Shown: positions 1 to 49,780 of the stretch, one piece after another | Layout of the letters: each line of letters opens with the position of its first letter | Position numbering within the stretch: position 1 is the stretch's first letter | Made by a program: the position numbers and the translations under genes | Notes under the pieces: model-generated | Seen by the model: only the letters and a program-made list of their open reading frames with translations | Database searches by the model: none | Told to the model about the DNA's origin: nothing | Source of the DNA: an uncultured bacterium | GTDB lineage: Bacteria > Bacillota > Clostridia > Lachnospirales > Lachnospiraceae | Direction: 5' to 3' | Assembly: GCA_947651225.1 (NCBI GenBank) | Contig: CANSYK010000021.1 | Span: forward strand, 1-49,780 | Length of the DNA stretch: 49,780 bases

Positions 1-60
1 CGTTTACAGCGCCGGATACACGCTGCAAAGCAGCATAACTTCCTATGTGTATCCATGCGC
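1..60. other. Left-edge non-coding stretch with inverted repeats
   Basis: No gene is visible here. The eight bases GGATACAC (14-21) reappear as the reverse complement GTGTATCC (45-52), enclosing a small hairpin GCTGC-aaa-GCAGC near 23-35. This could be part of a 5' leader of a minus-strand gene that lies beyond the window, because a strong minus-strand promoter sits just to the right. Function unknown. Confidence 0.3.
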
Positions 61-64
61 ATCC

Positions 65-103
65 ATTATAGTAAACGCATGTATTTTATGCGTTTACTAT
101 AAT
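65..103. repeat. Perfect 39-bp palindromic repeat, copy 1
   Basis: A 16-bp stem ATTATAGTAAACGCAT (65-80) pairs perfectly with 88-103 around a 7-nt loop GTATTTT. The same element occurs at 28700-28736 in opposite orientation, with the loop as its reverse complement. It starts about 10 nt downstream of the -10 box of a minus-strand promoter, so it would form the 5' end of that transcript. Confidence 0.8.
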
Positions 104-112
104 CCAGTTGTT

Positions 113-141
113 ATTATAGCTTTAGATGAAAAAGTTTTCAA
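113..141 (-). promoter_or_regulatory. Sigma-A promoter firing leftward out of the window
   Basis: Read on the minus strand, TTGAAA (141-136) and TATAAT (118-113) are separated by exactly 17 bases. Transcription would start near 105, run through the 39-bp palindrome and leave the window. The served gene is not in the window. Confidence 0.65.
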
Positions 142-228
142 TAACAGGAACCTCTTTTTGCAACTTTTATACCACCTTGCCTTTCTCCATTCCAAACCCA
201 GTTCCTTACCAGCCCTAAAATCTCGACA

Positions 229-1185
229 TCACTCTTCAAACAATTCCTCCAACTGCTGCAGATTTTCCACTTCATTCACCCTGCGCCGTATGCTGGCAGA
301 ATTTTTATATCCTGCTGTATACCATGCCACATGCTTGCGCATCTCCCGAATTCCCAAATATTCCCCCTTAAAAGCAATCTGCATCTTTGCATGGCGCAGA
401 ATCATTTCCATAACTTCTTCCAAACCTGGTTTTTCTTTGATAATCCCTGTTTGCCGATATGTTTTAATTTGGTGGAACAGCCAGGGGTTTCCCCTTGCAC
501 CACGAGCCAGCATCAACCCATCACAGGAAGTTTCTTCTTCACAGCGGATAGCGTCTTTTACAGAAAAAATGTCGCCGCTTGCAAACACAGGAATGGTGAC
601 AGCCTCCTTTATCTTTGCAATAATTTCCCAGTCTGCTTTTCCACTATAGTATTCTTCTCTTGTCCTCCCATGTACAGCAATGGCAGAAGCCCCATTATCC
701 TCCATACGTTTTGCAAAATCAACTGCATTAACCAAACCATCGTCAAAGCCTTTTCGAAACTTAACCGTTACCGGCTTTTGAATCCGGCCAGAAACCGCCT
801 TTACAATTTTTCCGGCAAGTACAGGGTCTTTCATCAAGGCAGAACCCTCCCCATTATTTACTACTTTAGGAACAGGGCACCCCATATTGATATCTAATAT
901 ATCAAAATTTCTTTCCTCTATCTTTTCTGCCATATCTGCCATCAATTCCGGCTCTGAACCAAAAAGCTGCAAAGCTGTGGGACGTTCTTTCTCATCAATC
1001 TCCCACAGCTTTTCCGTATTTTTATTTTTATAATAAATCCCCTTAGCACTAATCATTTCCGTATAAACAAGGTCTGCCCCCTGCTCCTTACACAACAATC
1101 GAAATGGCAGGTCCGTTACCCCTGCCATCGGCGCCAGTATTAAATTCCCCGGTATGATTACAGTTCCAATTTTTATCTGCTTCAT
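229..1185 (-). CDS. dusB: tRNA-dihydrouridine synthase (DusB type)
   Basis: This FMN-dependent enzyme reduces uridines in the tRNA D-loop using NADPH. The N-terminal TIM barrel begins with the family signature APMAGVTD, then NMGCP carries the general-acid cysteine, followed by KFRKG, VHGRTR and the phosphate-binding stretch with GARGNPW. A helical C-terminal domain completes about 318 residues, a normal length. The ATG at 1185 is preferred over one nine codons upstream (1212) because AAGGAAAG lies just before it and homology starts there. It is the last gene of a minus-strand group after argF, birA, a small unknown and coaX; dus next to coaX/birA is a common clostridial arrangement. Assignment to DusB rather than another Dus subgroup is by overall resemblance. 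Confidence 0.93.
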   Translation of the reverse strand: MKQIKIGTVIIPGNLILAPMAGVTDLPFRLLCKEQGADLVYTEMISAKGIYYKNKNTEKLWEIDEKERPTALQLFGSEPELMADMAEKIEERNFDILDINMGCPVPKVVNNGEGSALMKDPVLAGKIVKAVSGRIQKPVTVKFRKGFDDGLVNAVDFAKRMEDNGASAIAVHGRTREEYYSGKADWEIIAKIKEAVTIPVFASGDIFSVKDAIRCEEETSCDGLMLARGARGNPWLFHQIKTYRQTGIIKEKPGLEEVMEMILRHAKMQIAFKGEYLGIREMRKHVAWYTAGYKNSASIRRRVNEVENLQQLEELFEE

Positions 1186-1247
1186 TTCTTTCCTTACCTG
1201 TTTCTTGCGCATGACTCTTTCCTGCTTCTGGGAAAACTTCGCACCTT

Positions 1248-2021
1248 TTATACTTTTTTCTGCTTCTGGTAAATATATTGTAACCCCTTCAAGGTTAAAT
1301 CCGCATCATATATTTCAATTTCATTCGTGTTTTCTGAAACAATTTTTCCAAGTCCACCAGTTGCTACTACTTTAACTTCCAAAAGCCCTGCCTCTTTTCG
1401 CATCTCACGGATAATATACTCTGTCTGTCCAATCGTACCATAAAACAAGCCCGCCTGCATTGCCGAAATCGTATCACGGGCAATCACTTTCCCCGGACAC
1501 TTAATCTCAATCTCTGGAAGATTTGCGGTATTATTCCAGAGGGCATTTGCGGAAATACGGATTCCTGGACTGATGACACCGCCACGGAATGTACCATCTG
1601 CTGTTACAAGATCATATGTAGTGGCTGTCCCAAAATCTACCACGATAACAGGTCCTCCATACTGCTCATAGGCGCTGACTGCGTCTACGATACGGTCTGG
1701 CCCAATTTCCTTTGGATTAACCGTATCAATGCGAATTCCCGTTTTTGTTCCCGCACCTACCACAATTGGATGGCAGTCAAGATACTTGATAATTCCACTT
1801 GTAAACGAATACATCATTTTAGGTACAACAGAAGCAATAATTACCTCGCTGATCTGTTTTGGCGAAAACCCTTTCTGTTCCAATATATTACAAAGCAGCT
1901 CCCCATATTCATCTGAAGTTCTCGGCACCTGCACTGTAAAACGAAAACGAGTGATTAGCTTACTCCCGTCAAATACACCAAATGTTATATCAGTATTTCC
2001 AACATCAACTGCCAATAACAT
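1248..2021 (-). CDS. coaX: Type III pantothenate kinase
   Basis: It phosphorylates pantothenate, the first step of coenzyme A synthesis. The type III ASKHA-fold signatures are visible: [12 protein letters not shown] near the N-terminus (phosphate 1), GPDRIVDA in the middle, and DFGTATT (phosphate 2). The length of 257 residues fits the family. The ATG at 2021 follows GGGAGG with an 8-nt gap; a longer frame upstream (to 2066) lacks family sequence. It lies 25 bp after the small unknown gene and downstream of birA, as in many Firmicutes where coaX and birA are neighbours. Confidence 0.94.
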
Positions 2022-2046
2022 AATATTATCCTCCCAATTATAGAAA

Positions 2047-2415
2047 CTATTCTTCCAAAAGCGCACTGATATCTTCCTGTAAAAACTTTGCCTTGAAATA
2101 CAACTCTAACGCTTCCAGTAATTCTCTTTTATCTGACTGTATCTGCTTTATTTTCAATACACTTCCTATCTCATCAAAAAGCAAATCGCCCTCCCTTGCT
2201 GTTACATGAATCAAAAGATTGCCGGAATCATCAAAATGAAGAGTAAGAATTCCCCCGATTTCTGCTGTATATAACACACACAAAATCTGCAATTCTTCCT
2301 GAATGGATACCGGAAGTCCCGCAAAAGCAGGATTCAGATAATATTTCTCTTCATATGCACTTGCTGCACAAAGGATTACTCCCTCAATTTCATATTCTTC
2401 CTCAAACATATCCAT
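2047..2415 (-). CDS. Small conserved hypothetical acidic protein
   Basis: This 122-residue protein is acidic and appears cytoplasmic, with no signal peptide or membrane segment. It reads as alpha/beta, with an [16 protein letters not shown] strand pair and a helical, Leu/Glu-rich C-terminus. Its start overlaps the end of birA by 14 bases, and a GAGGGGG ribosome-binding site lies inside the birA end, so the two are translationally coupled. It resembles small uncharacterised proteins found between birA and coaX in Lachnospiraceae (possibly a DUF6145-type family, not verified). No function can be assigned. Confidence 0.75.
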
Positions 2416-3403
2416 GTAACCCCCTCACAGAAACTTCTCCTGATACAATCCTCTTTACCTGCCCTTCCATTTCTACCAGAAGCGCACCATCCCTGTCAAT
2501 CCCTCTTGCAATCCCGACGTCGGTATTTTCCAGAGACGCCTGCTCTGTCATTCCGTAATAAACACGGACTTCTTTATCCTTATTTGCCATTACACCATTA
2601 TACTCTTCTATTACAAAGGACAAATCCTGCTTTTGTATAAACTGTTCATAATATCCACAGAAGTTTTCTACCCATGCTGCCGCCAGTTCTGCACGGTTGG
2701 TTTTCTTTCCTGTCTGTAAATAAATAGAGGTTGCCATTTTTTCCACCTCTTTTGAGAAAGAAGACATATTGGCATTGATTCCAATTCCGACTACCACATA
2801 GTGGACAAAGTTTTCTTCTGAACTCATCTCCGTAAGTATACCACAAATTTTCTTTTTCGCAAGAATAACGTCATTAGGCCACTTAATCTGCGCATCCAGA
2901 CTGCACACTTTTTTGACCGCACGAACCAGTGCAAGCGCTGCTAAAAGCGTAAGCCCTGTCACTTTTACTGGAAGAATCGACGGACGCAGTAAAAGTGTCA
3001 TCCAAATTCCGACTCCTGGATCGGATTCCCAACTTCGGCCACGCCGACCTTTTCCTGCCGTCTGCTCTTCTGCTGTCACAAGCATCCCTTCTGCTTCTCC
3101 AAGTTCTGCCAACTGTTTTGCTTTCGTATTGGTAGAATCAATGGTCTGAAAACATTCCACCTTCTGGCAGATACCGTTTTCCGGCAGACGGCTTAAAAGA
3201 TCAGGTGCATAAAGTTTATCTGGCACAGAAGCCAGACGATATCCTTTTTTGGGCACAGATTCAATCTGATATCCATTTTCTTTTAATACCGTTATATTTT
3301 TCCACACTGCCTGCCTTGATACGCCGAGCGCTTCACATAGTTCAGTTCCTGACACATAACCAGCTCCGGCATCTCGCAGCGCCCTTAATATTTTCTCTTT
3401 CAT
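2402..3403 (-). CDS. birA: Biotin--[acetyl-CoA-carboxylase] ligase / biotin repressor
   Basis: It makes biotinoyl-AMP and transfers biotin to carboxylase carrier domains. Residues 1-65 form a winged HTH (LGVSRQAVWKNI), so it is a bifunctional group II BirA able to repress biotin genes. The catalytic domain has the biotinyl-AMP loop GRRGRSW and the KWPNDV...KICGILTE signature. A small SH3-like C-terminal domain ends in VSGEVSVRG. Its 333 residues are typical. The ATG at 3403 follows AAGGTGG. It lies 30 bp after argF and overlaps the next gene, so it is probably part of an argF-birA-unknown-coaX-dus transcript. Confidence 0.94.
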   Translation of the reverse strand: MKEKILRALRDAGAGYVSGTELCEALGVSRQAVWKNITVLKENGYQIESVPKKGYRLASVPDKLYAPDLLSRLPENGICQKVECFQTIDSTNTKAKQLAELGEAEGMLVTAEEQTAGKGRRGRSWESDPGVGIWMTLLLRPSILPVKVTGLTLLAALALVRAVKKVCSLDAQIKWPNDVILAKKKICGILTEMSSEENFVHYVVVGIGINANMSSFSKEVEKMATSIYLQTGKKTNRAELAAAWVENFCGYYEQFIQKQDLSFVIEEYNGVMANKDKEVRVYYGMTEQASLENTDVGIARGIDRDGALLVEMEGQVKRIVSGEVSVRGLHGYV

Positions 3404-3433
3404 AATGCCACCTTAGGAACTACCATTTCCCTC

Positions 3434-4426
3434 TTACTTTTCTCCCAGTGTAGCCACCATTACTGCTTTAATTGTGTGCATTCTGTTTTCTGCCTCATCA
3501 AAGACAACTGACTGTGGCGATTCAAACACTTCATCTGTCACTTCCAATTCCTTTAATCCAAACTTTTCATAAACTTCCTGGCCGATTGTCGTTTTCAAAT
3601 CATGAAATGCTGGGAGGCAATGTGTGAAAATAGCTGTTTCTTTTGCGTTCTCCATCACTTTTTTATTGACCTGATATGGCGATAATGCCTTAATCCGCTC
3701 TGCCCATACTTCATCTGGCTCTCCCATAGACACCCAGACATCTGTATAGATTACATCTGCATCCTTTGTCCCGGTCATAACATCCTCTGTCAGTGTAATG
3801 GAACCGCCAGAAGCCTTTGCATATTCCTTACACTGCTGCACCAGATCGTCCGCTGGAAAATATTCTTTTGATGTGCATGCCACAAAATCCATTCCCATTT
3901 TCGCACAGACAATCATCAGAGAATTTCCCATATTATAACGGGCGTCTCCCATATAAACAAGTTTTACGCCTTTCAGTTTGCCCAGATGTTCGCGAATAGT
4001 AAGAAGTGTCGCAAGCATCTGTGTTGGATGATATTCATTCGTCAATCCATTCCAGACGGGAACACCTGCGTGTTTTGCAAGCTCCTCTACAATTTCCTGG
4101 CCATAGCCACGGTATTCGATCCCGTCAAACATTCTTCCAAGCACACGAGCCGTGTCTGCAATACTTTCCTTTTTTCCAATCTGAGAGCCGGACGGGTCCA
4201 GATAGGTCGTTCCCATCCCCATATCATGGGCGGCAACCTCAAAGGAACAGCGAGTACGGGTGCTTGTCTTTTCAAAAATCAGGGCTACATTTTTTCCCAC
4301 ATAATGGTTATGCAAAATCCCTTTTTTCTTTTCCTCTTTTAACTTAGCCGCCAAATCAACCAGATATGTAATCTCCTCTGGTGTGAAATCTTTTAAAGTC
4401 AAAAAATTACGCCCTTTTAAATCCAT
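3434..4426 (-). CDS. argF: Ornithine carbamoyltransferase
   Basis: It joins carbamoyl phosphate and ornithine to citrulline; it may be anabolic (ArgF) or catabolic (ArcB). The carbamoyl phosphate loop STRTR and the ornithine-site HCLP motif (in [10 protein letters not shown]) are both present. The ATG at 4426 (330 residues) follows GAGGAGG; the frame runs 17 codons further upstream but without family sequence. No other arginine genes adjoin, and the ARG-box-like palindrome upstream favours an ArgR-controlled anabolic role, which is inference. Confidence 0.93.
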
Positions 4427-4437
4427 AATTGTCCTCC

Positions 4438-4451
4438 TCAATAAATATTCA
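4438..4451. promoter_or_regulatory. Candidate ARG box upstream of argF
   Basis: Read on the minus strand the bases are TGAATATTTATTGA, one mismatch from the perfect ARG-box palindrome TGAATWWWWATTCA. The site lies immediately upstream of the argF ribosome-binding site, where ArgR could block transcription or act in the leader. This is a motif match only. Confidence 0.4.
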
Positions 4452-4473
4452 TCATAACTTTCTATCCCATAGA

Positions 4474-4516
4474 ACACCCCGAATATCTGTTCAGATATCC
4501 GGGGTGTTTCTTTTTT
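4474..4516. terminator. Strong hairpin between SPFH gene and argF
   Basis: ACACCCCG and CGGGGTGT form the base of a nearly perfect hairpin (4474-4507) whose upper stem pairs ATATCT with AGATAT around a 4-nt loop. The T-rich tract TTCTTTTTT follows on the plus strand. In the direction of the genes (minus) it separates the SPFH gene from argF, so it probably ends the upstream transcript or acts as an attenuator, although the U-tract faces the other way. Confidence 0.6.
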
Positions 4517-4565
4517 ATGAGACTTCGTTTTTCTTAATCAGCATCTTTTAAACCCTTCTCACATT

Positions 4566-5486
4566 TTAATCGTTCCTGGCAACTTCTTTTACAGAAGTAA
4601 CTAAGCCTGCCAATGACTGAATTTCTGATGGAATAATAATCTTGGTTGCCCTTCCGTCAGACGCCTTTTCAAAAGCTTCCAGGCTCTTTAACTGAATTAC
4701 CTGCTCTGTCGCTCCTGCTTCATTCAGCATACGGATACCATCTGCCTTTGCTTTCTGCACTGCCATAATTGCCTGTGCCTGGCCTTCCGCCTCGCGAATT
4801 GTCGCTTCCTTCGTTGCCTCGGCCCTTAAAATCGCAGACGCTTTTTCCGCTTCCGCATCCAGAATTGCAGCTTCCTTCTTACCCTGTGCTACCAAAATTG
4901 CTGATTCCTTCTCACCCTGGGAACGAAGAATGGATTCTCGCTTTTCACGCTCCGCTTTCATCTGCTTTTCCATAGCATCCTGAATTGCTGCTGGAGGTAT
5001 AATATTTTTTAACTCTACACGGTTTACCTTAATTCCCCATGGATCTGTCGCTAAATCCAGAGAAGCACGCATCTTTGTGTTAATTGTCTCACGGGAAGTC
5101 AACGTCTCATCCAATTCCAATTCACCGATAATGTTACGGAGTGTTGTCGCTGTCAGATTTTCAATCGCTACAATCGGATTCTCCACTCCATAGGCATAAC
5201 GCTCTGGATCTGTAATCTGGAAAAAGATAACCGTATCAATCCGCATCGTAACATTATCCTTTGTAATGACAGGCTGCGGCGCAAAGTCAACTACCTGTTC
5301 CTTTAAAACCACACGCTTTGCTACACGGTCAATAAATGGCACCTTGAAATGAATTCCAACGCCCCATGTTGCCTGATATCCTCCAAGACGCTCCACTACA
5401 TATGCTTTCGCCTGTGGTACAACATTAATGCAGGATAACACTATAATCACAATAATCACTAAAGTCACAATAAATACTGCTGGCAT
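4566..5486 (-). CDS. SPFH/Band 7 membrane protein (stomatin/QmcA-like)
   Basis: The protein has one N-terminal membrane segment (about residues 2-24), then a Band 7 domain beginning VVPQAKAYVVERLGGY, then an Ala/Glu-rich coiled coil (about 180-270), the usual stomatin/flotillin plan. Such proteins form membrane-bound oligomeric cages and partner with NfeD proteins in membrane quality control. The ATG at 5486 follows GGAGAG. The NfeD gene ends 17 bp upstream, giving the conserved nfeD-SPFH operon. Length (306 residues) is normal. Confidence 0.92.
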   Translation of the reverse strand: MPAVFIVTLVIIVIIVLSCINVVPQAKAYVVERLGGYQATWGVGIHFKVPFIDRVAKRVVLKEQVVDFAPQPVITKDNVTMRIDTVIFFQITDPERYAYGVENPIVAIENLTATTLRNIIGELELDETLTSRETINTKMRASLDLATDPWGIKVNRVELKNIIPPAAIQDAMEKQMKAEREKRESILRSQGEKESAILVAQGKKEAAILDAEAEKASAILRAEATKEATIREAEGQAQAIMAVQKAKADGIRMLNEAGATEQVIQLKSLEAFEKASDGRATKIIIPSEIQSLAGLVTSVKEVARND

Positions 5487-5502
5487 ATCATTCTCTCCTT
5501 TA

Positions 5503-5937
5503 TTATTTGTCACAAGGCACAACAACAATATGCGCACCTTTTACTTCTTTTACCTCTACTTTTGCTTCTGGCATAATCTTTATGCTGGCATCCTCACTCC
5601 TTGCCATCCACTCCATACCATCTAACATCACCTTGCCGGTCTGGTTAAAATTGTCAATTTCCTCTATTACCTTGCCATGCCTCCCCGCCAGACTGTCTAC
5701 ATTTGTCTTTGTCCTGTTCGCATTCAGATGCTTTTCCACAACTGGCCTTGTGCAAATCAAAAGAATGATTGAAACAACCAGGAACAATACAATCTGCAGC
5801 CATAGCGGCGCCTGACACTGACCTGCAATAAACGCTACAAAGGCTCCTCCTGCAAACCAAATTGTTGTAAGCCCCAAAGTCAGAATTTCAAGCACTAATA
5901 AGACAGCAACAGCAATTAACCAATAAATTGGTTCCAT
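5503..5937 (-). CDS. NfeD family membrane protein (short form)
   Basis: This 144-residue protein has two or three hydrophobic segments in its first 70 residues and a C-terminal soluble OB-fold domain that begins near LAGRHGKVIEEI. That is the short NfeD form lacking the ClpP-like protease domain. It is first in the operon with the SPFH gene and begins at an ATG after TAGGAGG. NfeD proteins act as partners or regulators of SPFH oligomers; the biochemical role here is unknown. Confidence 0.88.
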   Translation of the reverse strand: MEPIYWLIAVAVLLVLEILTLGLTTIWFAGGAFVAFIAGQCQAPLWLQIVLFLVVSIILLICTRPVVEKHLNANRTKTNVDSLAGRHGKVIEEIDNFNQTGKVMLDGMEWMARSEDASIKIMPEAKVEVKEVKGAHIVVVPCDK

Positions 5938-5968
5938 ACTCTGTTCCTCCTAAAAGCAATTTAAAAAG

Positions 5969-5997
5969 ATTATATACGATTTTAATGGAAAACACAA
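5969..5997 (-). promoter_or_regulatory. Promoter of the nfeD-SPFH operon
   Basis: On the minus strand TTGTGT (5997-5992) and a perfect TATAAT (5974-5969) are 17 bases apart. The start of transcription would fall about 25 nt before the nfeD start codon. Confidence 0.6.
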
Positions 5998-6006
5998 TCT
6001 TTTCTT

Positions 6007-6810
6007 TTATGAACACAAATCCCCTAATGGTTTCGTCCGTTTCTGACGGGCAACCTCATACATCAAAATCGCCGCAGATACAGCGGCATTTAACGACTCT
6101 AAACTGCCTTCCATCGGAATGCGGATGGTTTGTGTCAAATGAGAAGCCACCTTTTCTGAAATGCCATTCGCCTCATTTCCAATTACAATGCCAGCTCCCA
6201 TTTTGTAATCTGGCATATCATATACTATGCTTCCCTGCATCATCGTTCCATATACAGGAATCTGATTCTGTTTTAGAGCGTCAATTACTTCTGCCAAATC
6301 TTCTGCGTAATAAAATGGCACCCTGAATATTGCCCCCATTGTGGAACGTACTACCTTGGGATTGAACAAATCTACACTTTCCCGGCTTAAAATAACACCT
6401 GACATACCTGCGCCCTCCGCTGTCCGCATGATTGTGCCAAGATTTCCCGGGTCCCGTAAATCATCCAAAAGAAGAATACTCCTGTTTTGATCCGCAAGTA
6501 TTGTTTCCAATTCATAGCCCGGCATCCGCACCAAACCAAGGACTCCCTGCGGCGTCACTGTTTCCGACATAGATGCAAACACTTTGTCTGCAACCACATC
6601 ATAACCACAGCCCCCAAAAACGTCATCCTTGACTTCCTCTTCCCACATAGTTTCTGACACATATACCTTTTGCAGCTTTCCATAAGATGCCGCTTCTGTT
6701 ACAAGCTTTATCCCCTCTGCTACAAACAGCTTCTGTTTCCGGCGTTCTTTCGCACTTTTCTGCAGCCTGATCACTGCCTTTATCTGTGCGTTTGTCTGAC
6801 TGGTTATCAT
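6007..6810 (-). CDS. SpoU/TrmH family RNA 2'-O-methyltransferase
   Basis: It transfers a methyl group from SAM to a ribose 2'-OH in rRNA or tRNA. The N-terminal substrate-binding domain starts ITSQTNAQIKAV. The trefoil-knot SPOUT domain has motif 1 around NLGTIMRTAEGAG, motif 2 VIGNEANGIS, and motif 3 IPMEGSLESLNAAVS. The 267 residues match RlmB/TsnR-like proteins; the exact substrate cannot be told. It stands alone between the nfeD promoter and the chemotaxis receptor gene. Confidence 0.9.
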   Translation of the reverse strand: MITSQTNAQIKAVIRLQKSAKERRKQKLFVAEGIKLVTEAASYGKLQKVYVSETMWEEEVKDDVFGGCGYDVVADKVFASMSETVTPQGVLGLVRMPGYELETILADQNRSILLLDDLRDPGNLGTIMRTAEGAGMSGVILSRESVDLFNPKVVRSTMGAIFRVPFYYAEDLAEVIDALKQNQIPVYGTMMQGSIVYDMPDYKMGAGIVIGNEANGISEKVASHLTQTIRIPMEGSLESLNAAVSAAILMYEVARQKRTKPLGDLCS

Positions 6811-6889
6811 TCCATTTCCGCTCCATTTCCTCTGCCGTCATTGACAGCCCATGCCTTCCCTGCGTTACTATCTGCGAATAATAACAACT

Positions 6890-8380
6890 CTACATATATT
6901 GCTCCATATTTTCCGTTGTCTTTTTCATCAATGTAATGGCATCTTTTGTTTGTTCTGCAAGCTGTAAGTTCTTTTCACTAATGATATTCGCCTGTTCAGC
7001 GCTTGCTGTAACCTCCTCTGTCGTTGCGGACAACTGGGAAATATTTTCTACAATCTGGTTGTTCGCTTCTGACAGATTAACAATCTTATTGTCAATTTCC
7101 TCAATATCCCCAATCAGCACTGTCATATTGTGTTCCAGCTTTTGAAAAGTTTCTGCAGCAGAAAGGATTTTCTCATTCTGGCTCTTTGCTGCACCTACAG
7201 ACTGGTCTACCGAATGTACTACAGCATTTGCATTTTCAACTAACTCATTAATAATCTTTGTAATATCCTCTGTCGAGCTTTTTGTCTGCTCCGCAAGCTG
7301 ACGAATCTGCTCTGCCACAACCGCAAAGCCTCTTCCCGCTTCACCAGCCCTTGCACTTTCAATCGATGCATTCAAAGCAAGAAGATTTGTCTGGCTGGAT
7401 ATATCTAAAATCATTCCCGCAATGGACTCTCCCTCTTTTGTCTTTACAAGCAGTCGTTCCATTGCAGATGTCACCTGCTCATTTGTACTTGCAATCGAAT
7501 CCGCGTGCACTTTCAAATCATCCATAATGCGTATATTCTCCTGGACACCACTATTGGAATCCCTGGCAATATCAACCATCGCTTTGGAATGTTCCCTGGT
7601 TTCTTCAATCGCTGTCTGAATATTTTGCGTCATGCTATTTTGTTCTTCAATGTTTTCCGCTGTCAGCCCTGTTGCCTCAGAAATCTCATACATACTTCTT
7701 GCAACCGCCTCTGTTGACTCTACCAGACTGTTGACCATATCGGTGCTTTTTTCAGACTCCTCCTGTACTGTACTGGATATTTCCACCATCTGGCCTATCA
7801 TGCCCTCCTGCTTCTTGCTTTGCTCCGCAACTGTACCAAGCGCATCATCACTAAACTGTTTTGAAAACATTTCCACTCTGGCAATCACATAAAAAATGCC
7901 ATATACCATTAAAACCATACATGCCATATCCAAATCTTCATCCAGCATTCCCTTCATTCCCTGAATCACAAGGCCAACTGTATATAAGATAACATATGCA
8001 ATCACCTCACGCACAAACACTGCCTTGTCATAATATGGTATTTGCACTAACAAAACCCCAAACAAAGCAAAAATGATAAATGTTGCATCCGTCTGTGCTA
8101 CCAGCAAAAAATAAACCACACCCATTTCAATACTGATTGCCAGCTTTAACATGCTTCCAGAACGATTCCTCAAACTGATCATTATATTAAATACCAAACT
8201 TATGACCATCCATGCGGTACTGCCAACCGCCGTTACTATGTCCAGCTTACCCACATTATATTTCATCCAGACAAATATAAGCAAAATCACCATCACAGAA
8301 CCTATTACAATATCAGAAAAGCGGTTCATTTTCAAATATCTTTCCTTTGGATCGTTATAACGATATTTTTTCTCCTCCAT
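6890..8380 (-). CDS. Methyl-accepting chemotaxis protein with multi-pass membrane sensor
   Basis: The N-terminal 190 residues carry about six membrane segments and no extracellular sensor domain, so it may sense within the membrane or internally. The rest is a long coiled-coil signalling domain whose hairpin tip ([21 protein letters not shown]) contacts CheA/CheW. There is no classical HAMP domain and no C-terminal CheR-binding pentapeptide. The 496 residues start at an ATG after GGGAGG. It is a single gene with its own promoter; its presence agrees with the flagellar genes near 22-24 kb. Confidence 0.9.
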
Positions 8381-8442
8381 TAAATATTCCTCCCTCTGTT
8401 TTAATTTATTTTACTATGCCGCTGTCCGCAGCTCCTTCTTAT

Positions 8443-8472
8443 ATTTTAAAAACCTGATTTACCACTTGTCAA
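8443..8472 (-). promoter_or_regulatory. Sigma-A promoter of the chemotaxis receptor gene
   Basis: On the minus strand a perfect TTGACA (8472-8467) and TAAAAT (8448-8443) are 18 bases apart, about 65 nt upstream of the start codon at 8380. Confidence 0.55.
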
Positions 8473-8500
8473 TACCTGTCTTACGATTTATGAAAAAAAG

Positions 8501-9223
8501 TTATAGCTCTATTAACCGCAGCTTGTCTGCCAACAAAAAAATGATTACCCCTGTTATAAAAAAAGCAGCGGCTCCTGCCCCAAGGCGAATTAACAGAATC
8601 ATAAAGCTATGTTCCTGATACCATGCATCATCAAAAGTATATAACACACCATCCAGCGATGCATCATATTTCTGACAAATTTCGGTCAGATATGACTTTG
8701 CCTGTGGCCTTAGCGGAGCTTTATGTCCAATCGGCAACACTGTCTTTTCTCCCTTTTTCAGCGCTTTCACATACTGCTCCGGCATTTGTGCTAATATGTA
8801 CGACTTGTCAGGGCATTGTATCAGATAATATTGGCTGTAATCATCTAATATATCAAATATGTCCCAAAAGTTTTTTTGAACTTCCCTCTTTCTTTTATAA
8901 TTCCTTGTGCCCGCCCGGCCCCTATAGGGGTCTGCCCATCCATTCAGGCTGCTAATGCCAGTTGGCACAATACCTATTGGCTCTACTGTCACCTCATCTA
9001 TCTGAAATAATTCCTCAAATTCTTCTTTTCCTGACAGCCTTGGAACATCCCTGTCAGGCAGACGGCCAGTATAAATATTTCCATCTTCTTTCTGCATTTG
9101 GCTTAATGGAACTGTTGCCTCCCCCTTCTTCATCCAATTTTCAGGATGCAAATTTACACAGACAAAAAGTCCTGCTACAAGGCTAACTACCGCCACAATC
9201 ATTGTTCTCAATTTCGATTTCAT
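8501..9223 (-). CDS. Bitopic membrane protein of unknown function
   Basis: About 240 residues begin at the ATG at 9223 after AAGGGG. There is an N-terminal membrane segment (about residues 7-25), a soluble middle domain with a YYLIQCPDKSYILAQMPE stretch, and a C-terminal membrane segment (about 207-230) with a short charged tail. Two membrane anchors around an extracytoplasmic domain resemble uncharacterised clostridial membrane proteins. No catalytic motif is recognised. It lies between prfA and the chemotaxis receptor with terminator or promoter signals on both sides, so it is probably monocistronic. Confidence 0.7.
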   Translation of the reverse strand: MKSKLRTMIVAVVSLVAGLFVCVNLHPENWMKKGEATVPLSQMQKEDGNIYTGRLPDRDVPRLSGKEEFEELFQIDEVTVEPIGIVPTGISSLNGWADPYRGRAGTRNYKRKREVQKNFWDIFDILDDYSQYYLIQCPDKSYILAQMPEQYVKALKKGEKTVLPIGHKAPLRPQAKSYLTEICQKYDASLDGVLYTFDDAWYQEHSFMILLIRLGAGAAAFFITGVIIFLLADKLRLIEL

Positions 9224-9302
9224 TTTTTTCCCCTTCAAAAATATCACCTGATCAGGAACTGTAAATAAATTATTGAAGATTTATTTCTTAACAGTTCGTA
9301 AG

Positions 9303-9337
9303 ATTAAAGAACGCCCACTGTTACAAGCGGGCGTTCC
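9303..9337 (-). terminator. Rho-independent terminator after prfA
   Basis: GAACGCCC (9309-9316) pairs with GGGCGTTC (9329-9336). On the minus strand the hairpin is followed by TTTAATCTT. It lies 24 bp after the prfA stop and ends the rpmE-DUF1385-prmC-prfA direction of transcription. Confidence 0.7.
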
Positions 9338-9359
9338 CTATGCAGCAAACACCACCAAG

Positions 9360-10436
9360 CTATGCGCTTTCATTCATCTTTGCAAGCCTTGCCGCCTGGT
9401 CTGCCGCAATAATATTCTGAATTACCTCTGCCAAATCTCCCTCCAGGATTTCCCCTAAACGGTGACTGGTAAATTTAATACGATGGTCTGTAACACGCCC
9501 CTGTGGAAAATTATAGGTACGGATTTTTTCTGAACGGTCACCCGTCCCCACCTGGCTTTTACGTTCTGCAGCCTGCTCACTGCTTGCCTTTTCCTGCTCC
9601 ATGTCATAAATCCGGGAACGCAGAACTTTCATCGCCTTATCTTTATTTTTCAACTGGGACTTTTCATCCTGGCAGGTAACAACTATACCCGTCGGAATAT
9701 GTGTAATACGCACAGCAGAGTCCGTTGTATTGACACACTGCCCTCCATTGCCAGAAGCACGGTATACATCAATTTTACAGTCATTCGGGTCTACAAACAC
9801 CTCCACATCTTCTACTTCCGGCATAATCGCAACTGTTGCTGTAGAGGTATGAATTCGGCCACCGGATTCCGTTGATGGAATACGCTGTACACGGTGAACC
9901 CCGCTTTCATATTTTAGCTTGGAATAAGCGCCAGAACCAATCACCATAAATACAATTTCCTTAAAACCGCCAATCCCATTTTCATTAGCGCTCATTACTT
10001 CAACTTTCCAACGGTTTGTCTCTGCATACTTTGAATACATACGGAACAAATCTGCCGCAAAAAGGGCAGCCTCATCCCCACCTGCGCCACCACGGATTTC
10101 CACGATAACATTTTTATCATCATTTGCATCTTTTGGAAGCATCAGAATCTTTAATTCCTGCTCACAGTCTTCTACCGTCTGCTTGCAGTCGTTCAACTCT
10201 TCTTTTGCAAGCTCACGCATCTCTTCATCGCTTTCACTTTCCAGAAGCGCTAAACTATCCTCTACCCCTTCTTTTGCCTTTTTATATTCCTGATATTTTT
10301 CTACAATTGGTGTCAGTTCATTCTGCTCTTTCATTAACTGGCGGTATTTTTCCTGATTACCAATTGTATCCGGGTCCGTCAGTTCAATATTCAGTTCTTC
10401 TAAACGTCTCACCAAATCTTCTAATCTGTCAAACAT
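9360..10436 (-). CDS. prfA: Peptide chain release factor 1
   Basis: RF1 ends translation at UAA and UAG. The GGQ peptidyl-hydrolysis loop is in [18 protein letters not shown], and the decoding domain and the C-terminal stretch RVTDHRI are intact. The 358 residues match the family. The ATG at 10436 (MFDRLEDL) after GAAAGGAAAG is preferred over a frame extending 13 codons upstream. It follows prmC, which methylates the GGQ glutamine, by 16 bp, so the target and its modifying enzyme are co-expressed. Confidence 0.96.
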
Positions 10437-10452
10437 TTTTCTTTCCTTTCTA

Positions 10453-11301
10453 TCAAACACGCTCCAGTCTTCCATATACTACCCTGTCATTTCCGGCATA
10501 GTCCTTTTTACACAAAACATCTGAAAACCCCTCCGCCTGCATAATCTTTATAACATCCTCTGCCTGCTCACAACCAATCTCATAAAAAAGCATTCCTCCT
10601 TCTGACAAATGGTCTTTGCTTTTTTTTGTTATTTCCCAGTAAAAAGAAAGTCCATCCATACCGCCGTTTAATGCTATATGCGGCTCATGCCCCCTGACTT
10701 CTTCAGAAAGCCCTTCTATTACATCACATGGGATATAAGGCGGATTTGACAGAATCACATCATATACCTCTGTCACTTTTTCAAATAAATCACTTTGCAG
10801 AAAAGTAATCTCTGCCTGATGTCTCTCTGCATTTTTTCTGGCTGTTTCCAATGCCTTTTCTGACAAATCAACGGCATGGCATTCCTTTACCTCTCCAAAA
10901 ACAGTAACGGAAACCGCAATACAGCCAGAACCGGTACACAAATCCAGTACTTTTTTCCCTTTCACATACGGAAGCGCCGTTTCAACTAAAGATTCCGTAT
11001 CCTGCCTTGGAACAAGCACATCCTGGTTCACCCAAAAAGGAAGCCCCATAAATTCCTGTACCCCGGTCAGATATTGAAGAGGCATACGCCCCTCCCTCTG
11101 ATGAATCAGTTTTCGATAAACCGCTATTTCTTCTTCCTCTGCCTCTTCCTCACACTTCAGAAAATAATAACTTCGATCCATTCCCGTTACATATTCCAGA
11201 AGAAGCCAGCTATCAATTTCTGCGTCCTGCAGACCAACGTTTTGCAGGATATCTGTTCCCTCCTGCAAAAGCTTTCGATATGTTATATGCTCCATTTCCA
11301 C
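10453..11301 (-). CDS. prmC: Release factor glutamine methyltransferase
   Basis: PrmC uses SAM to methylate the GGQ glutamine of release factors. The N-terminal helical domain recognises the factor; the Rossmann domain has [12 protein letters not shown], and NPPYIP holds the substrate glutamine. It is 282 residues if the GTG at 11301 is used, with AGGA about 8 nt upstream. An ATG two codons later (11295) is the alternative but is less well spaced. It lies directly upstream of prfA and 12 bp after the DUF1385 gene. Confidence 0.94.
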
Positions 11302-11313
11302 CTGCTCTTTCCT

Positions 11314-12558
11314 CTATTCAGATGACTTTTCTTTTTTATTCTCTTCCTCTTCTCTATCAAAATAATGATCAAGACCAGACAGGGAATCTTCCTCGCCTTC
11401 TTCATCCTGAGCACGCTGCATCGCTTCCCGTCTTGACTTTCTTTTAGCAGCCTCGTTTGCAACTTTTTCTAACTCCGCTGCCCTCCGCTCCTGTTCCATC
11501 AACTGGCGGGCACGCTCATTGGCACGTTTTGCATTTTCCTCTTCCCGGCGTTTCATTTCTTCCGCAAGCTCTGCCCTCGTCTTTCGTTTACCGGAAGACT
11601 CCTGCTTATTTTTCTCTTTCTCGAACTTCGCTTTGCTCTTGCATCTTCTTTGATACTCTTTCCAGTCAAACACCGCATCTACAGAAGCAATCGCAACCTC
11701 TATCATTTTATTATCCGGCTCTCTTGTTGTCAACATCTGCAAAAGCATTCCTGGTTTGCTTAAAACCTCAACCACCTTGCTGTCGCTATTACCCGCAAAA
11801 TGAATAAATTCATAAGAAATTCCCGCAATTACCGGCACAAGGACAATACGGGACAAAATCCGAAGCCACATATTATCAAAATGTATAAACATAAAGAAAA
11901 TAATACTCAGGAAAATAACGATAAACATAAAACTTGTACCGCAGCGGCGATGATGCCTTGACTGTCTCTTTACATTTTCTACATTCAAATCCAGGCCATT
12001 TTCAATACAATTAATCGTTTTATGCTCCGCTCCATGATACATAAATGTCCTTCGTATATCGTTCATCAGTGAAATTGCAAGGACATATCCCACAAACAGA
12101 ACAATACGGATTCCACCCTCAATCGCTGCCAGAGCGGTACGGGATTCGATTTTACTGCTTAAAAGCTGTGACAGGAAATACGGAAGAATTACAAATGCAA
12201 GCATCGCAATCACAACAGAAAGCACAATGGTAATTCCCATCTCCACACTTTCCTTCCAGCTCTTTTCCTCCCCATCTGTCTCATTTTTCTTTTCCTGCGC
12301 TTTTTCTTCCTCTTCCTCGTAAAAACTTGCGGAATAAGTCATTGTCCGCATACCAATAACCAGTGATTCAAAAAAAGCAACCACACCACGGATTATTGGA
12401 AGGCGGAAGAAAAGAGAACGCTCTGTTAAACTTTTACATTTTCCCTTTGTAACCGCAACCTCTCCATCGGGCTTTCGTACTGCAACGGCATAATCTGATT
12501 TGTTTTTCATCATAACGCCTTCTAACACAGCCTGGCCACCAATTCCTGACGATTTCAT
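11314..12558 (-). CDS. DUF1385 (YqhQ-like) membrane protein with long charged tail
   Basis: The N-terminus SGIGGQAVLEGVMMK is the DUF1385 signature. Four or more membrane segments lie between residues 75 and 270, and HHRRCGTSFMF and AEHKTINC are conserved family stretches. The last 110 residues form a highly charged Lys/Glu/Arg-rich helix, unusually long compared with the core family. The function of DUF1385 is unknown, but the gene is commonly placed between rpmE and prmC in clostridia, as here. The ATG at 12558 after GGAGG is preferred over a frame starting at 12603. Confidence 0.9.
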   Translation of the reverse strand: MKSSGIGGQAVLEGVMMKNKSDYAVAVRKPDGEVAVTKGKCKSLTERSLFFRLPIIRGVVAFFESLVIGMRTMTYSASFYEEEEEKAQEKKNETDGEEKSWKESVEMGITIVLSVVIAMLAFVILPYFLSQLLSSKIESRTALAAIEGGIRIVLFVGYVLAISLMNDIRRTFMYHGAEHKTINCIENGLDLNVENVKRQSRHHRRCGTSFMFIVIFLSIIFFMFIHFDNMWLRILSRIVLVPVIAGISYEFIHFAGNSDSKVVEVLSKPGMLLQMLTTREPDNKMIEVAIASVDAVFDWKEYQRRCKSKAKFEKEKNKQESSGKRKTRAELAEEMKRREEENAKRANERARQLMEQERRAAELEKVANEAAKRKSRREAMQRAQDEEGEEDSLSGLDHYFDREEEENKKEKSSE

Positions 12559-12622
12559 ACTTCTATCTTTTCCTCCATTGTATTTATGAACACTAAAATA
12601 CACAATTCCTATAGACGCAAAT

Positions 12623-12658
12623 GGTCACAGTATCCGGACATATCCGGTCACTGTGACC
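12623..12658. terminator. Long hairpin downstream of rpmE
   Basis: GGTCACAGT and ACTGTGACC form a perfect 9-bp stem enclosing a second inverted pair of CCGG motifs. It lies between rpmE and the DUF1385 gene. There is no strong U-tract, so it may be a partial terminator or an mRNA-stabilising structure. Confidence 0.5.
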
Positions 12659-12692
12659 ATATATAAGGCCAGCAAGCTGACCAGCTATATCG

Positions 12693-12899
12693 CTAATTAG
12701 ACTGAATGCCGTATCTGCGGTTAAATTTATCAATTGCACCGCGGGCCTTGACAGCTTTCTGCTGACCAGTATAGAACGAATGGCACTTTGAACAGATTTC
12801 CACATGAATCTCCTCTTTTGTAGAGCCTGTTACAAATTCGTTTCCACAGTTGCATACAACCTTTGCCTGATAATAATTAGGATGAATACCCTCTTTCAT
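12693..12899 (-). CDS. rpmE: 50S ribosomal protein L31
   Basis: The 68-residue protein starts MKEGIHPNY and has the zinc-binding pattern with two cysteine pairs (CNCG and CSKC), so it is the zinc-containing form of L31. The C-terminal [12 protein letters not shown] is the family end. An ATG at 12899 follows GGAGG. It sits after rho, the classical rho-rpmE order. Confidence 0.95.
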
Positions 12900-13040
12900 A
12901 ATTTACCTCCATTCTGCCATCCCAAAGCTTACCTGGACTCCTGCGTTCCAGATATCTCCAAGACCGTAAATCCATATACGAAAAAGAACCTGTCTTTTCG
13001 ATTACTAAATTAAGGAACTACCTACAGTCCCCAAGACAAC
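12900..13040 (-). promoter_or_regulatory. Long 5' leader of rpmE, candidate L31 autoregulatory leader
   Basis: The promoter at 13047-13075 places the start near 13040, leaving about 140 nt of leader with G-rich, potentially paired segments (GTCTTGGGGAC, CTTGGAGATATCTGG) before the ribosome-binding site. L31 leaders with protein-binding motifs are known in Firmicutes. I did not fold it, so the call is a candidate. Confidence 0.35.
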
Positions 13041-13046
13041 TACCTT

Positions 13047-13075
13047 AGTATAGCATAGCGAAATTATGATTGCAA
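13047..13075 (-). promoter_or_regulatory. Promoter of rpmE
   Basis: On the minus strand TTGCAA (13075-13070) and TATACT (13052-13047) have an exact 17-base spacer, just after the rho stop codon. Confidence 0.6.
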
Positions 13076-13082
13076 CTATTTT

Positions 13083-14738
13083 TTAAACGATTTTCACTTT
13101 CTTAACAAGCTGAATAAATTCATGATTGTTTTTGGTTTTGCGGAACATATCAATAATCCTCTCTACCGCCTCATCTGACCTGGAACCGCTAAAGGCTTTT
13201 CTCATCAGGAAAGTTGCTTCAATTTCTTCCTGTGTCAAAAGCAAATCCTCTCTTCTGGTACTGGATTTTTGCAAGTCAATCGCCGGAAATACCCTCTTTT
13301 CTGACAGAGAACGGTCTAACACAAGCTCCATATTTCCAGTTCCTTTAAATTCCTCAAATACCACGTCATCCATTTTACTTCCTGTATCCACAAGCGCTGT
13401 TGCAAGAATCGTTAAATTGCCTCTCTCCCTCATATTTCTTGCTGCTCCAAAAAATCGTTTTGGCATATGAAGCGCCGCCGGATCCAGACCACCGGACAAT
13501 GTACGGCCGCTTGGCACAACAGTCAGATTATAGGCTCTTGCCAAGCGGGTAATACTGTCTAAAAGAATCATTACCTCTTCCCCATGCTCAACCAAACGTT
13601 TTGCGCGCTCAATTACCATCTCCGATACCCGTTTATGGTTTTCCGGAAGTTCATCAAAAGTTGAATAAATCACTTCAACATTGTGTCCCATAATAGACTC
13701 TTTAATATCTGTCACTTCCTCTGGGCGCTCATCAATCAATAGCACAATGATATGCATCTTTGGATGATTTGTCTTAACTGCCTTTGCCACCTGCTTTAAC
13801 AGCGTAGTCTTTCCTGTCTTTGGCTGTGAAACAATCATACCGCGCTGTCCTTTTCCAATCGGAGAAATCAAGTCCATCATCCGCATGGAAATACCGCTCC
13901 CTGGCGTCTCAAGGCGAATTCTTTCATCTGGAAATACTGGTGTAAGCTGCTCAAATTTAGGACGGCGCAACACCTGTTCCAACGAATATCCATTTACTGT
14001 TTTAATATATAAAAGGGCGCCAAACTTTTCATTCTGATTGCGTACTCTGATATTTCCTTCCAAAATATCACCAGTACGAAGATGGTATTTCCGAATCAGA
14101 GCAGGAGACACATACACATCCTCTTCTCCTGGAAGATAGTTGTCGCATCGGATAAATCCATATCCTTCTGACAAAACTTCCAAAATTCCATTTCGTACCT
14201 CACCGCTGTCAAGCTGTTCCATCTCTGTCGGTGTATATTTTTGCTGCCGTTCTGTAACAACTTCTTCTGTCCGCTTTCCTTCTTTTTTATTGTTATTATT
14301 GTTGTTATTGCTATTGTTATTGCTGTTATCCTTCCGCTGCTGCTTGTCATTGTAGCGGGTCATTGCCTTCTTATTGTAAGCATTTCGTTTATTGTTATCT
14401 TCTTCCTTACTGTTATGTTCTGTAGAAGAATTCTTTTCAGTCCGCTTTTTCTCTGTCCGCTCTGTGGAAGCTTCTTTCTTTTCTGCAGGAACTTCCTTTT
14501 TTTCTGCCTGCTCTGTTGTAGTTTCCTTCTTTTCTGCTTTCTCTTTTTTCTTACTTTTTGTACCTGCTTTCTGAGTCACTGTTTTCTCCCCAGATACCTT
14601 AACAGTATTCTCTTCCTTCTGCTTTTCCTTCAACAAATCCAAAAGTTCCTGCTTCCGGTATGATGTAACGCCTTTTACCCCCATTTTTTTTGCTATTAAA
14701 CGCAAATCAACTAATGATAATCCTTCTAAATCTTCCAT
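13083..14738 (-). CDS. rho: Transcription termination factor Rho with long disordered Asn/Lys/Glu-rich insert
   Basis: Rho is a hexameric RNA helicase that ends transcription. Residues 1-37 are the Rho N-terminal helical domain, 175-250 the cold-shock-like RNA-binding domain (EGYGFIR), and the rest the ATPase with Walker A QPKTGKTT, Walker [12 protein letters not shown] and the Q-loop region around SGGLDPAAL. Between them residues about 40-170 are low complexity: repeated EKKE blocks, then a run almost entirely of asparagine at 138-150. The total of 551 residues is well above the roughly 420 of E. coli Rho. Similar disordered inserts in Clostridium botulinum and Bacteroides Rho drive prion-like or phase-separating behaviour. 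Confidence 0.96.
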
Positions 14739-15053
14739 TCTTTTCCTCCATATTTCTTTTGAAGACTATTTTGCCATAAGTATAAGCCATGTTCTTTCCT
14801 TACCGTAGTATCCGAGTTTAGAGTGTGTCTGAAAATTCATTCTAACATTAAATTTGTGAAAATACAGCGAATATACTGTGAAAGACCTGCGACAACACTG
14901 TGCTGTTGCACAACGCATGAATCCCGTAACTGCCGGGCTGCAAAATCATTACGACATAAATTTAGTGCTGTATCCAGTCAGAAACATAACTTAAATTCCT
15001 AACAGGATACAAGACTAGTATACAGAAGTTTTTAGAATCTGTAAAGTAAAATC
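14739..15053. other. Divergent intergenic region between rho and the malic enzyme gene
   Basis: Rho (minus) and the malic enzyme gene (plus) diverge from this region of about 400 bp. It holds a degenerate palindromic element (14817-14990) and the malic enzyme promoter. A TATACT-like box about 40 nt upstream of rho could be its -10, but no convincing -35 is visible. No gene is seen. Confidence 0.5.
14817..14990. repeat. Degenerate member of the GCGTGTTTGAAA palindromic element family
   Basis: The left end (TTTAGAGTGTGTCTG, then AAAATTCATTC) closely matches the reverse complement of the right end of the element at 28744-28909. The right end (TTTAGTGC...GTCAGAAACATAAC) is a decayed inverse of it. 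The inside differs and includes a small hairpin CAACA...TGTTG. It is probably an old insertion of the same mobile or MITE-like family. Confidence 0.45.
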
Positions 15054-15082
15054 TTGTATGAAAATATAAACTATGCTATGAT
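15054..15082 (+). promoter_or_regulatory. Promoter of the malic enzyme gene
   Basis: TTGTAT (15054-15059) and TATGAT (15077-15082) are 17 bases apart, 60 nt upstream of the start codon. Confidence 0.6.
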
Positions 15083-15141
15083 TGTATTGCTGTTCACAGC
15101 AAAAAACAGAATAATCATGTTAAAGAAATGGGGAATTTTTA

Positions 15142-16293
15142 ATGAATACAAGTGAAAAAGCGCTTATGCTTCATAAAGAATGGAATGGAAAAATCAACAC
15201 AACACCAAAATGCCATGTAAACTCCCGCAAAGACCTGGCAATCGCCTATACGCCAGGTGTGGCAGAACCATGTAAGGTAATCGCACAAAACAAACAGGAA
15301 GTATACAATTACACAATAAAAGCAAATACAGTTGCTGTTGTATCTGACGGCAGCGCTGTGCTGGGCCTTGGCAATATTGGACCAGAGGCCGCAATGCCTG
15401 TGATGGAAGGAAAGGCTGTTCTTTTTAAAGAATTCGGCAATGTCAATGCGTTTCCAATCTGCTTAGATACCCAGGATACCGAAGAAATCATTAAAACAGT
15501 AATCAATATTGCACCTGCTTTTGGCGGAATTAACTTAGAAGACATCTCTGCCCCACGCTGTTTTGAAATCGAGGAGCGGCTCAAAAAAACACTGTCTATC
15601 CCTGTATTCCATGATGACCAGCATGGTACGGCAATCGTCGTCCTTGCCGGAATCATTAATGCGTTAAAAGTTGTGCAGAAAAAGAAAGAAGACTGCTCTA
15701 TTGTTGTAAATGGCGCTGGCTCTGCCGGAGTGGCAATCACAAAACTGCTGCTTCGTTATGGTTTTAAAAATATTGTAATGTGTGACAAATCTGGTATCCT
15801 TTCAAAAACTTCCGCTGACTTAAACTGGATGCAGAAAGAGATGATGGAAGTTACCAATCTCTCTCAAAAAACAGGAACACTTGCAGATGCGTTAAACGGC
15901 GCAGACATTTTTGTAGGCGTTTCCGCACCAGGTATCGTTTCGGAAGAAATGGTTGCTTCCATGAACCATGACGCCATTTTATTTGCCATGGCAAACCCGG
16001 TTCCTGAAATCATGCCGGACCTTGCCAAAAAAGCAGGCGCAAAAGTTGTCGGAACCGGCCGATCTGATTTTCCAAACCAGGTAAACAATGTTGTCGCTTT
16101 CCCTGGCATATTCAAGGGCGCATTAGAAGGCCATGCCTCACAGATTACTGAAGAAATGAAACTGGCAGCCGCTGCCGCAATTGCCGGACTGGTAAAGGAA
16201 GAATCGCTAAATGAGGACAATATTATGCCAGAAGCATTTGATCCTAGAGTAGCCGAGGTGGTAGCAAATGCAGTCAAAGAACATATTAAATAG
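15142..16293 (+). CDS. NAD(P)-dependent malic enzyme
   Basis: It oxidatively decarboxylates malate to pyruvate. The short prokaryotic form (383 residues) is complete: the N-terminal malic domain has AYTPGVAEPC and the metal-binding FHDDQHGTA, and the Rossmann domain has VNGAGSAGVAI. The start follows GGGGAA at a somewhat long distance. Its end overlaps the radical SAM gene by 26 bp, suggesting coupled expression. The cofactor cannot be told from sequence alone. Confidence 0.93.
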   Translation: MNTSEKALMLHKEWNGKINTTPKCHVNSRKDLAIAYTPGVAEPCKVIAQNKQEVYNYTIKANTVAVVSDGSAVLGLGNIGPEAAMPVMEGKAVLFKEFGNVNAFPICLDTQDTEEIIKTVINIAPAFGGINLEDISAPRCFEIEERLKKTLSIPVFHDDQHGTAIVVLAGIINALKVVQKKKEDCSIVVNGAGSAGVAITKLLLRYGFKNIVMCDKSGILSKTSADLNWMQKEMMEVTNLSQKTGTLADALNGADIFVGVSAPGIVSEEMVASMNHDAILFAMANPVPEIMPDLAKKAGAKVVGTGRSDFPNQVNNVVAFPGIFKGALEGHASQITEEMKLAAAAAIAGLVKEESLNEDNIMPEAFDPRVAEVVANAVKEHIK

Positions 16294-17227
16294 AAAGAAA
16301 CGGACACGCTGGGGAGAAAAACCTTACTATTCCTTAGACTATTATTTAAAAGAGCAATTTGGACAAAAGGTATATAAGGTGACTCTGGACGCTGGTATGT
16401 CCTGTCCGAACCGGGACGGCACCCTTGATACACGAGGGTGCATTTTCTGCAGTAATGGTGGTTCCGGCGAATTTGCCATTCCTTATGCCGGGGAAGAATC
16501 CATTGCCATGCAGATAGAAAAAGCAATTGCTTTTCTAAATTCCCGGCAGAAATATACGGGAAAAGCCTATATTGCCTATCTCCAATCTTTTTCAAACACC
16601 TATGCACCCATAGAAAAATTGCAAAGAATTTACCATGAGATATTAAAACACCCCAAAATTGCAGGCCTTTCAATTGGGACACGCCCAGATTGTTTTTCAA
16701 AGGAAATCTATGATTTACTGAAAGAATGCAATCAGAAAAAGCCAGTCTGGATTGAACTTGGCCTGCAGACAATCCATGAAAAAACCGCAGAATTTATCCG
16801 CCGTGGTTATTCTCTTTCCGTATTTGAAGAATGCATCAGAAATCTAAAAAAACGCAAAATTTCTGTTATTGTCCATATTATCCTGGGACTTCCGGGAGAA
16901 TCAGAACAGGATATTTTACAGAGCGTTGATTACTTAAACAGGCAGAATATTGATGGTATCAAATTTCAGCTCCTGCATATTTTAAAAGGCACTGACCTTG
17001 CAAAAATGCTTCCAGAGCTAACTCTTTACACACAAGATGAATACATTTCCCTGCTTTTAAAATGCATTACCAGGCTTTCTCCTGATATTGTGATTCATCG
17101 AATGACAGGAGATGGTTCCAAAGAACTTTTATTAGCCCCCGATTGGAGCCAAAATAAACGGAGCGTGCTAAACCAGATTGCCCATACTATGAAGGAACAA
17201 AATATTTATCAGGGAAAAGATTTGTAA
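16268..17227 (+). CDS. TIGR01212-type radical SAM protein (YhcC-like)
   Basis: Three cysteines at residues 46, 58 and 61 in CPNRDG...GCIFC form the unusual wide-spaced cluster motif of the YhcC/TIGR01212 subfamily, which binds a 4Fe-4S cluster and cleaves SAM. The GTRPDC and GLPGE motifs of the radical SAM barrel follow. It has 319 residues. The substrate of this subfamily is not established. The start lies within the end of the malic enzyme gene. Confidence 0.88.
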   Translation: MQSKNILNRKKRTRWGEKPYYSLDYYLKEQFGQKVYKVTLDAGMSCPNRDGTLDTRGCIFCSNGGSGEFAIPYAGEESIAMQIEKAIAFLNSRQKYTGKAYIAYLQSFSNTYAPIEKLQRIYHEILKHPKIAGLSIGTRPDCFSKEIYDLLKECNQKKPVWIELGLQTIHEKTAEFIRRGYSLSVFEECIRNLKKRKISVIVHIILGLPGESEQDILQSVDYLNRQNIDGIKFQLLHILKGTDLAKMLPELTLYTQDEYISLLLKCITRLSPDIVIHRMTGDGSKELLLAPDWSQNKRSVLNQIAHTMKEQNIYQGKDL

Positions 17228-17280
17228 TTCTTCTAATGCATGAAAGAACTATTCTAAAAAGAACAAAAAAGCATATAAAA

Positions 17281-17298
17281 CCAGCCGTGAATAGTAAC
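17281..17298 (+). repeat. Half-copy of the GTTACTATTCACGG mini-element
   Basis: These 18 bases (ending GCCGTGAATAGTAAC) equal the right terminal inverted repeat of the complete element at 46802-46857. The left half is not visible, so this is a solo end. Confidence 0.6.
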
Positions 17299-17339
17299 CA
17301 CAAAGTTATGTCAGATCTTATAGAAAGGAGGCTGCCTGC

Positions 17340-17888
17340 ATGCGGGCTGTGGGCAGGAAAGCTATGACAACAAATTCTATGAAGCTTTATAAATTAATTA
17401 TTTTATATTTCCTGCACAAAGCAAAACAGGAAATCACAAATGCTACTTTGTCTGACTTTATTTTGCAATATGGTTATACTAACTATTTTTCTATTCAGGA
17501 AACACTGGCAGCACTGACCGAAGACAATATGATCTACACCAGCCATACCCACGCTGCCTCCTATTACACTATTGCAGAAAAAGGGCTGGAAACACTTCAG
17601 TTCTTTTCCTATCAGCTTCCCAAAGATACCATGCGGCAAATTGATGATTACCTGGCAGAAAATAAAATACAGATTACCAACACCGCATCCATCCGTACAG
17701 ACTATACAAAAACTCCTTCCAATGAATATCTTGTACGCTGTACAGTATTAGAACATGGTGATACCATGGCAGAAATTGCCATCACTCTTCCTACGGAAGA
17801 GATGGCAATTTCTGCTTGCGACCGATTTAAAAAGAAAAACAGTGATATATACCGCTATCTCTTTAAATCACTCACTATGGATCATTAG
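17340..17888 (+). CDS. DUF4364 family protein
   Basis: The 182-residue protein begins with a winged-helix-like half (LIILYFLHKAKQEITNATLSDFILQ; TLAALTEDNMIYT) and ends with a mixed domain, the DUF4364 pattern common in Lachnospiraceae. It looks like a cytoplasmic DNA-binding or adaptor protein; no function is established. The ATG follows GGAGG with a 7-nt gap. It is 112 bp after the radical SAM gene, separated by a repeat fragment. Confidence 0.8.
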   Translation: MRAVGRKAMTTNSMKLYKLIILYFLHKAKQEITNATLSDFILQYGYTNYFSIQETLAALTEDNMIYTSHTHAASYYTIAEKGLETLQFFSYQLPKDTMRQIDDYLAENKIQITNTASIRTDYTKTPSNEYLVRCTVLEHGDTMAEIAITLPTEEMAISACDRFKKKNSDIYRYLFKSLTMDH

Positions 17889-17925
17889 TTTGACCAACTT
17901 GGTCATTTCATTTATTTACAGCTCC

Positions 17926-19149
17926 TTAACGGAATACCACTTTAATAAACTTCTTTTTTCCACGCTTAATGACGATTCCATCCTCACCGATGGAATCTTT
18001 TTCAATAACAGCTTTTGCATCAGTTACTTTCTCACCATCAATTGCCACTCCACCCTGTTCCACATTACGGCGTGCATCTCCGTTAGAAGACGCAAGCCCT
18101 GCTTTTACAAGAAGACGGAGAATTCCAATAGTTCCCTCTTCAAAATCTTCCTCTGTCAGCACTGCTTCCGGCATTTCTGCAGCATTTCCACTGGAAAAGA
18201 GCGCCCTTGCACCTTCCTGTGCCTTATTTGCTTCCTCCTCGCCATGTACCAGTTTCGTCAACTCAAAAGCAAGGATTTCCTTCGCCTTATTTAACTGACT
18301 GCCCTCCCAATCTTTCATTTCATCAATCTGCTCTAACGGAAGGAATGTCAGCATCCGCAGGCACTTTAATGCGTCGGCATCCGCAACATTTCTCCAATAC
18401 TGGTAAAAATCAAATGGACTGGTCTTATTTGGGTCCAACCACACAGCACCTGCCTGTGTTTTCCCCATTTTCTTCCCTTCCGAATTTAACAAAAGATTAA
18501 TCGTCATCGCATAGGCATCTTTTCCGAGCTTACTGTGAATCAGTCTGGTTCCCCCTAACATATTGCTCCACTGGTCATCGCCTCCGAACTGCATATTACA
18601 GCCATATTTCTGGAATAATACATAAAAGTCATAACTTTGCATAATCATATAATTAAACTCTAAAAAACTCAGCCCCTTTTCCATACGCTGTTTATAACAC
18701 TCTGCATTTAACATTCTGTTCACGGAAAAATATGCACCAATTCGACGAAGTACATCAACATAATTCAAATCCATCAACCAGTCTGCATTGTTGACGAGCA
18801 GTGCCTTATCATCAGAAAAATCAATAAACCGGCTCATCTGCTTTTTAAAACATTCTGCATTGTGATCAATCATCTCCTGCGTCATCATTTGCCGCATGTC
18901 AGTACGCCCAGATGGATCACCTACCATTGCTGTCCCGCCGCCAATTAACGCAATCGGCTTATTTCCTGCCATCTGAAGCCTTTTCATCAGGCAAAGAGCC
19001 ATAAAATGCCCTACATGAAGGCTGTCCGCAGTCGGGTCAAAGCCAATATAGAAAACTGCTTTCCCTTCATTAATCAATTTCTTAATCTCTTCCTCATCTG
19101 TCACCTGAGCAATCAACCCACGCACTACCAATTCATCATAGACTGTCAT
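17926..19149 (-). CDS. tyrS: Tyrosyl-tRNA synthetase
   Basis: A class I synthetase of 407 residues. The HIGH motif appears as HVGH (in DSLHVGHFM) and the KMSKS motif as KMGKT. The tyrosine-binding GGDDQW stretch is present, and the C-terminal S4 RNA-binding domain is complete. It is preceded by a T-box leader with a tyrosine specifier, so expression rises when uncharged tRNA-Tyr accumulates. Confidence 0.96.
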   Translation of the reverse strand: MTVYDELVVRGLIAQVTDEEEIKKLINEGKAVFYIGFDPTADSLHVGHFMALCLMKRLQMAGNKPIALIGGGTAMVGDPSGRTDMRQMMTQEMIDHNAECFKKQMSRFIDFSDDKALLVNNADWLMDLNYVDVLRRIGAYFSVNRMLNAECYKQRMEKGLSFLEFNYMIMQSYDFYVLFQKYGCNMQFGGDDQWSNMLGGTRLIHSKLGKDAYAMTINLLLNSEGKKMGKTQAGAVWLDPNKTSPFDFYQYWRNVADADALKCLRMLTFLPLEQIDEMKDWEGSQLNKAKEILAFELTKLVHGEEEANKAQEGARALFSSGNAAEMPEAVLTEEDFEEGTIGILRLLVKAGLASSNGDARRNVEQGGVAIDGEKVTDAKAVIEKDSIGEDGIVIKRGKKKFIKVVFR

Positions 19150-19174
19150 TTTCTACCTCCAATTTTCTCAAAAA

Positions 19175-19475
19175 CCAAAAAAGTCCTTTTGCGTCATCTG
19201 CAAAAGGACGAATCAACTCGTGTTACCACCTTTTTTTCACACCCTGCTCACACAGAATGCCTTATCAGGATACCATTATATCCCTGCACGATAACGGGTG
19301 CATCACCGTCTGAGCCTAAGGAAACAATATAAACATAAAACTGCCAGATTGCAACCATTCAGCCCGCTGCTCCAGGATGTATTCATAACAGCTTCTGCCT
19401 GCGCCTCTCATCAACCGGCTACTTTCTGTCAGCGTTCCCTGTCACTACTTATTCCCTTCTCAGCATTTCACTATT
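19175..19475 (-). promoter_or_regulatory. T-box leader (tRNA-Tyr) of tyrS
   Basis: The T-box sequence AGGTGGTAACACGAG reads on the minus strand at 19231-19217. The terminator hairpin GTCCTTTTGC/GCAAAAGGAC at 19209-19183 is followed by six U. Stem I includes a GATGAGAG distal segment, and a UAC triplet at 19381-19379 lies 5' of the closing strand, fitting a tyrosine specifier codon. Uncharged tRNA-Tyr would favour the antiterminator and allow tyrS transcription. Confidence 0.9.
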
Positions 19476-19480
19476 GCCTT

Positions 19481-19509
19481 ATCTTATACGAAAATGTTGG
19501 TTTTGTCAA
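19481..19509 (-). promoter_or_regulatory. Promoter of the tyrS T-box transcript
   Basis: On the minus strand a consensus TTGACA (19509-19504) and TAAGAT (19486-19481) have an exact 17-base spacer. The -35 box overlaps the last codons of the Rpn-like gene that begins upstream. Confidence 0.7.
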
Positions 19510-20351
19510 CCAGCTGTTCGCTCCGCTTTCAATTTTTTTACTTCGTCAAGAGACAGCCCCGAAATATTTGCAATTTCTTCTAATGCATACTTTCCAGCCG
19601 ACAGCATTTTTTTTGCAGTATTTATTGCTCCCTCTTTTATCCCTTCTTTTATCCCTTCTTTTATCCCCTCTTTTAATGACTCATTTCTCATATCTTCCAT
19701 TATCCGGCACATTTCACTCACTCCTTTCGAATTTTCTTTCAGATATCTTGTACGGTCCGCCATCAATTCAAAATTCATATCCTCCGCTCTGGTACAGTTA
19801 AAATCATGCATAAGCTTTCCAATTGCAGAATCTCCACGATACTCCCCATTTACATAAAGGATATGCTCTCCATCTTCAAAAAATTTGCCGGTTGCCAAAT
19901 TAATCCGCTCAATTGGATACACTGGCTCATCCTGACCGTAAAAATCTTTCTCAATAATAAAGATTATGTAAGTGTCTGGTAATTCTTTAAATTCCTGCCC
20001 TGCATGAAGATTTTCTATATCCAATACACTGGCATGGTATCTTGCCCTATGCGGGTCTGCACCTTTATCCTGTCTTTGAATTTCCAAATCATATCTTTTC
20101 CCAGCAGAATCTTTTCCATATGCATCCAGACAGACAGATCGTGCCCCCGCCAGCCTTTTCATATCTTTCTGCGTTTCACAATTGGTAATGACCAAATCCT
20201 GTTTATCCGTGATAATACGCAACACAAATTCAGCCAGTGGAATGTTATCTTTAAAAAGGCAACGCATAAAATCATCATCAATTGGCCGCAAATTGCGCAA
20301 ACGCTGCAAATCTTCCTGATGTTTCTGTTCTGCTGCCGTCATTTCTCCCAC
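19506..20351 (-). CDS. Rpn/PD-(D/E)XK nuclease family protein, copy 1
   Basis: This belongs to the recombination-promoting nuclease / PDDEXK_2 putative transposase family (TIGR01784-like). It starts with the typical RPIDDDFMRCLF. The nuclease core has LDAYGKD followed by RYDLEIQRQ, giving D...ExQ metal ligands, then YHASVLD. Near the C-terminus a GIKEG unit is repeated three times (12-bp DNA repeats), the variable hinge of these proteins. It is 281 residues. The last residues (ERTAG) differ from copy 2 because the duplication ends there and read into the tyrS promoter. It is nearly identical to the next gene. Confidence 0.88.
   Translation of the reverse strand: MGEMTAAEQKHQEDLQRLRNLRPIDDDFMRCLFKDNIPLAEFVLRIITDKQDLVITNCETQKDMKRLAGARSVCLDAYGKDSAGKRYDLEIQRQDKGADPHRARYHASVLDIENLHAGQEFKELPDTYIIFIIEKDFYGQDEPVYPIERINLATGKFFEDGEHILYVNGEYRGDSAIGKLMHDFNCTRAEDMNFELMADRTRYLKENSKGVSEMCRIMEDMRNESLKEGIKEGIKEGIKEGAINTAKKMLSAGKYALEEIANISGLSLDEVKKLKAERTAG
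19630..19676. repeat. 12-bp tandem repeat encoding GIKEG units
   Basis: The unit TTCTTTTATCCC is repeated about 3.5 times, and again at 20610-20656 in copy 2. It is in frame and encodes repeated (E)GIKEG. Slippage would change the protein by four residues per unit without a frameshift. Confidence 0.75.
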
Positions 20352-20488
20352 CTGCTTTCTCTTTTGCCTTTATGCTTTTATGCTATCATGAACTTTTTGA
20401 TTTTACAAGCCAAGCACCAATAGCTCAGCTTTGAAGAATAAAAACTGTTACTCCCACATGGGCATAATCATTCCAGATACACTATTCC

Positions 20489-21331
20489 TCAAAATTGCCG
20501 CTCCGCTTTCAATTTTTTTACTTCGTCAAGAGACAGCCCCGAAATATTTGCAATTTCTTCTAATGCATACTTTCCAGCCGACAGCATTTTTTTTGCAGTA
20601 TTTATTGCTCCCTCTTTTATCCCTTCTTTTATCCCTTCTTTTATCCCCTCTTTTAATGACTCATTTCTCATATCTTCCATTATCCGGCACATTTCACTCA
20701 CTCCTTTCGAATTTTCTTTCAGATATCTTGTACGGTCCGCCATCAATTCAAAATTCATATCCTCCGCTCTGGTACAGTTAAAATCATGCATAAGCTTTCC
20801 AATTGCAGAATCTCCACGATACTCCCCATTTACATAAAGGATATGCTCTCCATCTTCAAAAAATTTGCCGGTTGCCAAATTAATCCGCTCAATTGGATAC
20901 ACTGGCTCATCCTGACCGTAAAAATCTTTCTCAATAATAAAGATTATGTAAGTGTCTGGTAATTCTTTAAATTCCTGCCCTGCATGAAGATTTTCTATAT
21001 CCAATACACTGGCATGGTATCTTGCCCTATGCGGGTCTGCACCTTTATCCTGTCTTTGAATTTCCAAATCATATCTTTTCCCAGCAGAATCTTTTCCATA
21101 TGCATCCAGACAGACAGATCGTGCCCCCGCCAGCCTTTTCATATCTTTCTGCGTTTCACAATTGGTAATGACCAAATCCTGTTTATCCGTGATAATACGC
21201 AACACAAATTCAGCCAGTGGAATGTTATCTTTAAAAAGGCAACGCATAAAATCATCATCAATTGGCCGCAAATTGCGCAAACGCTGCAAATCTTCCCGAT
21301 GTTTCTGTTCTGCTGCCGTCATTTCTCCCAC
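20489..21331 (-). CDS. Rpn/PD-(D/E)XK nuclease family protein, copy 2
   Basis: At 280 residues this is the twin of copy 1, differing at one internal residue (Arg for Gln at about residue 12) and at the very C-terminus (KAERQF). The same D...ExQ nuclease core and GIKEG hinge are present. Rpn proteins cleave DNA and promote RecA-independent recombination in E. coli; the role here is inferred only. It reads toward copy 1 on the same strand with a 137-bp gap in which I see no promoter. Confidence 0.88.
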   Translation of the reverse strand: MGEMTAAEQKHREDLQRLRNLRPIDDDFMRCLFKDNIPLAEFVLRIITDKQDLVITNCETQKDMKRLAGARSVCLDAYGKDSAGKRYDLEIQRQDKGADPHRARYHASVLDIENLHAGQEFKELPDTYIIFIIEKDFYGQDEPVYPIERINLATGKFFEDGEHILYVNGEYRGDSAIGKLMHDFNCTRAEDMNFELMADRTRYLKENSKGVSEMCRIMEDMRNESLKEGIKEGIKEGIKEGAINTAKKMLSAGKYALEEIANISGLSLDEVKKLKAERQF

Positions 21332-21402
21332 CTGCTTTCTCTTTTGTTTTCATATTTTCATACTATCATAAACCTTCTGGTTTTACAAGCCAGACGGGAT
21401 AG

Positions 21403-21438
21403 CCAGATGTTTTTTCGCATGATGTTTAGAATAGTAAC
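21403..21438. repeat. Partial copy of the GTTACTATTCACGG mini-element
   Basis: The stretch TTTTTCGCATGATGTTTAGA followed by ATAGTAAC equals the interior and end of the element at 46802-46857 (read in reverse), with a short deletion. It abuts the truncated 5' end of the Uma2-like pseudogene, so the element may mark the breakpoint. Confidence 0.6.
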
Positions 21439-21440
21439 GC

Positions 21441-21755
21441 CAACCTGATATTATGATTGTCTGTGATAAAAATAAACTGGATAAAAACCGATGTAATGGC
21501 GCCCCAGACTTTATCATTGAAATCACCCCGCCAGGAAACGCTGCAGATGATTATATCCGCAAACTGTATTGCTACAAAAATGCTGGTGTCCGTGAATAAT
21601 GGATTGTGGATTTCCGCCGCAAAACCATTATGGTAAATTACTTTGGGAAAAATTTGTTCAGCATACAGTATTCCTTTGACTCCACAATCAAAGTTAACAT
21701 CTATGATGATTTGAATATTAACTTTTCTGAAATTGCTGAATCGTTGAATGGATAA
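21441..21755 (+). pseudogene. Uma2-like (DUF820, PD-(D/E)XK) pseudogene
   Basis: One frame reads QPDIMIVCDKNKLD, CNGAPDFIIEI, DYIRKLYCYKNAGVRE and then WIVD, the unmistakable order of Uma2/DUF820 proteins. It has no start codon: homology begins right after the repeat fragment, with a stop three codons upstream. A TAA at 21597-21599 replaces the tyrosine usually found in the REYWIV motif. Downstream the frame is open to TAA at 21755. It is therefore 5'-truncated and interrupted, and should be inactive. Confidence 0.8.
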
Positions 21756-21820
21756 CAAAATGGTTATTAAGCCAAAAGTCAATTTCTATTAAATGTATTA
21801 TTTCCAAGTAATGGAAATAC

Positions 21821-21855
21821 CGCAAAAAATACAGTAAAGCTGTTATTTTTGCGGC
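21821..21855. terminator. Bidirectional terminator-like hairpin
   Basis: CCGCAAAAA (from 21821) pairs with TTTTTGCGG (to 21855), extended by CAG/CTG around a 4-nt loop. It lies downstream of the YvyF-like gene (minus) and of the pseudogene (plus), and the A/T-rich stem can serve both directions. Confidence 0.6.
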
Positions 21856-21943
21856 AGAAACCTTCGTAATTCCTTTTTATCTACAATCTTTCTTTTATTA
21901 AGAACAGGCTTTTCATCAGCAGATGTCACTCCAACAATAACCT

Positions 21944-22348
21944 TTAACGGCGTATAAACCTCATTCTTGGTGTATCTTTTTTTCTCTTTTTTCTTTTTTG
22001 TACTTTATTCATTCCCAATGCATCTCCCAATTCATTTAAAAGCTGTCTTTTACACATACTGCAATATCTTCCTGAATGAACAGTCTTACCACAGTTTTCA
22101 CAATAAAAATACGCATTTTCCTCATCTTCTACATGCAATCTTTCCTCTCTAATCCAATTTTCTATTTGTGACATCGTTACTTCACAATCTTCTGAAACCT
22201 GTTTCATTGTCACATTTTCATGCTCATCTATATAATTCCTAACCTCCTGAAATTTTGTTTCCTGCTTTTTCTTGCATTCAGGACAAAGAACCTCTCCTGC
22301 CAAATAATTAAACAGTCTCCTGCATCCACTGCACGCTCTTACTTCCAT
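21944..22348 (-). CDS. YvyF/TIGR03826-type flagellar zinc-ribbon protein
   Basis: The 134-residue protein has an N-terminal zinc ribbon (CSGCRRLFNYL...CPECKK), a MerR-like helical middle (VSEDCEVTMSQIENWIREERL), a second cysteine cluster (CENCGK...CSMCKR) and the terminal RMRF. This is the plan of YvyF, a flagellar operon protein often beside flgM/flagellin genes. The ATG at 22348 after GGGACAGG is preferred over a GTG at 22369. It follows the flagellin gene on the same strand. Downstream, another frame (ending near 21842) reads protein-like for about 35 residues (TPLKVIVGVTSADEKP), probably by chance or as decayed sequence. Confidence 0.82.
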   Translation of the reverse strand: MEVRACSGCRRLFNYLAGEVLCPECKKKQETKFQEVRNYIDEHENVTMKQVSEDCEVTMSQIENWIREERLHVEDEENAYFYCENCGKTVHSGRYCSMCKRQLLNELGDALGMNKVQKRKKRKKDTPRMRFIRR

Positions 22349-22449
22349 ACCTGTCCCTTTCTTATTCACAAGTCCACAAATTATTTCCTCTTAAATTAGA
22401 AACCATAAAAGCCCTTTCTGTCCATTTCTAAATTCCTTACAAATAATCT

Positions 22450-23196
22450 TTAACGCAGCAATTGCAAAATTCCTTCTGACATCTGATTTGCCTGTGCAAG
22501 CATGGAGATGCCAGCCTGTTCCAGAATATTATCTCTTGCCAGAGCAACCATTCCCACTGCCATATCCTCATCACGAATCCGTGATTCTGCGCTCTGCAAA
22601 TTTTCCGCAGCATTGATATCATTCAAATACGCATGATCCAATCGATTGGAAACTGCCCCAAGATAGGAACGGCTTTTTAAAAGAGAGGCAATTGCACGGT
22701 CTACCCTGAGTAATGTATCTGGCCCATAAGCATAAAATTCCTTTGATGTACCACCAACCATCTGCGTTACAGTATAAGTATAAGTTGCCGTTTTTGTTCC
22801 TGTTATAACTGTATAAGGCTGCGGTTCTCCATTTGCATCTGTTCTCCACTTTGTCTGAGTAATCATGGTTGTCATTGTTTTCTGAAACGTCGTCGTTTGC
22901 TCTGTACCACCTACATTGTCATTACGATATTTTCCATCTCCTATCTTCTCTGCGCCTGCCAATAGCCGCGGATCATATTCCTTATCAGGAGTAATAGAAC
23001 AATATCCATCTGGGAACACATTATAGTCTGCCATATTAATTGCCCCTAGTCTTGTATCTGGAAAATCAATCAAGACTCCCTGAAAAGAGTTTGCACCTGC
23101 CTGAATCCAATATCCCTCTTCTTCAACACATACCAGTTCAATCGGCTGATTTTCTACTTGAACTTGTGTCCTAAGCCTTAAAGTCACATCTTCCAA
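22450..23196 (-). CDS. Flagellin, C-terminal part (broken gene)
   Basis: This frame holds the C-terminal half of flagellin. The last 90 residues (SYLGAVSNRLDHAYLNDINAAENLQSAESRIRDEDMA..., written in parts: ENLQSAESRIRDEDMA and MLAQANQMSEGILQLL) are the conserved D1/D0 helices needed for filament assembly. A variable Thr-rich domain precedes them. It has no good start: the apparent TTG at 23196 lacks a ribosome-binding site, and family sequence continues from the upstream reading frame. It is the continuation of the N-terminal part with a one-base shift near 23190-23205, so no complete flagellin is made unless the shift is bypassed. Confidence 0.85.
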   Translation of the reverse strand: MEDVTLRLRTQVQVENQPIELVCVEEEGYWIQAGANSFQGVLIDFPDTRLGAINMADYNVFPDGYCSITPDKEYDPRLLAGAEKIGDGKYRNDNVGGTEQTTTFQKTMTTMITQTKWRTDANGEPQPYTVITGTKTATYTYTVTQMVGGTSKEFYAYGPDTLLRVDRAIASLLKSRSYLGAVSNRLDHAYLNDINAAENLQSAESRIRDEDMAVGMVALARDNILEQAGISMLAQANQMSEGILQLLR

Positions 23197-24422
23197 AACT
23201 TTTCCTGGTAATGCACTTGCCTGCGAACACCATCATCCCTGTAATCATAAAAAATAACCCTGTATGGATTATCTGCATCCTCCTTTGTTCTCACAAAATG
23301 TGTATTAAACGTCTTCTCTACCACTTTATCTACAATATCTGCTGCAATCGTTTTTGCAGCATTATTCACATACGTACTGTAACTTCCCCCAAGCTCTGCC
23401 TGTTCTGCAGGCGTCAAAGCATCAAATGCCGCCTCATCCTTCAACCTACCCACAGCCGTAATACAATCTTGCAGATTGATTACTTTGAAATCCGGGGTTC
23501 CGCGCTCCTTACTACGATCTTCATTATAAATTTCCTCTACCCTAATATTGCCTGCTTCAAAACATACTCCCTGTATTCTGTTACAGGTATAACATTCGTA
23601 TCCGATTCCTGTGCCAATTAACTCTCCAATATACTGCAATAAATCCTCTTTGGTCGTCAGATTGGCAATAGCCGAAAAATCTACTGTTGCAGTATAGTTA
23701 TCACTTAATTCAGGTGTCCATTCACCCTTATATATACCATCTGTTGCCGAATTATAATAATCCGGAGGCGGTACTGGTCCATATGAAAAAGGAGGATTTG
23801 CAGGATCTGTGCTGCCTTGGTTAAAAACCGTAAACTCTTTGTCTGTTGTAATCTGTTTATTATTGGCGCTGACATTCGGATTATTTACCGTTAACTGTTT
23901 ATCGTGTGTTGCCCATGCTGGAAATGTTCCCTGTGCATCTACATAATAAGTCTTCATGGAATATTTTGTAGATGGCTCAACTATCTCCGTTGTAACAATC
24001 TCTTTATCTCCCTGCAACACCTTAATTGTATTAAACTCTGTATCTGTTGCTATCCTATCAATCTCCTTTAACAGTTCATCCACTTCCATCTGGATTGCAA
24101 ACCGGTCGTCCTGTGTATTGGTATCATTATAGGATTGAACCGTCAATACCCGAATACGTTGCAAAATTGCTATCTGCTCACCAATGCCTCCTTCAGCTGT
24201 ATTAACCATACTGATTCCATCTGTGACATTTCGTGCACCCTGATTCAATCCACGAATCTGCGCCCTCATTACTTCTGAAATAGCTAAACCTGCAGCATCA
24301 TCTGCAGCACGATTAATTCTATATCCCGTTGAAAGCTTTTCTAACGCTGAAATTTTTGACTTATTGTTGATATTCAACTGACGTCCTGTAAAATTTGCTG
24401 ATAAGTTATGTTGTACAATCAT
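23184..24422 (-). CDS. Flagellin, N-terminal part (frameshifted gene)
   Basis: The conserved D0/D1 start is present: NLSAN, NKSKISALEKLSTGYRIN, DDAAGLAISE and LQRIRVLTVQ. In the last motif the glutamate of the usual TLR5-recognised LQRxREL is valine. A long variable domain follows. After residue 412 the frame meets TGA at 23184, while the neighbouring frame continues into the C-terminal half. One extra A or T in the AAAAGTTTT run at about 23198-23206 would restore a single flagellin of roughly 655 residues. The ATG at 24422 follows a strong CAAGGAGGG site. A sigma-D-type promoter lies upstream. Confidence 0.88.
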   Translation of the reverse strand: MIVQHNLSANFTGRQLNINNKSKISALEKLSTGYRINRAADDAAGLAISEVMRAQIRGLNQGARNVTDGISMVNTAEGGIGEQIAILQRIRVLTVQSYNDTNTQDDRFAIQMEVDELLKEIDRIATDTEFNTIKVLQGDKEIVTTEIVEPSTKYSMKTYYVDAQGTFPAWATHDKQLTVNNPNVSANNKQITTDKEFTVFNQGSTDPANPPFSYGPVPPPDYYNSATDGIYKGEWTPELSDNYTATVDFSAIANLTTKEDLLQYIGELIGTGIGYECYTCNRIQGVCFEAGNIRVEEIYNEDRSKERGTPDFKVINLQDCITAVGRLKDEAAFDALTPAEQAELGGSYSTYVNNAAKTIAADIVDKVVEKTFNTHFVRTKEDADNPYRVIFYDYRDDGVRRQVHYQEKFWKM

Positions 24423-24501
24423 AATATTATCCCTCCTTGGAAACTACCGTCCGATGTATGTGGTATAAAGGCCTGAACCCTGACCATTACAGAAAAATAT
24501 C

Positions 24502-24669
24502 CCTTATAAGTATATTTTTTGTCGAAATATACCCATAACGAATATATATCTTTATAGTTATCGGATCTTTCCCCAAAGAACTTTATACCTAATAAGTATA
24601 TTTTATACCGAAAAATGTGTTTATTTCACCACATATCACCCTATAATATACCTAATACGTTATATTATA
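24502..24669. promoter_or_regulatory. Spaced direct repeats in the flagellin/XRE intergenic region
   Basis: Three imperfect copies of CCTWATAAGTATATTTT occur at about 24502-24520, 24588-24606 and 24651-24669, with a weaker one near 24532-24548. They flank the sigma-D-type promoter. They could be operators for the divergent XRE regulator or AT-rich leader repeats; the sequence alone does not decide. Confidence 0.35.
24558..24585 (-). promoter_or_regulatory. Sigma-D (sigma-28) type promoter of flagellin
   Basis: On the minus strand TAAA (24585-24582), a 16-base spacer, and TCCGATAA (24565-24558) match the flagellar consensus TAAA-N15-GCCGATAA. The start would lie about 125 nt before the flagellin ATG, leaving a long leader. 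Confidence 0.75.
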
Positions 24670-24786
24670 CGCAATTTAATACACTGCTCTAAAATTAGCT
24701 GTTACTAATTTAAATTCTCATCTGACTGCAAATAATATTAACCAGATTCAAACTGGCATTACTAAACTGGATCATGGAGGGATTTG

Positions 24787-25185
24787 ATGGAAAAATATAA
24801 ACAGGAAATCGGTGCCCGTTTGAAACAGGCACGAAGGGAAAAAGATTTAACCCAGGAAAAATTTTCAGAAATGCTTGGCATATCGCAAAAACATTATAGT
24901 GAAGTAGAACGCGGACTTGCCGGTCTGTCTGTAAAACATTTAATACAAATCAGTGATATTCTGTCGATTAGCCTTGACTATTTATTAAAGGGGACTGAAT
25001 TCACTCCACTCCCCAGTCAAATTCAGACGAATGTACAACTCGAGGAAATCTTCTATTCCTCTTCGGAACACACCCAGCAGCAAATGCTCCAGCTTGTTAA
25101 AATCGCCTGGGAAATAGAACAATATACAAAAAAGCATGGAAGCAATGCATATCCTGTCACACAAAAAACTCTGTCTGACAATTAA
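24787..25185 (+). CDS. XRE-family HTH regulator (SinR-like layout)
   Basis: Of 132 residues, the first 66 form an XRE helix-turn-helix (EIGARLKQARREKDLTQEKFSEMLGISQKHYSEVE). The rest is helical and probably mediates dimers or partner binding, a layout like SinR. The ATG at 24787 after GGAGGG is preferred over TTG one codon earlier. It is divergent from flagellin and directly upstream of the exopolysaccharide operon, so control of either is plausible but unproven. Confidence 0.85.
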   Translation: MEKYKQEIGARLKQARREKDLTQEKFSEMLGISQKHYSEVERGLAGLSVKHLIQISDILSISLDYLLKGTEFTPLPSQIQTNVQLEEIFYSSSEHTQQQMLQLVKIAWEIEQYTKKHGSNAYPVTQKTLSDN

Positions 25186-25564
25186 ATTCTTTCACAGGCA
25201 ATTCCCCTATTATTCCTATAGCAGCTAAATATTACTTTTTTGTTTGCCTGAATCCTCACAGCCCATACCATCATATATTACAAACCATATAATGGTATGG
25301 GGTGTGAAACATATTACGGTTTTGGCATTATAATCTTTATCTACCGAGCCACCCACTAATATCGTTCTCTTTTAGTATCTATTTTCCTCCCTCCAGATAA
25401 TAGATATGCTTTGTCGAAGTATACATTAGTAAAAACAAACAATTTTTTTCTTCTATTGTGTTTTTTGTGTTCATTTTTCACAAAATATGGTATAATACAA
25501 GAGTTAAGAAAACAGGGATGTTATTGTCGGGGATTCTCCTGGCAGAGCAGAATGGAGTGGACAT
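25186..25564 (+). promoter_or_regulatory. Intergenic region upstream of the Pel-like operon
   Basis: About 380 bp without a gene. A perfect 9-bp stem CCATACCAT/ATGGTATGG (25263-25300) could end the XRE transcript. A second hairpin TATCTATT/AATAGATA lies at 25376-25406. A consensus TATAAT at 25491-25496 with a weak -35 is the best operon promoter, giving a leader of about 65 nt. I looked for the conserved core of c-di-GMP riboswitches and did not see it. Confidence 0.5.
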
Positions 25565-27730
25565 ATGAAAGTATTTATTGTAGGAAAATACAATACATTT
25601 ACGAATGCGTTAATCAAAAAGCTTCATAAGGAAAATGACGTTGTCTATGTACTGACCGGAGATAAATATTACGGCAAAAAACCGCATAATGTCTTTGAAC
25701 AGTACACGTTTTCCTATTCCAGTGACAGTATCACGGAAGTTCTGGACAGTGTTCAGCCGGATGTTATATTATTCACCGGAGCATATGATTCCAATTTTCA
25801 GTGGTTTAATATCCGAAATGAGTCTATGCATTATCTTTCCGGTTTAATCAATATTATTCTCTCCGCCGAAAACCATAATGTCAAAAATTTTATTTATCTG
25901 TCTTCCCATCAGGTGTACAACAACCATTCCGAGTCCCTGATTTCAACAGATGCAAAGACAACAGCAAATGACTATATCGGCATTGCAATCGCACAGGGAG
26001 AAGATTTATGCCGGCACTTTACCGAGACAACCGATTTGGATATCCATGTCCTACGTGTTGACAATTTATATAAAACACCAGAAAACCTGGAAGATGCTAC
26101 GGATGTCTGTTCCCGGCTCTGTCTGGAAGCAGCAAAAAAGGGAACGGTTACCATTAATGAAAATCTTACTTTTTCCATGATTAACCTTTCTGATGCTGTT
26201 TTTGGCATTTACGACTTTATCCATGGAAAAGATTTTGAGCATTTTATCTACCACCTTTCTACCAGTGAAGCAATCACCGAACTGGAAATCGCTGAAATCA
26301 TTCGTTCAGTAGACAGTTCTGTCATCATAAAAGACGACACAGTTGGCGGTAAGCAAAAGATTATTCTGGATAAAACAAATTTCCTGAATGAATTTCACTT
26401 AAAAATATTCCACAGCTATGAAAAAACCATTCCGGAAATATATAAATATATCAAACGAAACAAAAAGAAATTCCAGACAACGGCAGAAAGGAAAAAAGTC
26501 AGTGACAATAAATTAATCAATCGTTTAAGAGCGCTGTTTCAGGCAATGCTTCCATTTATTGAGAACTGTATTCTGTTCATCCCGGTTTTTATGATTAACA
26601 ACCGTACCGTTGGAAGCCAATATTTTGAAAAACTGGACTTTTTCCTGTTGTATGTTTTACTTTTTGCTGGTGTCTATGGAACAAAGCAGGCTATTTTTTC
26701 TGCTACGTTAAGTGTAATCGGCTATTTTTTCCGACAGCTCTATAACCGTACCGGAATGGAGGTTTTAATTGACTACAACACTTACCTCTGGATTGCACAG
26801 CTCTTTATTGTCGCAATGTCCGTCGGAAGGCTTCGCGACAGTACAAAGACCATCAGTTATGATAAAGATGAAGAAATCAATTTCCTGAGCAGTCAGTTGG
26901 AGGATTTGGTCGATATCAATGAAAGCAATAACCGCATTAAAAATATTTATCAGAACCGCATCCTGGATTATGATGACAGCCTTGTTAAAATTTACGGTAT
27001 CACCTCTGAACTGGATTCTTTGGAAGCCGGAGCCGTACTCTTCTATGCTGCTGATATTATTGGGCGTATTCTGGGAACAGAAGATGTTGCAATCTATCAA
27101 ATTGCAAATGGAGATTACTGCCGTCTGTTCTCCGCCACTTCCAAACAGGCAAAAAGTCTTGGGAAATCCGTAAAATATTCTGCCATGACAGAAATGATGG
27201 AGGCCATTAATAATAAACAGGTATATATTAACAAAACAATGCATGAGGATTACCCAATGATGGCAAGCGCCATTTACCGCAGCAATGAACCAATTGAGTT
27301 AATTATGCTCTGGGGGCTTCCGTTTGAAAATATGACTGTATATCACTGTAATCTCTTAACTGTATTAGGTTACATGATTTACAACTCCGTAGAACGTGCC
27401 GACCGCTATCTGGATGCTTTATCAAACAGACGCTTTATTGCCGGCACAAGACTTTTGACAAAAGATGCCTTTGAGGAATTACATAATACCTATCAGGATG
27501 CAATGGAAAAAGGATTCACGGAATTTATCATCCTTTCGGCTTCCAGCCGATATGCCATGACTTATGAACAGTGGAGCCAGAAACTTTCTTCCAAACTGCG
27601 TTTTTCCGATTATCTTGGGATTGATAACCAAAACAGAATCTGTATTCTGCTTACCAACTCCAATATCAAGGACGCACAGTTTATTGTACAGCGTTTCGCC
27701 GAAATGGATATCATTTGCACACCAGTCTGA
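25565..27730 (+). CDS. PelD-like c-di-GMP receptor fused to degenerate SDR epimerase
   Basis: The 721 residues hold three parts. Residues 1-300 are an extended-SDR nucleotide-sugar epimerase fold, but the glycine-rich NAD loop is replaced (VGKYNTFT) and the YxxxK lysine is missing (YIGIA at 137-141), so catalysis is doubtful. Residues 325-425 carry about four membrane segments, followed by a coiled coil. Residues 485-610 look like a GAF domain, and 615-721 a degenerate GGDEF: the DALSNRRF start remains and the I-site RFSD (679-682) is kept, but GGDEF is replaced by GIDNQ. This is the PelD plan: a c-di-GMP sensor in the membrane that activates polymerisation. ATG at 25565 after GGAGTGG; first gene of the operon. 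Confidence 0.85.
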   Translation: MKVFIVGKYNTFTNALIKKLHKENDVVYVLTGDKYYGKKPHNVFEQYTFSYSSDSITEVLDSVQPDVILFTGAYDSNFQWFNIRNESMHYLSGLINIILSAENHNVKNFIYLSSHQVYNNHSESLISTDAKTTANDYIGIAIAQGEDLCRHFTETTDLDIHVLRVDNLYKTPENLEDATDVCSRLCLEAAKKGTVTINENLTFSMINLSDAVFGIYDFIHGKDFEHFIYHLSTSEAITELEIAEIIRSVDSSVIIKDDTVGGKQKIILDKTNFLNEFHLKIFHSYEKTIPEIYKYIKRNKKKFQTTAERKKVSDNKLINRLRALFQAMLPFIENCILFIPVFMINNRTVGSQYFEKLDFFLLYVLLFAGVYGTKQAIFSATLSVIGYFFRQLYNRTGMEVLIDYNTYLWIAQLFIVAMSVGRLRDSTKTISYDKDEEINFLSSQLEDLVDINESNNRIKNIYQNRILDYDDSLVKIYGITSELDSLEAGAVLFYAADIIGRILGTEDVAIYQIANGDYCRLFSATSKQAKSLGKSVKYSAMTEMMEAINNKQVYINKTMHEDYPMMASAIYRSNEPIELIMLWGLPFENMTVYHCNLLTVLGYMIYNSVERADRYLDALSNRRFIAGTRLLTKDAFEELHNTYQDAMEKGFTEFIILSASSRYAMTYEQWSQKLSSKLRFSDYLGIDNQNRICILLTNSNIKDAQFIVQRFAEMDIICTPV

Positions 27731-27755
27731 AAAGCAGAAAAAGGAGGGGACTGCC

Positions 27756-28679
27756 ATGACAGTACAGCATAAGATACTTCTTATTCTTCTGATTTTTTTG
27801 GTAAATACTCTGATTGCCGTTGGCTATTTTGTGATTGGATTCATCCGAACCAGAGGCAATAAGGAAAAGAAATGGACAAAATATGTCATTCTTTCCATAT
27901 TTATGTTTCTCTGTCCGGTTACAGGACTGCTCTTTTTAGGACTTGGAACCATTTTATATAAGATATTTTTTGACAGCAGCATTGATTTGGCGGCAATCAC
28001 CTTTTCCAAAGAACGTGTTGATATATTAGAACGCCCTGATATGGAAACAGAAATGAATCTGGTTCCAATGGAAGAAGCTATTATTATTGATGACAAAGAA
28101 AATTTACGGCAGCTTCTTTTAACCGTCCTGCGTGGTGACATTTCCAAATCCATCAACACAGTTACGAAAGCCTTAAACAGCTCTGACTCAGAAGCATCGC
28201 ACTATGCGGCATCTGCGATCATGGATATCATGAATGAATTTCAGACCACCCTGCAGAAATTCCATGCACAGTTAGAAACTGACCCAAACGATAAAGAAGT
28301 CAATCAGCTTTTTATTGAATATCTCATTAAAATGCTTAACACAAACTTCTTATCTGATATGGAATTAAAAACCTACGTTTATTCACTGGTACAGGTCTGC
28401 CAGAATGTATATGAGCACGATAAAAGCAACTTAAAAACATTTTATTACAGCGATGTCATCAATTTACTGGTAAAAATCAGCGATATCCAGGCAGCAAAAC
28501 TTTGGGTTTCCCGCTTACAGGAAGAACATCCTGACGACATCGAAGCATATCGCTGCATTCTCCGCTTTTATTACCTTACCCATGATAAGGAACAATTTTT
28601 CCATTACATGGACCGCCTGAAAAGATCTGATATTGCAATTGACAAAGACCTGCTGGAATTAATTCGTATCTATAGCTAA
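27756..28679 (+). CDS. PelE-like membrane-anchored TPR-type protein
   Basis: The 307-residue protein has two N-terminal membrane segments (about 5-27 and 45-68) and a helical cytoplasmic part rich in paired helices typical of TPR folds (DSEASHYAASAIMDIMNEF; AKLWVSRLQEEHPDDIEAYRCIL). In Pel systems PelE has membrane segments plus TPRs and bridges PelD to PelF/PelG. The ATG at 27756 follows GGAGGGG, 25 bp after the PelD-like gene. Sequence similarity to PelE is weak; the assignment rests mainly on layout and position. Confidence 0.75.
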   Translation: MTVQHKILLILLIFLVNTLIAVGYFVIGFIRTRGNKEKKWTKYVILSIFMFLCPVTGLLFLGLGTILYKIFFDSSIDLAAITFSKERVDILERPDMETEMNLVPMEEAIIIDDKENLRQLLLTVLRGDISKSINTVTKALNSSDSEASHYAASAIMDIMNEFQTTLQKFHAQLETDPNDKEVNQLFIEYLIKMLNTNFLSDMELKTYVYSLVQVCQNVYEHDKSNLKTFYYSDVINLLVKISDIQAAKLWVSRLQEEHPDDIEAYRCILRFYYLTHDKEQFFHYMDRLKRSDIAIDKDLLELIRIYS

Positions 28680-28699
28680 AAACTGTTCAAAAATAACTT

Positions 28700-28736
28700 T
28701 TATAGTAAACGCATAAAATACATGCGTTTACTATAA
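28700..28736. repeat. Perfect palindromic repeat, copy 2 (inverse of 65-103)
   Basis: A 15-bp stem TTATAGTAAACGCAT pairs with 28722-28736 around the loop AAAATAC, the reverse complement of the loop at 81-87. It lies 20 bp after the PelE-like stop and is followed by a T-rich stretch, so it could act as a terminator inside the operon. Confidence 0.8.
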
Positions 28737-28743
28737 TATTTCT

Positions 28744-28909
28744 CTAGTGCGTGTTTGAAAATTGCTTTTTGCAAGATGTGCTTCTCACTTTGTGGGAGAT
28801 TTGGCTCAAATTTAGGAGGTGTAGCGGGCTGCATCGACTAAATTTGAGCCAAATATAGCGCAAAGCATAGAGTGCAGATTGTGAGAATGAATTTCCAAAC
28901 ACGCTCTAG
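28744..28909. mobile_element. Complete 166-bp MITE-like palindromic element inside the Pel-like operon
   Basis: The ends are CTAGTGCGTGTTTG and, inverted, CTAGAGCGTGTTTGG. A second inverted pair inside (TTTGGCTCAAATTTAG and CTAAATTTGAGCCAAA) makes one long hairpin. It has no coding capacity. The left 80 bp recur at 40133-40214 and the right end at 42548-42567. A degenerate relative lies at 14817-14990. Size, inverted ends and dispersal fit a non-autonomous mobile element. Confidence 0.7.
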
Positions 28910-28979
28910 CACAAAAAAAGACCAGGTTAAGAAAAGAATTGATATTAAACAAAAAATGCAAAAGAAAGGAGCAAAAATC

Positions 28980-31436
28980 ATGTCTATGGAAGTCAGAACA
29001 ATAATAGAGTTTATACAGGCGCTGACAGCTTATACTGTCTGTGTTTGTCTTGTACCCTATATTGTCTTTCATGACTTTTTACATGAAAAATGCCTTTCTG
29101 AAAAGTTTATTACGGCTATTTTGATTGGGAATTTTTATATTATCAATGTTGTCTTTGTAATCTTTCTGCTTAAGATTCCTGGCAGAATCAGCCTGTACGT
29201 TTTCACCATTGTCCCGGCCGTTATTGCCTGGATACGGATTAACCGTCCAGATATTGGGGGATTTTTCTCCCTGCTGCATAACCCTCTATCCCGGCTTTTT
29301 TTAGGAGAAGCTCATTTCAGGACAATTTTAGATGCTTTATTTTCACGTCCAATAGAGATATTTCGCAACAGCCTTCGTAATGTGTTCTCCCATATACGGA
29401 AACACATTTTTGAATGGACTTTATTATTGGGACTGATTGCCTTTAATATCTACTATTATGGCTATCAGACTACTACAAGCTATATTTTTGGCGCTAGTGA
29501 CCTTACAGTACATCAGTTCTGGATTAACGAAATGGACAATGGTATCATTTTCCAAAATGGTATCTATCCTTTTGGGTTCCACAATGTTATCTGGTTCCTG
29601 CACAATTTTTTCGGCATGCGTACCCTTTCGATTCTGCGCGTATTTGGTGTTGTAGAAACACTGTTTATCTATATGATGATTTATGTATTTCTGCGCAAAA
29701 TCTGCCGTTCCCGGTATCTGCCGATTCTGGGTGTCTTTTTATTCACCCTGCCGGACCTTTTCGACTTTCAGGCAACAATGCGCTATCAGTGGTCACTCCC
29801 ACAGGAATTCGGAATGATTTTCCTCTATCCCTGCGCCTATTATCTCATCCAGTTTTTTGAACGTAAAAAAGATGAAATTCAGACCCGGCAAAAACTGGCA
29901 CAGGAAAACAGGCTTTATGCCTGGCTGTTTCAGTACCATATTATGCCAAGCACCAAAAGCCTTGCCTTTTTTGCCATAAGCTTTTCGCTTACACTGGCAG
30001 CCCACTTTTATATTACAATCATTGCGGTTGTACTATGTGTTACTATTGCTATTGCTTATTTCCCCATTGTTTTCCACCCAAAATATTTTTGGTCCATTGT
30101 ACTTGCGGGTATTATTAGCCTAAGCTGTGCAGTTGCTCCATTGGGGATTGCCTATATGCAGGGAACCAGGCTTGAAGGTTCCCTAAAGTGGGCACTCAGT
30201 GTTATCTTTCCAAAAGAGGAACAGGATCCTGCCAATACAATAGAAGAAAACCCTGGTACATTTGATAACCTTGAAAATTCAAATTATACAGAAGAAACTG
30301 ACGGAGAAGGAAATTCTATCAATATCGAGGACGAAAATACAAGCGGCATCTCTAACAGCAAAGGAAGTACCGTTGACAGCCAAAATAATGTTACTAAAAA
30401 AGACTCTGTTGAAAACAAAACTTCCATGCTGGATACCTTAAAAGCATTGCCTGCGAAAATCCCTTCCTTGGCAAAAAGGGCGAAAGAAAAACTTATTATA
30501 TTTAACAGGCTTGCAAGCGCTTATCTTAATGGCGCTTATAATTATAACATACTGTGCTTTTATATCTTAGGCGCAACCGAGATTCTTGCCGTTTTTTGCT
30601 TGCTGATGATGGTGATTCGACGAAATTTTTATTATCGCAATCTATTTGCCATCAGCATATATTCCATGTTCTTAATGATTATGTACAGTGCACAGGCATT
30701 AGGACTTCCGGTCATTATGGATCTTGCCCGTTCCAGAATCTTCCTTGCCTATGCCACCCCACTGCTTATTGCCTGTCTTGCTGATGCTGTTTATGTTTTT
30801 TTATGTTGGCCATTCAAATACCATAAAATTACAGAAATTGTCCCGATAGGACTGATACTGCTACTTACATGCCTGACACTGATAAATGATTTTATAAAAC
30901 CACTCAATATTGTTTATTCTCTTCAGCTTCCTGGAGAAATGAAATGCAATTATGAGATTATGGATACCTGTCCAGAAAAAAGATGGACTGTTGTAACAAC
31001 AACAAATAGTATGCAGACACTTCGAGAAAAAGGCTGGCATATGGAAGTCTGTACTTTTTTAGGGAAAATGGAGAACTACACAAAATATACTAATGTAACC
31101 ATTCCGACAAAATATGTTTTCTTTTATATAGAAAAAACACCTCTTGACTTTGGTTATGATGCATACAATTTAGTTACTGAAGAAATGGCAAACAGTGGTC
31201 TTGTTTCAGAAAGCGCAGCTGCCCAACAGGCTGAATTTGGCGGGTCCTCTGTTTATTATACAGAAAACCGTTACATATTGGAAAGCAAACTATATTACTG
31301 GGCAAAAGCATTTCAGGAAAAGTTCCCAAAGGAATTCCAGGTTTATTATGAGGACGAATCCTTTATCTGCTACCGAATTATTCAAAATGAATACAATTTA
31401 TACAATTTTGCTATTGATTATGGCTTTAATGGATAG
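28980..31436 (+). CDS. Large GT-C-like polytopic membrane protein
   Basis: About 818 residues with roughly 12-14 membrane segments. The first large outward loop has ASDLTVHQFW (172-181) followed by GIYPFGFHNVIWFL, resembling the Asp-containing first loop of GT-C membrane glycosyltransferases. A charged, Asn/Glu/Ser-rich loop (about 412-490) interrupts the segments, and the last 130 residues form a soluble outer domain. The ATG at 28980 follows AAAGGAG; an open frame reaches further upstream into the MITE but carries no family sequence. It has no counterpart in the Gram-negative pel operon and could be a transferase or polymerase subunit. The family is not recognised with certainty. Confidence 0.65.
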   Translation: MSMEVRTIIEFIQALTAYTVCVCLVPYIVFHDFLHEKCLSEKFITAILIGNFYIINVVFVIFLLKIPGRISLYVFTIVPAVIAWIRINRPDIGGFFSLLHNPLSRLFLGEAHFRTILDALFSRPIEIFRNSLRNVFSHIRKHIFEWTLLLGLIAFNIYYYGYQTTTSYIFGASDLTVHQFWINEMDNGIIFQNGIYPFGFHNVIWFLHNFFGMRTLSILRVFGVVETLFIYMMIYVFLRKICRSRYLPILGVFLFTLPDLFDFQATMRYQWSLPQEFGMIFLYPCAYYLIQFFERKKDEIQTRQKLAQENRLYAWLFQYHIMPSTKSLAFFAISFSLTLAAHFYITIIAVVLCVTIAIAYFPIVFHPKYFWSIVLAGIISLSCAVAPLGIAYMQGTRLEGSLKWALSVIFPKEEQDPANTIEENPGTFDNLENSNYTEETDGEGNSINIEDENTSGISNSKGSTVDSQNNVTKKDSVENKTSMLDTLKALPAKIPSLAKRAKEKLIIFNRLASAYLNGAYNYNILCFYILGATEILAVFCLLMMVIRRNFYYRNLFAISIYSMFLMIMYSAQALGLPVIMDLARSRIFLAYATPLLIACLADAVYVFLCWPFKYHKITEIVPIGLILLLTCLTLINDFIKPLNIVYSLQLPGEMKCNYEIMDTCPEKRWTVVTTTNSMQTLREKGWHMEVCTFLGKMENYTKYTNVTIPTKYVFFYIEKTPLDFGYDAYNLVTEEMANSGLVSESAAAQQAEFGGSSVYYTENRYILESKLYYWAKAFQEKFPKEFQVYYEDESFICYRIIQNEYNLYNFAIDYGFNG

Positions 31437-31447
31437 GAGGGGTTTTT

Positions 31448-33250
31448 GTGAAAATTTCAAAATCAGCTTTTGTTACAATGTCTGTTACAATGATCGCAAT
31501 ACTGGTACTATTCCAGTTTTCCAACATATCGGCTATTTATGCGTCACAGGCTATGAAAAATGCAAATGCAGAACAAGATATTACTATTACATCCAATAAA
31601 ACAATACAAGCTTCCAAGCTGCATTCACCTTCTACCTATGAAACGGCATTAATAGGTGGAAAAAACAACTGGGAAACAATGATTGCGGAAGAATGGTGTA
31701 TTTATACCAAGCAACGTTACTATCGCTTTCCTTCTCTTCGCGACTTATATGAGAACATCTCACAAAACTGCAAACTTTTAATTGTCAATGCTTATGTAAT
31801 TGACTCAACTGAGGATATTAATATTCTGATAAGCCTTGCAAAAAGAGGAGTCAGCATTATTCTGACCAGCCTGCCGGATATATCACTGTTCCGCTCCTAC
31901 CCAAAACTTATGGAGCTTACCGGGGTACGCAAAATTGAGGCAGATTCTTACTACACAAATGGCATGACAGTTTTTGAAGGATTCTTGTTGGGAGGTAAAG
32001 CAACATATAATGACATGAAAAAAAGCATTCCTTACTTTAGCCTGGAGTCTGGTACAAAGACTTACATTTCTGCCGCAATAAAAAACCAGGAACAAAAAAA
32101 TATTAAAAATGAGGAATTACCGCCTATCCTTTGGAGAAATTACTATGGAAATGCTTTTATCTTCTGTGTAAATTATGACTTTTTCCAAGACCATACCGGA
32201 CTTGGAATGCTCACCGCTATGATATCCGAAACAACCGGCTATAACCTTTACCCTATTGTTGATTCACAAATTGTAATCTGCCAGAACTTTCCTTACCTTT
32301 CCAATGAAAATTCCTCCAGAATTTCACGGCAGTATTTCTACACCAGTAAGGCATTTTGTGAAAATGTACTCTGGCCAGATATTGTATCAATCTTAAGCGC
32401 AACAGGGGATAAATTCAGCGGTATGATTGCGCCAAAGCTTGAATACAGCGATTCCGAAGATGTCAGTCTGGACTCGCTCAAGTTTTATTTTAAGCAGACG
32501 GAAAGAATCTCTGGGGAACTTGGCATTTCCGGGGATCAAATGGAAAGCATTTCCTTCCATGATGAAAAAATTTTATATGACACAGAAAAGTTCAAACAAC
32601 TTGCCCCTGATTATGACTTTACTGTATTTTCACCAGGTAACATGCCGGAATCGGAATACGACTACTATCTGAATTATTTTGGGAATGAATCTGTTTTATC
32701 AAATATACGCACTCTTGTTCTTCCAAAAGAGCAGGAACATAAAGCGATTCTTTCCTTCTATAATACAAAAATAATGTCTCTTGCCTGCACCAATAATGGA
32801 TTTTCCCATGCGGACAAAGAAGATCTATATTTGCGCAGTATAGAAACAGCTCTTGGCTATTCCGCTGTTTCTCTTGACTTTTCCCGTGTTATCTATCCAA
32901 ATGGCAAAGCAGACGACTGGACAACTTTATCCAGAGATATGGCACGTTTTTTAGATACCTACTGGAAAAACTTCCGAAAGGCTTTTAAGCAAGTTAATAT
33001 TTCCGAAGCCGATCAGAGAGCACGAAAGTTTTTCGCCCTGTATTATAACTATTATCGGCGCAACGATACGATCAGCCTGTCTATTACCAATTTTGAGGAC
33101 GAAGCTTCCTTTCTGTTGGATCTGGCTGACGAAAAAGTGGTTTCTGTTTCTGGCGGAACTTTCACAAAAGCAGAAAAAGATAAATATGTGATTCACGCTG
33201 ATTCAAAAACGGTATTAATTGAAGTAGCAGAAGACCTTAGTGAAAATTAA
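31448..33250 (+). CDS. DUF2194-like secreted/anchored polysaccharide-modifying protein
   Basis: Of 600 residues, the first 30 form an N-terminal signal or membrane anchor (VTMIAILVLFQF). The following domain resembles a glutamine-amidotransferase-like/beta-galactosidase trimerisation fold (LLIVNAYVID...RGVSIILTSLPD), and the C-terminal half a polysaccharide-deacetylase-like domain (ILSATGDKFSG...EISLDFSRVIYP-type motifs). DUF2194 proteins occupy the place of PelA in several Gram-positive clusters; I recall this rather than check it. GTG start at 31448 after GGAGGGG, 11 bp after the GT-C-like gene. Classical His-x-x-x-His metal motifs are not evident. Confidence 0.6.
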   Translation: MKISKSAFVTMSVTMIAILVLFQFSNISAIYASQAMKNANAEQDITITSNKTIQASKLHSPSTYETALIGGKNNWETMIAEEWCIYTKQRYYRFPSLRDLYENISQNCKLLIVNAYVIDSTEDINILISLAKRGVSIILTSLPDISLFRSYPKLMELTGVRKIEADSYYTNGMTVFEGFLLGGKATYNDMKKSIPYFSLESGTKTYISAAIKNQEQKNIKNEELPPILWRNYYGNAFIFCVNYDFFQDHTGLGMLTAMISETTGYNLYPIVDSQIVICQNFPYLSNENSSRISRQYFYTSKAFCENVLWPDIVSILSATGDKFSGMIAPKLEYSDSEDVSLDSLKFYFKQTERISGELGISGDQMESISFHDEKILYDTEKFKQLAPDYDFTVFSPGNMPESEYDYYLNYFGNESVLSNIRTLVLPKEQEHKAILSFYNTKIMSLACTNNGFSHADKEDLYLRSIETALGYSAVSLDFSRVIYPNGKADDWTTLSRDMARFLDTYWKNFRKAFKQVNISEADQRARKFFALYYNYYRRNDTISLSITNFEDEASFLLDLADEKVVSVSGGTFTKAEKDKYVIHADSKTVLIEVAEDLSEN

Positions 33251-33293
33251 CGATATCTCCGGACTGATACAACACCGGAAAAAAGGAGAGACT

Positions 33294-34760
33294 ATGAAAG
33301 TGTGTATTATTGTCGAGGGCTGCTATCCCTATGTAGTAGGCGGTGTATCCAGTTGGGTACACAGTCTGATTAAGCAATTTCCCAATGTGGAATTTATGAT
33401 ACAGACAATCGCTGCTGACCGGAGCATCCGTGGCAAATTTGTTTATGAAATGCCGGATAATGTTTCTGAAATCCGTGAAGCCTATGTCCAGGATGTAGAC
33501 TGGGTTGGAAAAAAGAAACGCCGCAAAAAACTTCATCTGGGCAAAAAGGAATTTGAAGCTTTACAGAGCCTTATATTAAATGAAGATATTGACTGGAAAG
33601 GCGTCTTTGATTTTTTTAACAAGGAACAGTTTTCCCTCAATGACCTTTTAATGGGAAAAGATTTCTTTTTGATGGGAAAAGCACTATATGAAAAACGTTA
33701 TGAAAATATTACCTTTTCCGATTTTCTCTGGTCGCTGCGCTCCATGTACCTGCCACTGTTTCTCTGCCTGAAAAATCCGCTTCCAAAGGCAGATTTATAT
33801 CACTGTGTTGCAACCGGCTACGCCGGAATGATGGGCAGTATGGCAAAAATTTTATATGAAAGCCCTCTTTTAATTTCGGAGCATGGAATTTATTCCCGTG
33901 AGCGTGAAGAAGATATTATTAAAGCAACCTGGGTAGAAGGCGTTTACAAAAACGTCTGGATTGAACATTTTAAAAAGATGTCCACCTGTACATACAATAC
34001 GGCCGATTGTGTAACTTCGCTTTTTGAATATGCACACCAGCTTCAGGTAGAACTTGGCTGTCCAGAAGAAAAAGCAATCATTACGCCAAATGGTATCGAT
34101 CCAAAACGCTTTGAAAACATTCCTGGCAAAAAGGAAGAAGACAACGGCTATTTTAATATTGGGGCAGTTTTGCGTATTGCTCCGATTAAAGATGTTAAAA
34201 CCTTAATCAACGCATTTTATTATGCCAAACAGAGAGAACCTTCCTTAAAACTCTGGATTATGGGTCCCTGGGAAGAAGAAGATACCTACGCAAAAGAAGT
34301 CTTTGCCCTGGTCGATTCCCTAAAACCACAGGATTTGGTTTTTACCGGAAGAATTGATGTATCCCAGTATCTTGGACGAATGGATGCGACCATCCTTTCC
34401 AGTATCAGTGAAGGGCAGCCGCTTACAATTCTGGAAGGTTTCGCTGCAAAATGCCCTGCCATTGCAACCAATGTTGGAAACTGCGAGGGATTAATTTATG
34501 GGGAAGGTGATGACACACTCGGTCATGCAGGTATTGTAACTGACACCATGTCTGTTGCCGGGCTTGCAGATGCCATGGTACAGATGGCTCGCAATCCTGA
34601 ACGTTCCAGGCAGATGGGCATCATTGGATATAACCGCCTTATGAGCAAATACCAGCTTTCCCAAATGAAGGAGACCTATTATAACCTTTATCGGAAAATG
34701 GCCCAAATCAGCGGATGTGAATGGGATGAAACGCCTTTTAAACGGGCAGACAGGAGGTAA
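33294..34760 (+). CDS. pelF: Pel polysaccharide glycosyltransferase PelF (GT4)
   Basis: The 488-residue cytosolic enzyme starts VCIIVEGCYPYVVGGVSSW, the PelF-type GT4 donor/acceptor loop. The middle has SEHGIYSREREEDI, highly characteristic of PelF. The C-terminal Rossmann half has the UDP-sugar site around SEGQPLTILEGFA and EGLIYGEG. PelF uses UDP-GalNAc/GlcNAc to make Pel in Gram-negatives. The ATG at 33294 follows AAGGAGAG. It is followed six bases later by pelG, as in known pel operons. Confidence 0.93.
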   Translation: MKVCIIVEGCYPYVVGGVSSWVHSLIKQFPNVEFMIQTIAADRSIRGKFVYEMPDNVSEIREAYVQDVDWVGKKKRRKKLHLGKKEFEALQSLILNEDIDWKGVFDFFNKEQFSLNDLLMGKDFFLMGKALYEKRYENITFSDFLWSLRSMYLPLFLCLKNPLPKADLYHCVATGYAGMMGSMAKILYESPLLISEHGIYSREREEDIIKATWVEGVYKNVWIEHFKKMSTCTYNTADCVTSLFEYAHQLQVELGCPEEKAIITPNGIDPKRFENIPGKKEEDNGYFNIGAVLRIAPIKDVKTLINAFYYAKQREPSLKLWIMGPWEEEDTYAKEVFALVDSLKPQDLVFTGRIDVSQYLGRMDATILSSISEGQPLTILEGFAAKCPAIATNVGNCEGLIYGEGDDTLGHAGIVTDTMSVAGLADAMVQMARNPERSRQMGIIGYNRLMSKYQLSQMKETYYNLYRKMAQISGCEWDETPFKRADRR

Positions 34761-34766
34761 CAGATT

Positions 34767-36248
34767 ATGGCAAGTCTTGGAAAAACCATAAAAAAATCAT
34801 TTGAGAAGAAAACAATATCTTCTACTCTGTTTGGAATGTTTGCCAGCACACTCACTACAATTGCGCCTATGCTCCTGATTATGGGCGGTATCATTGTGCT
34901 ATATAATGTACTGGATTACAATTCCGTTATTTATGCAGACCGTTTGCTCTTTACCAGCAGTATCCTGTACATTTTTATCTTTGGACTGATTTCTACTGCA
35001 CCTTTTAATACGGTTCTTTCACGTTATATTACTGACCGTATTTTTGAAGAAGACTATGATGCGATTCTGCCATGCTTTTTTGGAGGGCTGTTTTTAAACC
35101 TGACCGTCAGCAGTTTAATTGGAATTCCATTTTACCTGTATTCCTACTTTGTTGGCGGAATTGACCCTTTATATACCTTTACCTGCTATTTCGCATATAT
35201 AGCGCTTTGCCTGACTTTTTACTCCATGCTCTACCTGTCGATTACAAAGGATTATTTAAAGATTTCCCTCTTTTTCTTCTCTGGAGTAGTAGTTATGGTA
35301 CTCAGCGCACTACTGGCTGTAAAAGTATTTCACGCTACTGTAGTTTATGGCATGCTGCTTTCCATTGGCTGCGGATTTTTAACCATCGCAATCTGTGAAT
35401 GTGGATATATCAGAGTATATTTCCCCCGGAATAATCAGAATTATTTCGGATTTATGCAATATTTTAAAGAACACTGGCAGTTAAGTATTACCAATCTGTT
35501 CTACTTTCTCGCCATGTATTCCCATAACTTTGTCTTTTGGACTATGCCGGACCGGTTGGTGGTAAAAGATACTTATATCTGCTACCCGCCTTATGATATG
35601 GCGACCTGTCTTGCGATGTTTACCAATATTTCGGCAAGTGTTATTTTAATCACGCAGATTGAACTTCATTTCCATGAACGGTATAAAGCTTATTCCGAAG
35701 CCGTAATCGGCGGACGGATGCGTGATATTGAAAAATCAAAAAACCGTATGTTTTCACTACTCTCCCATCAGCTTATGGATGTTGTGAGAAACCAGTTTAC
35801 GATTAGCGTTATTGTTTACCTGCTCTGTGTCGTATTGCTGCCACGGTTTGGGTTTGCCGGACAGACCATGGAAATTTATCCCTGCCTTGCAGCGGGCTAT
35901 TTTGTAATATTTTTACTATATTCCTGCATTATTTATTTGTTTTACTTTAATGATAAAGTAGGCGCACTTTTAACGACCTTTACCTTTTTGGTAATCACTG
36001 CAACAGTCAGTTTCTTTGCCCGTGACTTTCAGCCAATCTGGTATGGAATCGGAACATTTGCCGGATCTTTTTCCGGTTGGATTGTTGCCTATTTCCGACT
36101 CCGATGGGTGGAACGAAATCTGGATGAACATATTTTCTGCCGTGGGGTATTGATTCCATCTCAATACGAAGCGATGCCGACAAATATTGTGTTTCCAGTT
36201 GATAGCACAAAACAGGAGGAAGAAGAAAAGGAGGAACAAACACCATGA
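34767..36248 (+). CDS. pelG: Pel polysaccharide membrane transporter PelG
   Basis: The 493-residue protein has about 12 hydrophobic helices and begins with a short amphipathic stretch, then LTTIAPMLLIMGG. It includes FWTMPDRLVVKDTYICYPPYDMAT-like motifs (split: TMPDRLVVKDTYI, PPYDMATCLAMF), typical of PelG. PelG is the inner-membrane channel for the growing chain. Position directly after pelF, with a 6-bp gap, supports the call. The end overlaps the next gene by 4 bp (ATGA). Confidence 0.93.
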   Translation: MASLGKTIKKSFEKKTISSTLFGMFASTLTTIAPMLLIMGGIIVLYNVLDYNSVIYADRLLFTSSILYIFIFGLISTAPFNTVLSRYITDRIFEEDYDAILPCFFGGLFLNLTVSSLIGIPFYLYSYFVGGIDPLYTFTCYFAYIALCLTFYSMLYLSITKDYLKISLFFFSGVVVMVLSALLAVKVFHATVVYGMLLSIGCGFLTIAICECGYIRVYFPRNNQNYFGFMQYFKEHWQLSITNLFYFLAMYSHNFVFWTMPDRLVVKDTYICYPPYDMATCLAMFTNISASVILITQIELHFHERYKAYSEAVIGGRMRDIEKSKNRMFSLLSHQLMDVVRNQFTISVIVYLLCVVLLPRFGFAGQTMEIYPCLAAGYFVIFLLYSCIIYLFYFNDKVGALLTTFTFLVITATVSFFARDFQPIWYGIGTFAGSFSGWIVAYFRLRWVERNLDEHIFCRGVLIPSQYEAMPTNIVFPVDSTKQEEEEKEEQTP

Positions 36249-36643
36249 CACTTCCCTTGCAACTGATCATTATCGCCTTAGGAATCCTTTTACTGGGAAT
36301 TATCATTATTGCCGCAATTGAAAAGAAAATTTCCGAATCCCATGCACTGCTTTGGATTCTTCCATGCATTTTAATCATTATTGGCGGTATTTTCCCTCAA
36401 CTTACTTATGGTTTATCTGACTTTTTCCATACAGGTTACCCGCCTGCAATTGTCTTTGCACTGGCAATTATCATCAGTTATCTGATTTTATTTCAGAGCT
36501 TTAAGTCACTTTCTGTCCTGACTATTAAAAATAAAGAGCTTGCTTCCCAGGTTGCCCTGCTGAACCAGCAAGTTGCACAGCTTGAAGAAACGGTAAACAG
36601 TCTGCTGGCAGAATCAGAGGAAAAGAAAGAGCATTCAAAGTAA
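36245..36643 (+). CDS. DUF2304-like small membrane protein
   Basis: 132 residues with three membrane segments (about 5-25, 34-54, 65-85) and a C-terminal coiled coil (LASQVALLNQQVAQLEETVNSLL). This matches DUF2304, a family usually found next to polyprenyl-phosphate GT2 enzymes in polysaccharide clusters; such a GT2 lies two genes downstream. It probably anchors or regulates a transferase. ATG overlaps the pelG stop. Confidence 0.75.
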   Translation: MTLPLQLIIIALGILLLGIIIIAAIEKKISESHALLWILPCILIIIGGIFPQLTYGLSDFFHTGYPPAIVFALAIIISYLILFQSFKSLSVLTIKNKELASQVALLNQQVAQLEETVNSLLAESEEKKEHSK

Positions 36644-36660
36644 AGGACGAAGGAGTCGAG

Positions 36661-37887
36661 ATGAAAAAAATTTTGTTTGTAATGAATACTATGGGGCGTG
36701 CCGGAGCCGAACGTGCTTTAATCGCTCTGATGAATACACTTCCTAAAGATCAATATGAGATTTCACTTCTGGTCTTAATCAACCGGGGAGAGGTTTTTGC
36801 AGAGGTTCCAAAACATGTCAAAATATTGAACAAACATCCTGATATACGCTCTGTCCTCTCTTCCGGCGGCAAAACCGTTTTAATGAAAACAACACTTCGC
36901 TGCTTTTTTTATCACTTAAGCGGCTTTAGAAACATACCATACCTTTTTCGAAACTTGCTTTTGCAACTAAAAAAACACAGACTGCAGCCGGATAAGCTTT
37001 TATGGCGGATTATTGCTAACGGAACGCCTGCCCCAAAGGAAACCTATGACCTTGCCGTTGCTTATTTAGAAGGAGGGAGTACCTATTTTACAGCAGACTT
37101 TGTGCATGCTAAAAAAAAGGCTTCTTTTGTCCATATTGACTACAAAAAAGCAGGCTATTGCAAATCACTTGATCTGGATGCCTACGATAAAATAGACCGT
37201 ATTTTTTCTGTTTCCAAAGAGGCAATGGAAAGTTTTTGCCGTGTTTATCCAAACCACCGGAAAAATTGTTTTCTATTCCGCAACATTATTGATACCAACT
37301 GGATTAAAAAACAGAGCCAAAAGCAACTCCCTGCTTCGGACCCCTTTTTTAAAAGCCAGGCCGAATTTAAGCTTTTGACGGTTGGGCGTTTAAACTACCA
37401 GAAAGCATATGATATTGCAATCCCAACACTGCGTCTGCTCCGGGAACAAGGTTTTGATGCAGACTGGTTCGTGTTGGGAGAAGGCGATTTGCAACATGAT
37501 TTACAGCGTATGATCGCTAAGGAAAATTTGACGAAACATTTTATTTTACTCGGCAGTACAGCAAATCCTTATCCTTATTACCGCCATGCCACCTTATATG
37601 TCCATGCTACCCGCTTTGAAGGAAAAAGCATCGCTATTGAGGAGGCGCAGGTTCTTGGTAAGGCAATTGTCGCTTCTGACTGCACGGGAAACCGTGAACA
37701 AATTAAGCACAATATATCCGGTTACCTTACGCCCCTGTCTGCCAAGGCAATCGCAGACCATATTGCCGATTTACTGAAACATCCTCAAAAAAGAGAACAA
37801 TTTGAAAAAGCAAGCGCTTCCATTGACTTAGCGCACAGAGAAGATTTTGCACCCTTTTTTGAATTATTAAATGGAGATTTTGTATGA
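36661..37887 (+). CDS. Family 4 glycosyltransferase
   Basis: 408 residues with a GT-B fold. The N-terminus FVMNTMGRAGAERALIAL is the GT4 glycine loop, and TVGRLNYQKAYDIA starts the nucleotide-sugar half, followed by the EX7E-like ARFEGKSIAIEEAQ. It is cytosolic. It is probably an extra transferase that decorates or primes the polymer; the donor is unknown. ATG at 36661 after GGACGAAGGAG, 17 bp after the DUF2304 gene. Confidence 0.9.
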   Translation: MKKILFVMNTMGRAGAERALIALMNTLPKDQYEISLLVLINRGEVFAEVPKHVKILNKHPDIRSVLSSGGKTVLMKTTLRCFFYHLSGFRNIPYLFRNLLLQLKKHRLQPDKLLWRIIANGTPAPKETYDLAVAYLEGGSTYFTADFVHAKKKASFVHIDYKKAGYCKSLDLDAYDKIDRIFSVSKEAMESFCRVYPNHRKNCFLFRNIIDTNWIKKQSQKQLPASDPFFKSQAEFKLLTVGRLNYQKAYDIAIPTLRLLREQGFDADWFVLGEGDLQHDLQRMIAKENLTKHFILLGSTANPYPYYRHATLYVHATRFEGKSIAIEEAQVLGKAIVASDCTGNREQIKHNISGYLTPLSAKAIADHIADLLKHPQKREQFEKASASIDLAHREDFAPFFELLNGDFV

Positions 37888-38663
37888 AAAGAAATGAATT
37901 ATTAATTATTATCCCAGCCTATAATGAAGAAGAATCCATCGGGAAATTCCTGTCCCTTCTGGTTTCCTCAGATGTGATAAATTTTGCTGATATGCTTATA
38001 ATCAATGATGCTTCTACTGACGCCACATTAAACATTGTCAAAAAAATGAACATTCCTGTCATCAGCCATCCCTATAACCTTGGTTATGGCACAGCACTTC
38101 AGACAGGATATAAATATGCTGTTTCCAACCATTATAAATATCTGATTCAAATGGACAGCGATGGACAACACGACATCTGCAACATACAAAAAATTTACAG
38201 TTGCCTGCAAAGCCGTGAAACTCCTGACCTTGTGATTGGTTCCCGCTTTTTAAAGGAAAGCAGAACCTTTCCCATTTCGTTGAAAAAAAGACTGGCAATC
38301 CACTTCTTTCGAAAAGCAATTAAACTTGCCAGCAAACAGGAAATCAGCGATCCAACCTCTGGCCTTCAGGGACTTACTTACCCTGTTTTTGAATATTATG
38401 CACAAATGGGAAATTTCGACAACAATTATCCTGACGCCAATATGCTTGTCCAGATGGCACTTCTTGGCTACCAGATTCGGGAAATTCCTGCTGTCATGCA
38501 CCAGCGGAAAGCAGGAAAAAGCATGCATTTTGGAATAATAGAACCCCTTCTTTATATGTGCATCATGTTCTTTAGTACCTGCAATGTATTTGTCCGCAGC
38601 AAAAAGAATATGCTTACAAAACCAATTTCTGATAAAGGTGGAACTTATTTTGAAGAAAACTAG
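37884..38663 (+). CDS. Family 2 glycosyltransferase (DPM/polyprenyl-phosphate type)
   Basis: The 259-residue GT-A enzyme has IIPAYNEEESIG at the start, NDASTD, and the metal-binding QMDSDGQHD. That pattern is typical of dolichyl/undecaprenyl-phosphate sugar transferases. No membrane segments are present, so the DUF2304 protein may be its anchor. Its ATG overlaps the stop of the GT4 gene (ATGA). It may make lipid-linked sugar for the GT-C-like protein, which uses such donors; this is inference. Confidence 0.9.
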   Translation: MKRNELLIIIPAYNEEESIGKFLSLLVSSDVINFADMLIINDASTDATLNIVKKMNIPVISHPYNLGYGTALQTGYKYAVSNHYKYLIQMDSDGQHDICNIQKIYSCLQSRETPDLVIGSRFLKESRTFPISLKKRLAIHFFRKAIKLASKQEISDPTSGLQGLTYPVFEYYAQMGNFDNNYPDANMLVQMALLGYQIREIPAVMHQRKAGKSMHFGIIEPLLYMCIMFFSTCNVFVRSKKNMLTKPISDKGGTYFEEN

Positions 38664-40122
38664 AAAAAACATTATTATTTACATATTAAGCTTAATCTTA
38701 CTATTTGCAGGAGGAGGAGCTGCCGTGCATTATTATCAAATTCACAGTGTATCGGTTGTTTTTTTACCACAGGAGCAAAATGAAATCACAGGAATGTTAA
38801 ACCGTCCGGGTTGCGGCTGGTATCAGCTCTATGCGTATTACCTTACCCCAGAGGCTTCCCTCTCAACAGACAAACTATATATTTCTGAGGAGAAGGATGG
38901 CTATACCTTTCGCCTTGCCCTCTTAGAATTCAACCTTGCAGAATACAACCATCAAAAATTGGATACTGCTGCCCTAAACAATATCGAAAAAGTCCTGCAG
39001 CTCTTTTCCAACACAAAGTCTAAGGTTATCGTCCGTTTCCTTTACGACTGGGATGGACTTGCAATGCAAAAAGAACCGGCAGAACGTTCCATCATTGAAC
39101 AACATATGAAACAGGCAGGAAAAATATTAAATAAGTATAAGAGCCTGATTTATACCACACAGGGAATCTTTGTCGGAAACTGGGCAGAAATGCATAATTC
39201 AAACTACCTGTCTGCAGAAGATATGACAGCCTTGCTTGCCTGCTATGCCAGCGCCACCGACCCTTCCATTTACCTTGCAGTGCGCACTCCGGCACAATAC
39301 CGGGCAATTGTACAAGAACTGGAAGAACACCCTGAGAAATACGATGAGTATGATGTTTCTGGCAGTAAACTTCTGGAGCGCCTGGGACTTTTTAATGATG
39401 GCATGCTAGGTTCCATCTCTGATACCGGAACCTACCGTGAAGCAGATGCTGCTGTCACGCTAAATGATAAGCTTGCCGCCCGGGAAACTGAACTAAACTT
39501 CCAAAATGAACTGTGCCGGACTGTCCCAAATGGTGGAGAGGTTGTTATTGATAATCCTTACAATGATGGAGAAAATGCCATAAAAGATCTGGCAAAAATG
39601 CATGTGTCCTATTTAAACCGAATATATGATGAAGCTGTTATCCAAAAATGGAAGGAAAGCACGTATACCGGTTCCGAAAGCCTGTATCAGGATCAGTCTT
39701 ATTATAATTATATCACAGATCATATGGGCGCACGGTATGTTTTAAAAGACTTTTCCTTCTCCCACAGTCCATCAAAAAAACAGTTGGCAAAAGGCAGACT
39801 GGAGTTTGAAAACAAAGGTTTTTCGGCTCTTTACCAGAAAGCTGCATTAACCATTACCATGATCAACACAGAAACAAAAGAAGAAACAATTGTCTGGGAT
39901 TCAGAAACAGAAAAAGAAGGAGAAGACGCTGTCTTTTTGCCAGGCCAGGAAAGCATCTCTATCCCCTTTTCTATTTCGCTGTCTGATTATGAAGAAGGGG
40001 TATATACCTTTACAGCCCAACTAACTGACAGCGAAAGCGGTGAACTTATTTCGTTTGCAAATGACAGCTTTAATGAAGTAACAGGCGGATATGTGCTGGG
40101 AACAGTTTCTATTTCTAAATAA
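38650..40122 (+). CDS. DUF4832/DUF4874-type TIM-barrel protein, anchored
   Basis: About 490 residues. The N-terminus has a membrane anchor (IIIYILSLILLFAGGGAAV), then a glycoside-hydrolase-like barrel beginning NRPGCGWYQLYAY, with RFLYDW (about 129-134) and GNWAEMHNS (Glu near 180) at barrel-strand ends where catalytic acids sit. A beta-sandwich follows. DUF4874+DUF4832 families are putative glycosidases. It might replace the PelA hydrolase domain. The start is uncertain: TTG at 38650 after AAAGGTGG, or GTG at 38638. It overlaps the GT2 gene end and is last in the operon. Confidence 0.7.
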   Translation: MKKTRKNIIIYILSLILLFAGGGAAVHYYQIHSVSVVFLPQEQNEITGMLNRPGCGWYQLYAYYLTPEASLSTDKLYISEEKDGYTFRLALLEFNLAEYNHQKLDTAALNNIEKVLQLFSNTKSKVIVRFLYDWDGLAMQKEPAERSIIEQHMKQAGKILNKYKSLIYTTQGIFVGNWAEMHNSNYLSAEDMTALLACYASATDPSIYLAVRTPAQYRAIVQELEEHPEKYDEYDVSGSKLLERLGLFNDGMLGSISDTGTYREADAAVTLNDKLAARETELNFQNELCRTVPNGGEVVIDNPYNDGENAIKDLAKMHVSYLNRIYDEAVIQKWKESTYTGSESLYQDQSYYNYITDHMGARYVLKDFSFSHSPSKKQLAKGRLEFENKGFSALYQKAALTITMINTETKEETIVWDSETEKEGEDAVFLPGQESISIPFSISLSDYEEGVYTFTAQLTDSESGELISFANDSFNEVTGGYVLGTVSISK

Positions 40123-40132
40123 ATTTTTTCTC

Positions 40133-40214
40133 CTAGAGCGTGTTTGAAAATTGCTTTTTACAAGATGTACTTTACACTTTGTGGGAGATTTGGCTCAAAT
40201 TTAGGAGGTGTAGC
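40133..40214. mobile_element. Left half of the MITE-like element (composite left end)
   Basis: CTAGAGCGTGTTTGAAAATTGC and about 60 further bases match 28744-28825 with few changes and stop abruptly at GGTGTAGC, where the ATPase gene begins. The matching right end is 2.35 kb away at 42548-42567. Confidence 0.75.
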
Positions 40215-40215
40215 A

Positions 40216-41907
40216 TCAGCCAATTAATACATGTTTCCCTTCAAATGCAAAACCATATTTTCTAATGCGGTCAGCAGGAATTCCTTTTGCCTCTATAGCT
40301 GCCGCATATCCTTTTTCCTCTATCTGCAAAAGCGCTGCCTGAACGGTTTCTTCTAAGCCTTTCTCTCTCTGAGGACGTTGAACTTTAAACTCCACAATAA
40401 TAGTATCATCCTTTTCATTCCCCTTTAACGGTTCCAGCATAACATCATAACGCCCAAAGCCGCTTTCCCTGTTGGAAGTAATCGTATATCTGTCTGATAA
40501 GTCTACCATCAGCCCCAAAACGAATCCATGGTAAAAGCGTTCTGGCTGTGATTTTTCAGACGGTCTTTTTCCTGTATCAAAGTTGCTGAAAGTATCAAAC
40601 GCCACACGGTTCATGTATTCATTCATTGCATCAATATCTCCTTCTAACAACGCCTTAATAAAATCATTATATGCCGGTGAATACTGTTTAAACCAGCCCT
40701 CAATCATATTTTCAAACATGATTTTCGTTTCCTTATTCGTAATCTTTAAATCATATTCTTTTTTTCCTGTATTATCATTAATTGAATAACTTTCCACCCT
40801 TACATACCCACTGGCAAGAAGCAGACTCCATATTGCATATTCATTGTGGTCAAGCTGGTTAAATACAATCTGTTCATCAATTCTTGTATGATATACTTCT
40901 CCCTTTAACAGGTTTTCCATAATCAGCTTTACATCTTTGCTTCCCTCTTGTATCAGTTTCCCTACAAGACTATTACTGCTGGTATTTGCCCAATAAGTCC
41001 CCAATTTTTTTTCATCCAAAAAATTTATAATAGACCACGGATTATAAATATCTGTACTTTTTCCGAAAGTAAATCCATCATACCAGGATTTAACATCTGA
41101 TTCCTTATCAGACATCCCAAATTCTGCCAGGGCATCAGATACCTCTTTCTGGGTAAATCCAAACATATCAGAATATTTATCAGAAGTGGTGGTCACCACA
41201 GTTAAATTATTCAAGTCTGAAAAAATGGACTCCTTGCTGACCCATGTAATCCCCGTCATCATTGCTCTGTCTAAAAAAGGATTTGTTTTAAAAGTAGAAT
41301 TAAACAGATTTCTGATAAATTCTACAATCTCACTCCAATATCCATACACATATGCTTCCTGCATTGGCGTGTCATACTCATCAAGAAATATAAGCGGCTT
41401 CCTGCCATAATAACGCCCCAGATAATCAGTAAGTGCCCTGATGGAATCTGAAGCAATATAGTTTTCCATCTCTGGAGAAATTTTGTGAAATAACTCTTTT
41501 TCAGCCGGATTCAAATAATCGCCTTCCAGTAAAAAATCACATTTATTATATAATTTTTGAATATTGCGGCAAATTGCTTTTCTTGCCAAGGGAAAGGTCG
41601 TTTCTTTTATATCAGCAAAACTCATGGCTATAACCGGGTATTTTCCCTGCATGTCCCGATATTTTTCCTCTTTCCAAATCTTCATTCCCTCAAACAAATC
41701 ACTCCGGTCTGCATAGTTAACAGAAAAAAACTGTTCCAGCATACTTAAATTAAGCGTTTTTCCAAACCTCCTTGGACGGGCAATCAACGTCACTTCATCG
41801 TCATTTTCCCACCACTCTTTGATAAAAAGTGTTTTGTCAATATAAAAGTTATGATTTACCACGACTTTTTCATAACTCTGTTTTCCGATTCCAACTGTTC
41901 TAGCCAT
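40216..41907 (-). CDS. AAA-ATPase-like / PD-(D/E)XK nuclease protein
   Basis: 563 residues. The N-terminal AAA-ATPase-like domain (PF09820 type) has NHNFYIDKT, the Walker A-like RPRRFGKT (44-51) and FLDEYDTPM (Walker B). The C-terminal PDDEXK_9 nuclease (PF08011 type) has GRYDVML and IIVEFKV. These abundant clostridial proteins behave as mobile or selfish genes or defence-related nucleases; function unproven. ATG at 41907 after AGGAG. The gene ends one base from the MITE half, yet the C-terminus ([10 protein letters not shown]) looks complete. Confidence 0.88.
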
Positions 41908-41968
41908 ATGCCACATCTCCTCCATCTCCGTTTTATTTATACTAACACAAATGCAGGCAACTATGCAA

Positions 41969-42349
41969 TTACAAACTCCGATAAAGCTGCTGTTCTTTAA
42001 TAAGTTCTTTATATAAATCTTCAGCGCTCCAGAATATATTATGAGGCGTAATAACTGCTTTCAATCCAATCGGTGAAATAGAAGCTTTTTTGTATTCATC
42101 TAGAAAATGATCCAGCATATTGGAATCCATACCAGAAAATACCATCATTTCTGATGGAAAATCTGATCCGGTATAGGCAATATTCTCCTTATGAAAGCCG
42201 GATATCCTAGCAAGATATCCCAGTTTTTGAGAATATAAAGAAGGCTTTACCTGTGAAATACGTATCTTGAGTTTGCTACATATGCTTTCCATCTGCATTG
42301 CCTTCCCCTGTTCTACATGAAATAAAAGAATGTGCGCTTTATCTGCCAT
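41969..42349 (-). CDS. DUF3783-type protein
   Basis: 127 residues, cytoplasmic. It starts [20 protein letters not shown] and has [20 protein letters not shown] followed by [13 protein letters not shown], the DUF3783 signature. These proteins are found widely in clostridia without a known role. The ATG at 42349 follows GGAGG with a 6-nt gap; the frame extends upstream without a site. It precedes the ATPase gene on the same strand (61-bp gap) within the repeat-bounded unit. Confidence 0.78.
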
Positions 42350-42391
42350 AAAAATCCTCCATGCCACATTTTTTGCGGCTTAAATAGTGAT

Positions 42392-42478
42392 GAAAAATGC
42401 TGCTTTTGCATTTTTCCTGTGTGAAACAGTAATCATTCTTGGAGACGTTTTTTGTCTCTTTAGAATGATTTTTCACAC
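42392..42478. other. Two adjacent hairpins upstream of the DUF3783 gene
   Basis: GAAAAATGC/GCATTTTTC (42392-42416) is followed by a long stepped hairpin in which GTGTGAAA, AATCATTCT and AGAC (42419-42446) pair with GTCT, AGAATGATT and TTTCACAC (42454-42478). Such a nested palindrome is a likely leader structure or the end of a mobile unit. Confidence 0.55.
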
Positions 42479-42547
42479 TAACTCCTCCTTGTCATCGCAA
42501 TAAATCTGAAAAGCTGCTATGATTATAACAGTTCTATTTCGAAAGTC

Positions 42548-42567
42548 AAATTTCAAACACGCTCTAG
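42548..42567. mobile_element. Right end of the composite MITE-bounded unit
   Basis: AAATTTCAAACACGCTCTAG is the inverted counterpart of the left end at 40133. It supplies the last codons (LERV, stop) of the truncated gene at 42553-42786. Confidence 0.7.
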
Positions 42568-42786
42568 CCGAACTACAATAATCTCACTTTCCGTTGCCAC
42601 TCCTCTGTAACGTTTTCCTGAAGATCCGCCTCCATTTCCTGCCAGGCTTCTTCCCTCTGACTGTGCTTCACCCGCTGACTGATCCCGAAGATAGGCAATT
42701 CTTGTATTCCCTTCTTCATCCCGAAATGTTGGGTGGAAATAACCAATTCCCTCTTGTGCCATATAACTGCAAAAATTAATCCTCAT
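42553..42786 (-). CDS. Truncated hypothetical gene downstream of the serine recombinase
   Basis: 77 residues starting at an ATG that overlaps the recombinase stop (ATGA-type coupling). The N-terminal part (YMAQEGIGYFHPTFRDEEGNT, in parts: GIGYFHPTF, IAYLRDQ) is not recognised. The last residues are encoded by the repeat end, so the original 3' end has been cut off by the insertion. It was probably a small recombinase-associated gene. Likely non-functional. Confidence 0.5.
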   Translation of the reverse strand: MRINFCSYMAQEGIGYFHPTFRDEEGNTRIAYLRDQSAGEAQSEGRSLAGNGGGSSGKRYRGVATESEIIVVRLERV

Positions 42787-44137
42787 ATATCACAACTTCT
42801 TTGACATACCTCTCTATGATCTCTAATGCCAAATCTGCATCTTCCTCCCAAATAAATTTTTCTGATTCCACCTTATGAATCTGCTCATCTATTTGAACAA
42901 CCTGCTCTTCCAGTTCCCTGATGATTTCCTGTTTTTTTTCCATCTCTGCCCGAAAAGAACAAAACTCTGCCTGCTCCCCCAAAGAATATAGCTGGTAACT
43001 TTCATAATGCTTCTTTTTCAATTGTTTAAACGCCTGCTCCTTTCGTCTGATATCCTTCCATAAAACAATACGTTTATTCCTCAAATCCTTTTTATGCCTA
43101 TTAACCATTTCTGATACAAGATTTTTCTCTTCCAGATATTTCTTCAAACAGGATAATACCTTCTGTGTCAAAAATACTGCGTCAATCTTATTAACACAGC
43201 CATCCAATCCAGTTACATATCGATTATAACAGGTAAAATAAGGATTTCTCCCTTCTTTCAGCCGCAGTATCCGCTTGCAGCGGCCACACACCACTTTTCC
43301 GGCAAGTGGATGCCTGCTTTGCTTTCTCTTTTGCTTTCCAGAACCTTTATCCCTGTTTTTCTGTATTTTTTCAAAATCTTCTCTTGCAATAACTGGAATA
43401 TGATGATTCTTAATTCTTTTCCAATCTTCCTTTGCCTTTAAAATATTTTTTCCTCCTACCTGCTCTCTTTTTGTTTTCCCATACTCTATATCCCCAACAT
43501 ATACAGGATTGCGCAGGATACTGCAAATGGTACTGCTGCTCCAGTAAAATTTATCCCCTTTTGGCTTTCTGGAAGTCTTGCCTTTTTTTATCTTAAATTC
43601 AATTGGTGCTGGAACATTTTGGGCATTTAATCTTTTGGCAATCTGAGAAGAAGTCATTCCCTGTAACGCAAAAGAAAAAATTAATTGGACAACCTGTGCC
43701 TCCTCCTCACAAACCACAAGCGTATGCCTCTCATCTGAAGATTTTTCATAGCCAAATGGTGCACTGCCACTGACATACTGCCCACTTTCCTTTCTTGCCC
43801 GCAAGGAAGTCTTCACTTTCTGTGATAAATCCTTGCTGTACAAATCGTAAAGAAGATTTTTAAAATTCACATCAAAGTCCATCACTCTTCCCTGATAGCA
43901 TTCACTATCATAATGATCATTGATGGAAATAAAACGTATTCCCAAAAAGGGAAATATCTGTTCCAGATAAGCTCCAACTTCCATATAATCCCGTCCAAAA
44001 CGAGAAAAATCTTTCACAATAATACAGTCAATTTTTTCATTTTTTGTATCCTCGAGAAGCCTCTGTATTCCCAAACGGTTAAAATTTGTTCCTGAACATC
44101 CATCATCTATGTAAATGGTGTCTTTGATACAATTCAA
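42776..44137 (-). pseudogene. Large serine recombinase lacking its catalytic N-terminus
   Basis: The 453-residue frame begins inside the resolvase domain (IYIDDGCSGTNFNR, DCIIVKDFSRFGRDY). It continues through the recombinase domain, a Cys-pair zinc ribbon (CGRCKR...CYNRYV), and a coiled coil. The usual first 30-40 residues with the nucleophilic serine (RxSxxD/E region) are missing. The apparent TTG start has no ribosome-binding site, and a 20-bp tandem repeat lies at the breakpoint. It is therefore a 5'-deleted remnant of a Tn4451/ICE-type recombinase. Confidence 0.8.
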
Positions 44138-44151
44138 TTTTGTCCCTAAAC

Positions 44152-44198
44152 CTTTTGATTGCTCTATACTTTTTGATTGTTCTATACTTTTTGATTTT
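44152..44198. repeat. 20-bp tandem repeat at the recombinase/lipoprotein junction
   Basis: The unit CTTTTTGATTGTTCTATA is repeated about 2.5 times. It overlaps the last codons of the lipoprotein gene and abuts the truncated recombinase, marking a rearrangement point. Confidence 0.7.
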
Positions 44199-44691
44199 GC
44201 CTCTCATTTAATTCCACCAATGACAGAATAAAATTTTTATCTTCATCTGATACAGTAACATAAAATGTCAAAAACTCTTCGGGAACATCTCCCCCCATTA
44301 TTGTTTCCGGGGAAATCTGTTCTTTTATGATATTTGAATCTTCATATACCGTCAGTTCCATCAATTTCTCCAAACTTCCATCATTGTAGGCAGCTACCGG
44401 TGTCTTGTAGGAAACAATTGTGTATAATACGTTAAGGTCTCCAACCTTACTCTCCAGTGTGTCCATCTCCGCATCTGTATCAGATGGAACGTCTGCGTAA
44501 TTTAATCCATTATACTGGCTGAGAATTTCCTCATCCAAAATAGTATTGATCAAATGCCCATCACTTGAATATATTTCTATCTGTGAAAGCCCCTGTAAAT
44601 CTTTTCCCCTGCTGCCCTGATTTACACCACAGCCAGCCAATCCTATGGCGGCCAGAATCCCCATCAGTAAAAAGCATATTACCTTCTTCAT
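44182..44691 (-). CDS. Small lipoprotein
   Basis: 169 residues with a lipoprotein signal peptide: KK, a hydrophobic stretch, and the lipobox LAGC with Cys at 21. The mature part is acidic with no known motif. Its ATG overlaps the stop of the XRE membrane regulator (ATGA), so the two form an operon; it may be the exported partner or target. The C-terminus (NERQNQKV) runs into a tandem repeat, so the original end may be altered. Confidence 0.75.
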   Translation of the reverse strand: MKKVICFLLMGILAAIGLAGCGVNQGSRGKDLQGLSQIEIYSSDGHLINTILDEEILSQYNGLNYADVPSDTDAEMDTLESKVGDLNVLYTIVSYKTPVAAYNDGSLEKLMELTVYEDSNIIKEQISPETIMGGDVPEEFLTFYVTVSDEDKNFILSLVELNERQNQKV

Positions 44692-45587
44692 TTAGCTTCC
44701 TTCCTTTCTATCAATAATTTGCATACAGTTACCAACAATATGCAAAACAGGAATATGATTGGAAAAACCGGACTCCACGCATTTGTGATAAGCCCTATCG
44801 CCACTGCCAGAGCGGTTGCAGGCAGAGCTGCATAAACCCATGCGAACTTACCACGTGAATTTTTCTTATGGATATACTCTGTATTCTGTGCAATGATATT
44901 TTCCGCATGGATTGACATACCCGCCATGATTAATAGCATAACTGCCGCAGCATCTATCAGCCAGTCCAGGGCATTGCACACTTCGCTTCCCACGATATCT
45001 TTTGCCATAAATATAAATTCTGAGCCAAAGAAGAACAGTAAAACGCTTAATACGATCATGCCTGCATATCTTTTCCGGTTCCGGCTGCTATCCTTGCGAA
45101 AGGACTTTATGATTGCCTCATCAAACAGCAATGAATTTGAGCAGATTTCCTGATAATGCTTCGGCTGGAAAAAAGTCCATACCAATATGGCGATTCCTAT
45201 TGCCATAGTTCCCCAATATAGCGGGAGCAGAAGCTGCCTATAATCGGAAAAGCTGCCAAAAATATCAGAACTAATAATCAGCCCCACCCCAATAGCAATG
45301 TTCTTCGCACGATGCCGCTTATAGGAAAGAAACCCATCAATCGTCTCCTGGCTTACGTAATAGCCACCGCTTTGGTTATTCTCATCTGGGCTTTCACTTT
45401 TCAACAGATAGTCCAATGTCACACCAAACATATTGCTGATCCGCAATAATTTGTCAATCTCCGGTATCCCCCTGTTACTTTCCCATTTGCTTACAGCCTG
45501 ACGTGACACATCCAACAATCCTGCCATTTCCTCCTGAGAATATCCTTTCTCTTTGCGGATAGCCTTTAATTTTTCTCCAAAAGTCAT
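44688..45587 (-). CDS. XRE regulator with membrane domain
   Basis: 299 residues. An N-terminal XRE HTH (FGEKLKAIRKEKGYSQEEMAGLLDVSRQAVSKWE) is followed by about six membrane segments in three pairs. Membrane-bound XRE regulators of this kind are frequent in clostridia and are thought to respond to envelope signals. ATG at 45587 is chosen because the HTH starts there; three codons upstream is another. The downstream lipoprotein is translationally coupled. Confidence 0.85.
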   Translation of the reverse strand: MTFGEKLKAIRKEKGYSQEEMAGLLDVSRQAVSKWESNRGIPEIDKLLRISNMFGVTLDYLLKSESPDENNQSGGYYVSQETIDGFLSYKRHRAKNIAIGVGLIISSDIFGSFSDYRQLLLPLYWGTMAIGIAILVWTFFQPKHYQEICSNSLLFDEAIIKSFRKDSSRNRKRYAGMIVLSVLLFFFGSEFIFMAKDIVGSEVCNALDWLIDAAAVMLLIMAGMSIHAENIIAQNTEYIHKKNSRGKFAWVYAALPATALAVAIGLITNAWSPVFPIIFLFCILLVTVCKLLIERKEAK

Positions 45588-45656
45588 CTTAAACAACCTC
45601 GCTTTCTATTTTTTCTGTCTGGATTATAGAATCAAAGCTGTCTAAATGCTACCACC

Positions 45657-45689
45657 TTAGCGTGTCATCCTGTCAATTTAGCGTGTCAT
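45657..45689. promoter_or_regulatory. Two 12-bp direct repeats upstream of the XRE gene
   Basis: TTAGCGTGTCAT occurs at 45657-45668 and 45678-45689, exactly 21 bp (two helical turns) apart. A TTGACA (minus, 45676-45671) lies between them. They are good operator candidates for autoregulation by the XRE protein. A TATAAT (minus, 45628-45623) is too far from the TTGACA to be its partner. Confidence 0.45.
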
Positions 45690-45727
45690 TCCCTGTTTTT
45701 ATTGTACACCCACCGACTTTCAGACAG

Positions 45728-46231
45728 CTAATTTTCATATATGCCTTTCAGGGTAAACTGGTCTAAGATATGCCCGTCCATTTCCCGGTAAAGCTCGTTC
45801 AGCAGAAATCCTCTCTCCAAATTCATCATTTTATCCAAGGCATACACATGAAGTTCGTATATGTGCGGCTTATCAGGCGGGGTCATCCCGCCATAATAGG
45901 AGGAAAGCTTCGTGGACTGCTCTCCACCCTGTATACTCGTCCAGCTATTCCTTCCCTGCACAAAGTCATCCGCCGTCTGGCTCTCATTCTCTTTGATCTC
46001 AAAACGGGTTATATTTGCCGCCAGCCAGTGTATCCATGCGAATCCCCCAGTCACCGGGTATGCGTCCTTGTCCTCTAAGACAATGGCAACCGACACAGTT
46101 CCCTGCGGTGCATCTTCCACCGCAAAGGGCAGGGAATAAGTGGGGATGCCGTTTTCATTAAACTGCGTCCCATGCCCGCCGTATTGGGGCTGTATTACCC
46201 CGTTTATGATACCGCTGCTTGTAACATTCAT
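45728..46231 (-). CDS. YbhB/YbcL (PEBP, Raf-kinase-inhibitor-like) protein
   Basis: 167 residues with the PEBP fold: VTSSGIINGVI, GTQFNENGIPTYSLPF, VALVLEDKDAYP-type motif (here SVAIVLEDKDA), FAWIHWLAANI and the YYGGMTPPDKPHIYELHVYALD loop (in parts). The bacterial role is not established. ATG at 46231 after GGAGG. It lies downstream of an HxlR regulator on the same strand, with an operator-like palindrome between. Confidence 0.92.
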   Translation of the reverse strand: MNVTSSGIINGVIQPQYGGHGTQFNENGIPTYSLPFAVEDAPQGTVSVAIVLEDKDAYPVTGGFAWIHWLAANITRFEIKENESQTADDFVQGRNSWTSIQGGEQSTKLSSYYGGMTPPDKPHIYELHVYALDKMMNLERGFLLNELYREMDGHILDQFTLKGIYEN

Positions 46232-46263
46232 CTTTGAATCCTCCAATCTGATTTTCTGATGAT

Positions 46264-46312
46264 ATTATAAACGGCGGTTCCCAGACAGTAAATTACCCAC
46301 TTTTTCGTGGGT
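46264..46312 (-). promoter_or_regulatory. Promoter and operator-like palindrome between HxlR and PEBP genes
   Basis: On the minus strand TTTACT (46292-46287) and TATAAT (46269-46264) are 17 bases apart. Immediately upstream lies the palindrome ACCCAC-6-GTGGGT (46295-46312), a typical place for an HxlR operator. Confidence 0.55.
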
Positions 46313-46313
46313 A

Positions 46314-46679
46314 CTAATCCGGGATAACTCCCTTTTCCTCCAGGATATGTTCCATGCCATTTGCTTCCAGGTAATCAATCCCTATATGCTGCATAACCCT
46401 TAACGCCTCCAATATTTTCATTCCCATATCATCTGTTAGTGAATATTCCACATGGAGCGGGTATCCCTCATAGGATTTCTTTTCCACAAATCCATAGTCC
46501 GTCAGTTCTTTTAACTGCTCCAGCAGCATCTTCTGTGTGATGCCGTCTATGTCCCTTTCCAGCTTTGCCAGAGATGTGGCCCCTAAACGCAGCCGCCACA
46601 GGATGATCGGTTTCCATTTTCCCTTGATCATGTCATGCACAAGTTCCAAAGGGCAGGTATATTCCGTCCGCATTTTCAT
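46314..46679 (-). CDS. HxlR-family winged-helix regulator
   Basis: 121 residues with the HxlR plan: CPLELVHDMIKGKWKPIILW, then ITQKMLLEQLKELTDYGFVEK and VEYSLTDDM. An N-terminal cysteine precedes the first helix, as in redox- or aldehyde-sensing members. ATG at 46679 after AGGAG. It reads toward the PEBP gene, which it probably controls with the intervening palindrome. Confidence 0.9.
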   Translation of the reverse strand: MKMRTEYTCPLELVHDMIKGKWKPIILWRLRLGATSLAKLERDIDGITQKMLLEQLKELTDYGFVEKKSYEGYPLHVEYSLTDDMGMKILEALRVMQHIGIDYLEANGMEHILEEKGVIPD

Positions 46680-46801
46680 AGGCAGATACTCCTTTCGCTT
46701 TCCGCTATTTCCTATTACTTCGGCAGAATACTGTTCCTGATAAAGCAAAAGCATCCACTGAATTATACCATAAAAATTTTCTGTTTTTCACCCGATGGCA
46801 C

Positions 46802-46857
46802 GTTACTATTCACGGCCATTCTAAACATCATGCGAAAAACCAGCCGTGAATAGTAAC
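46802..46857. mobile_element. Complete 56-bp mini-element with 8-bp target duplication
   Basis: Perfect terminal inverted repeats GTTACTATTCACGGC and GCCGTGAATAGTAAC enclose 26 bp. On both sides the octamer GATGGCAC is repeated (46794-46801 and 46858-46865), as expected for a target-site duplication. Related fragments occur at 17281-17298 and 21403-21438. Confidence 0.8.
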
Positions 46858-46959
46858 GATGGCACAAAAGACATTTTTCGGGAGACATCAGCCTGTGGAA
46901 TTATCCCCGTACTTATGGTATAATCTAATTTACCGCTACGAAATTTTGGGGAAATGATT

Positions 46960-47232
46960 ATGGAATTTACAAATCTGCTCGATGCAAAAAACCGCAATGA
47001 ACTGAGGGAATGGCTCATAAATAACCATGATAAGGAAAAGTAATGCTGGGTAATCGTGAAGCGTGGTCGCCCAGTTGACGATGACACTTTCTGGTACATA
47101 GATTCTGTTGAAGAGGCCATGTGTTTCGGCTGGATAGACAGCACCACAAAAAAGATGGATAACGGCGTGACTGCCCAAAGGCTTGCCAGATAACAAACCA
47201 TCCCATCCTCCAAGTACACCTTCGAACGGCAC
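46960..47232 (+). pseudogene. YdeI/OmpD-associated-like pseudogene
   Basis: One frame reads MEFTNLLDAKNRNELREWL, then CWVIVKRG, VEEAMCFGWIDST and AQRLAR, characteristic of YdeI-type proteins. Two TAA codons (47041-47043 and 47191-47193) interrupt it, and the sequence after the second departs from the family. A TATAAT at 46919-46924 lies upstream. It is a decayed gene. Confidence 0.75.
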
Positions 47233-47346
47233 AAAACAGTAAATTTTTTTAATAACCAGATTACACTCCTTTGTTAATCATGGTAATATAATCAGAAATC
47301 CAAATGTTTCTTTATGCGTAGTTTCCCGATAAACCGGGAGCTGTCC

Positions 47347-47907
47347 CTATGATCCAATTGTCCAATATCCATCATAAGCATATCCAGTTTTTCCAATCAA
47401 CAAATGTTCAGATTTAGTGAATCCTACTTTCTGAATTGCTTTTATTCTTTCTACTGCATATATCGGAGCCTTGGTAAGCACACCTTTACACCCCAACATT
47501 TCCTCAAGTTTTGGCGTAATAAGCGAAAAAATGTCACACAATATATCTTCTTGTTCATAATCACTTCTCACGTCTACCCTTAAAATTCCCATATTATTAA
47601 ATTTATCTTCTGACACTCTCAAGCATAATTCTATTGTTCCGATTACACTTGATACTGTCTTATCAACAATAGAAAGCCTAACAAACCAACCATTTTCATA
47701 TGACATATGCCAAAAACCAATAGCCTCTGCCATTCTTTCTTCTGTTGCGTAATAAAAATTATCTCCATCACAATTATCACTATTAAAGAAAGGTAATGCC
47801 TTTTTATCACTATATACTTTTAATAAATCATCGCAATCTTCGTTTTGAAATAGTCTAATTAAAAATTTTTCACTTTCAAATTCTGGACATTTTTCATATA
47901 TATTCAT
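47347..47907 (-). CDS. GNAT-type N-acetyltransferase (RimJ/RimL-like)
   Basis: 186 residues. The start (CPEFESEKFLIRLFQNEDCDDLLKVYSD) is typical of RimJ/RimL-type GNATs, with SVIGTIELCLRV as the central strands. The acetyl-CoA loop is poorly conserved. It could modify a protein or small molecule. It is preceded by the 221-bp attenuator-like leader. Confidence 0.75.
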   Translation of the reverse strand: MNIYEKCPEFESEKFLIRLFQNEDCDDLLKVYSDKKALPFFNSDNCDGDNFYYATEERMAEAIGFWHMSYENGWFVRLSIVDKTVSSVIGTIELCLRVSEDKFNNMGILRVDVRSDYEQEDILCDIFSLITPKLEEMLGCKGVLTKAPIYAVERIKAIQKVGFTKSEHLLIGKTGYAYDGYWTIGS

Positions 47908-48209
47908 GAGTTACCCCCATTAATTCCAATTGAACAAAATCGCTGCGCAATAGCCTGCCAAGGCTGTGGCGCAGTTTCTTTTTTTCTAAAAAAACAGTAA
48001 CAAAGTTGTCCCAAGATAGTATTGTTTAAGTACGACCAAAAACAACCTTCACATACGGGCTTGTCCCTGTCACTGCCTATGAAAAGAATACCAGTTAACT
48101 GATTATACTGCAAATATTTTTATCAAATTCGTGCCCTCCATAAAAGCACATTGAACCAGCTTATACCTCTTTATCAAATGCCGATTTGTTCAATTTTATA
48201 AACCGGAAG
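47908..48209 (-). promoter_or_regulatory. Attenuator-like leader, copy 1 (conserved block 47931-48151)
   Basis: On the minus strand a TATAAT near 48109 is followed by CAGTGAC (48075-48069), an internal TTGTTT/AAACAA pair, and GTTACTG with seven U (48001-47988), a terminator-like structure. A second hairpin CTGCGC...GCGCAG (47974-47943) precedes the gene. A short open frame (48113-47904, TTG start) runs through it. The 221-bp block recurs in copy 2. Confidence 0.5.
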
Positions 48210-48488
48210 TTACCGCTTCCTAATAATCCAATCGTCATCTTGCGTTTTTCTTTCTGCATAGTAGCCGCAAGACATATCCTTTAAGGCACTAACAGAGTTA
48301 TCTAAGTCAAAAACCCATTTTAGAGATACGAACCTTGCTTCATCTATTTCATGCGTTTCTCCACATAAAAATTGCCACATTCCGTCATCTTCATCATGTG
48401 ATACATATAGAATAGGCGCTTGTCCCTCTATTATATGGCAACAGATAATCGCAGCAGTATCGGGTGAATCATAAAAAGGAAATTCCAT
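48210..48488 (-). CDS. Small DUF2185/immunity-like protein
   Basis: 92 residues from an ATG at 48488 after AAAGGAG. The motifs WQFLCGETHE, ARFVSLKWVFDLD and a final GYYAERK...W resemble DUF2185/Imm33-like small proteins, some of which are immunity factors. No toxin is visible next to it. The frame extends 19 codons upstream into the shared leader. Confidence 0.55.
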   Translation of the reverse strand: MEFPFYDSPDTAAIICCHIIEGQAPILYVSHDEDDGMWQFLCGETHEIDEARFVSLKWVFDLDNSVSALKDMSCGYYAERKTQDDDWIIRKR

Positions 48489-48737
48489 GTCTACTACTCC
48501 TTTCAAATTCCGATTAAACAAAATCACTGCGCAATAGTCTGCCAAGGTTGTGGCGCAGTTTCTTTTTTTCTAAAAAAACAGTGACAAAGTTGTCCCAAGA
48601 TAGTATTGTTTGAGTACGACCAAAAACAAACTTCACATATGGGTTTGTCCCAGTCACTGTTTATGAAAAGAATACCATTTAACCGATTATATTGCAAGTA
48701 TTTTTATCAAATTCGTGTTCCTCCATAAAAGCACATG
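48489..48737 (-). promoter_or_regulatory. Attenuator-like leader, copy 2 (conserved block 48515-48736)
   Basis: About 90% identical to 47931-48151, with the outer stem CAGTGAC/GTCACTG here fully paired (copy 1 has one G-U pair), followed by the same U7 and the same gene-proximal CTGCGC hairpin. Conservation of the structure before two unrelated genes supports a regulatory role. Confidence 0.5.
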
Positions 48738-48800
48738 GTTACTTTCCCCATCCCGTGGAAAGTAACGTACTTTTTGATTTTCCCCATAGGAAAATCAAAA
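48738..48800. terminator. Two consecutive hairpins
   Basis: GTTACTTTCC/GGAAAGTAAC (48738-48766) and TTTTGATTTTCC/GGAAAATCAAAA (48772-48800) are perfect stems. They separate the leftward leader from the rightward GNAT promoter and may insulate both. Confidence 0.6.
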
Positions 48801-48803
48801 GGG

Positions 48804-48831
48804 TTGAAAATGGAGCAAAATATGGTATAAT
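48804..48831 (+). promoter_or_regulatory. Promoter of the GNAT gene
   Basis: TTGAAA (48804-48809), a 16-base spacer, and TATAAT (48826-48831), 37 nt upstream of the ATG. Confidence 0.65.
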
Positions 48832-48867
48832 CCCCTTATATAAATCGAGACTTGCGAGGAAAAACCT

Positions 48868-49353
48868 ATGATTAGAATAAGACCATATAAAGCTTCGGAT
48901 GTAGATACGATATTATCGTGGTGTCATGATGAAAAAGCATTTTATCAATGGACAGCAGGTATCCTCGGTAATTACCCTATAACACAAAAAGAATTTTGTT
49001 TTGTTGAATCTCTAATACCGTTTACTGCATTTGATGAAACAGGAATTATTGGCTTTTTTACACTAAGGAACCCTGATGAATCATTGGAAGAATTACGCTT
49101 TGGATTTGTTATTGTAAATCCTCACAAAAGAGGAAAAGGCTATGGAAAAGCTATGCTCCAGCTAGGTCTAAAATTTGCATTTGAAATATATGGAGCAAAA
49201 AAAGTATCATTGGGTGTTTTTGAAAATAATCTTCCAGCTTATTACTGTTATAAAGCAGTCGGTTTTAGCGATGTAGTTCTTGATACAACAGAAAAATATT
49301 GTATTCTTGGTGAAGAATGGAAGTGCAAAGAATTGATTATGGAAAATAGATAA
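48868..49353 (+). CDS. GNAT family N-acetyltransferase
   Basis: 161 residues. The acetyl-CoA loop RGKGYGKAM and the downstream VSLGVFENNLPAYYCYKAVGF (in parts: GVFENNLPA, YCYKAVGF) are classical GNAT motifs A and B. Start ATG after GAGGAAAAA. Substrate unknown; it stands alone with its own promoter. Confidence 0.88.
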   Translation: MIRIRPYKASDVDTILSWCHDEKAFYQWTAGILGNYPITQKEFCFVESLIPFTAFDETGIIGFFTLRNPDESLEELRFGFVIVNPHKRGKGYGKAMLQLGLKFAFEIYGAKKVSLGVFENNLPAYYCYKAVGFSDVVLDTTEKYCILGEEWKCKELIMENR

Positions 49354-49419
49354 ATTCCCATTTGCCAGACAAAATCCCCTATTGCCGTGTTTCTTTCCAG
49401 ATCTAGAGGATTCGTGCTT

Positions 49420-49518
49420 TCAAACCTTAATCTCCATCCCGTTCTTGAAAGTGAACCGGATGTCCTCCCTGCTGTACACCATGGCATAATTGTTCCATTT
49501 ATGCTTCAAATTGCTGAA
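49420..49518 (-). pseudogene. C-terminal remnant of a site-specific recombinase
   Basis: One frame reads LKHKWNNYAMVYSRED then IRFTFKNGMEIKV and stop, resembling the end of clostridial recombinases. There is no start and nothing upstream belongs to it, so it is a short fragment. Confidence 0.4.
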
Positions 49519-49745
49519 AAAGAAAATTTGTTTTCCATTGCAAACTCTTCTGCATAGGAACCAACCGTGGCGCAAATGGTTAACTTGGTAAGATCACAAT
49601 CTTCAAAAGCTGTTTTGTCGATTTTACGCACCCCATCTGAAATGGTGACATTTTTCAGATTGATACAGCCGCAGAAAGTCAGTTTATGGATTTTGCGCAC
49701 TCCGTCAGGAATGATAATATTGGCCAAACTAGTACAGCATTGCAT
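49506..49745 (-). pseudogene. BspA-type leucine-rich-repeat protein, C-terminal remnant
   Basis: 79 residues with two LRR_5-type units (IPDGVRKIHKLTFCGCINLK; ISDGVRKIDKTAFEDC) and the usual end GSYAEEFAMENKFSF. A TGA lies three codons upstream and no signal peptide is present, so only the tail of a surface protein remains. Confidence 0.6.
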
Positions 49746-49780
49746 TAATAATCAAGTAATATTATACTGCCAAAGGTACT

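Follow-up and report, generated by a model that had tools for sequence, protein, structure and literature searches.

The exopolysaccharide Pel owes its cationic charge to deacetylation (PMC9030451). In P. aeruginosa and B. cereus it is undetectable once the deacetylase activity of PelA is lost, and failed deacetylation was proposed as the cue that stops its synthesis (PMC13254593). A set of genes encoding CotH, a polyphosphate polymerase and DUF4956 was described in pel loci by Whitfield et al. 2020 (PMC7112168). The same work places the pel genes of Roseburia in a larger capsule- or teichoic-acid-like cluster and leaves open whether the product is Pel. The SDR domain found on clostridial PelD is considered inactive in the published view, and SIR_1591, a streptococcal DUF4832 relative from S. 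intermedius, breaks up Pel aggregates (PMC12345266). Other cell-surface polymers receive side chains. DUF2304 is typical of GacJ-like proteins; GacJ aids GacI in making GlcNAc-P-undecaprenol, and the GT-C enzyme GacL puts GlcNAc onto the backbone (PMC8327497, PMC8035078). In lactococci, GlcNAc is loaded by WpsA/WpsB and extended by WpsC (PMC10821137).

The window analysed here, a 49,780-nucleotide stretch from an uncultured Lachnospiraceae bacterium (contig CANSYK010000021.1), carries a real operon at 25565-40122. According to the ORF listing, ten intact collinear ORFs, all on the plus strand, fill this whole interval (Table 1); an earlier reading of the letters without database searches (the sequence-only reading) had already named one plus-strand operon here.

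Table 1. Features of the pel operon, in their order along the window
Feature	Position	Strand	Basis or remark
PelD	25565..27730	+	N-terminal extended SDR without YxxxK, membrane helices, GAF-like part, degenerate GGDEF with RxxD
PelE-like membrane protein	27756..28679	+	Position and iterated profile; likely start 27756
15-bp perfect inverted repeat	28700..28736	.	Directly 3' of pelE
Short inverted-repeat element, MITE-like	28744..28909	.	Between pelE and GT-C gene
GT-C-fold membrane glycosyltransferase	28980..31436	+	ORF from 28872; structure model, invariant residues
DUF2194 = PelADA homologue, active site lost	31448..33250	+	PF09960, fold, residue loss
PelF, GT4 synthase	33294..34760	+	ORF from 33240, likely start 33294; NF038011
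PelG exporter	34767..36248	+	PF16933
DUF2304, GacJ/WpsB-like small membrane protein	36245..36643	+	PF10066
GT4 glycosyltransferase	36661..37887	+	PF00534; best NCBIfam match PglJ, below cut-off
GT2, polyprenyl-phosphate-sugar-synthase-like	37884..38663	+	PF00535, PpgS match, PDB dolichol-P-mannose synthase match
DUF4874-DUF4832 putative glycoside hydrolase	38584..40122	+	Pfam; likely start about 38638

Related loci were collected as 47 stretches around PelG or GT-C matches from the window's family (250 genomes), 13 further stretches from its genus (where 13 of 24 other genomes have PelG) and 11 stretches from the phylum. Among 398 phylum genomes, 17 had a match and 13 a match over the cut-off, the window's genome being counted in both; the 11 stretches are all those over the cut-off save one, ten of them from families other than the window's and one, L135, from the window's own. 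The GT-C alignment was also scanned against one genome per species (84,980 species), with 80 of 123 confirmed loci kept, which partly overlap those of the earlier survey.

Type-A loci have CotH, a VTC-domain polyphosphate polymerase and DUF4956 behind pelD-E-DA-F-G. Those of type B, to which the window belongs, have the GT-C gene plus DUF2304, GT4, GT2 and DUF4832. The 43 PelG-bearing family loci comprise 23 of type B, 14 of type A, one with both sets (L072) and five with neither: L066, whose contig is cut upstream and where DUF2304-GT4-GT2-DUF4832 is visible, L082, L096 and L099, on contigs cut downstream, and L075, a remnant with only PelE and PelG. Neither the window operon nor the type-B loci examined contain CotH, the polyphosphate polymerase or DUF4956, with the exception of the hybrid L072, on whose genes their Pfam assignment was checked and which breaks strict exclusivity of the two types. 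These three genes were likewise found in 0 of the 58 loci with at least 9 kb downstream of the GT-C gene. All ten genes stand in the window's order in 43 of these 58; on the conservation of neighbours the sequence-only reading was right.

In a PelG tree (67 rows, quick method), a single switch accounts for all rows labelled A or B, which leaves the association with few independent replicates. The window's family contributes 40 rows to the B side, namely 36 of type B, one hybrid and three with neither set; the remaining row there, L136, is long-branched and comes from another family. The type-B gene set marks one PelG clade, apparently of Lachnospiraceae. Hosts of GT-C loci bear Lachnospiraceae or other Clostridia-type names, with one metagenome bin labelled Bacteroides; named strains among these hosts are, for example, Blautia luti, Ruminococcus turbiniformis, Anaerobutyricum hallii DSM 3353, Roseburia porci (L167), Hominisplanchenecus faecis and Lachnoclostridium sp. 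An169.

The PelD-like, PelE-like, PelF and PelG proteins seen in the letters were confirmed. When the HMM check was run, PelF and PelG stood far above rival families: PelF scored 338.3 bits with NCBIfam NF038011 (cut-off 100) against 85.2 bits for the second-best family, and PelG scored 454.2 bits with PF16933 in the Pfam scan (cut-off 29). The PelF core is common to types A and B. PelD combines an N-terminal extended SDR, matched by Epimerase PF01370 and by an SDR profile, with an RxxD motif (R679/D682) that is common to PelD at other loci and constitutes a predicted c-di-GMP site. Among PelD proteins of at least 600 aa, RxxD occurs in 104/106 of type B, 13/13 of type A, 6/6 at loci with neither set and 1/1 at the hybrid; the host genome has nine GGDEF matches. 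The aligned SDR motif YxxxK is present in 0/106 type-B PelD and in 1/126 overall (L128, of type A and outside the window's family). This lack in type B agrees with the published inactivity of the SDR in clostridia, where the fusion has already been described. PelE had no family match in the libraries scanned. It adjoins PelD, as in other Gram-positive pel operons, and an iterated profile search over 61 loci found 52 such ORFs, usually next to PelD.

The DUF2194 protein (PF09960, 67.5 bits in the Pfam scan) had been taken for an added enzyme. This was rejected: its position in the operon, its Pfam family and a profile match to PDB 9zau identify it as the PelADA homologue that Gram-positive pel operons carry. 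The profile match is weak (E 0.002), and 9zau, by inference B. cereus PelADA, has no other name in its entry than 'Predicted membrane protein, putative' and is missing from the fold-search rows shown. The deacetylase active site of the type-B homologue is lost, including the Asp-His-His metal site. The window copy has 0/6 of the catalytic residues of B. cereus PelADA, and 109/109 type-B copies (93 distinct sequences, judged by their last 350 residues) have at most one of the six, while all six are kept in 13/13 type-A copies. The CE26 motifs Asp-Asp, HxxxH, Arg and His were not found in the DUF2194 protein. An alignment artefact as the source of this result was ruled out by an alignment-free check.

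The 854-aa protein encoded after pelE gave nothing useful by sequence in Pfam, NCBIfam, PHROGs or PDB; the structure model alone showed a GT-C fold (pLDDT 86.4), in keeping with the earlier label 'GT-C-like'. Its likely start was chosen from a putative ribosome-binding site and an alignment of 52 homologues. Residues including D210 (numbering from 28872) are invariant in 40/40 sequences. The gene has been moved or exchanged repeatedly and never lost.

Downstream of pelG, the DUF2304 protein scores 81.2 bits with PF10066, which 22 of 25 aligned members match. GT4 scores 93.8 bits with PF00534. GT2 scores 72.1 bits with PF00535, with dolichol-P-mannose synthase as its best PDB match; PpgS, the NCBIfam family of best E-value, is matched by 24/24 GT2 members (79.5 bits for the window copy, cut-off 370), and no TM segment was apparent on inspection by eye. 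Both GT2 and GT4 score far under curated NCBIfam cut-offs. Near the 23 type-B family loci, DUF2304 occurs in 20, GT4 in 18 and GT2 in 22. The last protein matches DUF4832 (PF16116, 166.5 bits) and DUF4874 (PF16173, 163.5 bits); its E202 and E319, invariant in 127/127, might, as a guess, be a catalytic pair. No flippase lies within the window operon; a Wzx-like gene occurs in 11/58 loci, and two GtrA are encoded elsewhere in the genome. The sequence-only reading is partly supported. It rightly proposed a clostridial variant of pel to which enzymes have been added (GT-C, DUF2304, GT4 and GT2 in type-B loci), but DUF2194 is no such addition, and DUF4832 is an accessory known before from clostridia and streptococci. 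It also noted neither the CotH-type alternative nor the loss of the deacetylase site.

Gene identities, synteny, the GT-C fold, the loss of the deacetylase active site, the retention of the synthase core and the clade structure are computed results. On this basis we propose, with moderate confidence and as the simplest account, that the polymer keeps its acetyl groups and, instead of being deacetylated, receives lipid-carried sugars as decoration on the outer side of the membrane. A c-di-GMP-gated PelD-PelE-PelF-PelG synthase/exporter would make and export an alpha-1,4-GalNAc-type chain. The PelADA homologue would no longer deacetylate but remain folded, and probably serves next to PelG as a pseudoenzyme that binds the chain and acts as a scaffold. 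GT2 and its DUF2304 partner would load a sugar on undecaprenyl phosphate, GT4 would probably extend it, and an unlinked flippase would turn over the lipid-linked sugar, which the GT-C enzyme would then move onto the chain as it emerges. This would yield a Pel that is mostly acetylated and bears side chains, with the DUF4832 hydrolase trimming it. In this scheme we infer the chemistry of the chain, the identity of the sugar, the GT4 role, the flippase, the acceptor, the order of events and the scaffold role. Of the 'modified or lipid-primed polymer' suggested earlier, modification by the extra enzymes is most likely, while the parts suggest lipid-carried side chains and not a primer. Since no Pel is detected without deacetylase activity in P. 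aeruginosa or B. cereus (PMC13254593), a deacetylase-dead operon might make none.

Several observations sit uneasily with decoration: the operon lacks a flippase, GT2 and GT4 fall far under their cut-offs, and DUF2304, GT4 or GT2 is missing near some type-B loci. The same is true of the GT-C relatives outside pel loci (L085, L088), of the hybrid L072 and of the repeat-bearing gap after pelE.

The GT-C module could instead attach or cap Pel, for example to a lipid or wall acceptor, giving a cell-anchored capsule and no decoration. The capsule- or teichoic-acid-like setting of Roseburia pel loci (PMC7112168), together with the type-B assignment of R. porci, and the Stealth and NTP_transf_5 genes near some loci speak for such anchoring. 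We nevertheless consider it unlikely, since DUF2304, GT2 and GT-C form a known side-chain set and the conserved ten genes include no other transferase, the scan for ligases having covered these ten and few of the unlabelled flanking ORFs.

It is rather improbable that the product is ordinary Pel, deacetylated by a divergent PelADA through other residues or by another deacetylase of the genome. The homologue keeps the deacetylase fold and its gene is under purifying selection, which speaks for this reading. However, besides the missing metal site, no His was found among the invariant or at least 90% conserved columns of 47 members, and a search of the genome for DUF2194 relatives found no second DUF2194.

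GT-C enzymes act on many kinds of acceptor. The module might thus glycosylate a protein or another wall polymer and be merely co-transcribed with pel, and the relatives in non-pel clusters (L085, L088) would agree with this. The distribution of the GT-C gene makes it improbable. In the 250 genomes of the window's family, GT-C occurs in 27, a PelG match in 43 (42 of them over the cut-off) and both in 25 (Fisher p 1e-20, the window's own genome included and kinship ignored); of the two GT-C genomes without PelG, G001 has the gene on a truncated contig that also carries PelD, PelE and DA, and G027 has it in a decayed pel locus. Furthermore, PelE lies directly 5' of GT-C in 75 of 80 loci and DA directly 3' in 73 of 80, these 80 having been found through GT-C itself. 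Chance co-location of GT-C and pel was rejected on these co-occurrence and neighbour counts.

A decaying pel operon without product, which the repeat element and the hairpin within it and the existence of decayed relatives (L075, L087) might suggest, is very improbable given ten intact ORFs and dN/dS of 0.04-0.14 in 9/10 genes against relative L114 (dS 1.2 to 2.8; DUF2304 not computable, and many genes saturated against three further relatives).

The gap between pelE and the GT-C ORF measures 192 bp in the window, repeats included (300 bp to the likely GT-C start), and 9-96 bp in seven relatives of the genus; co-transcription of pelDE with the rest is for this reason only putative. Between 24300 and 40500, terminator-like sites show no excess over chance (14 against 13.6 expected), and 65 promoter-like sites were counted against 46.3 expected (sd 7.4). 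An Rfam scan of the window gave no match at or above a family's gathering score.

The decoration reading has a wider form, in which gut Lachnospiraceae hold a separate Pel-lineage class, neutral, fully acetylated and side-chained, with attachment of lipid-carried sugars by GT-C replacing deacetylation as the maturation step on which export depends. This is possible but doubtful; if true, exchange of the GT-C gene would alter the side chain between species, much like serotypes. As published Pel needs deacetylation, the type-B clade tests that rule: a pel clade with a dead deacetylase amounts to a natural experiment that can show if Pel really depends on deacetylation and what can replace it. 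The type-B operon also predicts a surface glycan in a common gut family, apparently not yet characterised in the literature. Among the listed matches of a search of open-licence PMC papers, no title or abstract reported an inactive PelADA or placed a GT-C gene in a pel locus. The DUF4832 accessory, the SDR-PelD fusion and the CotH-type set are already known; the type-B clade, the dead PelADA and the GT-C gene are what is unusual here.

Compared with pelDEADAFG of B. cereus ATCC 10987 as presented in the sections consulted (PMC7112168, PMC13254593), the window has PelD, PelE, a PelADA homologue, PelF and PelG in the same relative order, and the RxxD site of PelD. It differs by the SDR on PelD, the GT-C gene between PelE and PelADA, the lost PelADA active site and the DUF2304-GT4-GT2-DUF4832 genes downstream. 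A fold search with the DUF2194 protein matches Agd3 (CE18) and PelA (CE21), and its likeness to PelADA (CE26) comes from position and the 9zau profile match; unlike these, the window copy lacks the catalytic Asp and His.

The CotH-type pel loci of clostridia and streptococci, as far as the consulted text describes them (PMC7112168; S. intermedius, PMC12345266), share with the window an SDR-PelD with altered catalytic residues and a DUF4832 hydrolase. However, CotH, VTC and DUF4956 are absent from the window, GT-C, DUF2304, GT4 and GT2 are present, and the type-A copies examined keep their deacetylase residues. The Roseburia cluster, for which the S7 legend of PMC7112168 names GT1, GT2, PTase and NTase, is probably of the window's type. 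As R. porci L167 is type B, this is probably what Whitfield et al. met in Roseburia, and the type-B data give their exception a definite shape; the consulted passages on Roseburia describe neither the dead deacetylase nor the GT-C protein found in the window.

Finally, GT2, DUF2304 and GT-C of the window resemble the GacI/GacJ/GacL side-chain system, a likeness that concerns the gene set and published descriptions and not alignment with Gac or Wps proteins. In the accounts consulted, both GacI/GacJ/GacK/GacL of the group A carbohydrate and lactococcal WpsA/WpsB/WpsC/WpsJ unite a GT2, a DUF2304 partner and a GT-C enzyme, and the extra GT of the window would be like WpsC. The window operon differs in having no flippase, and its acceptor would be Pel, whereas that of Gac and Wps is a rhamnan.

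Two stretches bounded by the same inverted ends lie in and beside the pel operon of the window: a short element located between pelE and the GT-C gene, and, just 3' of the operon, an AAA-ATPase_like/PDDEXK_9 gene accompanied by DUF3783. The end motif, searched with up to 3 mismatches, has 210 matches across the genome of the window (88 forward and 122 reverse), versus 0 in the reversed control.

Features in and beside the operon and elsewhere in the window
Feature	Position	Strand
Short element with inverted, CTAGAGCGTGTTTGAAAATTGC-like ends	28744-28909	
AAA-ATPase_like/PDDEXK_9 gene and DUF3783	40133-42567	
Flagellin-like gene, span of both parts	22450-24422	minus
Flagellin-like gene, N-terminal part	23184-24422	minus
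Flagellin-like gene, C-terminal part	22450-23196	minus
ORF of near-identical pair, 281 aa	19506-20351	minus
ORF of near-identical pair, 280 aa	20489-21331	minus

Among the loci compared with the window, L072 is the sole hybrid between the window-like gene set (type B) and the set with CotH, the VTC-domain polyphosphate polymerase and DUF4956 (type A). It associates a PelG of the B clade and a dead deacetylase with CotH, VTC and DUF4956, and also carries a 3'-end GT-C. The pel loci L087 and L172, each on a 61123-bp contig (that of L172 titled Hominisplanchenecus faecis), have a truncated PelF and no labelled PelG, and are apparently decayed type-B loci.

A degenerate copy of the deacetylase PelADA (Asp-Gly, YGYNQ) was also seen in two contig-end loci whose PelG groups with type A in the tree: in L096 (6824-10616) it follows an intact copy, in L082 (3-2754) a partial one.

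A short way 5' of pelD, nine type-B loci (L063, L065, L068, L069, L070, L074, L089, L090 and L124) carry a small gene belonging to one sequence cluster, identified as Pfam PqqD in both copies tested. NTP_transf_5- and Stealth-type genes occur near other loci.

Elsewhere in the window, a gene judged flagellin-like by eye is apparently split into two overlapping frames; decay, misassembly or a frameshift could each account for the split. The two adjacent, near-identical ORFs are presumably Rpn-transposase-like.
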